Origin: Desulfoarculaceae bacterium
GTDB lineage: Bacteria; Desulfobacterota; Desulfobulbia; Desulfobulbales; Desulfocapsaceae
Length of the DNA: 59,625 nt
Reading direction: 5' to 3'
Assembly: GCA_019429465.1 (NCBI GenBank)
Contig: JAHYIV010000016.1
Location: 1-59,625 of the forward strand
The notes beneath the pieces are model-generated. The model had not been told where the DNA came from. It saw only the letters and a list, made by a program, of their open reading frames with translations, and searched no databases. A program made the position numbers and the translations under genes. Of this stretch, positions 1 through 59,625 are shown in pieces; position 1 is the first letter of the stretch; each line of letters opens with the position of its first letter.

Positions 1-125
1 TTGCTGCAAATTATCTCGTCACTGCGGCGTACTCAAGTACGCCTCATTCCTCGAAATTTGCGCGCCTCGCATTTGACGCTTTTTACTTAGCCATCCCAGA
101 AATTGAGTTTTTACGAAACCATCAA
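1..125. repeat. Intergenic hairpin-rich sequence at window edge, probable dispersed repeat
   Basis: No coding sequence is supported here. The stretch contains a short inverted repeat (GGCGTACT / AGTACGCC around positions 27-43) flanked by GCG-rich blocks. Its organisation, a small palindrome inside a larger set of GCAG/GAGG-type blocks, resembles the element at 2425-2534. It is cut by the window edge, so its full length is unknown. Calling it a dispersed element is an inference from that resemblance. Confidence 0.35.
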
Positions 126-192
126 AGTTGGTCGCTCCGGCATTCCGCAGCCGTCTCTTCGATCGACTTTCTTATAAAGGTGAAAGCACGGT

Positions 193-1074
193 CTATTCGG
201 CAAATACCAGGGTGAGCTGGACAAAATCCTCAAGAGTCAGGTCTTCGGCTCTCGCCGTTGGCGCAATGCCTGCCCTGCTGATGGCAGCTTCCGTCCGTTG
301 TTTGATCACCGCTTTTTCCTGTTCCGCGGCCAGGGGCAGAAGCTTGGCGCTGCTCAGGGTGTTGAGCAGGGTCTTGCGCCGCTGGCTGAAGGCGCCGCGG
401 ACGACACGATGCAGCAGCAGTCGGTCGTATGGAGGAAGGGCCTTGATTCTGTCAGCCTGCAGGTCAAAATCAATTCGGACCACTACCGAGTCTATTTTGG
501 GACGGGGATGAAATTCCGCCGGCTTCAGGGTCAGTAATCGGGTAACCGTGGCGCAGGCGGCCAGCAGCACCGTCGGCACCCCGTATTGCTTGGTGCCGGG
601 CTGGGCGGTCAGCCGGTCAGCGACTTCCTTCTGCAGCATGATGGTGGCCCAGGCCATCTTTTCCTTATTCTCAATCAGTTTGAACAGAAAAGGATTGGAG
701 ATGGAGTAGGGCAGGTTGGCCAGGATCTTGATCGGCCCCTGGCACAGCTCGGAGAGGACGTTGAAATCAGCCTTCAGTACATCCTGGTGGATCAGGGTAA
801 CATTTTCGGGCAGGTCTTCTTCTTCCTGATGCAATCTGATAATGCCGCTGTCGATTTCCAGGCCGATAACCTGTCTGGCGGCGCGGGCCAGTGGCCTGGT
901 GAGGGCACCCAGGCCGACACCTACCTCCATGATGATGTCATCGCTGGTGATCCTGCCGGCATGGACTATGGCTTCAGCTGTCCTCTCATGGACCAGGAAA
1001 TTCTGGCCGAATCGTTTTTTGGGGGTCAGTTGATGCTTCTCAAGAGATGCTCTGGTGTTATGGGCTGCGGTCAT
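193..1074 (-). CDS. rsmA: 16S rRNA (adenine(1518)-N6/adenine(1519)-N6)-dimethyltransferase RsmA/KsgA
   Basis: RsmA dimethylates two adjacent adenosines in the 3'-terminal hairpin of 16S rRNA late in small-subunit assembly, using S-adenosylmethionine. The 293-residue product has the family length. Visible motifs are GQNFL at residues 23-27, the SAM-binding EVGVGLGALT near residue 50, and the catalytic NLPYS motif near residue 120. The acidic end of the second strand (GLEID) follows the SAM loop as expected. The start has family-typical sequence just before the GQNFL motif. It lies 18 bases downstream of the phosphoesterase gene on the same strand and probably shares its transcript. Nothing is missing. 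Confidence 0.97.
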   Translation of the reverse strand: MTAAHNTRASLEKHQLTPKKRFGQNFLVHERTAEAIVHAGRITSDDIIMEVGVGLGALTRPLARAARQVIGLEIDSGIIRLHQEEEDLPENVTLIHQDVLKADFNVLSELCQGPIKILANLPYSISNPFLFKLIENKEKMAWATIMLQKEVADRLTAQPGTKQYGVPTVLLAACATVTRLLTLKPAEFHPRPKIDSVVVRIDFDLQADRIKALPPYDRLLLHRVVRGAFSQRRKTLLNTLSSAKLLPLAAEQEKAVIKQRTEAAISRAGIAPTARAEDLTLEDFVQLTLVFAE

Positions 1075-1092
1075 TGACTTACCATGGTCAGA

Positions 1093-1809
1093 TTAATTTA
1101 ATTTTCGCCCCTGGCGAAACATAGCACTATATATTGCCGGCAGCTGGAGTTGTTGCAAGGCCGTCACTACCTCTTCCACCGGGTAAGGGATGCGGTGGTG
1201 AGCGATGCGGATATCGTCTCCTGAGATGGTCAGGGTGGCGCAGCTGGCCGCTGGATTGCCATCAAACATCCTGCCGGCACTTCCCGGATTGATGAAGTGG
1301 GTCGCATCAATATGTTTATGATAGGGCGAATGGGAATGGCCGGTGACAACGATCCGGCAGTTGGTCAGCTGGCTGAGCTCCTGAAAACGACTGTCCGGGG
1401 TTTGAGCAAAGAGCAGCTCCCTGGGGTGGTCCGGGCTGCCATGAAAGAGGCCGATGGTCAAACCTTCAAACTCCAGTATCTGTGAGTCTGCAAGAGAGAG
1501 CAGGTACTCTTTGCTCGCATCGGTCAAGGCCTTGACCGTTGACCGGTACATGGCCCGTTTTTCTTCATCATGGGGCTTTTTGAAGTTCTTTCCCTGGAGC
1601 AGGGTGATGACCTTATGGTCGGTATTTCCAAGGATGGAATAGGCCTTTCTGCTTTGCAGCCACTGTAATGTTTCGTTGGGGAAAGGGGCGTAAACCGTTG
1701 AGTCTCCGCAGTTGCAGATGGCGTCAAAGGGGTTGTCGGCAAAGAAACGGTCAATGGCCATCAGGGCTGGAATGTTTCCATGGATATCTGAGAGAAGAAG
1801 GATTCGCAT
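1093..1809 (-). CDS. YfcE/MJ0936-family metallophosphoesterase
   Basis: This is a 238-residue calcineurin-like phosphoesterase of the YfcE/MJ0936 family. These are small cytosolic enzymes with two metal ions that cleave phosphodiesters; their physiological substrates are mostly unknown. The metal-ligand motifs appear in order: SDIHGN near residue 7, CGDS near residue 35, GNTDH near residue 60, a single His in FHGSPDH, and the closing GHSHSP with NPGS behind it. It is longer than E. coli YfcE (184 residues); the extra length lies between the GNTDH and FHGS motifs and at the C-terminus. It sits directly upstream of rsmA on the same strand. The family is certain, the substrate is not. Confidence 0.88.
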   Translation of the reverse strand: MRILLLSDIHGNIPALMAIDRFFADNPFDAICNCGDSTVYAPFPNETLQWLQSRKAYSILGNTDHKVITLLQGKNFKKPHDEEKRAMYRSTVKALTDASKEYLLSLADSQILEFEGLTIGLFHGSPDHPRELLFAQTPDSRFQELSQLTNCRIVVTGHSHSPYHKHIDATHFINPGSAGRMFDGNPAASCATLTISGDDIRIAHHRIPYPVEEVVTALQQLQLPAIYSAMFRQGRKLN

Positions 1810-2424
1810 AACAGGTGGTCATTAGAGGTGGACAGAAGGCAGCTTCAGATGGACAGTTGTAAGGGTGTCTTGAAAAAATCTTGTTTTCGGTTAAGTTTAC
1901 GGCCTACTGGAAATTTTACCGCAGCCAGGAAGCTGGTATGTCGTTAATAAAATCTTGAGAACAGCGCTGAAATCAAGCGGAAGGAATTCTTTTTAAGCCA
2001 TTTTAAACTGTCAATACTACACTTGAATTAGGAAATTGGAAACCTCTTTATTGTTAAGGATAGTGAACGAGTAAGGGCTCCGGGTCTGAAACAGGAGTTT
2101 GGTCGGCATGAAAGAGTGCTGTGGCAGTTGAGTGGCAAGATAAAAACGGATTCTTCCGGAAGAGAGTGGCTTGAACCCCGGCGAGGAGGTGTGCCGTGAT
2201 ACTGAGGAGGAAAAAGGAGATCGTTAATTGTCTTGAAATGTTTTATGATAAAAAAAGATGTCATTTGTCTGCGGATAGTATCCTCCTGAAGAACTTCAGG
2301 CTATGAGGCCGTTGAAAAAATAGCTGTGCAAACTATCCATCTTTGTTTGACAAACTCGGGTGAACTACTTTGAAATATTGTAACTATCCAGCTTAATGTC
2401 GGGAAAATGCCAAAACACATGTCA
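1810..2424. other. Intergenic region without recognisable gene
   Basis: About 600 bases lie between the start of the phosphoesterase gene and the repeat in front of mdh. The only open frame of any length (2028-2264, minus) has a composition rich in Ser, Pro and Arg with no recognisable motif, and was not accepted. The stretch should contain the promoter of the leftward phosphoesterase-rsmA unit, but no promoter could be assigned confidently. No tRNA or known riboswitch was seen. Confidence 0.4.
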
Positions 2425-2534
2425 CGTAACTTTTCAGCAGCGCCTCATATGCGAGAAAGAGGCCTGCGAAGTGTACTGATTCGTACATAAGCAGGCCGAT
2501 GACGAAGCAGATGAGGTGATGCTGGAAAGTTACG
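2425..2534. repeat. Hairpin element upstream of mdh
   Basis: Outer arms GTAACTTTTCAGCA (from 2426) and TGCTGGAAAGTTAC (to 2533) form an imperfect inverted repeat of about 14 bases. Nested inside are GCCTCAT / ATGAGG and GGCCTGC / GCAGGCC arms with a small GTAC-containing loop. The right arm includes an ATG at 2516 that could be mistaken for the mdh start. The nested palindromes suggest a mobile or regulatory hairpin element. Confidence 0.5.
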
Positions 2535-2560
2535 AAATATTAACCAATAAGGAAGGAAAA

Positions 2561-3487
2561 ATGAGAAAGAAGATTACCATTATCGGGGCAGGGAATGTAG
2601 GGGCAACGGCAGCGCACTGGGCCGCGGCGAAGAATCTTGGTGATGTGGTGCTCCTTGATGTGGTGGAAGGTATCCCTCAGGGGAAGGCCCTGGATCTGTC
2701 GCAGTGCGGGCCGGTCGAAGGGTTTAATTTTTCAGTAACGGGGAGCAATGATTACCAGGATACGGCGAACTCCGATGTGGTGATCATTGCCGCGGGAATT
2801 GCCCGCAAGCCCGGGATGTCCCGTGACGATCTGCTGGCCATCAATGTCTCCATTGTCAAGGCCTGTGCTGAAGAGGCGGTCAAACATTCACCGGAGTGCG
2901 TGTTGATAGTGGTCACCAATCCCATTGATGCCATGGTTCATACCGCCTTCAAGGTGACGGGTCATCCTAAAGAGAAGGTGATCGGCATGGCCGGAGTGCT
3001 TGACTCCGCGCGCTATCGCACCTTTCTTGCTACCGCTATCGGGGTTGCGCCCCGGGATGTGAATGCCTTGGTCATGGGGATCCACGGCGATAATATGATA
3101 CCTCTTGTCCGTTTGGCCAATGTCGGAGGCGTTCCCGTCACTGATCTCCTCTCCGCCGATGAGATTGTCCGGATCGTTGATCGTACCCAGAAGGGTGGAA
3201 TGGAGATTGTCGAGCACCTGAAAACAGGTTCGGCTTTCTATACCCCCGGTCTGGCAGCAGTGGAGATGGCCGAGGCCGTGCTCACTGACTCAAAACGGGT
3301 GCTGCCTTGCGCGGCCTATCTGGAAGGTGAGTTCGGCATTAGCGGCTATTTCCTCGGGGTGCCGGTGGTGATTGGCGCCGGCGGTGTGGAGCGAATCCTT
3401 GAGTTTGAGCTGACCAGTGAAGAAAAGGCGGCCATGGCCCTGTCGGTGGCAGTGGTCCAGAAACAGATGGAAGCAACTGGGGTTTAG
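2561..3487 (+). CDS. mdh: Malate dehydrogenase (NAD, LDH-like type)
   Basis: The enzyme interconverts malate and oxaloacetate with NAD in the TCA cycle. The 308-residue product has the Rossmann motif GAGNVG at residues 8-13 and an Asp in LLDVVEG at the end of strand 2, which favours NAD over NADP. The substrate loop is ARKPGMSRDDLL with two arginines, followed by VTNPIDA, the DSARYR Asp-Arg pair and the catalytic His in GIHGDNM. This is the tetrameric LDH-like class. The start at 2561 was chosen because GGAAGG lies just upstream and MRKKITIIGAGNVG is the normal family beginning; the longer frame from 2516 begins inside a hairpin repeat. Confidence 0.96.
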   Translation: MRKKITIIGAGNVGATAAHWAAAKNLGDVVLLDVVEGIPQGKALDLSQCGPVEGFNFSVTGSNDYQDTANSDVVIIAAGIARKPGMSRDDLLAINVSIVKACAEEAVKHSPECVLIVVTNPIDAMVHTAFKVTGHPKEKVIGMAGVLDSARYRTFLATAIGVAPRDVNALVMGIHGDNMIPLVRLANVGGVPVTDLLSADEIVRIVDRTQKGGMEIVEHLKTGSAFYTPGLAAVEMAEAVLTDSKRVLPCAAYLEGEFGISGYFLGVPVVIGAGGVERILEFELTSEEKAAMALSVAVVQKQMEATGV

Positions 3488-3566
3488 TGCCTTACAGATT
3501 ATTTTCTTGTTTTTTGCAAGAAAATAATCGGCGAAAGGCACTTGTTCCGTTCATCGGGGTTAGGTG
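3487..3566 (-). repeat. Hairpin repeat family B, copy 1 (after mdh)
   Basis: A long hairpin begins at the last base of the mdh stop codon: GTGCCTT and ATTATTTTCTTG pair with CAAGAAAATAAT and AAGGCAC across a T-rich loop. Beyond it lies CCGTTCATCGGGG. The same segment, in the opposite orientation and including the flanking CCCCGATGAACGG block, recurs at 52058-52133. The position directly after mdh and the strong stem suggest that it also terminates mdh transcription. Confidence 0.7.
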
Positions 3567-3609
3567 CCTTATGCCAAGCAGGCCTGTTTTTGCTTGCTTG
3601 GCATAAGGC
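3566..3609. terminator. Strong hairpin downstream of mdh
   Basis: A perfect 15-base inverted repeat (GCCTTATGCCAAGCA at 3566-3580 with TGCTTGGCATAAGGC at 3595-3609) closes a 14-base T-rich loop. No T-run follows, so this may be a stem-loop or boundary element rather than a classical intrinsic terminator. It covers the first codons of the longest possible frame of the next gene, which argues for a later start of that gene. Confidence 0.5.
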
Positions 3610-3677
3610 CGATACTGCATAAATGGCCGACAGCCTTCCCAACTATTTTACTCCCTTCGATCATGCAAGGAGCAATA

Positions 3678-6044
3678 TTGCAAGCATCTGGTTGCCAGTC
3701 TCCGAAAAACGGGAAACAGGAAGCAAGTCATGATGCCATAAGTAGTTCTCTGGAACAGCTTATGGGCAGACAACTGTCACCGCTCGACCTGCTTCCCCAT
3801 GCTGATCTGCGTGAAAAGCTGGTCGAGCTGGTCCTCTTTGGGGGACCGGCAGGTCTTGATGCTGAGATTACCGCCCAGTTTCAGCATCTGCGGATGGCTA
3901 TTGAGGACAAGGCGGTTGATGGAGTCCGGGTTGTCGTCTTTGGCGGCGGCACCGGGCTCTCCAATCTTATTGGTGGTGACAGTCGTAGTGCCACCTGGGC
4001 CCGGAAGCCTTTTGTCGGCCTCAAAGAGCTCTTTCCCCATACCTGCGCTATTGTTTGTGTGACGGATGATGGCGGTTCCACTGGTGAACTGCAGAAGGAC
4101 CTGCCCCTGATAGCCCTTGGTGATCTCCGCCACGTTATGCTCTCCTCCATCCAGTCGGGCAGGCTCCAGGCTCTCTATGGCCTGATCCCGGCCCAGATCA
4201 TGGAAGTAGCCTCGGCGCTGTCGTCTCTTTTTAACTATCGGTTCAGGCAAAGACCTGACTCCGCTACCTCGCTTGTGACCCAGGCAGGTGTTGATCTTGG
4301 CTGCCTGCCGGCGCCGATGAGAGAGGCCTTGGCAGGTTTTATTGATCTTCTCTTTGTTGATCCGCGTCTTAAACCCACGCTTTCCAGGCCGCAGTGTCTG
4401 GGAAATCTCATCCTCGCTGCTGCCATTTATGCCGAGATCCCGCCGGCAATTACCAATGAGCAGATCGTAGCTGATCATGATCTGCTGCTGGCCCCTTTGA
4501 GCCATGGTCTGGGCGCTCTGGCCACACTCCTTGGCGCCGCGGAACAGGCAGTGCTGCCATGCACTTCCACCCAGGCCCAGTTGAGCGTGCTCTACAGTAA
4601 CGGGGTGCAGGTTACAGGTGAGTATAAATCAGGACATGCCCAGCGCGGCTATCCGGTAGAACGCGTTTTCGTCGAATTCTGCGAAAGACCGCAGGTGGGT
4701 CCTGATGTCTTGGATGCTGTCTCTCGGGCGGATATCCTGGTCATGGCGCCGGGCAGTCTCTACAGTTCGCTGATCCCCATCTTTCAGGTTCCAGGCCTTG
4801 CCCGGGCGGTGCGTGATAACCGCCGGGCATTAAAGATCCTGGTCTCCAATCTCTGGGTGCAGGCTGGTGAGACGGATCGGAGTATGGGGGATGCCGAGCG
4901 CAAGTTCCATGTCTCTGATCTGCTCAGGGCCTATGAACGCAATATCCCCGGAGGGACAAGAGGCCTCTTTGATCAGGTGCTCTGTCTGTCGCTCAAGGAT
5001 GTGCCCGCCTCCGTGCTCCAGAACTATGCGGTGGAGGGAAAGGTGCCCATCTATCTTGATCGGGCCAAGGTCAGGGCTCAGGGATTTATTCCCATCGAGT
5101 GTGGTATTTTTTCCAGGACGGCTCTGGTCGAACATGGGTTTATTCAACATGGACCTGTTCATCTGGCCAAGGTCATTCAGACCTTATGGGCCGTTTTTGA
5201 CCAATCCAGGACATCCTTGCCAGGAAGTGAGCAAAATCTTGCCGGTGATGACGCCCCGGTGGATGAACCGGCATGGCATGCCAGGAATTCCAGGAAAAGG
5301 GCCGTCCGTCCTGCAAGCCGTTACCGGCAGATAGAAGAGCGACTGCGGGGTCTCTCCATCGGTGACTTCGGGTGTCGACCGGCTCAGGATTTGACTGACA
5401 CAATCAGGCGCATGGTCAGAGATATCCTCTGGCGTCACCCTGATATCCCCCTTGCCCATCTTGACTATCTGGCCGGGGTTGTCTGTGTTGAGCAGGAGTT
5501 GTGGCTCCGTAGTCAGAGGTGGGACAGCATTTTTTCCTTTTACGATCCCGAGGATGGTCTGATCAAGATCAGGCAGGACCAGCTGGAGCAGGAGCAGACC
5601 TTTGAAGTGGCTTTTCTGGTGGCACTCGGTCAATCTCTGCTCGGGAATTATGCCTGCCACAAGGAGATGAACCCCCTGCAGATCGACAACGTTCTTCTTG
5701 GCAAGGTGTATCATCTGTATCTGCTGCCACCGGAGTTGCGCAACTGCTGGTTCAGCGATCAGCAGCTGCACCGCTACCTGGAGCTTTCCCGCATGCGACC
5801 TGTGGGAGATGACCCCATCCATTTTACCAGACTGATCAATGGCGATGAGGGGTTTACTCCCCCGGGGATGCTCATGGGGCTCAACTATGCCTGGTATCTG
5901 GATAACCGTTTTGCCAGCCATGTGGAGTATAAAATGGCGGTGATGAAGATTGCCCCTGCCAGCCTGATTCCTGAACAGGTCAAGATGCTGGGCCGCCGGC
6001 AAGGGCTGGTAAGATTTTTTCGAGAGGTGGTTTTTCGTAAGTAA
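3678..6044 (+). CDS. CofD/YvcK-like (UPF0052) protein with long C-terminal extension
   Basis: The N-terminal half is a CofD/YvcK (UPF0052) domain: GGGTGLSNL binds the nucleotide-sugar phosphate, followed by VTDDGGSTGEL, a GDLRHV motif, APGSLYSS and SNLWVQAGET. YvcK proteins bind UDP-sugars and affect carbon flow and cell shape; CofD is a transferase of F420 synthesis. The product is about 790 residues, against about 320 for YvcK. The last 250 residues form an unrecognised domain with conserved-looking Trp and aromatic residues. The frame is open from 3564, but that start lies inside a hairpin. AAGGAG at 3667-3672 is correctly spaced for TTG at 3678; ATG at 3663 is the alternative. Confidence 0.72.
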   Translation: MQASGCQSPKNGKQEASHDAISSSLEQLMGRQLSPLDLLPHADLREKLVELVLFGGPAGLDAEITAQFQHLRMAIEDKAVDGVRVVVFGGGTGLSNLIGGDSRSATWARKPFVGLKELFPHTCAIVCVTDDGGSTGELQKDLPLIALGDLRHVMLSSIQSGRLQALYGLIPAQIMEVASALSSLFNYRFRQRPDSATSLVTQAGVDLGCLPAPMREALAGFIDLLFVDPRLKPTLSRPQCLGNLILAAAIYAEIPPAITNEQIVADHDLLLAPLSHGLGALATLLGAAEQAVLPCTSTQAQLSVLYSNGVQVTGEYKSGHAQRGYPVERVFVEFCERPQVGPDVLDAVSRADILVMAPGSLYSSLIPIFQVPGLARAVRDNRRALKILVSNLWVQAGETDRSMGDAERKFHVSDLLRAYERNIPGGTRGLFDQVLCLSLKDVPASVLQNYAVEGKVPIYLDRAKVRAQGFIPIECGIFSRTALVEHGFIQHGPVHLAKVIQTLWAVFDQSRTSLPGSEQNLAGDDAPVDEPAWHARNSRKRAVRPASRYRQIEERLRGLSIGDFGCRPAQDLTDTIRRMVRDILWRHPDIPLAHLDYLAGVVCVEQELWLRSQRWDSIFSFYDPEDGLIKIRQDQLEQEQTFEVAFLVALGQSLLGNYACHKEMNPLQIDNVLLGKVYHLYLLPPELRNCWFSDQQLHRYLELSRMRPVGDDPIHFTRLINGDEGFTPPGMLMGLNYAWYLDNRFASHVEYKMAVMKIAPASLIPEQVKMLGRRQGLVRFFREVVFRK

Positions 6045-6139
6045 ACTGTTGGCATGAAATAACTGCTTAAACAGCAAGAACGGCGTCAGAAGTCGTTATG
6101 AAACAGCGACGAATCCATGGACCATTTTATTGCCACCCC

Positions 6140-9100
6140 TCAGTAATATCTTTCAACTTCCTGCCACTGCTGGTCAAGTTTCTTGGATGACATCTGGGTC
6201 CCGTCCTGGATCTCCGGGGCAAACAGGGTAATTCTGAACCGGCTGATCATCTCCTCGTATTTTTTCAGTTCATGCAGGCACTCGCTTGCCAGATCCTTTT
6301 CTTTTTTGCGCAGGGTTTGCAGATTGTAGAGGTGGGGTTTGAGCTGGCCGGCCTTGAGTTCATCCTTTGCCGGGTCAACATAGGCCCGTTCGATCCGGAT
6401 CATCAGGGCCTTCATCTCTTTGTCGCACCTCTGGATCTCTATCAGCGTTTTGGTCTCCAGGAAGTTCAGGGGCAGGATCTCCTCCAGCAGCTGTTTATAA
6501 TCAGCATAGCGTTCAGGGGCGTAGGAACGGGTTTTTCGGGCCAGATCAGCGAAGCGCTGGATGTGGGCCGTGACCGCCCTCCGTTGCCTGAGCGTGGCCA
6601 TGATGGTGTCACAGATTATTCTGCCGGCAGCATAAAAATCCTGGTTTTTGACCCTGGCCACAGTCGCCATGAATGCTTCGCGGCCAGGAACGGGGTCGGC
6701 GAGAGTGTTGAAAAGCGAAGCAACGATAAAGGAGAGGATAGCCTGTGCCACTTTAGGTCGTTCCCCAAGTCCATGGGTGAGCCAGGAGGATGAAGGCCCG
6801 GACAGGCTGGTGGCGCAGTATTTCTTCAAGGACTTGTACTGTTCCGCCACCTGGAGCTGATAGAGAAAACCAAGGCCTTCACGGTTCTGGAGGGCGGCCT
6901 GAGCCTGGCTGGTCACAAATTCTATCACGACACCGCCACGATCCCTGACCGGCACCAAGGCCGGAAAGAGGGAACCGCACATCTCTTTTTCAGGGCTGAA
7001 TAAGGGCAGCGATGGCGGCAGGCCGGCAAAATCCCAGGTGGTGCAGAACCGCTCTTCCCAGGACTCTTTGATCTTTTGATCCTGAGCGCTGAGCCGGGCC
7101 CTGGAAGCGCTGGTTCCGCCCTGGTGACGTCCTTCCCGCAGTCGGGCCAGGGATCTGCCCACAGCCACTTCCTTGCCGGACTGGTCAAAGAGGAGAAAAC
7201 GCATGGAAAGGTGGGGTGGCAGTTCGGTCGGCCAGTCACCACGAATGATGGTTCGGCGGAAGGATTTGAGGATGGAGCGTTCCAGCCCCTGAAGAAGCGA
7301 TCCTTTGTACATATCCAGATCGTCAAGGATCATATCAACAGTGCCACTCAAGGGGATAAGGAATTTACGGATGGCCTTGGGCAGTCCCTTGAGCAGGAGG
7401 GTGATCTTTTCCTTGAGCAGTCCGGGCACCAGCCATTCAAAGAAGGGCTCCTGCAGGGTGTCAATCATATCCAGCGGGATCCGTACTGTGACCCCGTCAT
7501 CTTCGGCCCCTGGCGCAAAGTGATATTCCAGCCTGAACTGCATGGAACCGACAGTAAGCAGGGGCGGGAAATCACTGAGTTCCCGCTCTTCCGGCCGCCG
7601 GTTCAGGATGTCCGTCTCGCTCATTTCGAGCATTTGTTTGTCTTTCTGTCTCTGCAGAAAACGGTTCAGGGTGAAACGGTCATAGACATGAGCCGGGATC
7701 CGTTGTTCATAAAAACCATGCAGGGCCCGGTCGTCGACCACGATATCGCGCTTTCGCAGACGTTCTTCGGTGTCCTGCCACTCCTCCAGCAGCTGCAGGT
7801 TCTTCTTGAGAAAGGGAAAGGGGCCATCGAGCTCACCGCCCATCAGGGCCGACTGGATAAAGATCTGTCGGGCCTCTGCCTGGTTTTTGGGATCGATCCT
7901 TCCGTAGTTGACCTTGCGGCCCGCCACAATGACCAGGCCAAAAAGGGTCACCCTTTCATCGGCAATAACCTGTCCTGATTTTTTATGCCAGCGGGGAGCC
8001 GACCAGGAGCGTTTGCACAAAGCGCCCCCTAAGTGTTCCAGCCATTCCTGCTCGATGGTGGCGACTGTCATGGCGTAGAGCCGGGTGGTCTCCATAAATG
8101 AGGCGGCAATGATCCATTGGCCGCCGCTCGCTTGTCCGTCCCTGGAGCGATTGACACTGGGCCATCCCTGATCTGCGTCCCTGGCTCCCGTGCTATCACT
8201 TCCCTGTCCTGCGCCCTTTTTGGGCGACAGATGCGATCCAGGGAAGATCATGACCTCGCTGCCGCCACCGCCCAGATAGATCCTTTCTTTCTGTTTGACC
8301 GCGATATTGCGCAGGAAGCCGGTACAGAGGGACTGATGGATGGCCGTATAGGAGGCGGGGCTGGTATTGTCGCTGAAGCCGGTGTGTCGCGCCAGGATCC
8401 GGTCAAGCTGTTCGTAGAGATCCAGCCATTCGCGCATCCTCTGGAAGGAAAGGAAGTGGCCGGCACAGAATTTTTTCAGGCGACTCCAGGATCTGGTCTG
8501 ACGCTCGACATCATGGAAAAGATCCCATATCTGGAGCAGGGAGAGGAAGTCGGAATCCGGGTGGAAGAAGTGGCGATGGGCGTGATCAGCTTCCATCGCG
8601 CGGTCAGCAGGTCTGACCCGCGGGTCAGGGATGGCAAGGGCCGCCGCGATGACCTTGACCTCTCTGAGGCAGTTATTCTCCTGGGCGGCGAGGATGATGC
8701 GGGAAATGCAGGGGTCGATGGGCAGGGTGGCCATGATCCGGCCATGGCTGGTCAGCTTGCCTTGGTCATCAATGGCCCCGAGTTCGGTCAGCAGTTTGTA
8801 GCCGTCGCGAATGGTGTTGCTGTGCGGCGGTTCCATAAAGGGGAAGGAATGAGGATCCCCGAGCTTGAAGGCGATCATCTGCAGGATAACCTCGGCCAGG
8901 TTGGCCCGTTTGATTTCCGGGGCGGTGAACTCCTCCCGTCCCAGGTAATCCTCTTCGGAGAACAGGCGGACACAGATGCCGGGGCCGGTCCGTCCGCAGC
9001 GACCCTGGCGCTGGTCGCAGCTGGCCCTTGATATCCTGGTGATGGGCAGGCTGATGGTCTTAGCCCGGACATTGTACTGGGAGATCCTGGCCAGACCCGA

Positions 9101-10048
9101 GTCGATCACATATCTGATCCCCGGCACGGTGATGGAGGTCTCGGCGATATTGGTGGCCACCACAATCTTGCACTGTTTGTACTGTTGGAAGATTCGCCGC
9201 TGATCCGTCCCCTGGAGACGGCCAAACATGGGCAGGGTCACGGCCTCCGGAATCTTTTTGGCTAGAAGTTCGCAGCAGGTGCGGATATCCCGCTCGGTGG
9301 GCAGAAAGATCAGGGTGTCTCGTGGCCCGCTACGCTGATAAAGATCGAGCATGGTCTGCACGCAATGATCGATATAGTCATCTTTGTCAGTCAGGGTCTC
9401 GTTATCCATGGGGGAATAACGCACCTCAACCGGGTACGTCCTGCCGGCAATGGTGAGGACCGGCGCCTGGTCAAAGTGTCTGGCAAAGACGCCGGTGTCG
9501 ATAGTGGCGCTGGTGATAATCAGTTTGAGATCCGGCCGCTTCGGCAGCAGGTTTTTGAGAAAGCCAAGGAGGAAATCGATATTGAGGCTCCGCTCATGGG
9601 CCTCGTCAATGATGATCACCCCGTATCGGCGGAGTTGCGGGTCGTTTCTGCTTTCAGCCAGCAGTACCCCGTCTGTCATGAACTTGATCCTGGTATCAGC
9701 GCTGGTCTGGTCGTGGAAACGGATTTTGTAACCGACCAGCCCGCCGTTTTCACCTCTCTCTCTCAACTCCTCGCTGACCCGTTCCGCCACTGAGACCGCA
9801 GCCACACGGCGCGGCTGGGTGCAACCGATGACCAGGGATGGTCGAGTGTCGCTTGCGCCATGGATGGATAAAGAACGGCCGATGAGCTTACCGCCTGTTG
9901 GGTCAAGTTCCAGGCAGAATTGCGGCAGCTGGGTGGTTTTTCCAGAGCCGGTATCTCCGGCAATGATGATGGTCTGGTGGGCCAGCAATGCCTTCTGGAT
10001 CTCACTTTTATGATTCAGGATGGGCAGGAGGTGGGAGTGAATGGTCAT
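6140..10048 (-). CDS. hrpA: ATP-dependent RNA helicase HrpA
   Basis: HrpA is a DEAH-box RNA helicase; in E. coli it acts on mRNA processing and stalled ribosomes. The 1302-residue product has Walker A GDTGSGKT at residues 31-38, CTQPRR, DEAH near residue 150, SAT, and motif VI QRQGRCGRTG, then the helicase-associated domains and the long HrpA-specific C-terminal DUF3418 region. Two segments look inserted relative to the family pattern: residues about 54-75, before CTQPRR, and residues about 607-645, a Gly/Ser/Asp-rich stretch. Both contain sequence matching the core of the dispersed repeat described elsewhere in this window. The reading frame stays open throughout, so the protein is probably functional. 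It converges with the CofD-like gene. Confidence 0.95.
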   Translation of the reverse strand: MTIHSHLLPILNHKSEIQKALLAHQTIIIAGDTGSGKTTQLPQFCLELDPTGGKLIGRSLSIHGASDTRPSLVIGCTQPRRVAAVSVAERVSEELRERGENGGLVGYKIRFHDQTSADTRIKFMTDGVLLAESRNDPQLRRYGVIIIDEAHERSLNIDFLLGFLKNLLPKRPDLKLIITSATIDTGVFARHFDQAPVLTIAGRTYPVEVRYSPMDNETLTDKDDYIDHCVQTMLDLYQRSGPRDTLIFLPTERDIRTCCELLAKKIPEAVTLPMFGRLQGTDQRRIFQQYKQCKIVVATNIAETSITVPGIRYVIDSGLARISQYNVRAKTISLPITRISRASCDQRQGRCGRTGPGICVRLFSEEDYLGREEFTAPEIKRANLAEVILQMIAFKLGDPHSFPFMEPPHSNTIRDGYKLLTELGAIDDQGKLTSHGRIMATLPIDPCISRIILAAQENNCLREVKVIAAALAIPDPRVRPADRAMEADHAHRHFFHPDSDFLSLLQIWDLFHDVERQTRSWSRLKKFCAGHFLSFQRMREWLDLYEQLDRILARHTGFSDNTSPASYTAIHQSLCTGFLRNIAVKQKERIYLGGGGSEVMIFPGSHLSPKKGAGQGSDSTGARDADQGWPSVNRSRDGQASGGQWIIAASFMETTRLYAMTVATIEQEWLEHLGGALCKRSWSAPRWHKKSGQVIADERVTLFGLVIVAGRKVNYGRIDPKNQAEARQIFIQSALMGGELDGPFPFLKKNLQLLEEWQDTEERLRKRDIVVDDRALHGFYEQRIPAHVYDRFTLNRFLQRQKDKQMLEMSETDILNRRPEERELSDFPPLLTVGSMQFRLEYHFAPGAEDDGVTVRIPLDMIDTLQEPFFEWLVPGLLKEKITLLLKGLPKAIRKFLIPLSGTVDMILDDLDMYKGSLLQGLERSILKSFRRTIIRGDWPTELPPHLSMRFLLFDQSGKEVAVGRSLARLREGRHQGGTSASRARLSAQDQKIKESWEERFCTTWDFAGLPPSLPLFSPEKEMCGSLFPALVPVRDRGGVVIEFVTSQAQAALQNREGLGFLYQLQVAEQYKSLKKYCATSLSGPSSSWLTHGLGERPKVAQAILSFIVASLFNTLADPVPGREAFMATVARVKNQDFYAAGRIICDTIMATLRQRRAVTAHIQRFADLARKTRSYAPERYADYKQLLEEILPLNFLETKTLIEIQRCDKEMKALMIRIERAYVDPAKDELKAGQLKPHLYNLQTLRKKEKDLASECLHELKKYEEMISRFRITLFAPEIQDGTQMSSKKLDQQWQEVERYY
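8115..8200 (+). repeat. Degenerate copy of repeat family A core inside hrpA
   Basis: The + strand at 8153-8170 reads GACACTGGGCCATCCCTG, identical to the core of repeat copy 2 (20439-20598). The flanks (CCGTCC upstream, CTGCGT downstream) also align with small gaps. The block falls in a low-complexity insertion of HrpA at about residues 607-645 and keeps the frame open. Orientation is the same as copies 1 and 2. Confidence 0.6.
9828..9890 (-). repeat. Second degenerate copy of repeat family A core inside hrpA
   Basis: The + strand reads CCAGGGATGG at 9832, then AGTGTCGC and CGCCATGGA with the same spacing as in repeat copies 4 and 5, which have CCAGGGATGG, AGTGTCGC and CGCCATGGA. It is in opposite orientation to the other copy in this gene. 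It encodes about 20 extra residues between Walker A and motif Ia (CTQPRR) of HrpA without breaking the frame. Confidence 0.6.
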
Positions 10049-10101
10049 GGAAGAGATGGTTGATCTTTTGATTCTATGGTATATTTGAAAATTCAGGTAG
10101 C

Positions 10102-10146
10102 TAGTCTGCAGCCTTTCAGCCTGTTGCCGTTAACCTCTGCAGACTA
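10102..10146. promoter_or_regulatory. Inverted repeat in the hrpA-galU intergenic region
   Basis: A perfect 10-base inverted repeat (TAGTCTGCAG at 10102-10111 and CTGCAGACTA at 10137-10146) lies in the 171-base gap between the divergent hrpA and galU genes. It could be an operator or a leader stem-loop for either gene. No known motif was recognised. Confidence 0.35.
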
Positions 10147-10219
10147 ATCATTTATAGAATCTAAGCAACCTGAGCAGGTATAACATTTCATCTATCACTC
10201 TGAAAGAGGAGAACTTCAT

Positions 10220-11092
10220 ATGAAGGTCAGAAAGGCTGTTATTCCGGTAGCTGGTCTGGGGACCAGATTTTTACCCGCCACCAAGGCCATCCCCAAGGAG
10301 ATGCTCACCATTGTCGATCGGCCGACCATCCAGTATATCGTTGAAGAGGCGGTGGCCTCCGGGATCGAGCAGGTGATCTTTGTCACCAGCTCGGGGAAAT
10401 CCGCCATTGAAAATCATTTTGATTATGACTTTCAGCTTGATCACGTGCTGAAGGAAAAAAAGAAGATCGCACTCGGAGAAGAGCTGAATAATATCTCCAA
10501 TCTCATTGATATCGTCTCTGTCCGTCAGAAGAAACCCCTGGGGCTCGGTCATGCCATCTGGACTGCCCGGCATGTGGTGGGCGACGAACCGTTCATGGTC
10601 ATGCTGGGCGACGATCTGGTTCTGAGCAAAACCCCCTGTGCCAAGCAGATGCTGGACCTCTTTGGTGAGGTGCAGGGTCCGATTGTTGCCGTACAGCGGG
10701 TGCCGGAGGATCAGACCTTTCAGTATGGCATTGTCGAGGGCGAACCCATGGAGCGCGAGCGCACCCACAAGGTCAAGAGGATGATTGAGAAGCCGGCACC
10801 GGGAACCACGGATTCCGACATGGCCATCATTGGCCGCTATATCCTCATGCCCGAGATCTTCGACCTCTTGGAGAAGACCACGCCCGGACACGGTGGCGAG
10901 ATTCAGTTGACCGATGCCCTGCAGGCCCTCGGCAAAAAACGGGAGATGTATGCCTATGAGTTCAACGGCACCCGCTTTGACGCCGGGGACAAAATGGGAT
11001 TCCTGAAGGCTATCCTGGCCTACGGTATAATCCATAATAAACTCGGCGCCGAGCTGAGGGCCCATGTGAAGGAGTTGGCGGCAACCCTATGA
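10220..11092 (+). CDS. galU: UTP-glucose-1-phosphate uridylyltransferase
   Basis: GalU makes UDP-glucose from UTP and glucose 1-phosphate, supplying envelope polysaccharide and LPS synthesis. The 290-residue product has the nucleotidyltransferase signature PVAGLGTRFLPATKAIPKEM at residues 8-27, the VDRPTIQY segment, and the LGDDL metal site near residue 130. GEIQLTDAL and FNGTRFDAGDK follow near the C-terminus, as in the family. An AGAGGAG ribosome-binding site lies about 7 bases before the ATG. The stop codon overlaps the priA start in an ATGA, so the two genes are probably co-translated. Confidence 0.96.
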   Translation: MKVRKAVIPVAGLGTRFLPATKAIPKEMLTIVDRPTIQYIVEEAVASGIEQVIFVTSSGKSAIENHFDYDFQLDHVLKEKKKIALGEELNNISNLIDIVSVRQKKPLGLGHAIWTARHVVGDEPFMVMLGDDLVLSKTPCAKQMLDLFGEVQGPIVAVQRVPEDQTFQYGIVEGEPMERERTHKVKRMIEKPAPGTTDSDMAIIGRYILMPEIFDLLEKTTPGHGGEIQLTDALQALGKKREMYAYEFNGTRFDAGDKMGFLKAILAYGIIHNKLGAELRAHVKELAATL

Positions 11093-13665
11093 TGCGACTG
11101 GAGGTGGCGGTGGCTGCGCCCTTGTGGCAGACGCTCACCTATCTGTTTGCTGATGACGATTCTGCTGGAATTCCGGTTGGCAGGAGGGTCTTGGTGCCCC
11201 TGGGCAACCGGAGAGTAACCGGCTATGTGCTGGGGCTGCTTCCAGAGGAAGATGTCGGTTATAAGCTGCGCTCAGTGATCGAGGTTCTTGACCAGGAACC
11301 GCTTTTTCCCGTCAATCTGGTTCCCTTCTTCCGCTGGGTGGCCCGATATTACCATTATCCCCTGGGCGAGGTCATTAAAACGGCCTTGCCCGGCGGGCTT
11401 GCACCCCGCAGCGGCAAACAACTCTCTCTGACCGAACAGGGACGGAAGAGTCTGCAAGGAGGAATCCTGGAAGCAACGGGCATGGTGGAGCCGGACTGGC
11501 TGGTGCGTCTCAAGGAAAAAGGGTCTCTGGGGGCCGCTGAGTCCCTGAAGCTTCTGGGCCGGAACAGTTCTCGAAACTTAATTGCCGCTTGGCAGGAACA
11601 GGGGCTGGTTGAGGTCAGAGAGATATTGATCGGCAATGATGTCCGACAGAAAAATGAGATCTGTTACTCCTGTGTTGTCGACTTGTCGCTTCCCCCATGT
11701 CCAGGCCCTGCTCCTTCCAAGGAGGAGATTGCAACCTTTGGGCGCGGGCTCAGGGAAAATCCTGGCGCCTCACTCCACTTTTCCCAGATCAAGACCCTTT
11801 ATTTTCTGCACCTGCTGGCCGGGGATGGGGCAGGGCGGATTGTTCCGGCCAGAGAGTTGAACAAGGCCTACAGCGGTGCGGCCAAGGCCCTGCCTTTTCT
11901 TCTGGAACATGGGCTGGCGCGCCGGGTGGAACAGAGGATTTTTCGTAATCCTTACGGGGAGCAGCTCTCCTGGTTTCCCAAACCTGAGGCCCTTACTCAG
12001 GAGCAGGAGCAGGCTCTGGTTGAACTCATCCCCGCTATCGAGGAAAAGAAATTTGTAACCTTTCTCCTTCATGGTGTGACCGGTTGCGGCAAGACCGAGG
12101 TTTATCTGCGGGCAGCCGAGGCTGCTCTGGCCAGTGGTCGTGATGTTCTGGTCCTGGTGCCTGAGATTGCTCTTGCCACCCAGCTTGAGGCCCATTTTGT
12201 CTCCCGTTTTGGCGACAAGGTGCTGATCCTGCACAGCGGCCTGTCAACGGGTGAGCGTTTTGACCAGTGGAGTTTGGCCAGCAGAGGAGGGCAGAGGGCA
12301 GAAGCCGGAAAAGAGGATCAGGGCTCACCACAGATTGTGATCGGGGCCAGATCAGCAGTCTTTGCCCCCTTACGTGATCCCGGCCTTATTGTGGTGGATG
12401 AAGAACATGACAATGGTTTCAAACAGGATGATGGCCTGCGCTATAATGGTCGTGATCTGGCGGTGTTGCGGGCCAGGTTGAATAATGGTGTTGTTCTGCT
12501 TGGTTCGGCGACCCCGTCGGTGACCAGTTTTTATCATAGTCTGCAGGGGAAATATTCCCTGCTGACCATGACCAAGCGCGTGCAGGAGCGTTCTCTGCCT
12601 TCAGTCTCTCTTGTTGACCTGCGTGACAAATCGCAAAAGGCCTATGGAAAGGCGCTCGGCAAGAAATTACAACTGGGGCTGCAGGAGACTCTGGCCCAGG
12701 GAAAACAGAGTCTCCTGCTCCTGAATCGAAGGGGTTTTGCTTCGGTCTATCTGTGCCAGGACTGCGGCAAGCCGGTCGAGTGCAAGCATTGTCATATCTC
12801 GCTCACCTTTCATAAGGGCAAAAAGCAGCTGGTCTGTCATTACTGTGGTTTTTCCCTGACCAGCAGTCAGCTTTGTTCCGGTTGTCACTCTGAAAAACTG
12901 GTGCCGGTTGGGTTTGGCACCGAACGCATTGAGCAGGAGGTGCGGGAGCTCCTGCCTTCGGCCAGGATCGCCCGACTGGACTCTGATACCGCCGCTGATC
13001 GCCAGAAATTTCTCCATATCCTGAAGGCCATGCACAACCGGGAGATTGATATCCTGATCGGCACTCAGATGATTGCCAAGGGGCATGACTTCCCGGAAGT
13101 GACTCTGGTGGGGGTAGTCTGGGCTGATGGGGGCTTGAGTATGCCCGATTTCAGGGCGGCAGAGCGGACCTATCAGCTGCTGTCACAGGTCAGTGGCCGG
13201 GCCGGGCGGGGCAGCAGCCCGGGGCGGGTGATTATCCAGACCTTGAGGCCGGAACATTATGCCGTGGCCCTGGCGCAACGCCATGCCTATGGCGAGCTCT
13301 ACGAGCGGGAGATGGCGATCCGCCGGATGCCGGCCTTTCCGCCGATGCTGCGGATGATCAATATCCATATTCAGGGCAGCAGGGAGCAGGAGGTGCGGAA
13401 GGCAGCGGCTGATATTGCTGCGATGTGCCGGACATGTGCGAAATCCCTGGCCGAAGCATCGAGGCATCATCCCGTAGAGATCATGGGGCCGGCCCCTTCG
13501 CCACTGGACAGGCTGCGCGACCGTTATCGCTGGCAGGTCCTGCTCAAGGGTGCCTGCCAGGACGATCTGCATGCTGTCTGTCACCAAGTGGTGACGCGGC
13601 AGGGTGATTTTACGGTGAGGGATATCAAGATTGCGGTTGATGTCGATCCGGAGAATATGATGTGA
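11089..13665 (+). CDS. priA: Primosomal protein N' (replication restart helicase PriA)
   Basis: PriA recognises stalled or repaired forks and reloads the replicative helicase. The 858-residue product has the N-terminal DNA-binding domain, Walker A GVTGCGKT near residue 330, a DEEH Walker B motif, and helicase motifs GSATPS and GTQMIAKGHDFP. Between the helicase lobes are zinc-binding cysteines in CQDCG, CKHC, CHYCG and CSGC. A stretch of roughly a dozen residues around residues 400-415 (rich in Gly, Arg and Glu, after DQWSLA) looks longer than in typical PriA. The gene overlaps galU by 4 bases. Confidence 0.96.
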   Translation: MMRLEVAVAAPLWQTLTYLFADDDSAGIPVGRRVLVPLGNRRVTGYVLGLLPEEDVGYKLRSVIEVLDQEPLFPVNLVPFFRWVARYYHYPLGEVIKTALPGGLAPRSGKQLSLTEQGRKSLQGGILEATGMVEPDWLVRLKEKGSLGAAESLKLLGRNSSRNLIAAWQEQGLVEVREILIGNDVRQKNEICYSCVVDLSLPPCPGPAPSKEEIATFGRGLRENPGASLHFSQIKTLYFLHLLAGDGAGRIVPARELNKAYSGAAKALPFLLEHGLARRVEQRIFRNPYGEQLSWFPKPEALTQEQEQALVELIPAIEEKKFVTFLLHGVTGCGKTEVYLRAAEAALASGRDVLVLVPEIALATQLEAHFVSRFGDKVLILHSGLSTGERFDQWSLASRGGQRAEAGKEDQGSPQIVIGARSAVFAPLRDPGLIVVDEEHDNGFKQDDGLRYNGRDLAVLRARLNNGVVLLGSATPSVTSFYHSLQGKYSLLTMTKRVQERSLPSVSLVDLRDKSQKAYGKALGKKLQLGLQETLAQGKQSLLLLNRRGFASVYLCQDCGKPVECKHCHISLTFHKGKKQLVCHYCGFSLTSSQLCSGCHSEKLVPVGFGTERIEQEVRELLPSARIARLDSDTAADRQKFLHILKAMHNREIDILIGTQMIAKGHDFPEVTLVGVVWADGGLSMPDFRAAERTYQLLSQVSGRAGRGSSPGRVIIQTLRPEHYAVALAQRHAYGELYEREMAIRRMPAFPPMLRMINIHIQGSREQEVRKAAADIAAMCRTCAKSLAEASRHHPVEIMGPAPSPLDRLRDRYRWQVLLKGACQDDLHAVCHQVVTRQGDFTVRDIKIAVDVDPENMM

Positions 13666-13769
13666 GAGAGAAGGGTTGGTCTTGCCCGGAGACACAGAGA
13701 TTTTTTGTCTTTCCCGGAATCTCGGCGCCCTTGCCGGCGAGCAAGGATAATGGCTATTTTTGCGGAATT

Positions 13770-15322
13770 CTAGAGAGCAAACCATTTCTTTTTTGGAGAA
13801 TAGATTGCGACCCGGTTTCTGACCCCTTTTTTAGCCTCATAGAGGGCCATGTCTGCCTGCTTGATAAGGTCACTCGTCTTGAAATTGTCGACTGTGGCAG
13901 GGTAAACGCTGGCAAGGCCAAAACTTGCTGTGATGTTGTATTCATTGTTCTGGTCAGAAAAAATAGCGCCTTCGATGGCCGTGCGCAGTTTTTCTGCCAC
14001 CATCAAGGCGTCATCTCCTGATGTCTCGGGAAGAATAATTGTAAATTCTTCGCCGCCATAACGGGCCAGGGTATCATATTCACGAAGATTTTCCTGCAGG
14101 ATTGAGCAGAAATTTTTTAAGACAAAATCTCCTACCTGATGACCGAAGGTATCATTAAAGCCTTTAAAATGATCTATGTCAACGAGAAGGAGGGAGATGT
14201 CTGTCTGATGACGGATAGAGCGATTGAGCTCCTGAGCCAGGTTGATCTGAAAATAACGGTGGTTATAGACCTCGGTTAAGCCTCGATATTGGCAAGATTA
14301 GCCAGAATCTTGTTTTTTTCCTGGAGTTCCTGGGTGAGTGTTTCCAACTTGATCTTGGCCTGTACCAGTTGCTGATTGATCTGGTCGTAATTGAGATTAA
14401 GCAGGCTGAGTTTAATATTGGCCTCTTGCAGGATCTCCTGGATTGATTTGCTGTTTTTGATATTCAGGCCAAAATAGGCCGCCGCCTGATCCACCTGATA
14501 ATGCAGGTTGGAGAGAATAGTGTTGATAGCGGCGCTGCCGAGGCCAAGTAATCTTTTTGCCTCTTTCCGGAACAGCTTGTGATTTTCTTCCCGGGCTGGT
14601 GAGGAGGTGATGTTGATCAGGATATCAGCGAGATAGACAGCTTTTGTTGTCGTCTTGATCTTGAGATTCTGGCCACTGTATTGCGACGGATCATGATGGA
14701 ACAGGATCGGCAGCAGTAAAACATCAGGAAAGCCCCAGCTTTTGGCTACTTCATAGCCAATAAGGCAGTGATCGACTCCCAGCATCTTTTTTTCAATTTC
14801 TGCAACGGTTCCTTGTTCGTCTTCAATCACGCTGAGGACTTTATTATATACTTCAGGGAAGGTTTTGGCGAAGATTAAGGCGCCAAGATTCTGCAGGAGT
14901 CCTGAAATGAAAATTTCTTCTGTGTCAGCCCCTTCGACCTGGTCCAGGATCAGTTTAGAAGCAACAGCCGAGGCTAGTGAGCGTTCCCAGAATTTTTGAA
15001 AATCGAAAAGGTCGCATTTGTTCCCGCCCTTGATGGAAAGAAACGAAAAAGAGAGGACGAGAGAGCGGACAGCGTTGATGCCAAGGATCGATACCGCCTG
15101 ATTAATTGAGCCGATCTGCTGGGGAACGCTGTAAAAAGCGGAGTTGGATACCTTGAGAATTCTTGCTGATAAGGCGATATCTTTTGAAACCAAATCCGCG
15201 ATATCTGACAAGGTGGTGTCCTCCTTCCGTGATGTCAAAGAGATAAGCGCCTAGGCAACGGTTGGCAGGGTCGGCAGTTCAGGGGAACTGAGCACGGTCT
15301 TGAGGAGATCTTCTGGTTGCAT
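13770..15322 (-). pseudogene. Broken HDOD-GGDEF signalling gene (nonsense plus frameshift)
   Basis: Reading the minus strand from ATG at 15322, the protein starts with an HDOD-type beginning (LPTLPTVA), meets TAG at 15251-15253, and continues in the same frame as an HDOD domain. At 14282/14283 one base appears lost: restoring it turns GAG-GCT-TAA into Asp-Gly-Leu and joins a coiled coil to a complete GGDEF domain (GLTEVYNHRYF, VDIDHFKGFND, RYGGEEF, ASFGLA, ADMALYEAK). The RxxD inhibitory site (REYD) sits five residues before GGEEF. The ancestral product was therefore an HDOD-coiled coil-diguanylate cyclase of about 515 residues. Two independent lesions argue for real decay rather than a single sequencing error. 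Confidence 0.85.
14276..15238 (-). CDS. HDOD-domain open fragment of the broken HDOD-GGDEF gene
   Basis: This is the longest surviving open stretch, 320 residues. It covers most of the HDOD domain (DIALSARILKVSNSAFY, INAVRSLVLSFSF, SGLLQNLG, HDP) and a C-terminal coiled coil. HDOD proteins act in signalling, often together with c-di-GMP turnover. The first 23 codons of the ancestral gene lie upstream beyond a TAG, so translation would have to start internally, near 15238. The C-terminal end at Glu-Ala-stop is created by the frameshift. It may be translated as a truncated protein, but most likely it is a remnant. Confidence 0.6.
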   Translation of the reverse strand: MTSRKEDTTLSDIADLVSKDIALSARILKVSNSAFYSVPQQIGSINQAVSILGINAVRSLVLSFSFLSIKGGNKCDLFDFQKFWERSLASAVASKLILDQVEGADTEEIFISGLLQNLGALIFAKTFPEVYNKVLSVIEDEQGTVAEIEKKMLGVDHCLIGYEVAKSWGFPDVLLLPILFHHDPSQYSGQNLKIKTTTKAVYLADILINITSSPAREENHKLFRKEAKRLLGLGSAAINTILSNLHYQVDQAAAYFGLNIKNSKSIQEILQEANIKLSLLNLNYDQINQQLVQAKIKLETLTQELQEKNKILANLANIEA

Positions 15323-15438
15323 GATAACAGTCTTGATAGTTAAAGTGATATCTTAGGGATGTACGATCTTATCCTATCGAATAGAAAGTATCACGCAATA
15401 GTTCATGACTTAACACTTAAAGCTATCTCCTGGACTTT

Positions 15439-16488
15439 TTAAATACCATCTCCTGATTCCGGGTAGGTGCAGATTTCACCGCGATAATTTTCAAAAACCA
15501 GGTTGTCCCCTCTGGTCAGGATATAATCCGGGGTCAGCGGGATCTTTCCTTTGCCGCCAGGGCCATCGAGGGCAAAGGTCGGCACTGCCATACCGGAAAT
15601 ATGACCGATCAGGCTGCGCATGATCTTGATCCCAGTGGCGGTTGATGTTCGGAAGTGATTGGTGCCGTACGTGAGGTCTGTCTGGAAAAGGTAGTAGGGC
15701 TTTACCCGAATCTCCAGCAGTTGCAACAGCAGTTGCCGCATGATTTCCGGGGTGTCGTTGACCCCTTTGAGAAGAACGGTCTGGCAGCCCATTGGAATCC
15801 CGCCATCTGCCAGCAGACCACAGGCAGCGCTGGACTCCGGGGTGATTTCTGCTGGATGATTGAAATGGGTGTTGATATAGAGTGGATGATATTTTTTCAG
15901 CATGGCGACCAGCTCCGGGGTAATGCGCATGGGCAGGGTGCAGGGCACCCTGGTGCCGATACGAATCACCTTGACTGATGGAATCCGGCGCAGTTCACGT
16001 AAGAGATATTCGATCTGGCTGTCGGGCAGGAGCAGCGGGTCGCCGCCAGAGAGGAGTACCTCCCGCACCTGTGGATGGTGGCGGATGTAGTCAAGTCCGG
16101 CCTCGATGGTCTCTGGGGTGATACTCATCTTCCCCGTTCCCACCTTTCGTTTCCTGGTGCAGAAACGACAGTACATGGCGCACTGGCTGGAGACCAGGAA
16201 AAGAACACGGTCAGGATATTTGTGGACCAGATTAGGGACCGGGCTCAGTTCTTCTTCACCAAGGGGATCTTCCATGCAGACGGGATCAAGCAATTCCGCA
16301 GCATCGGGGACCGCCTGTTTCCACAGAGGATCACCTGTCTTCTCGATTAATTGCAGGTAATAGGGATTAATCCGCATGGGAAAGGCTGCGGCAACCTTGG
16401 AAAGTGAGGTGATGTCAATATTGAAATGCTCATTCAGGTCAGCCGGACTGGTAATAGATGCCCGCAGTATGTCTTGCCAATTTTTCAT
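15439..16488 (-). CDS. KamA-family radical SAM aminomutase (short form)
   Basis: Lysine 2,3-aminomutase family enzymes use a [4Fe-4S] cluster, SAM and PLP to move an amino group from the alpha to the beta carbon. The 349-residue product has the radical SAM motif CAMYCRFC (CX3CX2C) near residue 104, LSGGDPL, NTHFNHP, and DGPGGKGKIPL with the PLP-binding Lys near residue 320, then the short tail ENYRGEICTYP. It is shorter than clostridial KamA (about 416 residues) and close in length to EpmB, which modifies elongation factor P. No epmA or efp lies nearby. Lysine aminomutase and EpmB-like function cannot be separated from sequence alone. Confidence 0.85.
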   Translation of the reverse strand: MKNWQDILRASITSPADLNEHFNIDITSLSKVAAAFPMRINPYYLQLIEKTGDPLWKQAVPDAAELLDPVCMEDPLGEEELSPVPNLVHKYPDRVLFLVSSQCAMYCRFCTRKRKVGTGKMSITPETIEAGLDYIRHHPQVREVLLSGGDPLLLPDSQIEYLLRELRRIPSVKVIRIGTRVPCTLPMRITPELVAMLKKYHPLYINTHFNHPAEITPESSAACGLLADGGIPMGCQTVLLKGVNDTPEIMRQLLLQLLEIRVKPYYLFQTDLTYGTNHFRTSTATGIKIMRSLIGHISGMAVPTFALDGPGGKGKIPLTPDYILTRGDNLVFENYRGEICTYPESGDGI

Positions 16489-16585
16489 AACTGGACAATA
16501 TGGAATATCATTTCTGAAATGTCAATTTGGGAAATGGATATTTCCGCCTGCTCTGAGATGATTTTTTGAGTCCTTTGATGCCAGG

Positions 16586-16636
16586 CACCTGCCACTCCGG
16601 CTAAAAACGGTTCTGTTCATGCCGGAGTTACAGGTG
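16586..16636. terminator. Hairpin between receiver gene and kamA
   Basis: Inverted arms CACCTGCCACTCCGGC (16586-16601) and GCCGGAGTTACAGGTG (16621-16636) form a stem of about 16 bases with few mismatches. It lies downstream of the leftward receiver gene and upstream of kamA. There is no T-run, so its role as a terminator of the signalling operon is tentative. Confidence 0.4.
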
Positions 16637-16682
16637 TCGCTGATATAATATTACTGCCTGTCCCTGAAAAGAGTGGTGCCGT

Positions 16683-17111
16683 CTACCATCCCTTGCCGCC
16701 GATAATATCTTTTATTTTGCCCGCTGTTTCTTCCTGCACCAGCATCATTTTCTTGGCACTGGCCTTTTTGATCTTTTCGGTCAGGGTTTCTATGTCGGTC
16801 GGTTTCTCAAGAAGATCCAGGGCGCCAAGCTTCATCGCCTCGACCCCTTTTTCAACGGTAGCATGGCCAGTCAGGAGAATAACCTGCAGGTTTGGATTTT
16901 TGGCTCTGATGAGTCTAAGGGCTTCAATACCGTCCATATCAGGCATCTGCAGATCGAGGACGATGGCGTCAAAAGATTCGACATCGATATTTTCCAGCAC
17001 ATCCTTGGCGCTGGTACTGGTCGTTACGTTCATGCCTCTGGTGCGCATCCGTTCAGCAAGGGTATCAACGAAATCTTTTTCATCATCGACAAGTAAAATT
17101 TTTTCAGCCAT
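16683..17111 (-). CDS. Single-domain response regulator
   Basis: This 142-residue protein is a receiver domain with no output domain. The acidic pocket is in VDDEKDF, the phospho-acceptor Asp is in VLDLQMPDMDG, Thr in LLTGHA and Lys in LEKPTD. About 20 extra residues at the C-terminus (MMLVQEETAGKIKDI) form an amphipathic tail. It is the most downstream member of the leftward signalling block, following the degenerate kinase. Its receiver resembles the one fused to the cytidylate-kinase-like protein at 20595-21827, suggesting duplication inside the cluster. Confidence 0.9.
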   Translation of the reverse strand: MAEKILLVDDEKDFVDTLAERMRTRGMNVTTSTSAKDVLENIDVESFDAIVLDLQMPDMDGIEALRLIRAKNPNLQVILLTGHATVEKGVEAMKLGALDLLEKPTDIETLTEKIKKASAKKMMLVQEETAGKIKDIIGGKGW

Positions 17112-17202
17112 TGTTCCACTCCTTCAAAATATGATGTGATGTCCCGGCAGATAATCCGTCGAGGTTTATTGAGTTCTCCTGCCGAAGAGAGCAGGGGTGC
17201 AT

Positions 17203-17868
17203 TTATTTGTCCAGGGATGCAGGCAGGTGCAGGGTAAGCTCGCCCGCCTCGTTATTTATTTCCATTTCAGCCCTCAGGAGGGTCACGAGGGCATTTTCCT
17301 GTTCTCCGGGAAACAAAGGAGTCGATTTTTCTTGAATAGTGCCAGAATGTTTGAATTTTATCATTACTCCATTTTGCTCGTCTTTGGCAACAATGGATAC
17401 GATTTTTTTCTCTCCGACAGCATCCATGGCCTGGTCAAGGCAGAGCCAGGCCAGGTTTTTCAGAAGAAAGGGAGAGGTGGTGATGCTTACCGGGCTGTCA
17501 GCAGGCTGGTGCTCAAGATGGACACCCCGATTGGCGGCAAACCTGAGGGAAAGTTTGATGACAACGGCGATCAGGTCATCGAGTGGCACGGTCTTGACCT
17601 GTTCGTCAACGCTGTGGGCGAATTGATTCATGTTTCTGACGATCAGATCCGCCCGCTTGACCTGTTCTCCAATTTTGGCGGCAATGATGTTGAGCCGCTC
17701 AGGTTCTATGGGGACACCTCTTTCAGCCATCATGGTAAAATCACTGAGCAGTCCGGCATTTTCGTTGATAATAGCCAGAATATTTTTGATTTCATGAGAA
17801 ATGGATGCTGACATCTTCCCATAAAACTTGAACCCTTCCCTGCCTATGATTTCCCAGTTTGCTTGCAT
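17203..17868 (-). CDS. Histidine-kinase-like protein with degenerate ATPase domain
   Basis: The 221-residue protein lacks a sensor domain. It begins with a dimerisation/phospho-acceptor helix carrying SHEIKN and NENAGL, as in HisKA kinases. The following region aligns in layout with a HATPase_c domain, but the N-box Asn is replaced (LAWLCLDQAMDAV) and no DxGxG or GxGxG ATP-lid motif is visible. It therefore probably cannot phosphorylate itself; it could be a phosphatase, a phosphotransfer helix or a scaffold for the neighbouring receivers. It lies between two receiver genes on the same strand. A repeat of family A separates it from the upstream receiver gene. Confidence 0.75.
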   Translation of the reverse strand: MQANWEIIGREGFKFYGKMSASISHEIKNILAIINENAGLLSDFTMMAERGVPIEPERLNIIAAKIGEQVKRADLIVRNMNQFAHSVDEQVKTVPLDDLIAVVIKLSLRFAANRGVHLEHQPADSPVSITTSPFLLKNLAWLCLDQAMDAVGEKKIVSIVAKDEQNGVMIKFKHSGTIQEKSTPLFPGEQENALVTLLRAEMEINNEAGELTLHLPASLDK

Positions 17869-17974
17869 GAGGTCACCTGTTTGGGAGCCGTAACGAAATG
17901 ATTGTTGTCTTTTCTATCCTTTCGATACGGCTCATTATGTCGTTCTTGCAGTTTGTAGGGCGGCTGTTTGAGAC

Positions 17975-18134
17975 TAAGCCGCTGTAAAAAAATAACATGG
18001 CCATTTAAGTGCCCGGAGCGGCATAAGGAGCCGGTCGCTCCTACGCCGTCCATGGCGCTCGCGACACTGGGCCTTCCCTGGCCTGCGTAACGAAATAGAT
18101 ATAACTGGCCATGTTATTTCGTAACGGCACCTAA
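17975..18134 (-). repeat. Dispersed repeat family A, copy 1
   Basis: This is a 160-base element. One end reads AAGCCGCTGTAAAAAAATAA and the other ends TTATTTCGTAACGGCACCTAA. Inside are ATGGCCAT palindromes, a GGAGCCGGTCGCTCC segment and the core ACACTGGGCC. Both outer thirds can fold back on themselves through ATAACATGGCCAT-type arms. It separates two co-directional signalling genes; its end lies 4 bases from the TAA of the receiver gene at 18139. It is nearly identical to copy 2. Confidence 0.9.
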
Positions 18135-18138
18135 TGTT

Positions 18139-18498
18139 TTATGGGGCCAGGATAGCGGTGATTTTTGCAATGAGGTCATCAATATTAACCGGTTTCACCA
18201 GGTAGGAGTCAGGGCCCTCTTCCGATGAGGCGCTATAAAAGTCCTCAGCCGAGCCATGGCCGGTCATGAAGATGTATCTCATCTCCGGCTGGATCTTCTG
18301 TATCTTTTTCCGTAACTTCAGGCCGCTTATCTTCGGCATTTTTATATCGAGAACGGCAAGATCATAAGTTGTATCCTGAAGCTTTGCCAGCGCACTTTCA
18401 CCACTGGTCGCCCAGTCCGCATCAATGCCCCGAAGCGATAAGCGTTCCGCAAGGGTGGAGACCAGCTCAAATTCATCGTCAACCAGTAAGATCTTCAT
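18139..18498 (-). CDS. Single-domain response regulator
   Basis: A 119-residue stand-alone receiver domain: VDDEFEL acidic pair, phospho-acceptor Asp in VLDIKMP, Thr in FMTGHG and Lys in VKPVNI. No output domain is present, so it must act through protein contact. It starts 6 bases downstream of the membrane kinase stop on the same strand, which makes that kinase its likely partner. Its 3' end abuts repeat copy 1. Confidence 0.9.
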   Translation of the reverse strand: MKILLVDDEFELVSTLAERLSLRGIDADWATSGESALAKLQDTTYDLAVLDIKMPKISGLKLRKKIQKIQPEMRYIFMTGHGSAEDFYSASSEEGPDSYLVKPVNIDDLIAKITAILAP

Positions 18499-18504
18499 TT
18501 CTTG

Positions 18505-20235
18505 TTACCTCTGTTTGCTGATCCTTGTTAATGGCAGGGTAATGGTGAACTCTGATCCCTTGCCAAATGTACTTACAACCTGAAGTGTGCCGTTTAATTC
18601 CTGGATAAGTCCGTAGGTAATGAAAAGACCCAGGCCTGTACCCCCGTTTTTTGTTTTCGTGGAAAAAAACGGCTCGAAGATCCGCTTCAAATCCGCCTCC
18701 GGTATACCGCTGCCATCATCTTTAACACTGATGGCAATGAAATCGTGCTCCACCCGTCGTATTCTGATATCCAGGCGGCCATTGTCCTGCATGGCGGCAA
18801 AGGCGTTGTTGACCAGGTTCAGCAGGATCTGCTGTAACTTTCCCCGATCGGTTTCAAATTGAGGAAGATTTTCTTCAATATCCAGGTTAATTAAAATGCT
18901 TCTGTATTCTGCTTCTTTTACCAAAAATCCCAGCACGTCTTCAATAACCGCACTGATGTCCACCTGCTGAATAGTGGCATCGAGATTGCGGGCGAATCCC
19001 AGCAATCGTTTGGTGATTTTTCCGCATCGGTCCACTGAGGCCAGAATAGACTCGATCAGTCCCAGAATTTTGGCATCATGTTTGTATTCTTCCTTAAAGG
19101 AAAAGATGTCTTTAACCAGACCGGCTTTTTCGTTGATAATGGCAAGCGGATTATTGATTTCATGGGCCACGCCAGCAGCCAGGCGGCCGATGGATGCCAA
19201 CTTGCTCGATTGCTCCACTTCATGGAGGGTTTGGACCCTTTCCAGATCCGCCAGAAAAATCTGGTTGACCAGGTGAGTGGCAACCAGGTAGACCACAATC
19301 AGAGTAGAAAGGATAGAGAGAATAATAAAAAAGATGATGATGCTTTGTGTCGTACGCCAAGGCCGCATCAGAGCTTCTTTTTTTTCAGTGAGCATGAAGA
19401 TAAATGATGTGTCAGGAATATGCGCATAGCCGATGACGATTTTTTTGAGATGGCTGCCTGTGACCTCCATGACTTCAGTATGTTCTGAGTACTCAGGAAC
19501 AGGAAGGGTGATCTTGGCCATGATATTTTCATGCGACCGGGATGGAGTCTGGATGATGCCCTCTTTATTTACGAGAAAGGCGTCTTCGCTGCCACTCAGA
19601 TTGATATTAGAGAGTATCCGGTTGAATCGTTGTGTCTCAAGTGTTGCCCGCAGCACATAAGAGAACCCGTTGGGGAACATATGTTTTACGGCAATGATAA
19701 TATGCGGAACCTCACGAAATCCGAGATAGACATCGCTGATATAGTGATTCCGGACCGCGACCTCCTCGAACCACTTCTCGGAAGAATAATTGACGTCTTG
19801 CAGGTCATATGGACCGACATATTGGATCTGTTTACCGGTTGCGTCAATAATCCCCAGATCGGTAAATCCTCCGATAGTCTCTTGAAGACTTTGCAGGATG
19901 TTTGCCAGTTGCCTGTGGTCGTTTATTTGTTCAAAGCTGTTACTGCGAAGGATAAAGTCCAGGGCCGCCTTTCGTTCTTCGAAAAAAAAAGAGATCGTTC
20001 TTTTTGTATTGGAGGCCAGACGGATGGTACGAAGATGAATTTCTCTCTCAGCATCATGTTTGGTCACCACGAAAGTGAAGATTGCCAGAGAGATGAGGGG
20101 CCCCAAGGCGACACAAAGAAGGATAATTATCCTACTTCTCCATAATTTCTTGAAATTAAACAGGCCTGTAAAAGGCCCCGAATCAGTCTCTCTGGAGTGA
20201 AGAAATGCTGGTTTGAATACATTGAGTAGGAACAT
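18505..20235 (-). CDS. Membrane sensor histidine kinase (dCACHE-HisKA-HATPase)
   Basis: The 576-residue kinase has a first membrane segment near residues 34-56 (IIILLCVALGPLISLAIFTF), an extracytoplasmic region of about 240 residues with dCACHE-like features (SSEKWFEEVAVRNHYISDVYLG), and a second membrane segment near residues 297-320. The H-box is AAGVAHEINNPLA, followed by the N-box LVNNAFAAM, G1 DDGSGIP, and G2 GGTGLGLF. It should sense an external small ligand and phosphorylate the receiver encoded 6 bases downstream. There is no HAMP domain between the second membrane segment and the H-box, only a short linker. Confidence 0.92.
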   Translation of the reverse strand: MFLLNVFKPAFLHSRETDSGPFTGLFNFKKLWRSRIIILLCVALGPLISLAIFTFVVTKHDAEREIHLRTIRLASNTKRTISFFFEERKAALDFILRSNSFEQINDHRQLANILQSLQETIGGFTDLGIIDATGKQIQYVGPYDLQDVNYSSEKWFEEVAVRNHYISDVYLGFREVPHIIIAVKHMFPNGFSYVLRATLETQRFNRILSNINLSGSEDAFLVNKEGIIQTPSRSHENIMAKITLPVPEYSEHTEVMEVTGSHLKKIVIGYAHIPDTSFIFMLTEKKEALMRPWRTTQSIIIFFIILSILSTLIVVYLVATHLVNQIFLADLERVQTLHEVEQSSKLASIGRLAAGVAHEINNPLAIINEKAGLVKDIFSFKEEYKHDAKILGLIESILASVDRCGKITKRLLGFARNLDATIQQVDISAVIEDVLGFLVKEAEYRSILINLDIEENLPQFETDRGKLQQILLNLVNNAFAAMQDNGRLDIRIRRVEHDFIAISVKDDGSGIPEADLKRIFEPFFSTKTKNGGTGLGLFITYGLIQELNGTLQVVSTFGKGSEFTITLPLTRISKQR

Positions 20236-20300
20236 TTGTGGTTAAACCGATGAAGTAAAAAACTGAACTTTTTAAGTAACAAGAACGGCAAACAGATCCG

Positions 20301-20370
20301 GCCGTTTTTCCATCTGGACGATCTTTGCCGTCAATGACAATGGGGCATTCATGGCCCGCGTAACGAAATG
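20301..20370 (-). repeat. Degenerate partial copy of repeat family A
   Basis: The segment GCCGTCAATGAC, GGGGCATTCATGGCC and CGCGTAACGAAAT follows the order of the family A core (CCGTCCATGG, GGGCCATCCCTGGCC, TGCGTAACGAAAT) with several substitutions. It lies about 70 bases from the full copy 2, between the same two genes, suggesting an older insertion at the same place. Confidence 0.45.
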
Positions 20371-20438
20371 GCGGGAGAGGTAGCAACGCCTTGGTAACGG
20401 TCTGTATCTGTGCTGTCTGTTTAATGGTTGTCAAATAT

Positions 20439-20598
20439 TAAGCCGCTGTAAAAAAATAACATGGCCATCTAAGTGCCCGGAGCGGCATAAGGAGCCGGTC
20501 GCTCCTATGCCGTCCATGGCGATCGCGACACTGGGCCATCCCTGGCCTGCGTAACGAAATAGATATAAATGGCCATGTTATTTCGTAACGGCTCCTAA
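20439..20598 (-). repeat. Dispersed repeat family A, copy 2
   Basis: A 160-base element almost identical to copy 1 and in the same orientation. It contains the exact core GACACTGGGCCATCCCTG that is also found inside hrpA. Its last bases (CTCCTAA) supply the TAG stop codon of the cytidylate-kinase-like gene at 20595-20597, so the element overlaps the coding region end. Confidence 0.9.
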
Positions 20599-21827
20599 TT
20601 AATCGCCCGTGCTTTCTTTTTTTCCTGGACCTTCTTGTTTGCCTCATTGAGTTTGGCGGTCAACACTTCGATATCCACAGGTTTATGCATATAGGCAAAG
20701 GCGCCGAGCTGCATGCAGGTCTGTCTGTCCGTCTCCGAGCCGTGTCCTGTCAGAATGATGACTTCCACATCCGGTCGTGTTTTTTTGACCCTTCGCAGCA
20801 CCTCGATGCCATCGAGGCCCGGCATTTTGAGATCAAGAACGAGCACCTCCGGATCATCCTCGGCAATCAGCTTCAGGGCCGACTCACCGTCATGGGCAAC
20901 TGCAGATCCCATGTCCCGCAACAGGAGCCGTTCCGACAGGGTTTGGACAAATTCGCACTCATCATCCACCAGCAGGACCTTTGACGGCACATTAAAGTCA
21001 TATTTACGGTACAGGTCTGTCTCGTGAAAATTTGTGCCCAGCTTGGTCTCAACAGCCTCTACCCCTTCGACCTTGCCGGCAATCTCAAGCAGTTCATCTT
21101 GAAGCCTTTTCAGCAGGAGTACGTTCTTGTTGATGGTGAGCAGAATGCGCGAATCCGAGGCGCTGACCTCAACATTGTGTCCCTCATGACCAAGGGCGAC
21201 AGAGACCCTGGAGGCAAGTAGAAAATCTTTGACCGCCTGTTTAGAAGCGTTTGTCGGCTTGAGAATATCTTTCTGCAGGTAGTCATCAATACGAGATGCC
21301 GCCTCTTTGACATTGCTCTTGCCCATGGGGATAACCAGATCATAAAGCGAGGGATCCCAAGGCTCTTCAACTCCATGAAGGGTATGGACCCAGTAGGCCC
21401 GTTCCTTGTCCAGTTCCTTGATCATTTTAAGGGCATCTTTTTCGCTGAGTCCCTGGCTCTCAATGGCCACTCCAATGCGGTACCGCATATCGCCGACAAG
21501 ACAGACATGAAGAATGTGGGTGATGGCGCGGGGGATAAGGAGCCCGCCATAGCCGACGATCAGAAGTTTATGCCCGGACAGGATCTCAGCTGTGGCCAGT
21601 TTCAGGTAGGCCAGCGAGAGCTCTTTTTCGTGGGTGAATTTGTTGAACACCGAGGTCTTGGATGAAAAAACACGTTCCAGCCTTTCCTCACTCATACCGG
21701 ACAGTTTACTGGCCCTGACAAGAAGGTCATTCTCGGTTACCAGGGTCGATCCTGTTCGGTCGAGAACCTCTTTAACAACGGAACTGCCATTGCAGAAATC
21801 ACTGCTGAATATTGTAATACAAGGCAT
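20595..21827 (-). CDS. Cytidylate-kinase-like / BON-like / receiver fusion protein
   Basis: A 410-residue three-part protein. Residues 1-185 match the cytidylate-kinase-like family (CITIFSSDF start, VGYGGLLI, HVCLVGDMRYRI, GLSEKDALKMIKELDKERA, LYDLVI), although the P-loop is degenerate: SSDFCNGSS has no GxGKS. Residues about 190-275 look like a BON-type or small alpha/beta domain (VEVSASDSRILLTI, VEGVEAVETKL). Residues 284-400 are a receiver with VDDECEF, the phospho-acceptor in VLDLKMPGLDG, LTGHGSETD and HKPVD. Loss of the P-loop suggests a nucleotide-sensing or structural role rather than CMP phosphorylation. It sits between the SulP transporter and the kinase on the same strand. Confidence 0.82.
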   Translation of the reverse strand: MPCITIFSSDFCNGSSVVKEVLDRTGSTLVTENDLLVRASKLSGMSEERLERVFSSKTSVFNKFTHEKELSLAYLKLATAEILSGHKLLIVGYGGLLIPRAITHILHVCLVGDMRYRIGVAIESQGLSEKDALKMIKELDKERAYWVHTLHGVEEPWDPSLYDLVIPMGKSNVKEAASRIDDYLQKDILKPTNASKQAVKDFLLASRVSVALGHEGHNVEVSASDSRILLTINKNVLLLKRLQDELLEIAGKVEGVEAVETKLGTNFHETDLYRKYDFNVPSKVLLVDDECEFVQTLSERLLLRDMGSAVAHDGESALKLIAEDDPEVLVLDLKMPGLDGIEVLRRVKKTRPDVEVIILTGHGSETDRQTCMQLGAFAYMHKPVDIEVLTAKLNEANKKVQEKKKARAIN

Positions 21828-21850
21828 TTTGATTCCCTCTTCAGTAAAAT

Positions 21851-24001
21851 TTATGCTGGGATATATTTAGTCAAAGGACAATTATTGCAACCTTCACTTG
21901 GCAGGTCAGTCTGATAGTGAATAATATTAACAATTTTTTCAACAGCGGTCTTGGTGTCGGGGTAAAAATTTTCTTTACCAATCTTGTCAAAAAGGTACGT
22001 CCGTTCCATGACCGCTATGACCTTGCCCTTGGCGCTGCTGACGGCAAAGCCGAGGCCGGCGGCCCGAACGCGGGCGACAACATGGGCCAGTGCCTCTTCA
22101 CCGGAGGCATCCATATCGTTAATGCCGCTGGCGTCAAGCAGGATGTAGCGAAGATCCGGATGCTCCGTTCTGAATTTGATAACCTGCTCATCGAGATAAC
22201 TGGCATTGGCAAAAAAGAGGGCGCCGTCAAAACGGACAACCGAGATATGGCGGCAGCCTTTCAGCCGGTAATGCTCGGAACTTTTGAGGGTTTTTTCTTC
22301 ATTCATCGACAATTCGGCGACAACCGGACGCATCGATTTGTAGAGGAAGACAGCCATGGAAAGGGCGACACCCACCATGATACCCTTGTCAAGATGCGGG
22401 GCAAAGGCAAGAGTGACAAAAAAAGTAATAACTGATATGGCGCCGTCGTACCACTGTGCCCTCCAGGCATGGACAAAACCGTGGATGTTTAGCAGGCCGA
22501 TAACCGCCATCATGATAACCGCCGCCAGAGTGGCCTGAGGAAGGTGATAAAGGAGAGGGGTGAAAAAGAGCAGGACGATGACTACGCAGGCACTGGTAAC
22601 CACCGAAGAAATGCCGGAAACCGCACCGGCCTGCAGGTTGACGGCCGAGCGGGAGAAGGAGCCTGAAACAGTATAACTTGAACCGATGGAACCCAGCATG
22701 TTGGCAAGGCCCTGGCCGATCAATTCCTGGTTGGGGTCAAGCCGCTGGCCCGTTTTGGCCGCCATGGCCTTGGCGATGGCAATGGCCTCCATGAAGCCCA
22801 GCAGGGCGATGATGATGGCGGTCGGCAATAGTTTACCCAGGGATTTAACAGTCAATTCCGGGACGGCAAATTGCGGTAACCCCTCGGGTATCTTGCCGAT
22901 AATTGCGCCTCCACCCATCACTTGAATCCCTGCCGGATCAAGTTGCTCGTTTTTCACCCTGATGCGCCAGGTGCTGCCGTCTGTGGCAAAACCGGCAGGA
23001 ACCGTATTCTTGGGATAGAAGGCGTAATCCTTGCCGTTTTCAATTGCGTCAAACTTCATGCTGCGCAATTCAGAGCGGAGCTCTGTTACTTTGTCCTTGG
23101 CGTGTCCCATATAAGCTGTGATCAGGTTGATCTCCCCCTGCAGTTTAATCTGCTCAACAGTTGGACCATGGGGAGATTGCTCAGCTTTGCGCAGCTCGTC
23201 AAGGGTATTTGCCAGTTTTACCCTTTCCTGGCCCTGCTCTTTAAGCAAGGCGACAGTGTGGTTAAATTCAGAGATTTTTTCTCCCACTTCCGGCAGATGA
23301 ATGGTTGAAAGGTCAACAACGGCATCCTTGTTAAATCCTGTGAAATAGGAAATCAGGGTTGTGATGACGACTGCAACCAGGACATTGGGTATCTTGGGAT
23401 TGATTTTGCGTAAGACCACCATGATCACTACTGCGCTTATTCCGTAGAGCAGGGTTGGCATATGGGTGTAGTCCAGAGCCGCTTTGGCAACCTGGATCAT
23501 GGTCTCATAGTGATGGGCGGCATTGTCGACAGAGACACCGAAAAATTTTGAAAACTGGGACGAGGCGATAATGATGGCAGCCGCATTGGTGAAACCGTTG
23601 ACCACCGGATGGGACAGAAAGTTGACCACCAGGCCCAGGCGGAGAACACCCAGCAGGAATTGAAAAATACCGACAATAAGAGCCAGGATAATGGAGTAGG
23701 AGATAAATTCAGGAGAGCCGGCAGTTGCCAGCGGTTCAAGAGAGGCTGCCGACATGAGGGAGACCACAGCCACCGGACCGGTGCCCAATTGCCGGCTTGA
23801 GCCGAAAAGGGCCGCCACCATGGGAGGAAGAAAGGCGGCATAGAGACCATAGTAGGCCGGCAGCCCGGCGAGCTGGGCATAGGCCATGGATTGTGGAATG
23901 AGAACCAGGGCAACGGTAAGACCCGCCATGGCGTCTAACCGCAGGTCACTGCCTCGGTATCCTTTAAACCAGCTCAGGAAGGGGAATATTTTGGTAAGCA
24001 T
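21851..24001 (-). CDS. SulP-family anion transporter with STAS domain and large internal insertion
   Basis: SulP proteins move sulfate, bicarbonate or other anions across the inner membrane. The 716-residue protein begins with the SulP domain (AGLTVALVLIPQSMAYAQLAGLP, GLYAAFLPP, GTGPVAVVSLM, HPVVNGFT) and ends with a STAS domain (YILLDASGINDMDASGEEAL near residue 620). From about residue 240 to 375 there is a predicted hydrophilic, partly coiled-coil insertion (LLKEQGQERVKLANTLDELR and following) absent from ordinary SulP proteins. It is the first gene of the leftward signalling block. The C-terminus ends with a Cys-containing tail (GCNNCPL). Sulfate is a natural guess for the substrate but bicarbonate is equally possible. 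Confidence 0.88.
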   Translation of the reverse strand: MLTKIFPFLSWFKGYRGSDLRLDAMAGLTVALVLIPQSMAYAQLAGLPAYYGLYAAFLPPMVAALFGSSRQLGTGPVAVVSLMSAASLEPLATAGSPEFISYSIILALIVGIFQFLLGVLRLGLVVNFLSHPVVNGFTNAAAIIIASSQFSKFFGVSVDNAAHHYETMIQVAKAALDYTHMPTLLYGISAVVIMVVLRKINPKIPNVLVAVVITTLISYFTGFNKDAVVDLSTIHLPEVGEKISEFNHTVALLKEQGQERVKLANTLDELRKAEQSPHGPTVEQIKLQGEINLITAYMGHAKDKVTELRSELRSMKFDAIENGKDYAFYPKNTVPAGFATDGSTWRIRVKNEQLDPAGIQVMGGGAIIGKIPEGLPQFAVPELTVKSLGKLLPTAIIIALLGFMEAIAIAKAMAAKTGQRLDPNQELIGQGLANMLGSIGSSYTVSGSFSRSAVNLQAGAVSGISSVVTSACVVIVLLFFTPLLYHLPQATLAAVIMMAVIGLLNIHGFVHAWRAQWYDGAISVITFFVTLAFAPHLDKGIMVGVALSMAVFLYKSMRPVVAELSMNEEKTLKSSEHYRLKGCRHISVVRFDGALFFANASYLDEQVIKFRTEHPDLRYILLDASGINDMDASGEEALAHVVARVRAAGLGFAVSSAKGKVIAVMERTYLFDKIGKENFYPDTKTAVEKIVNIIHYQTDLPSEGCNNCPLTKYIPA

Positions 24002-24122
24002 TTTATCTCTGAAGTTAATGGTTGTCTGGATTTAATCTCCAGCATTATCATGTTGATTCAATCAGTTCGTTAGGGGACCTCACCCTGCCGCTGGTGGTGC
24101 TTTATCATGAAAAAACGTTTTA

Positions 24123-24136
24123 TTGATTTCTATCAA
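24123..24136. promoter_or_regulatory. Perfect FNR/CRP-type palindrome upstream of the SulP block
   Basis: The sequence TTGATTTCTATCAA matches the classical FNR half-site pattern TTGAT-N4-ATCAA without mismatch. It lies about 122 bases upstream of the SulP start. An FNR/CRP-family regulator would be the expected ligand, which would tie the transporter and its kinases to redox or oxygen state. It is a single site found by eye, and the promoter itself was not identified. Confidence 0.5.
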
Positions 24137-24208
24137 AGCTGGCAACCAAAGGAAAAATACGAAAGAGACAAGTTTGATCACACCAGTTTAAGTTGTCTGA
24201 GCGAGTCT

Positions 24209-24315
24209 TTAGGAGCCGTAACGAAATAGATATAAATGGCCATGTTATTTCGTAACGGCTCCTTATGCCGCTCCGGGTACTTAGATGGCCATGTTATTTT
24301 TTTACGGCGGCTTAA
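24209..24315 (+). repeat. Dispersed repeat family A, shortened copy 3
   Basis: Only about 107 bases remain. The left end folds as a near-perfect hairpin (GGAGCCGTAACGAAATA ... TATTTCGTAACGGCTCC), then the right part continues with TATGCCGCTCCGGGTACTTA and the ATGGCCATG, TTTTTTTACGGCGGCTTA end. The central core with ACACTGGGCC is missing and the hairpin loop is inverted relative to copies 4 and 5. This looks like an internal deletion or recombination between the two arms. Confidence 0.85.
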
Positions 24316-24440
24316 TACAAGCTGAACCATCCATCCTCCTATATTAAGGAGGGCCTGTTCCAGCAGGGACAACCAGCTTTCCGGATTAATCGCAACTGCC
24401 AGGGATGAATCCGCAGGGGAAATGTTGCTATTCCCTTATC

Positions 24441-24586
24441 TAGTGTCTGTCCATAAATGAGGATTTTAGCTCGAGATCAAGGACTGCGAAAAAAATAAGC
24501 GCAGGCATATGTATGATATTCCGAGCATTATTTTTTGAGCATGACGCAGAGATCGGGCAAAAAGACCATTTATGGACAGGCACTAT
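24441..24586. repeat. MITE-like element with 18-base terminal inverted repeats
   Basis: Terminal arms AGTGTCTGTCCATAAATG (24442-24459) and CATTTATGGACAGGCACT (24567-24584) are inverted repeats with one mismatch, bordered by TA on each side (TAGTG ... CACTA), consistent with a TA target duplication. The 107 internal bases contain GATC-rich and GAGCAT palindromic pieces and no reading frame. It has the shape of a non-autonomous transposon; no second copy is present in the window. Confidence 0.6.
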
Positions 24587-24824
24587 CTAATAAGGTATTG
24601 TTGATATGTGAAGTGCTCGTTAAAGTATCCTGGCTGATTTTACAATCCTTCAGCATGGTGTGAAATTTTTTATAGTTTGGCACTGTGAGACGGTATTTCT
24701 GAGATGTCAAGTCAATAATGGTTGATGTCTGGTTGCCAGGGGTAGGTATTTTTATTTTATATTGGAATACCTATGAGTTGGACGTCAGGATCTTAAAACT
24801 TTTATTTTCTCAAATTTTTTTGTT

Positions 24825-27176
24825 ATGGATAACGATCAGAAACAACAAGCACAGGCCCTGCAGAAAGCCACAGAGCTGATAGCGGAAGGTGAAAAGCGGA
24901 GGGCTCGAATTCGTCTGCTGCGTCAGGTCGAAGAGTTTGAACGGGGAAAGGGCGGCGTCTTGCTGCAGAATGAATTTGTCCGCAATGTATCGCACCTGAT
25001 CGTTGAGGCCTCCCCTGAAGCGACTCCAGACCGTGCCGGGATTCTTCTGGAAATACTCGGCAAGCATGCCTGCGGGGAAGACGACATCCTCCGGCAGCGT
25101 GCTGTCATGGCCCTTTCCTTTTGCTCCAGCCTGCTGTTTGCAGAAGAGAAGTACGAGCTGCTGGCCAAGGTGACCTTTCTGCTGGCAGAGTGGTTGAAGG
25201 TTGAAACGATCTATCACCCGGTTTGTGATACCGTTTGCCGACAGTTACAGCAGAATGGGCTCAGGATGCTGGCTGAGGGCCAATGGCAGGATGTTGATGC
25301 ACTGCTTGAAATCCTGTTTCAGATTCAATCCGGCATACTGGAGAAAGGGAACGTCATTCGGGGCCTGGTTGCCAGAACCCAGGACGCACTGGCTGTCCCG
25401 CATGTCCTTGAGGAACTGGCCCAGGTGTGTCTGCAAGGACAAGGGGGACGGCAGGCCCAGGCCAGGATGATCCTGGTCCGTCTTGGTCGTCGTTCAGTGA
25501 TCTTTCTCCTGGAAAAACTGTTACTGTCACAACAGAAACAAGAACGTCTGCGGCTTATCAAGTTGATTCCAGAGGCGGGCAGGGTGGCCGTGCCGGTGCT
25601 CAAGGAGTATCTGACCAAAGAGCTGCCCTGGTATGGGGTGCGGAATATCGTTTTGCTCATAGCGGCCATGGGTGATTCCTCTCTTGTTCCCCTGGTGCTT
25701 CCTTCGCTTCAACATGAGGATATCCGGGTCCAGCAGCAGGTCATTGACTGTATTGACGCGCTGGCCGGTGTTGAGAAAAGGAAATATTTCCTGTCGGCCT
25801 TGTCCCTGGTTCATGATGAATTGAAGGCTCACCTGATTGTCCAGTTGGGGCAGCTTGGGGCAGTTGAGTGTGCGGATGTGCTGCTTGATATACTGGCTGA
25901 GCGTGATGCCCTTGCCCCTCGTGTCCGTGATGAGATTTTGACCCAACTCTGCATTGTCCTTCGTCTGGTGCCACAGCAGCGCACCCTTATCCTTTTACGG
26001 CAGCTTGTAGCTGAGCGTGAACAACAGGGGGGAGGTCATGACTCGGTAGGTCTCATTGCCAGGCGCACCTTGCAGATTATTGAACCGCAACTGCTGCCTG
26101 TCGGCAAGCAGGCTGCTGATGACCAGGCTGCGGCTTCTACTGCTCCTGGTGCGGCAGTCGGAAAAGGGGCAGGTCTGAACCCAGGTGGTCTGGAGACCCG
26201 GATTCAGCAATTATTGCAGGAGCAAAAGATAACAGAGCTTACGGCCCTGATCGCTGAACATGCTGTTCATGCGGCCAGGGAGAAAGATTTTGTGACCGCC
26301 GAGATCCTGCGTGACCGGATGATGGAGGTGAATCAAAATGCCTTGATTGAGGTCATTCGGGTGAGTGAAGTCATCGAGGAGGAAAAGAGAAATGCCATCA
26401 GCAGCCACCATCTCAGCCTCTGGAGTGAGCTCTATGATTTTTTTGATTCCGAGGCCTTCACCGCCCTCTATCATTGTCAGCGTCTTCAGGAATATCAGGC
26501 GGAAGAGGTGATTGTCGAGCAGGGGGATGCCAACCCCACTCTTTATTTTATCAATGCGGGCCAGGTCAGTATGACCTGTCGGCAGGGCCAGAAAGAGATA
26601 TTCCTGAAACGTCTGAAGCCTGGTGAGATTGTCGGCGTTGGTCCCTTCTTTGATGTCTCGCTGTGGACGGTGACGCTTACCGCCATGACTGCTGTGAAGC
26701 TGCAGATCCTGGAACGGGGACCTTTTCTGAAGCTGCTGCCACAGCATCCCGGGCTTGACTCGCGCCTGGCTGACTTCTGCCGCAGATCGGACAAGGTTCC
26801 AGAACTGTTGCGAATGTCCGGCGAAAGTCGACGTGAGGATGTTCGTTATCCAGCACAAGGGAAAATTGTCAATACCTTGCTGGATCGTCGTGGCAATCCC
26901 TCGCAGCAGAGGTTCAAGGGTCAACTTGAAGATATCTCCACAGGCGGCCTTTCTCTGCTGATTCGTCTCTCCAAAAAAGAAAATGGGCGGTTGCTTCTGG
27001 GAAGGCGCATTGTCTCCTTCCTTCCCGGGAAAGCGGGTGAGGTGCGAGAGAGCAGGGGCGAGATCGTCGGGGTAAGCTTACAGGATTATGTGAACAAAGA
27101 GTATCGTGTTCATGTGCGTTTTGATCAACCAGTGGAGGAGACAGATCTCAAAGATATTCTTCTGCAGGGGGCATGA
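24825..27176 (+). CDS. HEAT-repeat protein with cyclic-nucleotide-binding and PilZ domains
   Basis: This 783-residue cytosolic protein has HEAT-like helical repeats from about residue 60 to 400 (repeated VPVLKEYL and LVPLVLPSLQHEDIRVQQQVIDCIDAL units). A low-complexity linker near residue 430 is followed by a UVR-like helix pair, then a cyclic-nucleotide-binding fold at about residues 540-640 (YQAEEVIVEQGDANPTLYFI, LKPGEIVGVGPFF). A C-terminal PilZ domain carries RREDVR near residue 667 and DISTGG near residue 704, the two c-di-GMP contact motifs. It should integrate c-di-GMP with another cue through a scaffold. Its stop overlaps the start of the dus gene in ATGA. Confidence 0.82.
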   Translation: MDNDQKQQAQALQKATELIAEGEKRRARIRLLRQVEEFERGKGGVLLQNEFVRNVSHLIVEASPEATPDRAGILLEILGKHACGEDDILRQRAVMALSFCSSLLFAEEKYELLAKVTFLLAEWLKVETIYHPVCDTVCRQLQQNGLRMLAEGQWQDVDALLEILFQIQSGILEKGNVIRGLVARTQDALAVPHVLEELAQVCLQGQGGRQAQARMILVRLGRRSVIFLLEKLLLSQQKQERLRLIKLIPEAGRVAVPVLKEYLTKELPWYGVRNIVLLIAAMGDSSLVPLVLPSLQHEDIRVQQQVIDCIDALAGVEKRKYFLSALSLVHDELKAHLIVQLGQLGAVECADVLLDILAERDALAPRVRDEILTQLCIVLRLVPQQRTLILLRQLVAEREQQGGGHDSVGLIARRTLQIIEPQLLPVGKQAADDQAAASTAPGAAVGKGAGLNPGGLETRIQQLLQEQKITELTALIAEHAVHAAREKDFVTAEILRDRMMEVNQNALIEVIRVSEVIEEEKRNAISSHHLSLWSELYDFFDSEAFTALYHCQRLQEYQAEEVIVEQGDANPTLYFINAGQVSMTCRQGQKEIFLKRLKPGEIVGVGPFFDVSLWTVTLTAMTAVKLQILERGPFLKLLPQHPGLDSRLADFCRRSDKVPELLRMSGESRREDVRYPAQGKIVNTLLDRRGNPSQQRFKGQLEDISTGGLSLLIRLSKKENGRLLLGRRIVSFLPGKAGEVRESRGEIVGVSLQDYVNKEYRVHVRFDQPVEETDLKDILLQGA

Positions 27177-28180
27177 GTAATGCCTTACCAGGGTCAATCA
27201 TGAAGGCATGCCTCTCCATTGGTGATCTGACCCTGTCGCCACCGCTGGCCCTGGCGCCCATGGTTGGACTGTCCCATTCGGCCCTGCGGACTCTGGCGGT
27301 GGAGTTGGGGGGGGTCGGCCTGCTTTTTACCGAGATGTTATCGGTAACCAGGCTTCCTGATGAAAATGCCAGTGTCTCGCCTTTTCTGTTGAGTTATCCC
27401 GAAGAGCAGCCGCTTTTTTATCAGCTCTTTGTCAGTCCTGGCCAGGATGTGGTGCCTGCCGTTGAACGTCTGCACCAGCTTGGCGCCCAGGGGGTTGATC
27501 TGAATCTGGGCTGTCCTGCCCCGAATCTGCGGAAACAGGGGGCTGGCTGTGCCCTGACCAATGATCGTGAGCAGGTGCGCCGTATTGTGGCCATGCTGAG
27601 GGCGGCTACCAGTCTGCCTGTGAGCGCCAAGATCCGTCTGGGTGCAGGTCTGAACGAAGACGAATTGCTTGATTTCTGCCGGATGCTGGAGGGGGAAGGG
27701 GTTGATCTGTTGTCCGTGCATGGTCGTCTGCACAAGGAAAAATTCTGCCGTCGTCCGCGCTGGGACTGGATCGGCAAGGTTAAATCTGCCCTTAACATTC
27801 CGGTGCTGGCCAATGGCGGCATTTTCAGTGTTGAAGATGCCGGAAGATGCCTGGAAATGTCAGGAGCAGATGGCCTGATGATCGGCCGGGGTGCTGCCTG
27901 TCGGCCCTGGCTCTTTGCTGAGATTGCCAGAGAGATCTACGGGCTGCCATGCAGCCCGTCCAGCCTGAGTCTGGCCGAGATCTATCTGCGCTTTGTCCAG
28001 TTGCTGGAGCGTTTTCGTCCGGAGCGGCGGCTGGGACGGTTGAAGCAGTTTACCCACTATTACGGGCAGAACTTCACCTATGGTCATCACCTGGCCATAG
28101 CTGTGCAGACCAGCACTTCTGTTGAACAGGCTGTGGAGCGCGCCCAGCAGTTTTTTTTCGGTAACAAAGAAGAGGCGTAG
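27173..28180 (+). CDS. tRNA-dihydrouridine synthase (Dus family)
   Basis: Dus enzymes reduce specific uridines in tRNA with FMN and NADPH. The 335-residue product has APMVGLSHSALR at the FMN-binding start, TEMLSV, the catalytic Cys in NLGCPAPNLRKQGAGCAL near residue 120, SAKIRLG, SVHGR, ANGGIFS and MIGRGA. It is most like the DusB/DusA-type alpha/beta barrel; the exact tRNA position cannot be assigned. A short hairpin (GTCCTGA / TCAGGAC, 28181-28200) directly follows the stop codon. The start overlaps the upstream stop by 4 bases, giving translational coupling; an internal ATG at 27200 is an alternative. Confidence 0.92.
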   Translation: MSNALPGSIMKACLSIGDLTLSPPLALAPMVGLSHSALRTLAVELGGVGLLFTEMLSVTRLPDENASVSPFLLSYPEEQPLFYQLFVSPGQDVVPAVERLHQLGAQGVDLNLGCPAPNLRKQGAGCALTNDREQVRRIVAMLRAATSLPVSAKIRLGAGLNEDELLDFCRMLEGEGVDLLSVHGRLHKEKFCRRPRWDWIGKVKSALNIPVLANGGIFSVEDAGRCLEMSGADGLMIGRGAACRPWLFAEIAREIYGLPCSPSSLSLAEIYLRFVQLLERFRPERRLGRLKQFTHYYGQNFTYGHHLAIAVQTSTSVEQAVERAQQFFFGNKEEA

Positions 28181-28242
28181 GTCCTGATTGTATTCAGGAC
28201 CTCAGGGAATCCAACCATCATCAAAGAAAAGGAGGAATGACA

Positions 28243-28569
28243 ATGATTGAGCTGATCAAGAAGGCTATGTTAACGGGTTTAGGTATGGCCTCTCTGACCA
28301 AAGACAAGATTGAAGAGATTGGTCGGGATTTTATTGAACAGGGCAAACTTTCCCAGCAGGAAGGGGAAAAGCTGATGGAAGAGTTGCGTGCCAGGGCCGA
28401 AGAGTCAAAGCTGGAGATTAAGAAACAGATAGAGCAACGGATTGAAGAGATCTTGAAAAAGATGGATCTGGTCCGGAAAAGCGATCTGGATGATTTGAAA
28501 CAGCAGATCAAGGAACTGCAGGAGAGTCATGCCGGGCTGGAAAAGAAGGAGCCGTTTCTCAAGGGATAA
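28243..28569 (+). CDS. Phasin-like coiled-coil protein
   Basis: A small (108-residue) acidic/basic helical protein. It starts with a short hydrophobic helix (MIELIKKAMLTGLGMASLT), followed by a long charged coiled coil (KDKIEEIGRDFIEQGKL, then EEL/KKQIEQRIEEILKK heptads). This layout is that of the phasin-like / PHA synthesis regulator family found widely, also in genomes without PHA granules. The start at 28243 is preferred because AGGAGG at 28230-28235 lies 7 bases upstream; the earlier ATG at 28237 is too close. No PHA genes are in the window, so a link to PHA storage is not supported here. Confidence 0.78.
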   Translation: MIELIKKAMLTGLGMASLTKDKIEEIGRDFIEQGKLSQQEGEKLMEELRARAEESKLEIKKQIEQRIEEILKKMDLVRKSDLDDLKQQIKELQESHAGLEKKEPFLKG

Positions 28570-28658
28570 CGTCTCGATACGATCGGTCATCGCCAGCAAC
28601 GGACGACGTTCAGGCTGGTTGAAGAACATCCTGTTGCAAGGACCATGATTCTACAAGG

Positions 28659-28868
28659 TTAAGCGAGCCCTTTCTCTTGTAATATCGCCGCCACCTTTTG
28701 CCGGCATCGTTTGCCGCTGCAGGATCCGGTGCCGATACCGGTGATCCGGGCAATCTGTTCAAAGGTGGTGGCCCCGTCTTCGATGGCCTTGATAATCCGG
28801 TGCAGTTTGATCCCTGTGCAGAGGCAGCCGGGTTTCATTCGGGCGAGGATCTCTTCTTCGGTGGCCAT
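28659..28868 (-). CDS. BFD-like [2Fe-2S] domain protein
   Basis: This 69-residue protein is a stand-alone BFD-like [2Fe-2S]-binding domain. The cysteines are in PGCLCTGIK near residue 15 and GSCSGKRC near residue 50, giving the expected CxC ... CxxxxC arrangement, with the helical segment EQIARITGIGTGSC between. Stand-alone BFD-like proteins act in electron transfer or iron release (for example from bacterioferritin). No bacterioferritin gene is in view. Repeat copy 4 begins 17 bases upstream of the start, so its promoter may lie inside or beyond the repeat. Confidence 0.8.
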   Translation of the reverse strand: MATEEEILARMKPGCLCTGIKLHRIIKAIEDGATTFEQIARITGIGTGSCSGKRCRQKVAAILQEKGLA

Positions 28869-28884
28869 TGACGCTTCCCTCTCT

Positions 28885-29043
28885 TTAGGAGCCGTTACGA
28901 AATAACATGGCCATTTATATCTATTTCGTTACGCAGGCCAGGGACGGCCAAGCGTCGCGAGCGCCATGGACGGCGTAGGAGCGACCTGCTCCTTATGCCG
29001 CTCCGGGCGCTTAGATGGCCATGTTATTTTTTTACAGCGGTTT
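28885..29043 (+). repeat. Dispersed repeat family A, copy 4
   Basis: A 159-base element in the opposite orientation to copies 1 and 2. It starts TTAGGAGCCGTTACGAAATA and ends TTTTTTTACAGCGGTTT. The core reads CCAGGGACGG here, with one substitution. Its right end overlaps the TAA stop codon of uvrC at 29042-29044 by two bases. Confidence 0.9.
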
Positions 29044-30871
29044 ACTGGCCGGATTGTCGGGCCTCTGGATGAAAGTGGTGGTGGATCTCCCTTGCCATCT
29101 CCGAGCCGATCCCTGGGACGCGGCTCAGCGTTTCCTTTGAGGCCTGCTTGATTTGTCTCAGGCTGCCTAAGTGTTTGAGTAGCACCTCTTTTTTCTTGGG
29201 GCCGATGCCGCTGATGGTGTCAAGCTCAGAGGCCAGGGTCGATGTGTTGCGCAGCCGGCGGTGAAAGGTTATCCCGTAGCGATGTGATTCGTCCCGTATC
29301 CGCATGAGATAGAGCAGAACCGGGTTATGGGCTGGAAGGAGAATTGGATTTTTGCGGCCCGGCTTATATACCTTTTCCCCTTCTTCCAGCTTTTCCTTGG
29401 CAATGGCGAGCCAGTCCAGTTCCCGGGCGTCTTCAACTCCTGCTTCCCTGGCCACGCGCATGGCGATCCCTAACTGACCGCGTCCGCCATCCACCATCAG
29501 GAGGTCAGGCAGGTCATTTTCCGCCACTCCCCGTTTCAGCCTCCGTTCCAGCACCTCTCCCATCATTGCGTAATCATCCGGGCCATCAACGGTTCGGATC
29601 TTATAGTGCCGAAAGAGATGCCTGGCCGGTTCCCCCTGTTGAAAGCAGACCAGTGAACCTACCGCCTGCTGACCGGAGGTGTTGGAGATGTCGAGGCACT
29701 CGATAGTCTCAGGGGGGCGACTCAGGTGCAGACTTTTGACCATGGCGCTGGCGAGTGCCTGCCATGATTGCTCTTTTTTGTCCCGTTCGGCAAAAATCTG
29801 GACGGCATTGACGGTGGCCATGGTGATGAGCTGCATCCGATCACCGCGCTGCGGGACCAGCAGATGAACGGTCTCGCCGCGCAGGTCGCTCAACCGCTCG
29901 CTCAGCAGCTCTTTATCCTCGGGCTCACAGGGCAGGAGGATCTCCCGGGGCAGGTTGTCGCCCTGATCATAGTACTGGTTGAGGACCTGGGAGAGGATGG
30001 TGGCGTCATCGCCAAGGGGGTCTGAGAGGAAAAAAGTGCGGCTGCCGCTGATTGTCCCGTTTCTGACCAGGAGGATGGCCAGGGCCAGCGAGGCATCCTT
30101 CCTGGCCAGACCAAAGATATCCTGATCTTTGGCATGGCTGGCCACGATCACCTGTTTTTCCAGGGTTCGGGACAGGGCCTGGATCTGGTCGCGGAGACGT
30201 GCCGCCTGTTCAAAGTCCTGATCGTCTGCCGCCGTAACCATCTGCCGACCGAGTGTGGAGATCAGGTCACGATTGTGGCCATCGAGGACCATGATGACCC
30301 TGGCCACCATTTCCTGATACTCCTCCCTGTCGGCCAGTCCCATGCAGGGGGCCAGGCAGTTGTGCATCTGGCCGTTGAGACAGGGGCGTGTCCTGGCCTT
30401 TACCTGACTGGTCCGGCATCTTCTCAAGGGAAAGAGTGAGGAAAGCAGCTTGAGGGTTGCCCACATGGACGACGAGGAGGAATAGGGGCCGAAATAGCGG
30501 GCGCCGTCTTTTTTTCTCCGTCTGCTCATCAATATCCGCGGCCACTCTTCCTGAACCGTGATCTTGAGCAGCGGGTAATTCTTGTCATCCCGCAGGACGA
30601 TATTGTAGCGGGGCCGATGCTTTTTTATCAGCGAGGCTTCAAGGATGAGGGCCTCTTTTTCGGTGTGGGTGAGCAGGGTGTCCACCTTGTGGACATGGGA
30701 GAGCATGACGGCCGTCTTGCCCTGTACCGATTCAGCCAGCCGGGCGTAGGAGGCCAGTCGCTTGCGCAGATCTTTGGCCTTGCCGACATAGAGGACGCCT
30801 GCTTTTTTATCCAGCATCAGATAAACCCCTGGAGAATGAGGGATAGAGGCGAGAAGATCAGGAGGAAACAT
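29042..30871 (-). CDS. uvrC: Excinuclease ABC subunit C
   Basis: UvrC makes both incisions in nucleotide excision repair with UvrA and UvrB. The 609-residue product has the full layout: GIY-YIG nuclease (GVYLMLDKKAGVLYVGKAKDLRKRL, residues 14-40), a cysteine cluster region (CLNGQMHNCLAPC), a UVR motif near residue 215 (DQDFEQAARLRDQI), the RNase H-like endonuclease domain with DISNTSGQQAVGS and VDGGRGQL, and tandem helix-hairpin-helix motifs at the C-terminus (GIGPKKKEVLLKHLGS, VPGIGSEMA). The last codons adjoin repeat copy 4. Repeat copy 5 lies 56 bases upstream of the start. Confidence 0.97.
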   Translation of the reverse strand: MFPPDLLASIPHSPGVYLMLDKKAGVLYVGKAKDLRKRLASYARLAESVQGKTAVMLSHVHKVDTLLTHTEKEALILEASLIKKHRPRYNIVLRDDKNYPLLKITVQEEWPRILMSRRRKKDGARYFGPYSSSSSMWATLKLLSSLFPLRRCRTSQVKARTRPCLNGQMHNCLAPCMGLADREEYQEMVARVIMVLDGHNRDLISTLGRQMVTAADDQDFEQAARLRDQIQALSRTLEKQVIVASHAKDQDIFGLARKDASLALAILLVRNGTISGSRTFFLSDPLGDDATILSQVLNQYYDQGDNLPREILLPCEPEDKELLSERLSDLRGETVHLLVPQRGDRMQLITMATVNAVQIFAERDKKEQSWQALASAMVKSLHLSRPPETIECLDISNTSGQQAVGSLVCFQQGEPARHLFRHYKIRTVDGPDDYAMMGEVLERRLKRGVAENDLPDLLMVDGGRGQLGIAMRVAREAGVEDARELDWLAIAKEKLEEGEKVYKPGRKNPILLPAHNPVLLYLMRIRDESHRYGITFHRRLRNTSTLASELDTISGIGPKKKEVLLKHLGSLRQIKQASKETLSRVPGIGSEMAREIHHHFHPEARQSGQ

Positions 30872-30926
30872 GGCTTCAGTCTGCTTTCAGGTGGTTAGAA
30901 AATTGATAAATATTGTTATTCGGAGC

Positions 30927-31084
30927 TTAGGAGCCGTTACGAAATAACATGGCCATTTATATCTATTTCGTTACGCAGGCCAGGGATGGCCCAGTGTCGC
31001 GATCGCCATGGACGGTGTAGGAGCGCCCGGCTCCTTGTGCCGCTCCGGTCACTTAGATGGCCATGTTATTTTTTCAGCGGTTTA
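30927..31084 (+). repeat. Dispersed repeat family A, copy 5
   Basis: A 158-base element in the same orientation as copy 4, with the intact core CCAGGGATGGCCCAGTGTCG. The two elements flank uvrC on both sides. The right end (TTTTTTCAGCGGTTTA) carries a T-run that could serve as a terminator. Confidence 0.9.
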
Positions 31085-31224
31085 TTAAAAAAACGTGGCT
31101 CTGTTATGATCATTTATAGTGATCATGGCATCTGATTGCAACAATGTCTTTCCTCTTCTTTACATTTTGCTGATCATTGGCTAAAGTGCTGACCGATATC
31201 AGGTAATATGTCAGAAAGGAATTC

Positions 31225-31410
31225 TTCCGGTGTCGTCCTGATCTTCAGGGCGGTGAAAAGGGAATACGGTGCAAGACCGTAACGTTGGGCCAGCGCTGTA
31301 AACGGGGACAAGGACTGCATGATGTCACTGCCTGCCATTGCGGAAATTCCGGATGACGGGTGGGAAGGCGCGGTCTGAGGCTGATCCGTGAGTCAGAAGA
31401 CCTGCCGGAA
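31225..31410 (+). promoter_or_regulatory. Cobalamin riboswitch
   Basis: The segment has the conserved cobalamin aptamer blocks in order: closing stem TTCCGG (31225-31230) with CCGGAA (31405-31410); GGTGAAAAGGGAATACGGTG and GCAAGACCG; GCCAGCGCTGTAAACGGGGAC; TGTCACTG; GATGACGGGTGGGAAGGCGC; and the B12 box AGTCAGAAGACCTGCC (31391-31406). It is followed at once by an intrinsic terminator and then the ThiC-family gene. It should switch off transcription when adenosylcobalamin is abundant. It is not a TPP riboswitch: no CUGAGA/ACCUGAUC elements were found. Confidence 0.92.
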
Positions 31411-31434
31411 GAAAAAAGGAATTCTTGTCCGTAG

Positions 31435-31490
31435 AAGTCCGTATTGCGTCCTCGAGGGTGATCCCTCGAGGCGCGGTACGGACTTTTTTT
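31435..31490 (+). terminator. Riboswitch-controlled intrinsic terminator
   Basis: The outer arms AAGTCCGTA (31435-31443) and TACGGACTT (31477-31485) and the inner arms CCTCGAGGG / CCCTCGAGG build a long stem, followed by a run of seven to eight T. It stands 37 bases before the start codon of the ThiC-family gene. It is the expression platform expected for the cobalamin riboswitch just upstream. Confidence 0.88.
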
Positions 31491-31526
31491 ATGCCCAGGC
31501 GGAAAATCAAAAAAGGAAGATTGATC

Positions 31527-32855
31527 ATGAAAACCCAGATTGAACTGGCCCGCAGTGGTATTATTACCGAGGCGATGAAAAAGGTAGCCATGGATGAGGG
31601 CTTTGGCCTGGAGCCGGAAACCATCCGCCAGCGGGTGGCCGATGGTCATATTGTCATTGCCGTCCATCCCAACCGGCCTCAGCAGAAGGTGGTCGGGATC
31701 GGCCGCGGTCTGCGGACCAAGGTCAATGCCTCCATCGGCACCTCGTCTGATATTGCTGATATTGAGCTTGAGGTGCGTAAGGCAAAAATTGCCGAGGCGG
31801 AGAAGGCCGACACCTTGATGGAACTCTCCACCGGCGGCGATCTTGATCTGGTTCGGCAACGGATCCTTGGCGCCTGTACCCTGCCGGTCGGCAATGTGCC
31901 GCTCTATCAGGCCTTTTCCGAGGCCAGCCGCAAATATCATAACCCCAATAAGCTGGAGAGTGAATATCTCTTTGAGCTGATTGAGCGGCAGCTTGATGAC
32001 GGCATCTCGTTCATGGCCATCCATTGCGGGATCAACCGTTTTTCCATCGAACGGCTGCGCAAGCAGGGCTATCGCTATGGCGGCCTGGTCTCCAAGGGCG
32101 GCACCTTCATGGTCTCGTGGATGGAGTACAATAACCGGGAAAATCCACTTTACGAGCAGTTTGACCGGGTCTGCACCCTGATGAAAAAGTATGACGCCGT
32201 GCTCTCGCTCGGCAACGGGATCAGGGCCGGGGCCATCCATGACAGCCATGACCGGGCCCAGATGGCGGAGATGGTGATTAACTGCGAACTGGCTGAGATC
32301 GGCCGCGACATGGGCTGTCAGATGATGGTGGAGGGGCCGGGGCATGTGCCGCTCGATGAGATCGAGGGCAATATCATGCTCGAAAAACGGATGAGCGGCG
32401 GCGCGCCCTACTATGTGCTCGGGCCGCTGCCAGCCGATTCCGGGGCCGGCTATGATCACATCACCGCCGCTATCGGCGCGGCCAGCTCGGCCCGCTTCGG
32501 CGCCGATCTCATCTGTTATATAACACCGGCGGAGCACCTGGCCCTGCCCAATGAGGAGGATGTGCGGGAAGGGGTGCGGGCGACACGACTGGCGGCCAGG
32601 ATCGGCGATATAGCCAAGTATCCGGATCGCCGCGAGCAGGAGAAAAAAGTGGCGCTCAGCCGGCGTGACACCAACTGGAAGGAGCATTTTCCCCAGCTGA
32701 TGTTCCCGGACAAGGCGCTGGAGGTGCGGAACAGCCGCATGCCTGAGAACAGCGGCACCTGCACCATGTGCGGCGATTTCTGTGCTATGGAGCGGGGGCT
32801 TTCACTCTTCCGGGATGATATCAAGGGAGATAAGAAGACGTCAGGTTGCCGGTAA
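31527..32855 (+). CDS. bzaF: ThiC-family radical SAM enzyme, probable 5-hydroxybenzimidazole synthase BzaF
   Basis: ThiC converts aminoimidazole ribotide to the thiamin pyrimidine; its paralogue BzaF converts the same substrate to 5-hydroxybenzimidazole, precursor of the cobalamin lower ligand in anaerobes. The 442-residue product has the fold-defining motifs MELSTGGDL, HCGI, SKGGTFMVSWM, MVEGPGHVPL, APYYVLGPL and GYDHITAAIG. The cluster cysteines are C412, C415 and C419 (CTMCGDFC, CX2CX3C), one residue shorter than the CX2CX4C of ThiC. SLGNGIRAG also differs from the usual SLGDGLRPG. The decisive clue is the cobalamin riboswitch and terminator in front. AAAGGAAG precedes the ATG at 31527. 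Function as thiamin ThiC remains the alternative. Confidence 0.78.
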   Translation: MKTQIELARSGIITEAMKKVAMDEGFGLEPETIRQRVADGHIVIAVHPNRPQQKVVGIGRGLRTKVNASIGTSSDIADIELEVRKAKIAEAEKADTLMELSTGGDLDLVRQRILGACTLPVGNVPLYQAFSEASRKYHNPNKLESEYLFELIERQLDDGISFMAIHCGINRFSIERLRKQGYRYGGLVSKGGTFMVSWMEYNNRENPLYEQFDRVCTLMKKYDAVLSLGNGIRAGAIHDSHDRAQMAEMVINCELAEIGRDMGCQMMVEGPGHVPLDEIEGNIMLEKRMSGGAPYYVLGPLPADSGAGYDHITAAIGAASSARFGADLICYITPAEHLALPNEEDVREGVRATRLAARIGDIAKYPDRREQEKKVALSRRDTNWKEHFPQLMFPDKALEVRNSRMPENSGTCTMCGDFCAMERGLSLFRDDIKGDKKTSGCR

Positions 32856-32903
32856 CGGCTGTTACTGGTGGTGTGGCGGACCTCAAGGCGTTTTTTGCGT
32901 CCC

Positions 32904-34514
32904 TTAGTGCAGCGCCGCCTCAAACAACCTTCGGGTATAGGCATGCTGCGGGGCGGCAAAGAGCTCATGGGCCGGTCCCGCCTCAACAATCCGGCCATGT
33001 TGCATCACCACGACCTGATCGGCCAGGGCCCTGATCACACGCAGGTCGTGAGAGATGAAGAGGTAGGTCATTCCGTAGCGTTGCTGCAGGTCCAGGAGCA
33101 GGTCGATGATCTGCTTCTGGATGGTCATGTCGAGTGCCGAGGTCGGTTCATCGAGGATCAGAAGCCGGGGCTGGAGGACAATGGCGCGGGCAATGGCGAT
33201 ACGCTGGCGCTGGCCGCCGGAAAATTCATGGGGATAGCGCCAGGCCATCTCCGGGGTCAGCCCCACCTCATTCAGGGTCTCGGCCACGATCTCGCGGCGT
33301 TGGTGCGCAGTGCCTCCCAGCCCGTGCACCCGCATCCCCTCTTCCACGATCTGCTCCACGGTCATCCGGGGGGAGAGAGAGGAGAAGGGGTCCTGGAACA
33401 CCACCTGCATCTTGCGGCGCAGGGGGCGCATCTGGCGGTTGTTCAGTGTCTGCAGGTCCCGGCCGTCAAAGTTGATCATGCCATGGCTCCTGGCCAGCTT
33501 GAGAATGGCCATGCCGAGCGTGGTTTTTCCTGATCCCGACTCACCCACCACCCCGCAGGTCGTGCCTTCACCAATGGTCATGCTGACGTCGTCAACGGCC
33601 TTGATGGTCCTGATCTTTCGCCTGAGAAACCCGCTCCAGCCATCCCGGAGATGAAAATGGCAGCCGAGGCCCTCGATGGTGAGCAGGGGCTTCTGCCCCT
33701 GCTTTTCTTCGGTGGTCCTGACCTGGGGGATGGATTGCAGGAGATGGACGGTGTAGGGGTGCTGCGGGTTGGCAAGCAGACCTTGAGTCGGCCCATGTTC
33801 GACAATCCTCCCGTTCTGCATGATATGGACATGATCCGCAATCTGTCTGACCATGGCCAGGTCGTGGGTGATCAGGAGTACGGCCATGTTAAACTCATCC
33901 TGCAGGTCACGGATCAACTCCAGGATCTGGTTCTGGATGGTCACATCGAGGGCGGTGGTCGGTTCATCGGCGATGAGCAGGGATGGGCGGCAGGCAAGGG
34001 CCATGGCGATCATTACCCGTTGCCGCTGTCCGCCTGAGAGCTGATGCGGATAGGTGTGGAGGCGGGCTGCCGGGTTGTCGATACCGGTACGGTCAAGGAG
34101 GCGGATGGCTTCCTGCTCGGCCTCTTTTTTGGTCAGGGATCGGTGCAGAAGCAGGGGCTCGATCAGCTGATTGCCGATGGTATAGACCGGATTGAGCGAG
34201 GTCATCGGCTCCTGAAAGATCATGGCGATACGATTGCCCCGGATGGCCCGTAACTGGCGGTCAGCCAGGGTCAGAATGTCCTTGCCCTCGAAAAGTATGC
34301 GCCCTGAACTGTGCACCTGGCTGCCCTCTTCAAGCAGTCGCAGGATCGAGAAGGCGGTGACCGATTTGCCCGATCCTGATTCCCCGACCAGGGCCACGGT
34401 TGTCCCCTGATCAACCGAGAGGGACACCTCATGCAGCACCTGATTGGTTTCGGGCTGCTGTCGGCCGGTGTCGACGGTAAAACTCACATTCAGTTTGTCT
34501 ATCTCAAGAAGCAT
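32904..34514 (-). CDS. Oligopeptide-type ABC transporter, fused double ATPase (YejF-like)
   Basis: Two complete ABC ATPase modules in one 536-residue chain, as in YejF or fused DppD-DppF. Module 1 has Walker A GESGSGKS near residue 43, Q-loop FQEPMTSLNP, signature LSGGQRQR and ADEPTTALD. Module 2, from about residue 280, has GESGSGKT, FQDPFSSLSP, FSGGQRQR and LDEPTSALD. Each ends with an oligopeptide-transporter C-terminal segment (HPYTVHLLQSIP; HAYTRRLFEA). It would energise peptide or nickel uptake, but no permease or binding-protein gene is in view. It starts 15 bases after the hybrid kinase gene on the same strand. Confidence 0.92.
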   Translation of the reverse strand: MLLEIDKLNVSFTVDTGRQQPETNQVLHEVSLSVDQGTTVALVGESGSGKSVTAFSILRLLEEGSQVHSSGRILFEGKDILTLADRQLRAIRGNRIAMIFQEPMTSLNPVYTIGNQLIEPLLLHRSLTKKEAEQEAIRLLDRTGIDNPAARLHTYPHQLSGGQRQRVMIAMALACRPSLLIADEPTTALDVTIQNQILELIRDLQDEFNMAVLLITHDLAMVRQIADHVHIMQNGRIVEHGPTQGLLANPQHPYTVHLLQSIPQVRTTEEKQGQKPLLTIEGLGCHFHLRDGWSGFLRRKIRTIKAVDDVSMTIGEGTTCGVVGESGSGKTTLGMAILKLARSHGMINFDGRDLQTLNNRQMRPLRRKMQVVFQDPFSSLSPRMTVEQIVEEGMRVHGLGGTAHQRREIVAETLNEVGLTPEMAWRYPHEFSGGQRQRIAIARAIVLQPRLLILDEPTSALDMTIQKQIIDLLLDLQQRYGMTYLFISHDLRVIRALADQVVVMQHGRIVEAGPAHELFAAPQHAYTRRLFEAALH

Positions 34515-34529
34515 GATCGGTGCGGTTTA

Positions 34530-36497
34530 TCAGTTATGGGGGAGAATGGTGGCGATGAGCTTGGTGAGTTCATCTATTCTGAAGGGCTTGGAAAGAATCC
34601 CGCAGAAGCCAAACTCCCGATAGTTTGCCATGATGGGGTCGTTGGCGTAGCCGCTGGAGACAACCGCCTTGGCAGTACTATCCAGGGCGAGCAGGGCGGC
34701 GATGGCCTCCCTGCCACCCATGCCCCCCGGTATGGTAAGATCCATGATGGCAAGATCGAAGGGGGCCCCTTCCTTTTTTGCCTGGAGGTAGAGGGCGATT
34801 GCCTCCTTGCCGTCACCGGCCTGTTCCACGCTGCATTCGATAGCGGTAAGCATGGCCGCCATGATTTCTCGAACGGCCTTGTCGTCATCCATGATCAGTA
34901 TCTTTTTTGGGGCAATCTTCTGGAGTCCTTCTTGTTTTTCCGGTTGGCGGGCCTGCTTCAGGGTTGCCGGCAGGAGAATGGAAAAAACAGTGCCCTGGCC
35001 CGGTTCTGAACGCACCGTAATCAGGCCTTTATGATTTTTGATGATCGAATAGGAAATGGCCAGCCCCAGGCCGGATCCTGTGCTTTTACTGGAAAAATAG
35101 GGATCAAAAATCCTGGTGATGTGCTCTTTGGAAATCCCTGTGCCGGTGTCTTGAAAGAGGAGCTCTATGTAGTTGCCTGGCGGCAGGGATGAGAGCTCAT
35201 CGGGGGCCAGGGTTTTGTTGGTGGCCTTGATGGTTATTGTGCCGCCATCCGGCATGGCCTGACTGGCATTGATGACCAGGTTCTGGCTGACCTGACTCAA
35301 TTGGCCCTCATCCGCTTCAATGGCCCAGAGATCTTCGGCAAAATGGTAATCGCATCTGACCTTTGATCCCCGGAGAACAAAACTGGTGGCGTCCTTGATC
35401 ATTTCTGTGATCGTAGTGACCGTTTTGACAGGTGTGCCCCCTCTGGAGAAGGTGAGCAGCTGTTTGGTCAACCCCTGAGCCCTGATGGAAGCCTTTTCTG
35501 TCTTGTCCAGATACCCGGCAATACTATCGAGCGGATTGGTGTACATCTTGGCCAGAGAGATGTTGCCAAGGATGGCGGTGAGCAGGTTGTTGAAATCGTG
35601 GGCAATACCACCGGCAAGAACGCCGAGTGATTCCAGCTTCTGGGTCTTGATCAGTTCTTCTTCCATCTTCTTTTTGTTGGTGACATCGTTGAAGATGCAT
35701 TGGGTGGAGACGGGTTTTCCGTCCTCAAACTTACAGATGGCATTGCCCTCAATGATGATCTGTCTGCCGTCTTTGGAGGTAAAGACCGTGTCGATATAAT
35801 GAAGCTTCGGGTCGCTGATGACTGCTTGGAAGGTGGTCTTGCAATGATCTTGACAGTCGGTGGCGATCAGGTCAAAGATGGAAAGGGTGGAGATATCCTC
35901 TTCGTTGTAGCCGAAAGTTTCCCGCCAGGCCCGGTTCACATAGAGAAAATGGCCGTCGGGTTTGACGATCTGGATTATGTCGGACGAGTTTTCAAAGAGG
36001 TCCTTGTATCTTTTTTCACTCTCCAGCAGGGCCAGCTCACTGCGGGTCTGATCGGTCATGTCCCTGAATATTCCAGTCATGAAGAGTGGCTTGCCGTTGT
36101 CAAAATGGGTGGTACAGCGGCCTTCAACGATCACACTGTCACCATTTCTGGCAAGAAAGGTGGTGGTATTGCGGTCAATCTTTTCGCCCTTCATCAGGTC
36201 TTTGAAGATAAGGGCGCATTTTCCCTTGCACCTGGTATCGACAATATCCATCAGTGACAAGTGCCTGAGCTCTTCTTCGCTGTAGCCCAGGGTGTCGCGC
36301 CAGGCCTGATTGGTATAGATAAAGGTTCCTTCGGGGGTCACACTGTGGATCAGATCACTGGCGCTGTCAATAACCAAGCTGTACAGATCCAGTGCTTCGC
36401 TGAGTTGTGCGTTTTTGTTGATGAGGCCCAGCTTTTCCTCTTCCAGTTCCTTGATCTTGAGCAGGAGGTCTTCTGGTGCGGTAATGTTGGCAGACAT
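34530..36497 (-). CDS. Soluble hybrid histidine kinase (PAS-PAS-HisKA-HATPase-REC)
   Basis: The 655-residue protein has a short coiled coil, PAS 1 (about residues 38-150), PAS 2 (about 162-275), a phospho-acceptor helix with AHDFNNLLTAILGN near residue 305, a HATPase domain (NLVINASQAMPDGG, DTGTGIS, GSGLGLAIS) and a C-terminal receiver (IMDDDKAVREI, IMDLTIPGGMGG, KPF). No membrane segment is present, so it senses a cytosolic signal. Both PAS domains carry a C-x3-C pair at the same place in the fold: C90/C94 (CKGKC) and C215/C219 (CQDHC). This suggests a redox- or metal-binding sensor. It is followed on the same strand by the ABC ATPase gene. Confidence 0.9.
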   Translation of the reverse strand: MSANITAPEDLLLKIKELEEEKLGLINKNAQLSEALDLYSLVIDSASDLIHSVTPEGTFIYTNQAWRDTLGYSEEELRHLSLMDIVDTRCKGKCALIFKDLMKGEKIDRNTTTFLARNGDSVIVEGRCTTHFDNGKPLFMTGIFRDMTDQTRSELALLESEKRYKDLFENSSDIIQIVKPDGHFLYVNRAWRETFGYNEEDISTLSIFDLIATDCQDHCKTTFQAVISDPKLHYIDTVFTSKDGRQIIIEGNAICKFEDGKPVSTQCIFNDVTNKKKMEEELIKTQKLESLGVLAGGIAHDFNNLLTAILGNISLAKMYTNPLDSIAGYLDKTEKASIRAQGLTKQLLTFSRGGTPVKTVTTITEMIKDATSFVLRGSKVRCDYHFAEDLWAIEADEGQLSQVSQNLVINASQAMPDGGTITIKATNKTLAPDELSSLPPGNYIELLFQDTGTGISKEHITRIFDPYFSSKSTGSGLGLAISYSIIKNHKGLITVRSEPGQGTVFSILLPATLKQARQPEKQEGLQKIAPKKILIMDDDKAVREIMAAMLTAIECSVEQAGDGKEAIALYLQAKKEGAPFDLAIMDLTIPGGMGGREAIAALLALDSTAKAVVSSGYANDPIMANYREFGFCGILSKPFRIDELTKLIATILPHN

Positions 36498-36743
36498 GAA
36501 AAGGCTCCTCTGTTGAGGGATTACTGACGGGAAGATATCTGAAAAAAGATTGACACCGGATTTCTGTCGACTATTCTTAGAGTTGATTTACTGTCAGTCA
36601 TTAACGCTCAGTATGAAGGAAATATCAAGGGTATTCTGTCATTATATTTCCGTGCCAGGATGCTGATTTTTTGAGCCGATCGCTGTAAGCGGACAGCCAG
36701 GCAGTTCCTGAATCGTTCACCTTCTCCGCTCTGATGGACTCAC

Positions 36744-37625
36744 TTGTACCCAGAATATCCTTTTTCTTCGCATTTCGCCACCGTTGATGGCCACCGTCTC
36801 CATTATCTGGATGAAGGGGTCGGGCCGGTCATCGTTATGGTGCACGGCAACCCGACCTGGTCCTATTATTACCGGCACCTGGTTGCCTTGCTTGCCAAGA
36901 CGCACCGGGTGATCGCCATTGATCATCTCGGCTGCGGTCTGTCCGACAAGCCCCAGAACTATCCGTATCGATTGCGGAATCATATTGATAACCTGGAGGC
37001 GTTGCTGCGTCAGATCCAGATCAGCTCCTATTCCCTGATTGTCCATGACTGGGGCGGGGCCATCGGCCTGGGGGTGGCGGGCAGGAATCCTGAAGCCCTG
37101 GAAAGGCTGGCGATCCTCAATACGGCCGCCTTCCGTTCGCAACGGATCCCGTGGCGGATCCGTCTCTGCCGCTGGCCTCTCATCGGCCCTCTGCTGGTCC
37201 GCGGTCTCAACGGCTTTGCCGCTCCCGCAGTCTTTATGGCCGTGACCAGCCGCCTGCGTCCGGAGGTGGCCAGGGCCTATCTGGCCCCTTATGATTCGTG
37301 GCGGAACCGGGTGGCAGTGTATGCTTTTGTCCGCGACATCCCGCTTGCCCCTGCGCATCCTTCCTACGGTACCCTGAAAGAGGTTGAAGAGGGGCTGCAG
37401 ACCCTGGCAGAGAGAGAACTCCCGGTCTGTATCTGCTGGGGCGGACGTGACTTCTGTTTTAATGATCACTTCTATCGGGAGTGGCGCCGCCGTTTCCCCA
37501 AGGCCGAATGTCATTATTTCAAGGAAGCCGGTCATTATGTGCTGGAGGATGCCCTGCCCGAGATCCGGCCGCTGCTGGAGGATTTTTTTGCAGGCGTCCC
37601 CTCATCCTCCGGGACTGGTGGCTGA
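36744..37625 (+). CDS. oleB: OleB-like alpha/beta hydrolase (beta-lactone decarboxylase)
   Basis: OleB decarboxylates cis-beta-lactones to cis-olefins, the last step of head-to-head hydrocarbon synthesis. It belongs to the haloalkane dehalogenase branch of alpha/beta hydrolases, which use Asp as nucleophile. The 293-residue product has the oxyanion motif HGNPTWSYYYRHL, the nucleophile D102 in HDWGGAIG, CWGGRDFCF and the catalytic His in GHYVLEDA near the end. The frame begins with TTG at 36744; an in-frame TGA just upstream excludes a longer start, and the beginning YPEYPFSSHFATVDG fits the family. No clear ribosome-binding site was found. It is the first gene of an oleBCD operon. Confidence 0.85.
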   Translation: MYPEYPFSSHFATVDGHRLHYLDEGVGPVIVMVHGNPTWSYYYRHLVALLAKTHRVIAIDHLGCGLSDKPQNYPYRLRNHIDNLEALLRQIQISSYSLIVHDWGGAIGLGVAGRNPEALERLAILNTAAFRSQRIPWRIRLCRWPLIGPLLVRGLNGFAAPAVFMAVTSRLRPEVARAYLAPYDSWRNRVAVYAFVRDIPLAPAHPSYGTLKEVEEGLQTLAERELPVCICWGGRDFCFNDHFYREWRRRFPKAECHYFKEAGHYVLEDALPEIRPLLEDFFAGVPSSSGTGG

Positions 37626-37627
37626 GT

Positions 37628-39253
37628 GTGAATATCGGCGAGCTTCTGGCTGAGAGGGCGGGTGATCAGGCCTGTGAGATCGGACTGGTGGAGGCGGCCA
37701 CGGGCCGACGATTAAGTTTTGGGGAGCTCAATGGTCGTGCCGATGGTCTGGCCTTTTATCTGCAGGCAGAAGGGGTGAGACCAGGGACGCGGGTGATGCT
37801 CATGGTCCGGCCCTCTGCTGATTTTATCTGTCTCACCTTTGCCCTGTTCAAGCTGGGGGCGGTGGTTATTCTCATTGATCCCGGCATGGGATACAGGAAT
37901 CTGCTGCGCTGTATTGCCGGTGTGCAGCCGCAGGTCTTTATCGGTGTTCCTGCGGCCCATCTGTTTCGCCTGCTTTTTCGCGCGCCCTTTCGTTCCGTTA
38001 TCCATTCCTTCTGCTGTGGCTCTTCCTGGGGACTCCTGGGACCGGATATCTGCAAAAAGGCAGGAATATCCCCTCAATCATTCACGGCCTATCCGGCGCG
38101 GGCCGATGAACTGGCCGCCATTATCTTTACCACCGGTTCCACCGGTCCGCCCAAGGGCGTGCGTTACGAGCATGGCGTATTCAATGCCCAGTTGCGGCTG
38201 ATCCGCGATTATTATCGGATCGGCCCAGGGCAGATCGATCAGCCGGGATTTCCCCTCTTTGCCCTCTTTGCCACGGCCCTCGGGGCCAGGGCCGTTATCC
38301 CGGACATGGATCCCACCCGGCCGGCCAGGGTCGATCCCCGGAAATTCGTCCGCTCGCTGCAGGAGGAGCAGGTGACCTATTCCTTCGGCTCGCCTGCCAT
38401 CTGGAATGTGGTCAGCCGTTACTGCCGGGAGCAGGGTATTGTCCTCGAGCACCTGCAGCAGGTACTCATGGCCGGGGCGCCTATTTCTGGTGACTTGATA
38501 GCCCGGATGCAGGCTATCCTGCCGCCCGGGGCCAGGATCCATACCCCCTATGGTGCCACCGAGAGCCTGCCCATTGTCTCCATGGAGGGCAAAGAGATCG
38601 TGCAGTCCACCTGGCCTCTGAGCCGTAAGGGGCATGGCATCTGTGTGGGCAGGCCGCTGCCGGGCATTGAGATTCGGGTGATCGCCCTCTCTGATGGACC
38701 TGTTCCACTCTGGGACGATTCCCTCTGCCTGCCGGATGGAGAGATCGGTGAAATCGTGGTGCGCGGTGATGTGGTGACGCGGGCCTATGAGAATAATGAT
38801 CAGGAAAACAGGATGGCCAAGATCAGGGACCAGGGTTCCTTCTGGCACCGGATGGGGGATCTCGGCTATGTCGATGCGCAGGGACGCCTCTGGTTCTGCG
38901 GCCGGCGCGCCCATCGGGTGGAGACGGAGGCCGGTACGCTTTTCACCATCCCCTGCGAGGCCATTATCAATGAACATCCCGATGTCGCCAGATCAGCACT
39001 GGTGGGAATTGATGATCCCGCCCATCCAGGGAGGCAGCTGCCGGTGATGATTGTTGAACCGGTCAGAACCAGGAAGATCAACAGGGACGGGCTGCTCACC
39101 CAGGTGCGGGAGCTGGCGGCAGCCTCTCCCTTTACTGCTTCCATACAGCTTTTTCTGACCCATCCCGATTTTCCGGTGGATATCCGCCATAATGCCAAGA
39201 TCTTCCGCGAGCAGTTGAGCGACTGGGCCCGCAAGCAACTGGGGGGGTGTTGA
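37628..39253 (+). CDS. oleC: OleC-like beta-lactone synthetase (AMP-ligase family)
   Basis: OleC activates 2-alkyl-3-hydroxyacids with ATP and closes them to beta-lactones. The 541-residue product is a member of the ANL adenylating superfamily with the P-loop FTTGSTGPPKGV near residue 168, GAPIS, TPYGATES near residue 300 and a core Asp in MGDLGYVD. The longer frame from 37481 overlaps oleB, so GTG at 37628, two bases after the oleB stop, was chosen; MNIGELLAERA is a natural beginning. Gene order (hydrolase, ligase, reductase) is what separates it from ordinary acyl-CoA ligases. It overlaps oleD by one base (TGATG). Confidence 0.88.
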   Translation: MNIGELLAERAGDQACEIGLVEAATGRRLSFGELNGRADGLAFYLQAEGVRPGTRVMLMVRPSADFICLTFALFKLGAVVILIDPGMGYRNLLRCIAGVQPQVFIGVPAAHLFRLLFRAPFRSVIHSFCCGSSWGLLGPDICKKAGISPQSFTAYPARADELAAIIFTTGSTGPPKGVRYEHGVFNAQLRLIRDYYRIGPGQIDQPGFPLFALFATALGARAVIPDMDPTRPARVDPRKFVRSLQEEQVTYSFGSPAIWNVVSRYCREQGIVLEHLQQVLMAGAPISGDLIARMQAILPPGARIHTPYGATESLPIVSMEGKEIVQSTWPLSRKGHGICVGRPLPGIEIRVIALSDGPVPLWDDSLCLPDGEIGEIVVRGDVVTRAYENNDQENRMAKIRDQGSFWHRMGDLGYVDAQGRLWFCGRRAHRVETEAGTLFTIPCEAIINEHPDVARSALVGIDDPAHPGRQLPVMIVEPVRTRKINRDGLLTQVRELAAASPFTASIQLFLTHPDFPVDIRHNAKIFREQLSDWARKQLGGC

Positions 39254-40245
39254 TGAAAAAGGTGCTGATTACCGGTGGCGGCGGTTTTGTCGGCCAGAAC
39301 ATTGTCCAACAGTTACGGGCCCGGGATATCGACTGTCTGGTGGTGGGGCGTCATTCCTATCCGGAGGTGGAGGCCCTGGGAGCTGCGGTTCGGCAGGGGG
39401 ATATCTGCGACCGTGAATTCATGCGGGAGTGCTGCCGGGGCAGGGATACCGTCTTTCATGTGGCAGCCCTGGCCGGGATCTGGGGGAGGTGGCGGGATTA
39501 TTATGCCACCAACGTCCTGGGCACCGAGAATGTCCTTGCCGGGTGCCGGGCGGAAGGCGTCAGCCATCTGGTCTACACCTCAACCCCGTCGGTGGTCTTC
39601 AACAGCCTATCCATCTGCAATGGTGACGAGCAACTGCCCTATACAGACCGCTTTCTCTGTCATTATGCCAGGAGCAAGGTTATGGCCGAGCAGCTGGTCC
39701 TGGCCGCATCGGATCAGCACCTGCGCACCTGCGCCATCAGACCGCATCTGGTGTGGGGGCCAGGCGATCCCCATCTGATTCCACGGCTTATTGACAGGGG
39801 ACGAAAAGGGCAGCTCAGGCAGGTGGGAGAGGGGCAGAATCTGGTCGATATCTCCTATGTCGATAATGTGGCCCATGCCCACCTGCTGGCGGCCGACAAT
39901 CTGGAGGGAATCGGGACGGCTGCCGGGCAGGCCTATTTTATCAGTCAGGGTGAGCCGGTGAACCTGTGGCAGTGGATTGGCGATCTTTTTACCAGGCTTG
40001 ACATTGCGCCGGTACGAACTAAAGTCTCTTATCCGGCAGCCTATGGGATCGGTGCCCTGTTTGAAGGAGTTTACCGATTGGCCGGTTGGCGGAAGGAGCC
40101 GCAAATGACCCGTTTTCTGGCGCAGCAGCTTGCCAAATCGCACTATTTTTCCATTGCCCGGGCCAGGCGTGATCTCGGTTATCAACCACTTGTCTCAATA
40201 GAACATGGGGTGGAGCGTTTACTCGCATCACTGGTGATAAAATGA
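39253..40245 (+). CDS. oleD: OleD-like NAD(P)-dependent 2-alkyl-3-oxoalkanoate reductase
   Basis: OleD reduces the 2-alkyl-3-oxo acid made by OleA to the hydroxy acid used by OleC. The 330-residue extended short-chain dehydrogenase has TGGGGFVGQN at residues 7-16, a DAL-type segment replaced by GDICD, STPSVVFN, and the catalytic pair Y138 and K142 (HYARSKVMAEQ). PHLVWGPGDP and FISQGEPVNLW follow the 3-beta-HSD/sterol-type family pattern. Start ATG 39253 overlaps the oleC stop. Its own stop overlaps the start of the protease gene in ATGA, so all four genes are probably one transcript. Confidence 0.88.
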   Translation: MKKVLITGGGGFVGQNIVQQLRARDIDCLVVGRHSYPEVEALGAAVRQGDICDREFMRECCRGRDTVFHVAALAGIWGRWRDYYATNVLGTENVLAGCRAEGVSHLVYTSTPSVVFNSLSICNGDEQLPYTDRFLCHYARSKVMAEQLVLAASDQHLRTCAIRPHLVWGPGDPHLIPRLIDRGRKGQLRQVGEGQNLVDISYVDNVAHAHLLAADNLEGIGTAAGQAYFISQGEPVNLWQWIGDLFTRLDIAPVRTKVSYPAAYGIGALFEGVYRLAGWRKEPQMTRFLAQQLAKSHYFSIARARRDLGYQPLVSIEHGVERLLASLVIK

Positions 40246-41735
40246 AAAAAAATGTTCAGAAAATATGGGCCATGGTTCTGGCCTGCTCCCTCCTGCACTT
40301 CTCCTTGGCGGCACGGCCCGCTTTCGCTTTTACGGTCGGAGAGGAACGGGAGGTAGGGGAAATCCTTTTGTATCAGACCAGGCTGGCCTTTCCTCTGATC
40401 GATGATCCTGATATCTATCAATATATCAATGACCTGGGTGCTGAGGTTCTGAGGGTCTCATCGGCTCATTTTTTTGATTATCGATTTTTTGTAATCAAAA
40501 ATAAGGAGTTTAATGCCTTCGCCGCCCCCTCCGGCCTGATCTTTTTTCACTCCGGTCTCATTGAGACCATGCACAGTGAAGATGAACTGGTCTCAGTCAT
40601 GGCCCATGAGGTTGGTCATGTGGTCAGCCGCCATATTGCCTCCCGCATGAAGAAAGGAACCAAGGTGGGGATCGGGGCAATGGCCCTCGCAATTGCCGGT
40701 CTTGCCCTGGGCGGTGGAGGCGTAGCTGGTCAGGCCCTGGTGACAGGCTCGATGGCAGCCAGTCAGGCCCTGAATCTGCATTTCAGTCGTCAGGATGAGG
40801 AAGAGGCCGATCTGCTCTCTTATGGCTGGATGAAAAAAATGGGCAGAGATACGGCTTCCATGGAAAAGATGTTGACGACCATGCGCAGGATCACCCGTTA
40901 TCGTATGGGCCAGGTCCCTCAGTATCTACTTACCCACCCTGATCCCGAGGCCCGTCTTGGCTATGTTCAGTCCCTCATTGCCGTCGATGGGGCTTCATTG
41001 AGCACCCAGTCTCAGGCTGATGACTTTGCTTTTTTACGCGCCAAATACCGTATTCTCTCTCAACTCGAGGATGAAGGACAATTCCGTAATTTTCTGGCCA
41101 TGAAGATTGCTGATCCAAAGTCCTCTTCTCTTGAAAAAAATATGGCCAGGTATGGCCTGTCGCAGGTGGAGAGAGAGGCAAATAATTATGACCGCAGTCA
41201 TGACTTATTGCGGGAAGTGATTGCCGCATATCCTGACAGGTCAATCCTGCTGGTTGATCTGGGCCGGGTAGAACTCGCGGCCGGCAACAAGGACAAGGCC
41301 CTTGCCCTGTTCCTGGAGGCCAAGAGACAGAATCCGGAGGATCTGTGGGCTGTCTTTCAGCTGGCCATGGTCTATCTCGAGCTTGGTCAGCTGAAGGAGG
41401 CAGAGGCAAACCTCTTTACTCTTGCCCGGGAGATCCCTGAATATTCCAAGATTTATTATGAGTTGGGTAAGCTCAGGTCAACGCAGGGAGAGAAGGGGGA
41501 GGCCTCGTTTTATCTGGGGAAATACTACCTCTATGAGGGACGTATCGAACTGGCCAGGGATAATTTTGAGAAGGTCATCAAGGAGACCTCTCTTGCTCGC
41601 GATATTCGAGACAATGCAGAGAAGATGCTGGAGACGATAGAACGTCTGGAAGACGGTCCTGGTTCAAAAAAGAAACAGGAGGAAAAAAAGAGGAAAGAGG
41701 AGGCGGAGGGGAAAAACCGGCTTCGCTTATTCTGA
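40242..41735 (+). CDS. BepA-like periplasmic M48 metalloprotease with TPR repeats
   Basis: BepA-type proteases act in outer-membrane protein and LPS assembly quality control. The 497-residue protein starts with a signal peptide (hydrophobic WAMVLACSLLHFSLAARPAFA, cleavage likely after AFA). The M48 zinc site HEVGH is at residues 122-126, with a third ligand Glu in SRQDEEEAD. The C-terminal half is made of TPR-like repeats (LVDLGRVELAAGNKDKALALF, AVFQLAMVYLELGQLKEAEANL), ending in a charged tail (KKKQEEKKRKEEAEGK). It overlaps oleD by 4 bases, an unusual coupling with a hydrocarbon pathway. It converges with tlyA. Confidence 0.9.
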   Translation: MKKNVQKIWAMVLACSLLHFSLAARPAFAFTVGEEREVGEILLYQTRLAFPLIDDPDIYQYINDLGAEVLRVSSAHFFDYRFFVIKNKEFNAFAAPSGLIFFHSGLIETMHSEDELVSVMAHEVGHVVSRHIASRMKKGTKVGIGAMALAIAGLALGGGGVAGQALVTGSMAASQALNLHFSRQDEEEADLLSYGWMKKMGRDTASMEKMLTTMRRITRYRMGQVPQYLLTHPDPEARLGYVQSLIAVDGASLSTQSQADDFAFLRAKYRILSQLEDEGQFRNFLAMKIADPKSSSLEKNMARYGLSQVEREANNYDRSHDLLREVIAAYPDRSILLVDLGRVELAAGNKDKALALFLEAKRQNPEDLWAVFQLAMVYLELGQLKEAEANLFTLAREIPEYSKIYYELGKLRSTQGEKGEASFYLGKYYLYEGRIELARDNFEKVIKETSLARDIRDNAEKMLETIERLEDGPGSKKKQEEKKRKEEAEGKNRLRLF

Positions 41736-41738
41736 GAT

Positions 41739-42476
41739 CTATCCCGTTTTTATCTGAGTCAGATAAATCAGGAACTCGCTGTTTCCCTTGGGCCCGACAA
41801 TCGGGGAGCGGACCACCCCCTGGCTTGTCAGGCCAAGTTTCTGGCTGAAGAGCTGGATCTTGGTGATGGCCTCTTGGTGAAGGAGCGGGTCGAGAACGAC
41901 CCCGCCCTTGGGGACCTTTTCTCTGGTCAGTTCAAATTGGGGTTTGATCAGGGCGATCAGATGGATATGTTCGCCAAAAAGGGGAAGGAGCGGTGGAATC
42001 AGTTTGGTCAGGGAGATAAAAGAGGAATCAATGACGGCCAGGTCAATGAACTCAGGGATCTGATCTTTGGTGATCTTCCGGGCGTTAAAGCGTTCAATGA
42101 CTACTACCCTGGGGTCCTGGCGCAGTTTCCAGTCTAGTTGGCCATAGCCGACATCTACCGCGTACACCTTGCTGGCTCCATGCTGGAGCAGACAGTCGGT
42201 AAAGCCGCCGCTTGAGGCGCCAATGTCAGCGCCGATCTGTCCTGTCGGGTCATAATTAAAGGCATCAAGCGCGCCTTTCAGTTTTAGGCCTCCCCGGGAC
42301 ACATAGAGACAACTGGGCTTGACCTGAATCCTGACCTCGGGGGCAAACAAAGAACCTGCCTTGTCCGCCAGTTGTTCATTGACCAGAACATGGCCGGCAC
42401 CTATCAGCGCCCTGGCCTTGGCCAGGGTTTCGACCCGGCCGGAGCTGACAAGGAGATCGTCAAGACGTTCTTTCAC
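41739..42476 (-). CDS. tlyA: TlyA-family rRNA 2'-O-methyltransferase
   Basis: TlyA methylates the 2'-O of cytidines in 16S and/or 23S rRNA. The 245-residue product has an N-terminal S4 RNA-binding domain (MKERLDDLLVSSGRVETLAKARALI, GHVLVN), then the FtsJ-like domain. SAM motif GADIGASSGGFTDCLLQ is near residue 84, with VDVGYGQL and the catalytic tetrad region (K-D-K-E pattern: SRGGLKLKGAL, IDSSFISLTKLIPP, LIKPQFE). It converges with the BepA-like gene with only 3 bases between, and follows cpoB on the same strand with an 18-base gap. Confidence 0.95.
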   Translation of the reverse strand: MKERLDDLLVSSGRVETLAKARALIGAGHVLVNEQLADKAGSLFAPEVRIQVKPSCLYVSRGGLKLKGALDAFNYDPTGQIGADIGASSGGFTDCLLQHGASKVYAVDVGYGQLDWKLRQDPRVVVIERFNARKITKDQIPEFIDLAVIDSSFISLTKLIPPLLPLFGEHIHLIALIKPQFELTREKVPKGGVVLDPLLHQEAITKIQLFSQKLGLTSQGVVRSPIVGPKGNSEFLIYLTQIKTG

Positions 42477-42494
42477 GGGAGGCGTAGGTGATCC

Positions 42495-43568
42495 TTACAG
42501 GGAAGAGAGTTTGCTCTTGGCCTGCCCGGCCTCGGGACTGGAGCCATAAGAGCTGATAATCTTTTGATAGATGATCTTGGCGGTTTCCTTGTCCGAGAGC
42601 TGCTCAAAGGCCATGGCCTGTTTGAGCAGGGCGGCAGGCGTTTTCGCATGTTTCGGCTGGCTGGAGATGATCTTTTGATACTGGAGGATAGCCTGATCAT
42701 ATTCTTTTTGCTGGTAGAGAGACTCGCCCATCATGTAACGGGCCTGGACGCCCTTGGTGCCGCTGCCGTCTTTGTCGATAGATGATTCAAACAGCTCATA
42801 GGCATCCTGGTAATTTCCGGCATCGTATTTCTGTTGGGCCTGATTGAAAAGGTCGTCAGCAGGCGAGGCAACAGCCGCAGGCGCTAGCGGATCCTCTTTT
42901 GGGGCTGGTGATGATGTGACAGCAACAGGATCCTCAGAACTCAGCTCAGATGGATCTGGTTCTGCTGGCGGTGGCGGTGCCGGCAAGGTTACGGGCGGGG
43001 TGCTGGCTTCCACTCTCGCCGGTGCAGGTGTCTGGGCCTTGACCACTTTCTGCTGTTCAGCCTGGAGATGGATAATGGACTGGTTGCTTCCTGTCGTTTT
43101 CACCTTTAACCTTGCCGCTTCAGCCGCCTCGGCGGCAGCCCTGGCCCTGCGTTCTGCTTCTTGTACCCGAGCAGCCTGGAGGGTCGTCACATGGTCCTGT
43201 TGTTGTCTGAGCTGCTCATTGAGCTGGCTTATCTTGATGTCGGTCTCAGAGGATTGTTTGGAGACAATTCCCTGGAGTGAGGATTCCAGCGCCTTGTTTT
43301 GTTGCTGAAACTGACGATTGACAGCTGCTGTTGCCTCAAGTTCACTCTTCAGTTCCAGGATCTCCTGTTGCAGTTCGCTTAACTGTCCCGATGAAGAGGC
43401 CTGTTTTCTCTGTATCTCGCCAACTGTATTGGCCTGCAAATCCTCAACTTTTTTATTGACAGCCCGTAATTGATAGGACAGGAGCCTGACCTCATCCTGC
43501 GTAGCACATTGAATAAGAAAAGGACTCACGGAGACAAGGAAAATGAGAGTAAAAAGAGATTTCTTCAT
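42495..43568 (-). CDS. cpoB: CpoB/YbgF-like Tol-associated coiled-coil TPR protein
   Basis: CpoB coordinates PBP1B and the Tol system during division. The 357-residue protein has a signal sequence ending in PFLIQC-ATQ; the Gln before Cys is atypical for a lipobox, so lipidation is uncertain. It has a long coiled coil (residues 30-135), a Pro/Ala-rich linker with two PPPPAEP-like stretches (to about 230), and TPR repeats at the C-terminus (DDLFNQAQQKYDAGNYQDAYELFE, ARYMMGESLYQQKEYDQAI, ALLKQAMAFEQLSDKETAKI). It is much longer than the 263-residue E. coli protein because of the linker. It follows tolB directly, where pal usually lies. Confidence 0.88.
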   Translation of the reverse strand: MKKSLFTLIFLVSVSPFLIQCATQDEVRLLSYQLRAVNKKVEDLQANTVGEIQRKQASSSGQLSELQQEILELKSELEATAAVNRQFQQQNKALESSLQGIVSKQSSETDIKISQLNEQLRQQQDHVTTLQAARVQEAERRARAAAEAAEAARLKVKTTGSNQSIIHLQAEQQKVVKAQTPAPARVEASTPPVTLPAPPPPAEPDPSELSSEDPVAVTSSPAPKEDPLAPAAVASPADDLFNQAQQKYDAGNYQDAYELFESSIDKDGSGTKGVQARYMMGESLYQQKEYDQAILQYQKIISSQPKHAKTPAALLKQAMAFEQLSDKETAKIIYQKIISSYGSSPEAGQAKSKLSSL

Positions 43569-43605
43569 GGCAGATACCTGTTGAATGATATTTTTTTAAA
43601 AAATA

Positions 43606-44904
43606 TTATTTTTTAGAGGACCAGCGGGGAGAGGTCTGGTTGCCTTTTATTGAGAAAATTTGCCGCTGATACGAGCCGTTTTTCAGGACTGCGAAAATGT
43701 TTTGGCTGTTTCCGACACGTTTTGAGAAGATCAGTTGTCTTCCATCTGGAGACCAGTCTGGTGACTCGTGGTGACCTGAATCCTTGGTAACCTGAAAGGG
43801 GGTGGCACCTTCTTGAAGAGCGATGGTGTAGATCTGGTATGAACCATTGGTCAGGCTGGAATAAGCCAGAAGATCACCCTTGGGAGACCAGGATGGCTCG
43901 GCATTTTCGGTGCCCTTAAATGTAAGCCTTTTGACATTTTTAGTGTTGAGGTCCATGAGATAGATCTGTGGTCTGCCGCTGCGGTCAGAGACAAAGGCGA
44001 TTGTTCTGCCATCGGGTGACCAGGCTGCCGAGACATTGATTCCAGCACGTCTGGTAAGTTGTTCCAGGATGTTGCCCTGGCGGTCAAGCAGGTAGAGATC
44101 AGGATTCCCATCCTGGCTCAGGGTCAGTATCATTCGTTGCCCATCCGGCGACCAGGCAGGGCCGAGATTCATGCCCTTTTTTCTCGACAGCACCTGAGTC
44201 GAGGTGCTCTGGTTGAGATCGGTGATGTAGAGATTCTGGTTGCCTTTATGATAGGAGACGTAGCTGAGACTCTGGCCGTTCGGGGTGAAACGGGGTGAGA
44301 CCACTAGATTTTTATGGCGGGTGACTTGCCTTACCTTGTCGCCCAGGATGTTTGTCAGGTAAGCCTCTTTGACGCCGGTACTGTCTCCAATAAAGGCGAT
44401 CTGGCTGGAGGCGATTCCCTGTTCTCCGGTGAGTTCCTTGATGACGCTGTCACAGAATTTAAAAATTATTTCCTGCCTCTGTTCCGTTGTTCCCGTATAT
44501 TGTTTACCCAGGATCATATCACCCCCTACTACATCGAGGAGGCGCATCTCAAAATTGACCCCTGATGGGGACATGGAATAACTGCCAAGGATGGTGTAGT
44601 CAGCGCCCAGCTGTTTCCAGTCAGGAGTTCTGGCGCCGGAGTAGCTTTGATTGGTAATAATGGAGATGATGCCATGAAACTCCAGTGCTTTTTCCAGGGT
44701 GTCGGCCAGTTCGCGGCCAAAGGTCTGTGACTCACCGGACTGTGATGAGTTGGTAAACCAGGGCACGGCCATATTGATTTTCCGTGATCCCGAGGCGGTA
44801 ATGTCAAGATAGACCTTGGCCTCTGCCTGCACGGATTGGACGGTGCAGCACAGGATCAGGAAGACACCAAGAAAGAGGGAAAAGGTGGAACGTATTGTAT
44901 TCAT
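43606..44904 (-). CDS. tolB: Tol-Pal system periplasmic protein TolB
   Basis: TolB is the periplasmic link of the Tol system, normally cycling between Pal and TolA. The 432-residue product starts with a signal peptide (FSLFLGVFLILCCTVQSVQA) and an N-terminal alpha/beta domain (ELADTLEKALEFHGI, LGADYTILGSYS). The C-terminal beta-propeller consists of repeated blades (SFAWSPDGQ-type: PAWSPDGQRMILTLS, SAWSPDGRTIAFVSDRSG, PSWSPKGDLLAY, PDWSPDGRQLIFS). It lies 79 bases after tolA and 37 bases before cpoB on the same strand. No Pal-encoding frame is present on either side. Confidence 0.95.
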   Translation of the reverse strand: MNTIRSTFSLFLGVFLILCCTVQSVQAEAKVYLDITASGSRKINMAVPWFTNSSQSGESQTFGRELADTLEKALEFHGIISIITNQSYSGARTPDWKQLGADYTILGSYSMSPSGVNFEMRLLDVVGGDMILGKQYTGTTEQRQEIIFKFCDSVIKELTGEQGIASSQIAFIGDSTGVKEAYLTNILGDKVRQVTRHKNLVVSPRFTPNGQSLSYVSYHKGNQNLYITDLNQSTSTQVLSRKKGMNLGPAWSPDGQRMILTLSQDGNPDLYLLDRQGNILEQLTRRAGINVSAAWSPDGRTIAFVSDRSGRPQIYLMDLNTKNVKRLTFKGTENAEPSWSPKGDLLAYSSLTNGSYQIYTIALQEGATPFQVTKDSGHHESPDWSPDGRQLIFSKRVGNSQNIFAVLKNGSYQRQIFSIKGNQTSPRWSSKK

Positions 44905-44983
44905 GAGGCGATGCAGGGGTAGAAGGAAAAATAAGTAAGGATCATAAAATTATAGAAAACTATACCATTGATGGATTGAAAAA

Positions 44984-46009
44984 TCACTGAATTCCGCTTG
45001 GCTTGAAACGAAGTCCCACATCAATGCGCTGCTTCTGCAGGGCTGGCGGTGGTGCTGGCAGGGGATTAGCAGCCTCCAGGGTTTTGAGGACAAATTGGTC
45101 AAAAAGCCTGTCTCCTGATTCCTGCTCAAAAAGCTGGTTGACGATCTGGCCATCGGTGGCAATGGTGATGCTGACCACCGCCAGAAGATTGGGATCCCAG
45201 GTCTTGATGTCGGGTGGCTGCCAGTACTGCTGTATGTGGCCCATAATTGTCGCATAATACTGTTGTTCTAGTATGCCCATGCTTTGCGCATTACTGCTGG
45301 ATTGAGAGGATGCCGCCCGCGATTCGCTGGCACTGGTTGTGGTTCGAAGCTGCTCTCGCAGGGCGTTCTTGGCGTCTGCCGCTGCCATTCTGGCCTCTAA
45401 ATCCAAGCGCCTGGCCTCCTCACGGGCCGCCGCCAGTTGCCGCTGCTGTCTGATGGTTTCCTGGGCAGCCGCTTCTCTTTTTGCTTCCTGTTGTGCTTCT
45501 TCCTGGAGCTTTTTGGTGATATTCTTTAATTCTTCTTTGCGAATTCTGGCATCTTCAGCCCTGGTGTCAGGAATCTTCTTGGTCTCTTTTTTAAGTTTTT
45601 GTTTTAATGGTTTGATCGATATGGCCTCAGCCGGAGCCGGGGGTGCTGCCGGCTCCGGCGCCACTACCGGCTCTGGAACCGGGACCGGCGGAGGGGTGTC
45701 CACGGGAGGAGGAGTCTGTTTTATAACCTGCGGCTTGATTATTTCAGCAGGTTTGGGAGGCGCAGGAGTCGCAGGAGGCGCTGTTTCCAGCTTCGCCGCC
45801 TGTTTAGCCGCGGCCGGGGGGGCTGCTGGTTGGTTCTGGGCCGCGGGTTCTTCCATGTTGACCATTTCAATGGTGGTCACTTCCGGCAGAATGGTCCGCT
45901 GATCCAGGAGACCAGGCAGAACCATGGCGCCTAACAGGACAAAAAGATGGAAGCCGACTGCCAGACTGAGTGGCAGCTTCCACTCGCTGGGCAGGGTATG
46001 TGTAAACAT
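44984..46009 (-). CDS. tolA: TolA/TonB-like envelope energy-transducing protein
   Basis: TolA spans the periplasm and carries proton-motive energy from TolQR. The protein has one membrane anchor near the N-terminus (LPLSLAVGFHLFVLLGAMVL), a Pro/Ala-rich region (PAPPKPAEII, PPPVDTPPPVPVPEPVVAPE), a long charged helix (KKLQEEAQQEAKREAAAQE) and a C-terminal TonB-type domain (YYATIMGHIQQYWQPP, LAVVSITIATDGQIVNQLF). The frame is open from TTG at 46042, overlapping tolR; ATG 46009 was preferred because it gives a short cytoplasmic tail. GTG 46024 is also possible. The operon context makes TolA more likely than TonB. Confidence 0.88.
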   Translation of the reverse strand: MFTHTLPSEWKLPLSLAVGFHLFVLLGAMVLPGLLDQRTILPEVTTIEMVNMEEPAAQNQPAAPPAAAKQAAKLETAPPATPAPPKPAEIIKPQVIKQTPPPVDTPPPVPVPEPVVAPEPAAPPAPAEAISIKPLKQKLKKETKKIPDTRAEDARIRKEELKNITKKLQEEAQQEAKREAAAQETIRQQRQLAAAREEARRLDLEARMAAADAKNALREQLRTTTSASESRAASSQSSSNAQSMGILEQQYYATIMGHIQQYWQPPDIKTWDPNLLAVVSITIATDGQIVNQLFEQESGDRLFDQFVLKTLEAANPLPAPPPALQKQRIDVGLRFKPSGIQ

Positions 46010-46025
46010 AAGTTTCTGAGACACG

Positions 46026-46454
46026 TTACTGCTTTTCTTCAATGGGTTTGGTGATCATTCCCAGCTTGATAAATCCTGCCGCCTTGATGTCGGCCATGAC
46101 GGAGGCTACATCGCCATAGGCGACATTCTTGTCAGCCTTGAGCAGAATGAGTTCTTCTTTTCCCTTTGCCTCGAATATCTTGGCCAGTTGATCGCGAAGG
46201 ACGGGCTGGGTGTATTCAATCTTGCCCAGCGTGATCCTGCCATCCTTGTCAAGGCTGACAACCTGAGGCTCCTCTTTCTGCCGCAGAGAACTGGCGGTGG
46301 TTTCCGGCAGATCCACTTCAAGTCCCTGGGTCATCATCGGGGCCGTCACCATGAAGATGATGAGCAGCACCAGCATGACATCCACCAGAGGGGTCACATT
46401 GATATCGGCAACCAGTCCTCTTGATCCATTGCCCCTGTTTGATCCCATTCCCAT
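46026..46454 (-). CDS. tolR: TolR/ExbD-family biopolymer transport protein
   Basis: TolR forms the proton channel with TolQ. The 142-residue protein has a short N-terminal tail, one membrane helix with the essential Asp (DINVTPLVDVMLVLLIIFMV, Asp near residue 27 of PLVDVM), then the periplasmic domain (LPETTASSLRQ, VSLDKDGRITLG, ILLKADKNVAYGDVASVMADIKAAGF). This is the complete TolR/ExbD layout. It lies between tolQ and tolA on the same strand. Confidence 0.95.
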   Translation of the reverse strand: MGMGSNRGNGSRGLVADINVTPLVDVMLVLLIIFMVTAPMMTQGLEVDLPETTASSLRQKEEPQVVSLDKDGRITLGKIEYTQPVLRDQLAKIFEAKGKEELILLKADKNVAYGDVASVMADIKAAGFIKLGMITKPIEEKQ

Positions 46455-46470
46455 TTTGTTCGTGTCCAGT

Positions 46471-46540
46471 TAAAAAAAAATTACGAATTACGAATTACGA
46501 ATTAAAAAAAACAGACGAATTGTAATTCGTAATTCGTCAG
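46471..46540. repeat. Short tandem and inverted AT-rich repeat between tolQ and tolR
   Basis: Three copies of TTACGAA in tandem (from 46480) are followed, after an A-rich spacer, by the inverted TTCGTAATTCGT. The arms can form a long AT-rich hairpin in the 86-base tolQ-tolR spacer. In an otherwise tightly packed operon this might be a simple-sequence expansion or an mRNA stability element. Confidence 0.6.
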
Positions 46541-47251
46541 TTATCCGCGGCCAATCATGTCGCGTTCAACAAGGTTGAGAAAATCGGTGGAGAAATTCTG
46601 CATTTCGCCGTCGATATAGGTCAGTTTATTAGCGAAAAAATTATAGAAGATAACCGCCGGAATGGCCACGGCAAGGCCGGCGGCCGTGGCGATCAAGGCC
46701 TCGGAGATACCAGGGGCGACAACGGCCAGAGAGGCGGATCCGCGCATGCCGATATCATGAAAAGAGGCCATGATACCCCAGACCGTACCAAAAAGACCGA
46801 TAAAGGGAGCGGCGCTGCCGGTGGTCGCAAGAAAGGGCAGGTATTTCCCCATTTCAGTGATCTCCTGGGATTCCGCTTTGCGGATGGCGCGTTTCAGATT
46901 GTCCATGGTGGCCATCTGCATATCCAGAGTTTCCTGCTGATTGCTGCCATCCTTACCATCTTTACGGCTGCGGATCTTGTTGATTTTCTGCAGCTCAGTA
47001 AAGCCAGCCGAAAAGAGAGTAGCCTCAGGACTGTACTCATATTCCTGGGCCGTGTCATAGGCATCGCTGAGCTTGCTTGAAGACCAGAAGGCCTCCAGAA
47101 AATCCTGGGTGTCGGTGGCGACTTTTTTGAACAGGCGGGCCTTTATGAAGACAATGGACCAGGAAATTACGGAAAAAAGAAGGAGGACAAACATGACCAG
47201 TTGTCCAACTGGACCGGCATGTAAGATCATATTGGTGATAGAGAGTTGCAC
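46541..47251 (-). CDS. tolQ: TolQ/ExbB-family proton channel protein
   Basis: TolQ is the multi-pass membrane component of the Tol motor. The 236-residue product has membrane helix 1 (LVMFVLLLFSVISWSIVFIKA), a cytoplasmic loop with a charged stretch, and helices 2 and 3 (LPFLATTGSAAPFIGLFGTVWGIMASF and GISEALIATAAGLAVAIPAVIFYNFF), which carry the conserved Thr and Glu/Pro pattern of the family. The start is GTG at 47251 (MQLSITNMILHAGPVG). It is the first gene of the tolQRAB-cpoB-tlyA series. Confidence 0.95.
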   Translation of the reverse strand: MQLSITNMILHAGPVGQLVMFVLLLFSVISWSIVFIKARLFKKVATDTQDFLEAFWSSSKLSDAYDTAQEYEYSPEATLFSAGFTELQKINKIRSRKDGKDGSNQQETLDMQMATMDNLKRAIRKAESQEITEMGKYLPFLATTGSAAPFIGLFGTVWGIMASFHDIGMRGSASLAVVAPGISEALIATAAGLAVAIPAVIFYNFFANKLTYIDGEMQNFSTDFLNLVERDMIGRG

Positions 47252-47505
47252 GGGTATGTTCCTTTAGGTAATGGGTGTAGGTTCTGCTCTGATACAAGAT
47301 ATATTGCTTGCAGGTTTGTCGTTGAGAATCGAGTGACCATGATAATGGTGTGAATGGCCCGGCAAGGACCGTAATGGCAGGACTGAGAAAAAGCTCTTCT
47401 TTTCTTGGCAACCGGTAAAAATTCAAATTTGAGGTGCTGATGTGGAGTGACTCTGACAAATTGACCAATATATTTTTATATAAAATACTTCATTTGGGCA
47501 AAATA

Positions 47506-47718
47506 TCAACTGTTGGCTTCTGTGTCTGCTCTATCCTGCCAGGCATCAAGCTGGTCTGTATAGACATCAACTGAAGAAATCATTCCGCAACCCGTGCAGA
47601 CGGCCTTGACCTTGTGTCAGCGCCCGTGCAGGCCCACCTTTCTCTGATTACAGTAAGCACAGATGAAGAGAGGTTCGTTGGAGTTCAAGACTGCTGACCG
47701 GGTGGCATTGCTGTTCAT
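47506..47718 (-). pseudogene. Small zinc-ribbon protein interrupted by in-frame TGA
   Basis: Reading from ATG 47718, which overlaps the stop of the dehydratase gene in ATGA, the frame runs 70 codons to TGA at 47506-47508 but has an internal TGA at codon 34 (47617-47619). On both sides the sequence is protein-like: FICAYCNQRKVGLHGR before and HKVKAVCTGCGMISSVDVY after, giving the pairs C20/C23 and C41/C44 of a zinc ribbon. The simplest reading is a TGG-to-TGA mutation (Trp between Arg and His). Selenocysteine is possible in principle but no convincing SECIS hairpin was seen. The coupling with the upstream gene shows that it belonged to the lipid cluster. Confidence 0.6.
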
Positions 47719-48167
47719 GGTCGCAGGGTTTGGGTCATGGTGCAGGAAAAATCAACCTGAACAGCGATCTTTTCCTTGACCCGCAGGATACCTTTCAAAA
47801 ACCAGGACCCGGCAATTTTTTCCTTTAGATGTACCTGCATCTGGATAGTGCTGCCCGGACCCACGGGACGCTTAAAGCGAGCCCCGCTAATCCGGGTGAG
47901 AACAGGGAAGCCCTGGCTGGTCTCGTTTGCGTCTTGTAACATCCTGGCAATCAGCAGGGCGCCGGTTTGAAACAGGGCCTCGCAGAGGATCACCCCTGGA
48001 AGGATAGGCTGCTCGGGATAATGCCCTTTGAAGATGTCCAAGTCTTCAGGGATGGTCTTTTCAGTCACCATGGTTCCATCCTCATAGCTGATGATGCTGT
48101 CAATCCAGAGGAAGGGTGGCCGGTGGGGAATCAGCCCAGTGATGAGCGGGTCAATGATCATGGTCAT
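47715..48167 (-). CDS. FabZ/FabA-like 3-hydroxyacyl-ACP dehydratase
   Basis: A 150-residue hotdog-fold dehydratase, which removes water from 3-hydroxyacyl-ACP. The active-site His is in IPHRPPFLWID and the catalytic acid is in PGVILCEALFQTG, preceded by FKGHYPEQPIL. It keeps both FabZ signature regions but differs in detail from housekeeping FabZ, for example in the LISGLIPHRPP start and the SWFLKGI segment. It follows the ketoreductase without a gap, TAA touching ATG, and overlaps the zinc-ribbon frame. It probably serves the same specialised acyl chain as its neighbours. Confidence 0.88.
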   Translation of the reverse strand: MTMIIDPLITGLIPHRPPFLWIDSIISYEDGTMVTEKTIPEDLDIFKGHYPEQPILPGVILCEALFQTGALLIARMLQDANETSQGFPVLTRISGARFKRPVGPGSTIQMQVHLKEKIAGSWFLKGILRVKEKIAVQVDFSCTMTQTLRP

Positions 48168-48908
48168 TTATAAGCCTCCATTGATTTCCAGCACGGCACC
48201 GGTAATGTAGGAGGCCTGGCGGCCGGCTAGAAAGAGAACCGCGTCCGCCACTTCCTCCGCCGTACCGAAACGGCGCATGGGGACCAGCTTTTTATAGGCC
48301 GCCACTTGTTCAACGCTCAGATCATTGAGGAGATCAGTGGCAATAAACCCAGGCGACACGCAGTTGACGGTGATTTTCTTGCGGGCAGTTTCCCTGGCCA
48401 GGCTCCTGGTCATGCCGATCTGTCCTGCCTTGGAGGCCGCATAGTTTGCCTGACCGGCAAAACCGAGATGGGCGACCGGCGAGGTGATATTGATGATCCT
48501 GCCGTATTTCTGCTTCATCATCAGCAATACCGCCTGTTTGGACATGTGAAAGGTGCCGGTGAGGTTGATGTCAATCACCTGCTGCCAGTCTTTGCTGTCC
48601 ATGAGGGCCAGGAGCCCGTCACGGCGGATTCCGGCATTGTTGATCAGGATGTCAATAGTGTCAAACTCTTCTTCGACCTGGCGAAAGAACTCCTCGACCT
48701 GGCTGCCGTCCGCAACATCGCACTGGTGAAGCTGCAGCCTGTCGCCAAACGGATGGCATTCTTCGGCAAAGGTCCTGGCAGCCTCACTGTTGCTGCCATA
48801 GATGCCGATGACCGTGGCGCCGGCCTTCAGAAAGGCCAGACTGATGGCTCGGCCCAGACCCCGGCTGGCGCCGGTGACAACAACTTTCTGATCAGTAAAT
48901 GATGTCAT
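48168..48908 (-). CDS. FabG-like 3-oxoacyl-ACP reductase
   Basis: A 246-residue classical short-chain dehydrogenase that reduces 3-oxoacyl-ACP. It has the cofactor motif TGASRGLGRAI near residue 13, NNAGIRRDG, and the catalytic Ser, Tyr and Lys in ITSPVAHLGFAGQANYAASKAG (Ser near residue 141, Tyr near 154, Lys near 158), then PGFIATDL. It matches FabG throughout. It is placed after the first CrtI-like gene (9-base gap) and directly before the dehydratase, giving a ketoreductase-dehydratase pair for chain elongation. Confidence 0.92.
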   Translation of the reverse strand: MTSFTDQKVVVTGASRGLGRAISLAFLKAGATVIGIYGSNSEAARTFAEECHPFGDRLQLHQCDVADGSQVEEFFRQVEEEFDTIDILINNAGIRRDGLLALMDSKDWQQVIDINLTGTFHMSKQAVLLMMKQKYGRIINITSPVAHLGFAGQANYAASKAGQIGMTRSLARETARKKITVNCVSPGFIATDLLNDLSVEQVAAYKKLVPMRRFGTAEEVADAVLFLAGRQASYITGAVLEINGGL

Positions 48909-48917
48909 AACCTTTGA

Positions 48918-50324
48918 TTATACACTGCGGATATAGCTGTCAACATCATTGGAGACGATGACCCCGTAATTGATTGCCCCGAGCCAGCCGGACATGATGA
49001 TTCCCACTGAGCCGACATGAAAGAGCCCGGGTACCTCTTTGAAAATGGACCGGGACACTGCAAGGCCCTCGAATTTGGTACCGAATGAGGTGCCGTGGGT
49101 ATGCAGGGTGTAACGGTTAAAGGTCTTGGGCGTTGCCGCCTCCAGCCAGTCAATTTTTTCGTTTACCCCGGGGAAATAACGGTTCAGATCCACCAGGGTC
49201 CGCTCGATGAGGGCCTTCTTTTCGGTTTCATAGGCGGTCGGGCTGAGACTGCTCCAGTCTCCAAAGCGGCTGTTCATGGAGGCGACAATGGCGAATCGAT
49301 CGTGGCCTGGTCGTGTCTTTGGATAATAAACCGAAAAAGTCTTTGAGTGGGTGTGCATGTCGAGCAATTCTGAAGAGTCAAAGACGGGCGCGGTGGAGGT
49401 GAAGAGGAGATCACCCTTGTCCTCGATGGATGAATCTTTTTTCAGGCCGATATAGACCTGGCAGCTGGAGTTGTTAACGCGAATGGCATCGGCTTTTTCC
49501 AGGAAGTCGCTGGAAAAGACATCCCGCCCCGCCAGATTATAGATGGTGTTGGTAATGCCGCTGTTGGAGACCACTGCCGGGGCGGTGATCACCCTGCCGT
49601 TCACCTCAACGCCGCGCACCTTGCCTTTTTCCACCAGAATCCGCTCCACCTTGGCGTTGGTGCAGATCATTACCCCGTTTTTTTCCAGGTCTTCGGTCAT
49701 CATCCGGATGAGTTTATCCGTGCCGCCTTCAAAGGTGAAGACCCCCTTGTTCATGAAGTTGGAGAAGACGATGCCGTAGGTGATGGCCGGATCGTCAAGG
49801 GTGGAACCGTTGGCGTAGGTGATGGGTTCCATGAGCAGGCGATGCACATCCGTTCTGCCGGGGAAGAATTGTTCGAACAGTTCCCGGGTGGTCATGGTCT
49901 GGTCATCATAAAAGTTCATGCCGGCGACGGTGGCGAAGAAGCGGTCGATGACTGTCTGCGGGATCTTGAATTTTTTGTTCAGCAGTGCGGTGAAGTCAAG
50001 CCGGTCAAAGGTGGTCTGCAGAGAAAACTGGGGGTTGTCAAAGACGATATTCCTGAGCTGGACAATGGAGTCGGTGATTTCCCTGGTCCAGTATTTTTTG
50101 CAGGTCTTGACCATGCCGTAGGGAAAGCCATGCAGGGAGATATCGAAGATATGGCCTTTTCTCTTGAACCAGGTGGCGAGGCCTCCAAGCTGGTGGTGAA
50201 ATTCCAGGAGCAGGACCTTGTGGCCGCAATAAGACAGGCGTTTGGCCGTGGTCAGGCCGCCCAGGCCGGAGCCAATTACAATCACATCGTAGCTGTCAGC
50301 AGCTTTATCTAAAGAAAAGGGCAT
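48918..50324 (-). CDS. CrtI/phytoene-desaturase-like FAD oxidoreductase 1
   Basis: A 468-residue flavoprotein of the phytoene desaturase / carotenoid isomerase type. The FAD-binding motif is [26 protein letters not shown] at residues 16-41, followed by [21 protein letters not shown]; the middle has [10 protein letters not shown], and the C-terminal FAD-closing motif is [22 protein letters not shown]. Such enzymes desaturate or isomerise polyenes. No phytoene synthase or other carotenoid gene is present; the neighbours are acyl-chain enzymes, so the substrate is probably an acyl-ACP or a derived lipid. It is a divergent paralogue of the next gene. Confidence 0.85.
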
Positions 50325-50355
50325 GGGGGCGATCTGTTGAAGTTTGCTTATCTGC

Positions 50356-51801
50356 TTAGAATCGGGACAGAATATGTCTGTTGACCATTGAGACGCCGCT
50401 CAGCATGGAGCCGACAATACCTAAAAAACCCTGGTCGGTGCCGGCAAGAAAGAGATTGTGGTAGCCTATGTCGCCATTCTTGATTTTGTCAGGGCAACCA
50501 TAAATAGCGCCTTCTTTTTTGGCAGTAAAGCGTTCTATGGTTAGAGGAGTAAAGGTATCCTCATATACAATATCCTGCCTGAAATTACCAATGATTTTCT
50601 CTAGTGCCAGTTTTGAACAGCTGGCTGTGTCCTTTTTGGCCGCAAGGTAGGCGGGCCTGTCAGCGGCAAGAGACTTCCAACCGCTATAATCGGCAAGATG
50701 GGTGGCGCGAACTTCAAGGTGAGGTGGGGCGTCAAGCCCCTGAAAGTTGCCAGGAAAGCAGATAACGCCGCTGTTGTAATCAACGCGATTTTCGGGCCGC
50801 TGATAGTGAAATTTATCGTTGGTGTTGTAAAAAATAATCGTTTTATCCAGTGGGAGAGTCTTTCTGCAATCCGCGGGCAGTCGGAAGATGGACTCGACAA
50901 AGCCAAGCCGGGGGTGCTGACTTGGCACCGGCGGAACAGTGAGAACAGCCAGGGTCTCTTCATGGCCAATAGTTGAGATCAAGGTGTCACAGGTGATCAC
51001 CTCGCCGTCGGTCAGCTCCACGCCAGTTACCTTTCTGTTCTGGTGGATGATTCTGGCCACAGGGGCCTGCAGGCGGATCTTGCCGCCAAATTCCCGATAC
51101 TGTCTGAGCAGGATCTCGAGAAAATCCTTGATGCTACCCTCCGGCCGGAACATTCCTTCCAGGAAGATCGCCCGGAACATGATGACAAATTGGCCCAGAT
51201 CCATATCGTTTTCCACGCTTGAGCCGTAATACATCAAGGGACAGAGCAGCATATCGACTAAAAGCGGATCATCAAGGGCAGAGGTCAGCAGGATTCTGGC
51301 CGAGCGAAAGGGCACGCTCTGGAATGGATCATATTCCTTGATGATCCGGAGCAGCCGGGTGAATCCGGCTGCGCTGCGGGGGAATTTTGTCACTATCTCA
51401 TGGTGCAGCAGACCGAAATCGTTGCTGAAACTCAGTATCTCCTGGTTGGCAAAGAAGATTTCACTTTTGATCTGTTCGTGAAAGGTGAAGTCCCGGCGCC
51501 GTAGTTTCAGCTGGCGGAACAGGCGGTTGAGCGGCGCGGTTTTATCCTGGGGCGGGGCAAAATTGGTGATGGCGTGGAGGCCGGTCTCAAACAGGGAGTT
51601 GTGGCGGTAATAATAGGAGTTGAGGCCACCGACGCGGGAGTGTTTTTCCAGGATCAGGACGTCTGGATTGAAACGGGCGAAACGAATTGCGGCGGCCAGT
51701 CCCGAGAGACCGCCGCCGATGATCAGCAGGGGAACGTGCACCGGATGTGCTTCTTTAGACGTTCTTGAGGAGTGGTTCAAGGTAGTTAGCGCAGCTGTCA
51801 A
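50356..51801 (-). CDS. CrtI/phytoene-desaturase-like FAD oxidoreductase 2
   Basis: A 481-residue second flavoprotein of the same superfamily. FAD motif [20 protein letters not shown] is near residue 25, with [17 protein letters not shown] and ETGLHAIT; the C-terminal motif is [21 protein letters not shown]. The first 20 residues are a weak leader. Its start overlaps the acyl carrier protein gene by 47 bases, so the true start may be somewhat later, but ACP and this gene are tightly linked. Tandem CrtI-like genes beside an ACP are unusual outside proposed ladderane and similar lipid clusters. Confidence 0.85.
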
Positions 51802-52006
51802 GGGAGGCCAGTTGCGGATAATCTTCTTCAGGGATCTGCAGTTTGTGCCGTTTGCGGAGTTCCATCACGATATCAAGAAAATCCATGGAATCAAGATCCA
51901 GCTGGTCACGCAGTGGCTGGTCGGATTGCAACGTGTTGAAATCGGCATCTTCGTCAATATCTTTGATTATCTCCAGAATGAGATCTTTAATAGCAGCACG
52001 GGTCAT
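51755..52006 (-). CDS. Acyl carrier protein
   Basis: An 83-residue acidic helical carrier protein. Phosphopantetheine attaches to Ser40 in the LDLDSMDFLDIV motif, the counterpart of DSLD in AcpP. DSMDF in place of DSLDT marks it as a specialised carrier rather than housekeeping AcpP. The helices IKDLILEIIKDI and [12 protein letters not shown] frame the fold. It lies between the ketosynthase gene (403-base gap) and the second CrtI-like gene, and presumably carries the growing chain for the cluster enzymes. Confidence 0.9.
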   Translation of the reverse strand: MTRAAIKDLILEIIKDIDEDADFNTLQSDQPLRDQLDLDSMDFLDIVMELRKRHKLQIPEEDYPQLASLDSCANYLEPLLKNV

Positions 52007-52057
52007 ATTGTCTCCAGATTCGATCTTTTACTAAAAGAGTGATTTTTGTTTCAATCC

Positions 52058-52133
52058 TAACCCCGATGAACGGGATAAGTGCCTTACAGATTATTTTCTT
52101 GCAAAAAAAAAGGAAATAATCTGTAAGGCACTA
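52058..52133 (+). repeat. Hairpin repeat family B, copy 2
   Basis: This 76-base segment matches the reverse complement of 3487-3566, including the flanking CCCCGATGAACGG block. Its hairpin is AGTGCCTTACAGATTATTT against AAATAATCTGTAAGGCACT with an A-rich loop. It lies in the gap between the ketosynthase and acyl carrier protein genes, where it would act as a stem-loop in a polycistronic message if the cluster is one transcript. Confidence 0.75.
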
Positions 52134-52409
52134 AATTTGCCATCATCCGGTATTCGGACGTCAATACAGATACATCTGCTGCGTCGACTGCACGGATTTT
52201 ATTTTCAAGGCTGCACAATTACGTCTGTGCTGAAATCCGCTGGCATTCTTGCATATGATCCTGTCTTGACACACTTGATGCTCGAATGATAGCACAACTC
52301 AGGTCTATTATTATGCATAGCATGGTCGGAATGAGAATGTTTGTCAGGCAAAACTTTCTTTATACCATACATTGCCACTCTTTTTCATATGTTTTTTTGA
52401 TACGTCCCT
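52134..52409. other. Intergenic region without recognisable gene
   Basis: The stretch between the family B hairpin and the ketosynthase gene has no convincing reading frame. It contains CGGATTTTATTTT and ACAATTACGTCTGTGCTGAAATCCG, whose ends can pair (CGGATTT / AAATCCG), and a T-rich part near 52380. It may be leader sequence for the acyl carrier protein and desaturase genes. No promoter was assigned. Confidence 0.35.
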
Positions 52410-53651
52410 TTATCCCACGTATTTTTTCACAATAATAACGGAATTGACCCCAACCATGCCAAAGGAGTTGTTGAGAATGGTGGATACGGACTTCAGCTGT
52501 GTCGGTTTGTTGAGGACCATATTGGACAGGGCGCATTCTGGGTCAAGGTTGGTGACATTGATAGTGGGATGAACCATGTTATCTTCAAAGGCCGGCAGAT
52601 TGCCGGCAAGTTCAAGTACGCCGGCGGCCCCCATGGCATGACCAATGATGGATTTGGTATTGTTGATATAGGTGGATGGGGCCTCACCAAAGACCTGGCG
52701 GATGGCCTTGCACTCTTCTATATCTCCCTGCCTGGTTCCGGTGGCGTGGGTGTTGATGATATCAATATCGGCAGGTTTAAGCCCGGCGCGACTCAAGGCC
52801 TGCTGGATACATTCCGCCTGCCTCTTGCCATAGGGGAGTACAAAATCACGGGCATCGGAGTTGATGCAGTAACCGACAAGCTCGCCATAGATCTTGGCCC
52901 CGCGTTCAAGGGCCTTTTCCAGCCGTTCCAGGACGTAAATGCAACCCCCTTCGGAAACCACAATCCCGTTTCTTCCCATGTCAAAGGGTCTGCAGGCCAG
53001 GCGCGGGTCTTCTGCCTCGGCGAGTGCCCCCTGGGCCTTGAAACTGGCAAATATACCGAAAGAGCCGGTTGATTCGGATATACCGCCGGCCAGGGCCATA
53101 TCAACTTCGCCAAGACGGAGCATCTGGACACCCTGAATCAGAGAGGCATTGCCGGCGGCGCAGGCCGCACCAATGGCATAATGAGGGCCGGTGATCCCAA
53201 GGCTCATGGTGATCTCACCTGCGGGATTGTTGAGAACAGTTCGGGGGTTATGGTGGTGGGTCCAGTATTTTACGTCATAATTGTACTGGCTGATATTGAA
53301 GATCTCGTTTTCTGTCTCAACGGTACCATGCTCGGTAAGACCGACATAAACGCCAATACGGGATCGGTCATAGTAGTCAATATCAAGGCCTGCGTCGCTC
53401 ATGGCCTCGTGGGCGCAATACACACCAAGGCAACCGGCGCGGCTGCCCCGTTTGTTTTCCTTTTTTTTCCGGTATCTGGTTTCGTCAAAGGTGCAGATCC
53501 CCGCGGGTGCCGGGCCAAAATAGCGGAGATTGATCTTTTTGATCTCACTGATTCCGGCAAGAAGTTTCCTGCGAAAATCCTTGAGATTGTCTGCGTTTGG
53601 TGCGGCCAGGCCGATCCCGGTTATGACGATTCTCTGTTGATGAGTATTCAT
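52410..53651 (-). CDS. FabF-like beta-ketoacyl-ACP synthase
   Basis: A 413-residue thiolase-fold condensing enzyme of the KAS II type. The catalytic triad is intact: Cys in GAACAAGNASL near residue 165, first His in NTHATGTRQGD near residue 303, second His in SIIGHAMGAAG near residue 340. The N-terminal motif is VITGIGLAAPNADNLKDF. It differs from housekeeping FabF in the AAPNADN segment and in the EVDMALAGGISES region. It is the first gene of the leftward cluster, so it probably sets chain extension for the specialised product. OleA-type chemistry is excluded by the FabF-type triad. Confidence 0.92.
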   Translation of the reverse strand: MNTHQQRIVITGIGLAAPNADNLKDFRRKLLAGISEIKKINLRYFGPAPAGICTFDETRYRKKKENKRGSRAGCLGVYCAHEAMSDAGLDIDYYDRSRIGVYVGLTEHGTVETENEIFNISQYNYDVKYWTHHHNPRTVLNNPAGEITMSLGITGPHYAIGAACAAGNASLIQGVQMLRLGEVDMALAGGISESTGSFGIFASFKAQGALAEAEDPRLACRPFDMGRNGIVVSEGGCIYVLERLEKALERGAKIYGELVGYCINSDARDFVLPYGKRQAECIQQALSRAGLKPADIDIINTHATGTRQGDIEECKAIRQVFGEAPSTYINNTKSIIGHAMGAAGVLELAGNLPAFEDNMVHPTINVTNLDPECALSNMVLNKPTQLKSVSTILNNSFGMVGVNSVIIVKKYVG

Positions 53652-53955
53652 GATGGTTGATTGACGAATGGAAGGTGACTTATTATAAGTGGATTAAGTT
53701 ATTCCATCTTTCAATGAAGCGTTAACGGTGTCGGCTGTGGCTGTGCGGCTCATCGCCGTACTCCCTGAACTGCTTTGTTGCTGCTCGCTTGCCTTCGCGG
53801 TTCCATCTTTATTGAGAAATGGAATTATTGTTGAAAAGATATCCTGAAGAGATCTATCTTTAGGATATATTGCTTGAAAATTCAAGAGGAATGCAGGGTA
53901 GTATGGAAAAAGTGTGACTGTTGATGGTAAAAAATCAGGTTTTTGGGAGAGAAAA
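53652..53955. other. Divergent intergenic region before thioredoxin-reductase-like gene
   Basis: About 300 bases separate the lipid cluster from the flavoprotein gene. A 63-residue frame (53694-53885, minus) is Ser/Thr-rich with no family resemblance and was not accepted as a gene. The region should hold the promoters of both divergent units. TTGAAA and TAGTAT lie about 19 bases apart near 53875-53905, which is a weak sigma-70 candidate for the rightward gene. Confidence 0.35.
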
Positions 53956-54873
53956 ATGGATACTCTTGTCTATGATGTGGTGATTGTTGGCACAGGTCCG
54001 GCCGGGATTCAGGCTGCAATTCATGCGGTTCGGAAGAAAAGCAGGGTCTTGCTGCTGGGACGGATTGAACGGAGTTCACTCTATTCTGCCCATGTGGAAA
54101 ACTATGCCTGCGTGGAGGGGGTGAAGGCAGGCAAAGAACTGCTGGAGGCGGGAATTAGTCAGGCCAGGGGCTTTGGCGCCGAGCTGATGGATGATGATGT
54201 CTTGAAGATCCGTCAGCAAGATGATTTGTTTGCCCTTGAACTGGAAGACGGCGCAACGGTCTCCAGCCGTACCATTATCTTTGCCACCGGCACGGCCAGA
54301 AAAAAAATGCAGGTACCCGGTGAAAAGGAATTGTCCGGTCGGGGGGTTTCCTATTGTGTTGATTGTGACGCCAATTTTTATCGGAAGGCCACGGTTGCGG
54401 TCGTCGGCAATGCCAGTGCTGCCATTGACGGGGCCCTGACCCTTACCGGCTATGCCTCAAAGGTCTATCTGGTGAGTCAGGAGCTGGTTGCATCGGCCGA
54501 ACTCATGAAGAAGCTGCATAGCTCCACTGTCGAATTTCTGTCAGGATCCTGGGTCAAGGAGATCCGGGGTGAGAAGGCCGTGCAGTCCATCCTTCTTGAA
54601 GATGGTAAAGAGTTGATAGTCGATGGACTTTTCATCGAACTGGGGGCCAAAGGGGCCATGGAGCTGGCCCTTGACATAGGCGTTCAGCTTGATCAGGATA
54701 CCATGACCCATATTGAAACCAATAAGCTGGCAGAGACCAATGTCCCTGGTGTCTATGCGGCCGGAGACATCACCGGCCAACCCTACCAGATGGCCAAGGC
54801 AGTTGGTGAGGGCTGTGTTGCCGGAATGGAGGCGGCTAATTTTGCCAGGAAGCACAAGGGTGGAAGTCGATAG
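53956..54873 (+). CDS. Thioredoxin-reductase-like flavoprotein with degenerate NADPH site
   Basis: The 305-residue protein has the two-domain architecture of low-molecular-weight thioredoxin reductase: FAD motif VIVGTGPAGIQAA near residue 8, redox pair C134/C137 in YCVDCDANFY, and the closing FAD motif GVYAAGDITGQPYQMAKAVGEG. The NADPH-binding loop, normally GGGDSA, reads VVGNASAA, and no HRR-type phosphate-binding arginines follow. It may therefore use another reductant such as ferredoxin or a different flavin partner. ATG 53956 was chosen because GGGAGA lies just before it; the frame from 53914 adds an unlikely leader. No thioredoxin gene is adjacent. Confidence 0.82.
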   Translation: MDTLVYDVVIVGTGPAGIQAAIHAVRKKSRVLLLGRIERSSLYSAHVENYACVEGVKAGKELLEAGISQARGFGAELMDDDVLKIRQQDDLFALELEDGATVSSRTIIFATGTARKKMQVPGEKELSGRGVSYCVDCDANFYRKATVAVVGNASAAIDGALTLTGYASKVYLVSQELVASAELMKKLHSSTVEFLSGSWVKEIRGEKAVQSILLEDGKELIVDGLFIELGAKGAMELALDIGVQLDQDTMTHIETNKLAETNVPGVYAAGDITGQPYQMAKAVGEGCVAGMEAANFARKHKGGSR

Positions 54874-55057
54874 TTTTTATGGTTCTTTATGAAAATCAGC
54901 AAAATGAGCAGAGCATTGTGGCTGCTAATCAGGCAGGTGTACCATGACACCCCGAGTGCGCCGATATCTATTAAATTTACTCAACTGAACAATTTGCCAG
55001 AGGAACAGGGGAAAACGTATTTTGACTTCCCCGCCCTGTTGTCAGGAGGTGTGTCTG

Positions 55058-56167
55058 TCAGACATTCCCGCTATCTTTCAAGACAGGTTGGTGGTTTCTG
55101 GCAAAATCCATCATCCGCTGAATGGGGATCAAGGACTTCTGGCGGATCTCTTCATCAATGGTGATTTCATGCGCACCAGACTCCAAGACCTGCACCAGGC
55201 TCCGTAAACCGTTCATGGCCATCCAGGGGCAACGCTGGCAACTCTCACAGCTGCCGCCCACACCGCCGCTGGGTGCCTCAAGAAAAGTCTTGCCAGGTGA
55301 GGCCTGCCTCATCTTATAAAAAATACCCGGTTCCGTGGCCACAATAAACTCCTGGACCGCAGGGTTTAAGGTGGCCGTGATCAGACCGGTGGTGGAGCCA
55401 ACCACATCGGCCAGGGCAATCACCTCCGCAGGCGATTCGGGATGGACCAGAATCTGGGCGTACGGATATTTTTTTTTCAGCCCCCTGATCCCCTCGGCCT
55501 TGAACTGCTCGTGCACCACGCAGCTGCCCGGCCAGATCAGCATCTCCACGCCTGTTTCCCGCTGGACATACGAGCCAAGATGACGATCCGGGGCCCAGAG
55601 GATCTTTTCATCCCGGCTGGCGAGATATTTGATGATCGGCAGGGCGATGCCGGAGGTGACCACCCAGTCAGCCCGGGCCTTGACCGCGGCACTGGTATTG
55701 GCATAGACCACACTGGTGTAATCCGGATGGGCATCACAAAACTCGGTAAAAAGCTCTGCCGGACATTCCAGGTCCAGGGAGCAGGTGGCCTCGACATCAG
55801 GCATCAGGACCTTTTTTTCCGGATTGAGTATCTTGGCGGTCTCTCCCATAAAACGGACCCCGGCAACGATTAAGGTAGAAGCCGGATGTTCATGGCCAAA
55901 GCGGGCCATCTCCAGAGAGTCGGCAACCATGCCGCCGGTCTCCTCGGCCAGTTGCTGCAGGTCATCGGAGGTATAATAATGGGCCACCAGGACTGCGTCC
56001 TGCTCCTGCAAAAGTTGTTTTATCCGGGCCCGCAGTGACTCGCGTTCGCCAGGTGCATATTCCGCATTCTGACGTGCAGCCGCCGCCCAAGCCCGATCAA
56101 GAAGTTCCTGATCGACAAGGGGTAAGGTAGGGAGTTTGACAGGTTGATTCTCTGTATGTGCTGTCAT
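55058..56167 (-). CDS. nadA: Quinolinate synthase (iron-sulfur, NadA)
   Basis: NadA condenses iminoaspartate with dihydroxyacetone phosphate to quinolinate for NAD synthesis, using an oxygen-sensitive [4Fe-4S] cluster. The 369-residue product has [19 protein letters not shown], the first cluster Cys in the ATCSLD segment, [10 protein letters not shown], the second Cys in [16 protein letters not shown], and the third Cys in the [10 protein letters not shown] segment, with MAMNGL after it. The N-terminal 60 residues before the ALLAHYY-type motif follow the class I long form. No nadB or nadC lies nearby. It probably has its own promoter to the right, near a perfect palindrome. Confidence 0.95.
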
Positions 56168-56284
56168 GATCGTTCCTTGAAAAAAAATATTATACGGGCT
56201 GCAAAAGAAATAACCAAAAGAGTCAAAAAGAACCTTTCATCAAAAAATGGAGAAAAGTTTCCTGCCTGAGCCACTGGGTAATAT

Positions 56285-56301
56285 CCAACATGGTATGTTG
56301 G
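56285..56301. promoter_or_regulatory. Perfect palindrome upstream of nadA
   Basis: CCAACATGGTATGTTGG is a perfect inverted repeat with 7-base arms and a 3-base centre. It lies about 118 bases upstream of the nadA start, in the 241-base gap between metW and nadA. It could be an operator for a NAD-metabolism regulator, or a weak stem-loop after metW. No known regulator motif was matched. Confidence 0.35.
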
Positions 56302-56408
56302 TATTTCGTTATCAGTGTCTTGCTCTTGTTGAACGTCACCTGCCTTTAAGCGGTTAAGAGATATCTTGTTACAGTCAATACTCTTAGGAAACGCTACAAA
56401 TTCGGATG

Positions 56409-57020
56409 TCAGGGGTAACTTTTTCTGCGGCTGACCATAAATATTCCGTAGGTCGCCCGCAGGTTTGGCAGAAAATTGATAATCTTGCCCTGCAGGTCAT
56501 CGCTGTGGGTGTTGATGTCCACCTCCTTGATGACCTCGCAGCCGGTCTCCCTGACAAAGCGGCGGAAGTCTTTGATGGTGATAATCCTGATGTTGGGGGT
56601 GTTATACCACTCGTAAGGAAGCTGCCGGTTCTTGGGGGCGTAACCGAAAAAGAGAATCTGCATCCGGATGGACCAGTAGCAGAAATTCGGAAAGGAGACG
56701 ATGATCTTTTTCCCGACCCGCAGTAAATCCTTGATCAGTTGGTCAGGTTCCAGGACCTGCTGGAGGGTCTGACTGAGGATCACATAATCGAAGGAGTTGT
56801 CTGGATAATCATGGACCTCTTCGGTGATATCACCCTGGAGGACCTGTACTCCCTTCTCAATACATTTTGTGACCTTGGCCTCGGAGCTTTCAATACCGGT
56901 GCCCTTGACCCGCTTCTCTTTTTTGAGAAAGCCGAGCAAATCCCCCTCGCCGCAACCAAGATCAAGAACTTTGCTGCCGGGCTCGATCCATGAGGCTATT
57001 ATCTGTAGGTCATAACGCAT
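56409..57020 (-). CDS. metW: MetW-like methyltransferase-fold protein of methionine biosynthesis
   Basis: MetW is a methyltransferase-fold partner that supports the MetX acyltransferase. The 203-residue product has the SAM motif VLDLGCGEGDLLGFL near residue 18, GIESSEAKV, FDYVILSQTLQQV, VSFPNFCYW and PYEWYNTPNIR, all typical of MetW. Its start lies 11 bases before the end of metX, so the two are co-translated. The pair occurs in many proteobacteria that make methionine through O-acylhomoserine. Confidence 0.95.
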   Translation of the reverse strand: MRYDLQIIASWIEPGSKVLDLGCGEGDLLGFLKKEKRVKGTGIESSEAKVTKCIEKGVQVLQGDITEEVHDYPDNSFDYVILSQTLQQVLEPDQLIKDLLRVGKKIIVSFPNFCYWSIRMQILFFGYAPKNRQLPYEWYNTPNIRIITIKDFRRFVRETGCEVIKEVDINTHSDDLQGKIINFLPNLRATYGIFMVSRRKSYP

Positions 57021-58191
57021 CGTGTTTTTCTTCTTCGGATACTCTGTCCAGAAATCGATTAATCAGGGTGCTTTGCCGCTCATTGGGGAGCAGGAAGGCG
57101 TCATGGCCGCATTTTGCCTCGATCTCGCAAAAACTCACATCCAGACCGTTCTTCTTCATGGCGTTCACCATATCGCGGGATTGATAGGTGGGGTAGAGCC
57201 AGTCAGAAGTAAATGAAATAACAAGAATTTTTGCCTTTACCTTGGCAAAGGCCTCGACCTCTGAGTCATTGCCATGCTGCTGGCCGACATCAAAATAATC
57301 GGCGGCCTTGGTTATGTAAAGAAAGGAATTGGCGTCGAAGCGCTGGACGAATTTTGACCCCTGGTGGCGCAGGTAGCTTTCCACCTGGAAATTGGCCTCA
57401 AAGTCGAAAGCGAGATTGTCCCGATCCTGGAGGCGGCGCCCGAATTTGCTGCGCATGACCTCGTCGGAAAGATAGGTGACATGGCCGACCATTCTGGCCA
57501 GGGCCAGACCCAGGTCAGGCTTTGGGCCGCTGTAGTAATCACCCTTATTGAAATTGGGGTCGGACATAATGGCTTGGCGTCCGATCTCATTAAAGGCGAT
57601 GGCCAAGGCAGAGTGACGGGTGGTAGTGGCCAGCAGAATCGCGGCCGTGATCGTTTCCGGATAGCTGATGGCCCATTCAAGAACCTGCATGCCGCCGATG
57701 GAGCCGCCAATTACGGCCAGCAGTTTGCCTATGCCTAGATGGTCGAGCAGGGCTTTCTGGACCTTGACCATGTCGCCGATGGTCACCATTGGAAAGTCAA
57801 GTCCATAAGGTCGGCCGGTTGCCGGGTTGGTTGACGATGGTCCAGTGGTACCCATACAGCTACCCAGAACGTTCGAGCAGATGACGAAATATCTGTCGGT
57901 GTCGATGCCCTTGCCGGGGCCGACCATGGTGTTCCACCAGCCCGGTTTTGGGTCAGCGGCCGAGTAATAACCGGCCACATGGGAATCACCAGACAGGGCA
58001 TGGGCAATTAAAATGACGTTGCTCTTGTCATCATTGAGGGTGCCCATGGTTTCGTAAGCAACCGAGATCGGACCGAGGCGGGCGCCGCTTGCCAGTGTCA
58101 GTTCATTGGGCGGCTCAGCAAAGGTGTAAAGCTTCTTTTCGACCAGGCCGACGGAGATGCCGTCACACTCGTGTTCAGTATTCTTGCTCAT
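57010..58191 (-). CDS. metX: Homoserine O-acetyltransferase (MetX)
   Basis: MetX acylates homoserine from acetyl-CoA (succinyl-CoA in some lineages) in methionine synthesis. The 393-residue alpha/beta hydrolase fold has ALSGDSH, NVLGSCMGTTGPSS with the oxyanion region, the nucleophile Ser in VIGGSIGGMQ near residue 160, and the Asp-His pair in FTSDWLYPTYQS and CGHDAFLL. PSSTNPATGRPYGLDFP is the usual MetX tunnel segment. Acetyl is the more likely acyl donor, but this needs biochemical confirmation. It overlaps metW by 11 bases and a small upstream frame by 3 bases. Confidence 0.94.
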   Translation of the reverse strand: MSKNTEHECDGISVGLVEKKLYTFAEPPNELTLASGARLGPISVAYETMGTLNDDKSNVILIAHALSGDSHVAGYYSAADPKPGWWNTMVGPGKGIDTDRYFVICSNVLGSCMGTTGPSSTNPATGRPYGLDFPMVTIGDMVKVQKALLDHLGIGKLLAVIGGSIGGMQVLEWAISYPETITAAILLATTTRHSALAIAFNEIGRQAIMSDPNFNKGDYYSGPKPDLGLALARMVGHVTYLSDEVMRSKFGRRLQDRDNLAFDFEANFQVESYLRHQGSKFVQRFDANSFLYITKAADYFDVGQQHGNDSEVEAFAKVKAKILVISFTSDWLYPTYQSRDMVNAMKKNGLDVSFCEIEAKCGHDAFLLPNERQSTLINRFLDRVSEEEKHDAL

Positions 58192-58427
58192 GATGATTGC
58201 GGTTCAGATGGTCTCGAGGGCCTGGCCGATAACATTGCAGATGCCAGCCCCCAGTTTGATTTGATCATCCGGGCGTGCAGGGCATGCAGGTTTTCGGCAG
58301 CCAGATGGGGAGTGGCAACGGACTGGTAAGGAGAAGCTAGGGCCACGCGCCCCCCGACGGCGGGTGATTGGTACTCGTGGATGACTCTGATCCGGACATC
58401 CTGGTGTTTAGGTTTGACAGATGACAT
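58188..58427 (-). CDS. Small frame coupled to metX, possibly frameshifted
   Basis: This 79-codon frame ends in an ATGA overlap with metX, so translational coupling is plausible. Its first part (KPKHQDVRIRVIHEYQSPAV, then VALASPYQSVATPHLAAENL) looks protein-like, but the last 25 residues are Arg/Ser/Pro-rich. In another frame the same stretch reads a more natural PDDQIKLGAGICNVIGQALE ending at TGA 58204-58206. This suggests a frameshift near 58262, with an ancestral end 12 bases before metX. No family was recognised. Confidence 0.35.
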   Translation of the reverse strand: MSSVKPKHQDVRIRVIHEYQSPAVGGRVALASPYQSVATPHLAAENLHALHARMIKSNWGLASAMLSARPSRPSEPQSS

Positions 58428-58518
58428 TACAGGCTTCCTTGATGGTGTCAGCGTACATGAAAGAGGTGACAGGGAATAAAACTGTCAACAAACCATGTTG
58501 GACATGACAGATGGAAAT

Positions 58519-58893
58519 TTAAAGCAGGTCCGATAATACTTCACAGGAGCGGCAGATTATCATCTTTTCCTGCCAGTTTTTTTGGGACTGGCATTCACAG
58601 ATAGTGCCATTTATGAACCAGCAGAGTTTACCGGCCTGAAATTCCCAGGCAGGACAATGTTTACGGCGTTGGGTAGGGCATTTTTTTACGGTCCAGCAGG
58701 GTTTAAAGTCTTTATCGCTTGCTCTGGTTCTGGAGAGCAGAAAAAAAACCTGCCGTTCTACATGGGGCGGGATCTTGCGCCAGCCTTGCTCATAACTATG
58801 TACCGCTTTTATCGAGACACCCAGTAACTCGGCCACTTCTTTCTGGGTTTTTTCTAATAACTTCCTGGCCTTCAAAAATTCTTCTTTTTCCAC
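58519..58893 (-). CDS. XRE-type HTH regulator with cysteine-rich C-terminal domain
   Basis: The 124-residue protein begins with a Cro/C1-type helix-turn-helix (ARKLLEKTQKEVAELLGVSIKAVHSYEQGWRKIP). It continues with a cysteine-rich segment containing two CW-type blocks (KPCWTVKKCP and HCPAWEFQAGKLCW), then CECQSQ and ICRSCEVL, a probable zinc or Fe-S site. HTH proteins with a two-CW domain are frequent in deltaproteobacteria and may sense redox or metals. It lies upstream of the metX unit on the same strand with a 91-base gap to the small frame, but a role in methionine control is only a guess. Confidence 0.82.
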   Translation of the reverse strand: MEKEEFLKARKLLEKTQKEVAELLGVSIKAVHSYEQGWRKIPPHVERQVFFLLSRTRASDKDFKPCWTVKKCPTQRRKHCPAWEFQAGKLCWFINGTICECQSQKNWQEKMIICRSCEVLSDLL

Positions 58894-59189
58894 ATATGCT
58901 CCGGCTCAAAATATTCTTTTTTTAAGGAGGTTTTTATATGAGACGTTAAGTTAACATATAATACTCCATGACGGTATAAAAAGTAGGTCGAATTGAGCTC
59001 GAAAATAGGGGCTGGCATAGCGAGCCCATCGTCGGATAGAAACCAGACCTATAATTAAACACACAAATTAAAAAAGAGAGAGGCAACATCTTTTCCAACA
59101 CAGGGGGTTAGTGACTATTAAACATGGACTCAGGGCTTGAGAGTAAGGCAAAGTATTCCAGCATAGTCCTGTCCCGGCCTTCCAAAAGA
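58894..59189. other. Intergenic region without recognisable gene
   Basis: No convincing reading frame was found. AAGGAGG near 58925 is followed by no good open frame. A GGCT-type stem-loop (GGCTGGCATAGCGAGCC, 59011-59027) and a stretch resembling a structured leader follow, but no known riboswitch signature could be assigned. Confidence 0.35.
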
Positions 59190-59229
59190 AAGAAGCAGGG
59201 ACCGGAATAATCTCCGGTCCCTGCTTCTT
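59190..59229. terminator. Strong bidirectional-type terminator hairpin
   Basis: Perfect 17-base arms AAGAAGCAGGGACCGGA (59190-59206) and TCCGGTCCCTGCTTCTT (59213-59229) close a 6-base loop, with A-rich and T-rich flanks on either side. It lies between the HTH regulator region and the leftward transposase remnant, and may end transcription from the right. Confidence 0.8.
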
Positions 59230-59325
59230 GTCTTAGATCAGGATGATGTTGATCCTAATGCGAATTTAAAACAATTGGTAGCGTTGTCAATAGGAGACCT
59301 GAGTAAAAGCCCTCCCGATTTACTT

Positions 59326-59625
59326 TTATGCGTCAAAGCCGTTGTAGTAATAAGCCCGTCGAAACTTGGTGACATTAAGGGCTCCGTTCCGGCTCCACTT
59401 GCTCACATTTGCTCTCATGTTCACCGTTCGCATGACCCTTTCGACTTTGCTTGTCGTTTTTCCATTCAATCTGTTTTCAACGGCTGTAAACATATCCGGT
59501 TGAGCGTTTTCAAGGTATGAAAGGGTATGGGAATATTCCTTTTCTCTGCAATGCCAGATTATTTTTTCCAGGCGTTTTCTCTTTGATTCCACCATCATTT
59601 CGATCGTTTGTTGACAATCGACAAG
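59326..59625 (-). CDS. Transposase, C-terminal part (runs off window)
   Basis: The frame is open up to the right window edge, so the gene continues beyond it; 100 codons are visible. The C-terminal signature SKVERVMRTVNMRANVS and ALNVTKFRRAYYYNG is typical of a transposase end, with two-strand Arg and a conserved Asn-Arg block of a DDE-type enzyme. The exact IS family was not determined. It marks insertion-sequence activity at the edge of the metX region. Whether the element is complete cannot be seen. Confidence 0.7.
   Translation of the reverse strand, partial: LVDCQQTIEMMVESKRKRLEKIIWHCREKEYSHTLSYLENAQPDMFTAVENRLNGKTTSKVERVMRTVNMRANVSKWSRNGALNVTKFRRAYYYNGFDA

Follow-up and report, generated by a model that had tools for sequence, protein, structure and literature searches.

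Gene content of the locus

The window, that is the whole stretch of 59,625 nucleotides analysed here, comes from a relative of sulfate reducers and carries a set of acyl-chain genes (hereafter the module) on the minus strand between 47,506 and 53,651. All the genes that the preliminary description had listed were found in their places on this strand, and its account of the gene content is confirmed. The same window also holds an OleB-OleC-OleD run at 36.7-40.2 kb which that description had missed. The features are as follows.

52410..53651, minus strand: KAS (FabF-like, 413 aa; Pfam PF00109/PF02801), first gene of the module
51755..52006, minus strand: dedicated acyl carrier protein (ACP), 83 aa (PF00550)
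50356..51741, minus strand: FAD1, CrtI-like flavoprotein, 461 aa (PF01593); open reading frame open from 51801
48918..50324, minus strand: FAD2, CrtI-like flavoprotein, 468 aa (PF01593)
48168..48908, minus strand: FabG-like 3-oxoacyl-ACP reductase (TIGR01830)
47715..48167, minus strand: FabZ-like dehydratase, His and Glu motifs present (PF07977, TIGR01750)
47506..47718, minus strand: small zinc-ribbon protein and putative selenoprotein, with its UGA at 47619-47617
47584..47600, minus strand: conserved hairpin, possible bacterial SECIS, 16 nt after the UGA
42495..47251, minus strand: Tol-Pal genes (named by eye from open reading frames) between the module and OleBCD, neighbours outside the pathway
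36744..37625, plus strand: OleB-like hydrolase, assigned as beta-lactone decarboxylase from its position and similarity (haloalkane-dehalogenase models, below cut-offs)
37622..39253, plus strand: OleC, olefin beta-lactone synthetase, precise start uncertain (NF006754)
39247..40245, plus strand: OleD, 2-alkyl-3-oxoalkanoate reductase (NF042423 and NF042422, below cut-offs)

The start of FAD1 is probably the GTG at 51741, because homologues start near there, rather than the TTG at 51801, which lies within the ACP gene. The genes had been described as a single leftward series and they do share one strand, but a gap of about 400 nt, which contains an inverted repeat of 23 nt (52078-52132), separates KAS from ACP, so that a single transcript is not certain. 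No repeats of 14 nt or longer occur between KAS and its upstream gene.

Module enzymes and their housekeeping counterparts

The housekeeping FASII genes of this genome are encoded on another contig (C21), and we compared the module enzymes with them. The module KAS scored 312 bits with TIGR03150, below the cut-off of 493.75 and against 656 for the housekeeping FabF, and formed a clade of its own in the tree (support 100/99). The module ACP reached 30 bits with TIGR00517 as against 107.6 for the housekeeping ACP, and the module FabG, which matches the housekeeping FabG at 48.6%, scored 296.7 bits with TIGR01830, one bit short of the cut-off of 297.75 (housekeeping FabG 328). FabZ stayed well below its cut-off (104.8 against 155.15 bits with TIGR01750). 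The catalytic motifs are conserved: Cys in 49/49, His in 48/49 and Lys-His in 49/49 KAS stretches, some of them overlapping, Ser in 45/51 ACP stretches, and His in 61/62 and Glu in 54/62 FabZ stretches. Judged from these sequences, the genome's housekeeping copies of KAS, ACP and FabG are different genes from those of the module. The preliminary description would have given up a specialised set if the enzymes had grouped with housekeeping homologues; KAS by the tree and ACP by its scores do not, FabZ falls well under its model, and FabG is separated by a single bit only. As for a dedicated FabI, the 27% of the genome searched yielded only a 28% match.

The two flavoproteins

FAD1 and FAD2 each formed a clade with 100/100 support, with rows from five and six phyla respectively, and FAD2 was present in 87 of the 93 genomes of the window's family. 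The nearest solved folds to the AF2 models were 4rep, 4dgk and 3ka7 for FAD1 (pLDDT 92.5) and 4rep and 3ka7 for FAD2 (pLDDT 87.5), and Foldseek on these predicted models confirms a CrtI-like fold and nothing beyond it. The fold (4rep, 4dgk) and the FAD-binding domain are common to CrtI/CrtISO and the two flavoproteins, whereas the latter, when aligned by structure, are 14-20% identical to 4rep and 4dgk, stand among FASII genes and have no phytoene synthase beside them. The preliminary description was right in seeing a dedicated acyl-chain cluster that lacks phytoene synthase: PF00494 gave 0 matches in the whole assembly (94.8% complete); the same search gave matches in 7 of 14 control genomes. 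A carotenoid pathway was rejected on this count and on the tree, where the flavoproteins stand apart from CrtI (four plasmid reference rows, one beside phytoene synthase and crtY).

The zinc-ribbon gene

The last frame of the series, which had been taken for a zinc-ribbon remnant, belongs to a conserved gene and is probably a selenoprotein gene, judging by its in-frame TGA, which recurs at the same codon in relatives and stands between coding flanks in 19 distinct loci, all TGA. A degenerate gene was rejected on this conservation. Sixteen of these loci came from a pattern search that demanded a stop, so they alone would make the argument circular; tblastn, which demanded none, added three further distinct loci (L025, L029 and L164), again all TGA, and found no homologue without the stop. 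One Cys is lost in L025 and there is an upstream frameshift in L029. The gene is absent at four loci (L055, L063, L132, L133), and its frame matched no Pfam family over cut-off. The hairpin after the UGA has 7 pairs with 90.2% of cells paired and a two-sided change at one pair in 2/19, and with so little covariation it is only suggestive of a bacterial SECIS. The 27% of the 2.84 Mb genome that was searched for tRNA-Sec (about 775 kb) yielded none, and a simple pattern search returned no UGA-containing selD. Desulfotalea psychrophila (hereafter D. psychrophila), a member of the same family, decodes Sec (PMC1794560).

Ole genes and their linkage to the module

All four OleABCD are encoded in the genome, with OleA on another contig (C37). 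OleC scored 658.7 bits with NF006754 (cut-off 478) and 523.7 with NF045786, below its 900, and OleD scored 384 and 375 bits with NF042423 and NF042422, below their 580 cut-offs; the named-enzyme models of both thus stay under threshold. OleB is assigned by similarity and position, the same gene being found in the OleABCD runs of relatives. The Cys123, His and Asn columns of OleA were invariant in 34/34 rows, some from overlapping stretches, and we take the His and Asn to be catalytic residues. A catalytic role of a Cys123 in OleA is given by PMC6463001.

The gene order of the module, which the preliminary description had proposed to look for in related genomes, recurs through the order. It is full in Planctomycetota, Nitrospinota and Chloroflexota and partial, owing to contig ends, in Opitutaceae and Muiribacteriota MAGs; because of this recurrence the gene set cannot be attributed to chance. 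A crude 200-base identity filter, which left some duplicates (such as L106/L122), gave 127 distinct loci. The module and ole genes are linked in six arrangements. FabI-OleA directly continues the module in seven other families belonging to the order, five of which add OleB-OleC after it. OleABCD lies between FAD1 and FAD2 in another family of the phylum (L096, L101). Within the window's family, where Tol-Pal next to the module is conserved, OleBCD faces the module across Tol-Pal at L106 and OleD-OleC is seen in others. OleA precedes KAS in Chloroflexota (L166, L183, L188), OleC-OleD precede it in Planctomycetota (L176, L186), and OleA-OleB follow FabI in an Opitutaceae MAG (L181).

Co-occurrence across genomes

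OleC was present in 46/46 genomes with the FAD1 and FAD2 pair versus 2/12 without it (n=58, p 1.3e-9, Fisher, uncorrected for kinship), though many genomes in these counts are incomplete. In the phylum sample it occurred in 13/16 genomes with FAD2 versus 22/280 without, and outside the order in 4/7 versus 22/276 (p 0.0016, Fisher, again uncorrected for kinship). Among 26 additional genomes with FAD2, of which 24 belong to other phyla, 19 held OleC; the seven without it include all four Chloroflexota, three of which have OleA, and FAD2 likewise stands without OleC in G121, G157 and G386. OleA exceeded its cut-off in only 41 of the 46 pair genomes, two having none (G002, G005) and three having fragments. 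Within the phylum, many OleC genomes lack FAD2 (22 of 35), and one genome (G039) has OleA and OleC without FAD1; Ole therefore does not need the module.

A Pfa synthase as the acyl source was provisionally rejected, as no PfaA exceeded the TIGR02813 cut-off in any of the 58 genomes, with at most four candidates scored per genome, and the genome of the window had no match at E<=1e-60. Matches below the cut-off at E<=1e-60 occurred in 11 of the 58, seven of them module holders, reaching 797 bits in G054.

Proposed pathway and alternatives

We propose, with a probability of roughly 0.7, that the cluster encodes a stand-alone type II synthase which makes polyunsaturated acyl-ACP independently of oxygen and feeds OleABCD, the product and the flavoprotein chemistry being predicted. 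The dedicated KAS, FabG and FabZ would elongate a chain on the dedicated ACP, and FAD1 and FAD2 would introduce or re-place cis double bonds, either by CrtI-like removal of hydrogen beside an existing double bond or by a redox-neutral isomerisation that retains the double bond made by FabZ, as in CrtISO and the Pfa dehydratases. OleA would then condense a pair of these chains head to head. Its product would be converted by OleD, OleC and OleB to a long polyene, for which the analogous case is C31:9, built from two 16:4 chains. This analogy comes from Shewanella and Geobacter bemidjiensis, where, according to PMC6463001 and PMC4882568, a Pfa acyl synthase is linked to oleABCD and C31:9 arises from two 16:4; in this Pfa route, OleA seems to draw 16:4 from an ACP (PMC6463001). 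Compared with that route to hentriacontanonaene, the module has separate type II proteins and two flavoproteins, and no PfaA over cut-off.

D. psychrophila produces C31:8 and C31:9 hydrocarbons with no Pfa and no known PUFA pathway, and an anaerobic PUFA route was proposed for it by Rattray 2009 (PMC2649909). The same work upholds the statement of the preliminary description that related sets occur in sulfate reducers: DP2405 and DP2406 are consecutive CrtI-like genes in FASII clusters, and from gene numbering and family we infer that they are FAD1 and FAD2. That paper linked the clusters to ladderane genes, and the word OleA is absent from it. The isotope argument made for D. psychrophila is not specific to the module locus, and the radical SAM locus of that species could matter as well.

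The best surviving alternative, which we consider improbable though not negligible, is that the module supplies membrane phospholipids or lipid A with acyl chains that are polyunsaturated or otherwise modified, and that its Ole linkage is incidental or secondary. The adjoining Tol-Pal genes in the window's family, the genomes with FAD2 but no OleC, and a family of the order (f2, locus L053) that retains KAS, ACP, FAD1 and FabZ without FAD2 or OleC would fit this. Against it stand the recurrent ole linkage in differing arrangements, the 46/46 co-occurrence, and the six module proteins, among which there is no acyltransferase.

It is less likely still that ordinary saturated, monoene or branched chains are supplied to OleABCD while the flavoproteins perform another step, e.g. 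reduction or proofreading. The CrtI-like superfamily includes saturases and amine oxidases, the latter being among the fold matches. Elsewhere, Ole takes housekeeping FASII chains (PMC6463001). However, this genome has housekeeping FASII genes, and ordinary chains would therefore need no dedicated set; moreover, the hydrocarbons of D. psychrophila, a family member, are C31:8 and C31:9.

A ladderane-type or other cyclised lipid, for which the flavoproteins would supply the polyene to a later cyclisation of the kind suggested in anammox bacteria, appears very unlikely. The module shares FabF, FabZ, ACP and a CrtI-like flavoprotein with the anammox candidate sets kuste3603-3608 and kuste3335-3352 (PMC2649909, PMC4790861), and a second locus of the genome, on contig C5, holds by eye two radical-SAM-like genes, KAS, ACP and a flavoprotein, like kuste3335-3352. 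The anammox sets differ in their radical SAM enzymes, of which none was found in the six module proteins nor by eye among their neighbours, in a non-canonical FabF, in a single instead of paired flavoprotein, and in flavoproteins and tested KAS that fall in other clades. The kinship that the preliminary description had suggested was rejected by the tree, in which the FAD1 and FAD2 clades exclude both anammox flavoprotein types (7 rows, from loci identified by comparing their gene order with the table of PMC4790861), and by the profile search; neither pointed to orthology with kuste3607 or kuste3336. The tree program warned of long branches, on which FAD3 (from C5 and relatives) lies, and of a possibly false FAD1-FAD2 join, neither of which affects the exclusion. 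In 24 anammox-like genomes the FAD2 profile reached at best 104 bits, with two genomes giving no match, against at least 546 bits for full-length orthologues elsewhere in the phylum (a single-protein search, scored differently). These 24 were picked by eye on the HZS_alpha domain (1-2 copies, mostly frames of about 810-844 aa), with some candidates left out; PF18582 is present in 76/392 genomes and is not exclusive to anammox bacteria. No ladderanes were found in D. psychrophila (PMC2649909).

Aryl polyene and flexirubin-like clusters also use KAS, ACP, KR and DH, yet such a non-carotenoid pigment is the least credible product, since the module is linked to Ole and its six proteins include no methyltransferase, acyltransferase or second KAS. 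Its FabG does score 253 bits with FlxB, under the cut-off of 340, but the housekeeping FabG scores more there (279).

Implications

The locus is a concrete candidate pathway for the C31:8 and C31:9 of D. psychrophila, reported in 2009 without a known route to the polyunsaturated acyl chains, and the module is now set apart from the anammox genes, the clusters of D. psychrophila having formerly been tied to ladderanes. Cultured carriers of the module are Desulforhopalus vacuolatus, Desulfosediminicola flagellatus and Desulfogranum japonicum. More tentatively, and at slightly less than even odds, the module would represent a discrete oxygen-independent type II PUFA synthase, free of a Pfa megasynthase and of oxygen-dependent desaturases, with a pair of CrtI-like flavoproteins placing skipped cis double bonds on ACP-bound chains. 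With FAD2 in at least six phyla (Desulfobacterota, Planctomycetota, Nitrospinota, Chloroflexota, Verrucomicrobiota and Muiribacteriota), it would feed OleABCD, or OleA alone in Chloroflexota with a polyunsaturated ketone as the product, and in many Desulfocapsaceae a new zinc-ribbon selenoprotein would come after it. If true, small separate enzymes make polyunsaturated chains without oxygen in several anaerobic and marine lineages, which would bear on lipid biomarkers, membrane physiology and enzyme engineering.

Gene content and dedicated status of the module

Besides the module, the window holds ole genes of the head-to-head hydrocarbon pathway, which the preliminary description had missed and which came to light when an OleC search of 58 genomes placed the own-genome match inside it.

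Features of the window discussed here
36,744-37,625, plus strand: OleB
ending at 39,253, plus strand: OleC, found by the OleC search
39,247-40,245, plus strand: OleD
47,506-53,651, minus strand: the module (FabF-like KAS, ACP, two Amino_oxidase/CrtI-type flavoproteins FAD1 and FAD2, FabG and FabZ) with the small zinc-ribbon frame
47506-47718, minus strand: zinc-ribbon gene between FabZ and TolQ, with TGA at 47619-47617

The gene content first read from the sequence was confirmed, as was the lack of phytoene synthase, for which the own genome gave no match. In model scoring, the module KAS (312 bits) and ACP (30 bits) fell far under the housekeeping models, FabZ reached 104.8 bits against a cut-off of 155.15 and FabG was one bit short of its cut-off. 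Since ordinary FabG (328 bits), ACP (107.6 bits) and FabF (656 bits) are grouped on contig C21 of the same genome, these low scores identify the module as a second, dedicated set. Across the fetched stretches, which partly overlap, the KAS cysteine motif was conserved in 49/49, the KAS histidine in 48/49 and the FabZ histidine in 61/62. KAS and ACP are separated by 400 nt, within which lies a 23-nt inverted repeat (52078-52132, 96% complementary, 9-nt loop) that may be a terminator, an attenuator or a mobile remnant. Elsewhere in the window, a cobalamin riboswitch (RF00174, 100 bits, 31211-31423, plus strand) lies just upstream of a frame at 31425 that looks ThiC-like by eye.

Separation from anammox ladderane genes

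Kinship with the anammox ladderane gene sets, to which the module had been likened, was not supported. Anammox-like genomes were picked from 392 Planctomycetota genomes by a domain search for hydrazine synthase alpha, and one of them, G516, held two stretches with the gene order of kuste3603-3608 and kuste3335-3344 as tabulated in PMC4790861. The FAD2 profile found only weak relatives in the 24 anammox-like genomes (at most 104 bits) and no match in two of them. In a 65-row tree, for which the program warned of long branches, FAD1 (25 rows) and FAD2 (26 rows) each formed a single clade with 100/100 support, and the seven anammox and four CrtI rows fell outside both. The module KAS (25 rows) likewise formed one clade (100/99), separate from the own FabF and from six anammox KAS. 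Expression of the two anammox flavoproteins is reported to have yielded no lycopene (PMC4790861). A better match than the module to the anammox kuste3335-3352 set is a locus on own contig C5 (L237, 68000-87760, at about 6.6-18.2 kb), where ACP, KAS, a glycosyltransferase, an acyltransferase-like gene, two radical-SAM-like genes and a flavoprotein were recognized by eye.

Distribution and gene order

FAD1 was detected in 49 of 58 genomes (own and 57 relatives) at E<=1e-10, G043 among them with a weak match only, and FAD2 in 87/93 Desulfocapsaceae genomes at E<=1e-60, including 53/54 of the good ones. Scanning named genomes with the FAD2 alignment turned up at least 565 relatives. Among the best 80, which were retained, are members of Planctomycetota, Nitrospinota and Chloroflexota, together with an Opitutaceae MAG and a Muiribacteriota MAG. 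The order KAS-ACP-FAD1-FAD2-(FabG)-FabZ-FabI recurs in the first three phyla, FabG often being undetected in Planctomycetota, and the stretches of the two MAGs begin too late for KAS to be visible. FAD1 immediately precedes FAD2 in 106 of the 109 stretches holding both. Two stretches of order family f2 (L053, L061) carry a reduced set of ACP, FAD1 and FabZ, with KAS in L053, without FAD2, FabG or OleC, adjoined by genes that look by eye like the menaquinone pathway. Genome G157 has two more FAD2 paralogues (L098, L099), with no other module gene seen nearby.

Linkage to the ole genes

OleB-OleC-OleD face the module across the Tol-Pal genes, and the own OleA is located on contig C37. Seven other families of the order (f3, f6, f7, f9, f12, f13, f15) have FabI and OleA directly after FabZ; OleB and OleC come next in five of them (f3, f6, f9, f12, f15), with OleD visible in four of those five. 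The f7 run was seen as far as OleA, and the f13 contig comes to an end. In Desulfogranum japonicum (L158) the run can be followed as far as OleC at the contig end, and G047, a genome of f12, carries FabI-OleABCD elsewhere. In f41, a different family of the phylum, an OleABCD insertion separates FAD1 from FAD2 (L096, L101). Further afield, OleA lies directly upstream of KAS in three Chloroflexota (L166, L183, L188), OleC-OleD just ahead of KAS in two Planctomycetota, and FabI followed by OleA-OleB in one Opitutaceae. Altogether an ole gene was visible in 42 of about 127 stretches, many being too short to tell.

The association extends to gene presence. A FAD1-FAD2-type locus occurs in 46 of the 58 genomes (both genes were seen in 45; G023 stops at a contig edge), and OleC exceeded its cut-off in all 46 as against 2/12 without the locus (G039, G055; Fisher p 1.3e-9, uncorrected for kinship). 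OleA did so in 44/58 genomes, 41 of them among the 46. Among 296 genomes of the phylum at least 90% complete, 16 had FAD2, 35 OleC and 13 both; outside the order, OleC was found in 4/7 with FAD2 versus 22/276 without (p 0.0016, uncorrected for kinship). OleC was also present in 19 of 26 further FAD2 genomes, 24 of the 26 being from other phyla; the seven without it are four Chloroflexota, two Deltaproteobacteria MAGs and one Planctomycetaceae. The Chloroflexota MAGs of L166, L183 and L188, with module and upstream OleA, gave no OleC match in the genome data searched, and their pathway possibly stops at a polyunsaturated ketone.

A proposed polyunsaturated product

The OleABCD pathway couples two acyl chains head to head. 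In Shewanella, 16:4 chains are supplied by the polyunsaturated fatty acid megasynthase Pfa and probably taken by OleA from an ACP, giving C31:9 (PMC6463001), and Geobacter bemidjiensis, with tandem pfa and ole genes, also makes C31:9 (PMC4882568, PMC3098273). D. psychrophila, a member of the own genome's family, makes C31:8 and C31:9 and carries the CrtI-like genes DP2405 and DP2406 one after the other within its FASII clusters, no other PUFA pathway being known for it according to PMC2649909, a paper in which the word OleA does not occur. The module thus stands in the place that Pfa occupies in Shewanella and G. bemidjiensis, and it is best read as type II machinery that makes polyunsaturated acyl-ACP without oxygen. 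No genome of the 58 had a PfaA match over the cut-off, and weaker matches at E<=1e-60 were seen in 11 genomes, of which seven carry the module (up to four candidates per genome were scored in both cases). G055 (L109), which lacks the flavoprotein pair, has OleC and OleD together with long PfaA-like frames under the cut-off; there Pfa perhaps takes the place of the module. FAD1 and FAD2 would either dehydrogenate or isomerise: their best curated model is carotenoid isomerase (70 and 113 bits, where the cut-off is 587), and their predicted folds resemble gamma-carotenoid desaturase and CrtI by fold comparison.

A candidate selenoprotein

The zinc-ribbon frame had been regarded as a remnant, a view countered by the in-frame TGA kept in 19 distinct loci. 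Sixteen distinct loci between FabZ and TolQ fit a pattern that includes the in-frame stop, and a stop-independent tblastn added three (L025, L029, L164), each with the stop too; the stop is TGA in 19/19, and this search gave no homologue with Cys or any other codon at that position. Third codon positions held the most differences among the 16 sequences both before the TGA (970/2023) and after it (1390/2918), and a hairpin 3' of the TGA is suggestive. No Pfam family exceeded its cut-off. D. psychrophila decodes Sec (PMC1794560), and no tRNA-Sec was found in the 27% of the own genome searched. From its sequence, the gene is a candidate for a new selenoprotein family, and we would guess at a redox role in flavoprotein or thiol maintenance. 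No such zinc-ribbon selenoprotein family turned up in the literature searched or in passages of a 2026 review, which does not amount to proof of novelty; within that literature the candidate appears new.

Relation to earlier work

Rattray 2009 (PMC2649909) had already put forward an oxygen-independent route to polyunsaturated chains for D. psychrophila, and a 2023 paper (PMC10176705) pointed out ole genes in Deltaproteobacteria, Planctomycetes, Verrucomicrobia and Nitrospina. As far as the literature searched shows, the physical and phyletic link of the flavoprotein FASII module to the ole genes appears new, as do the module's spread and its separation from the anammox genes.
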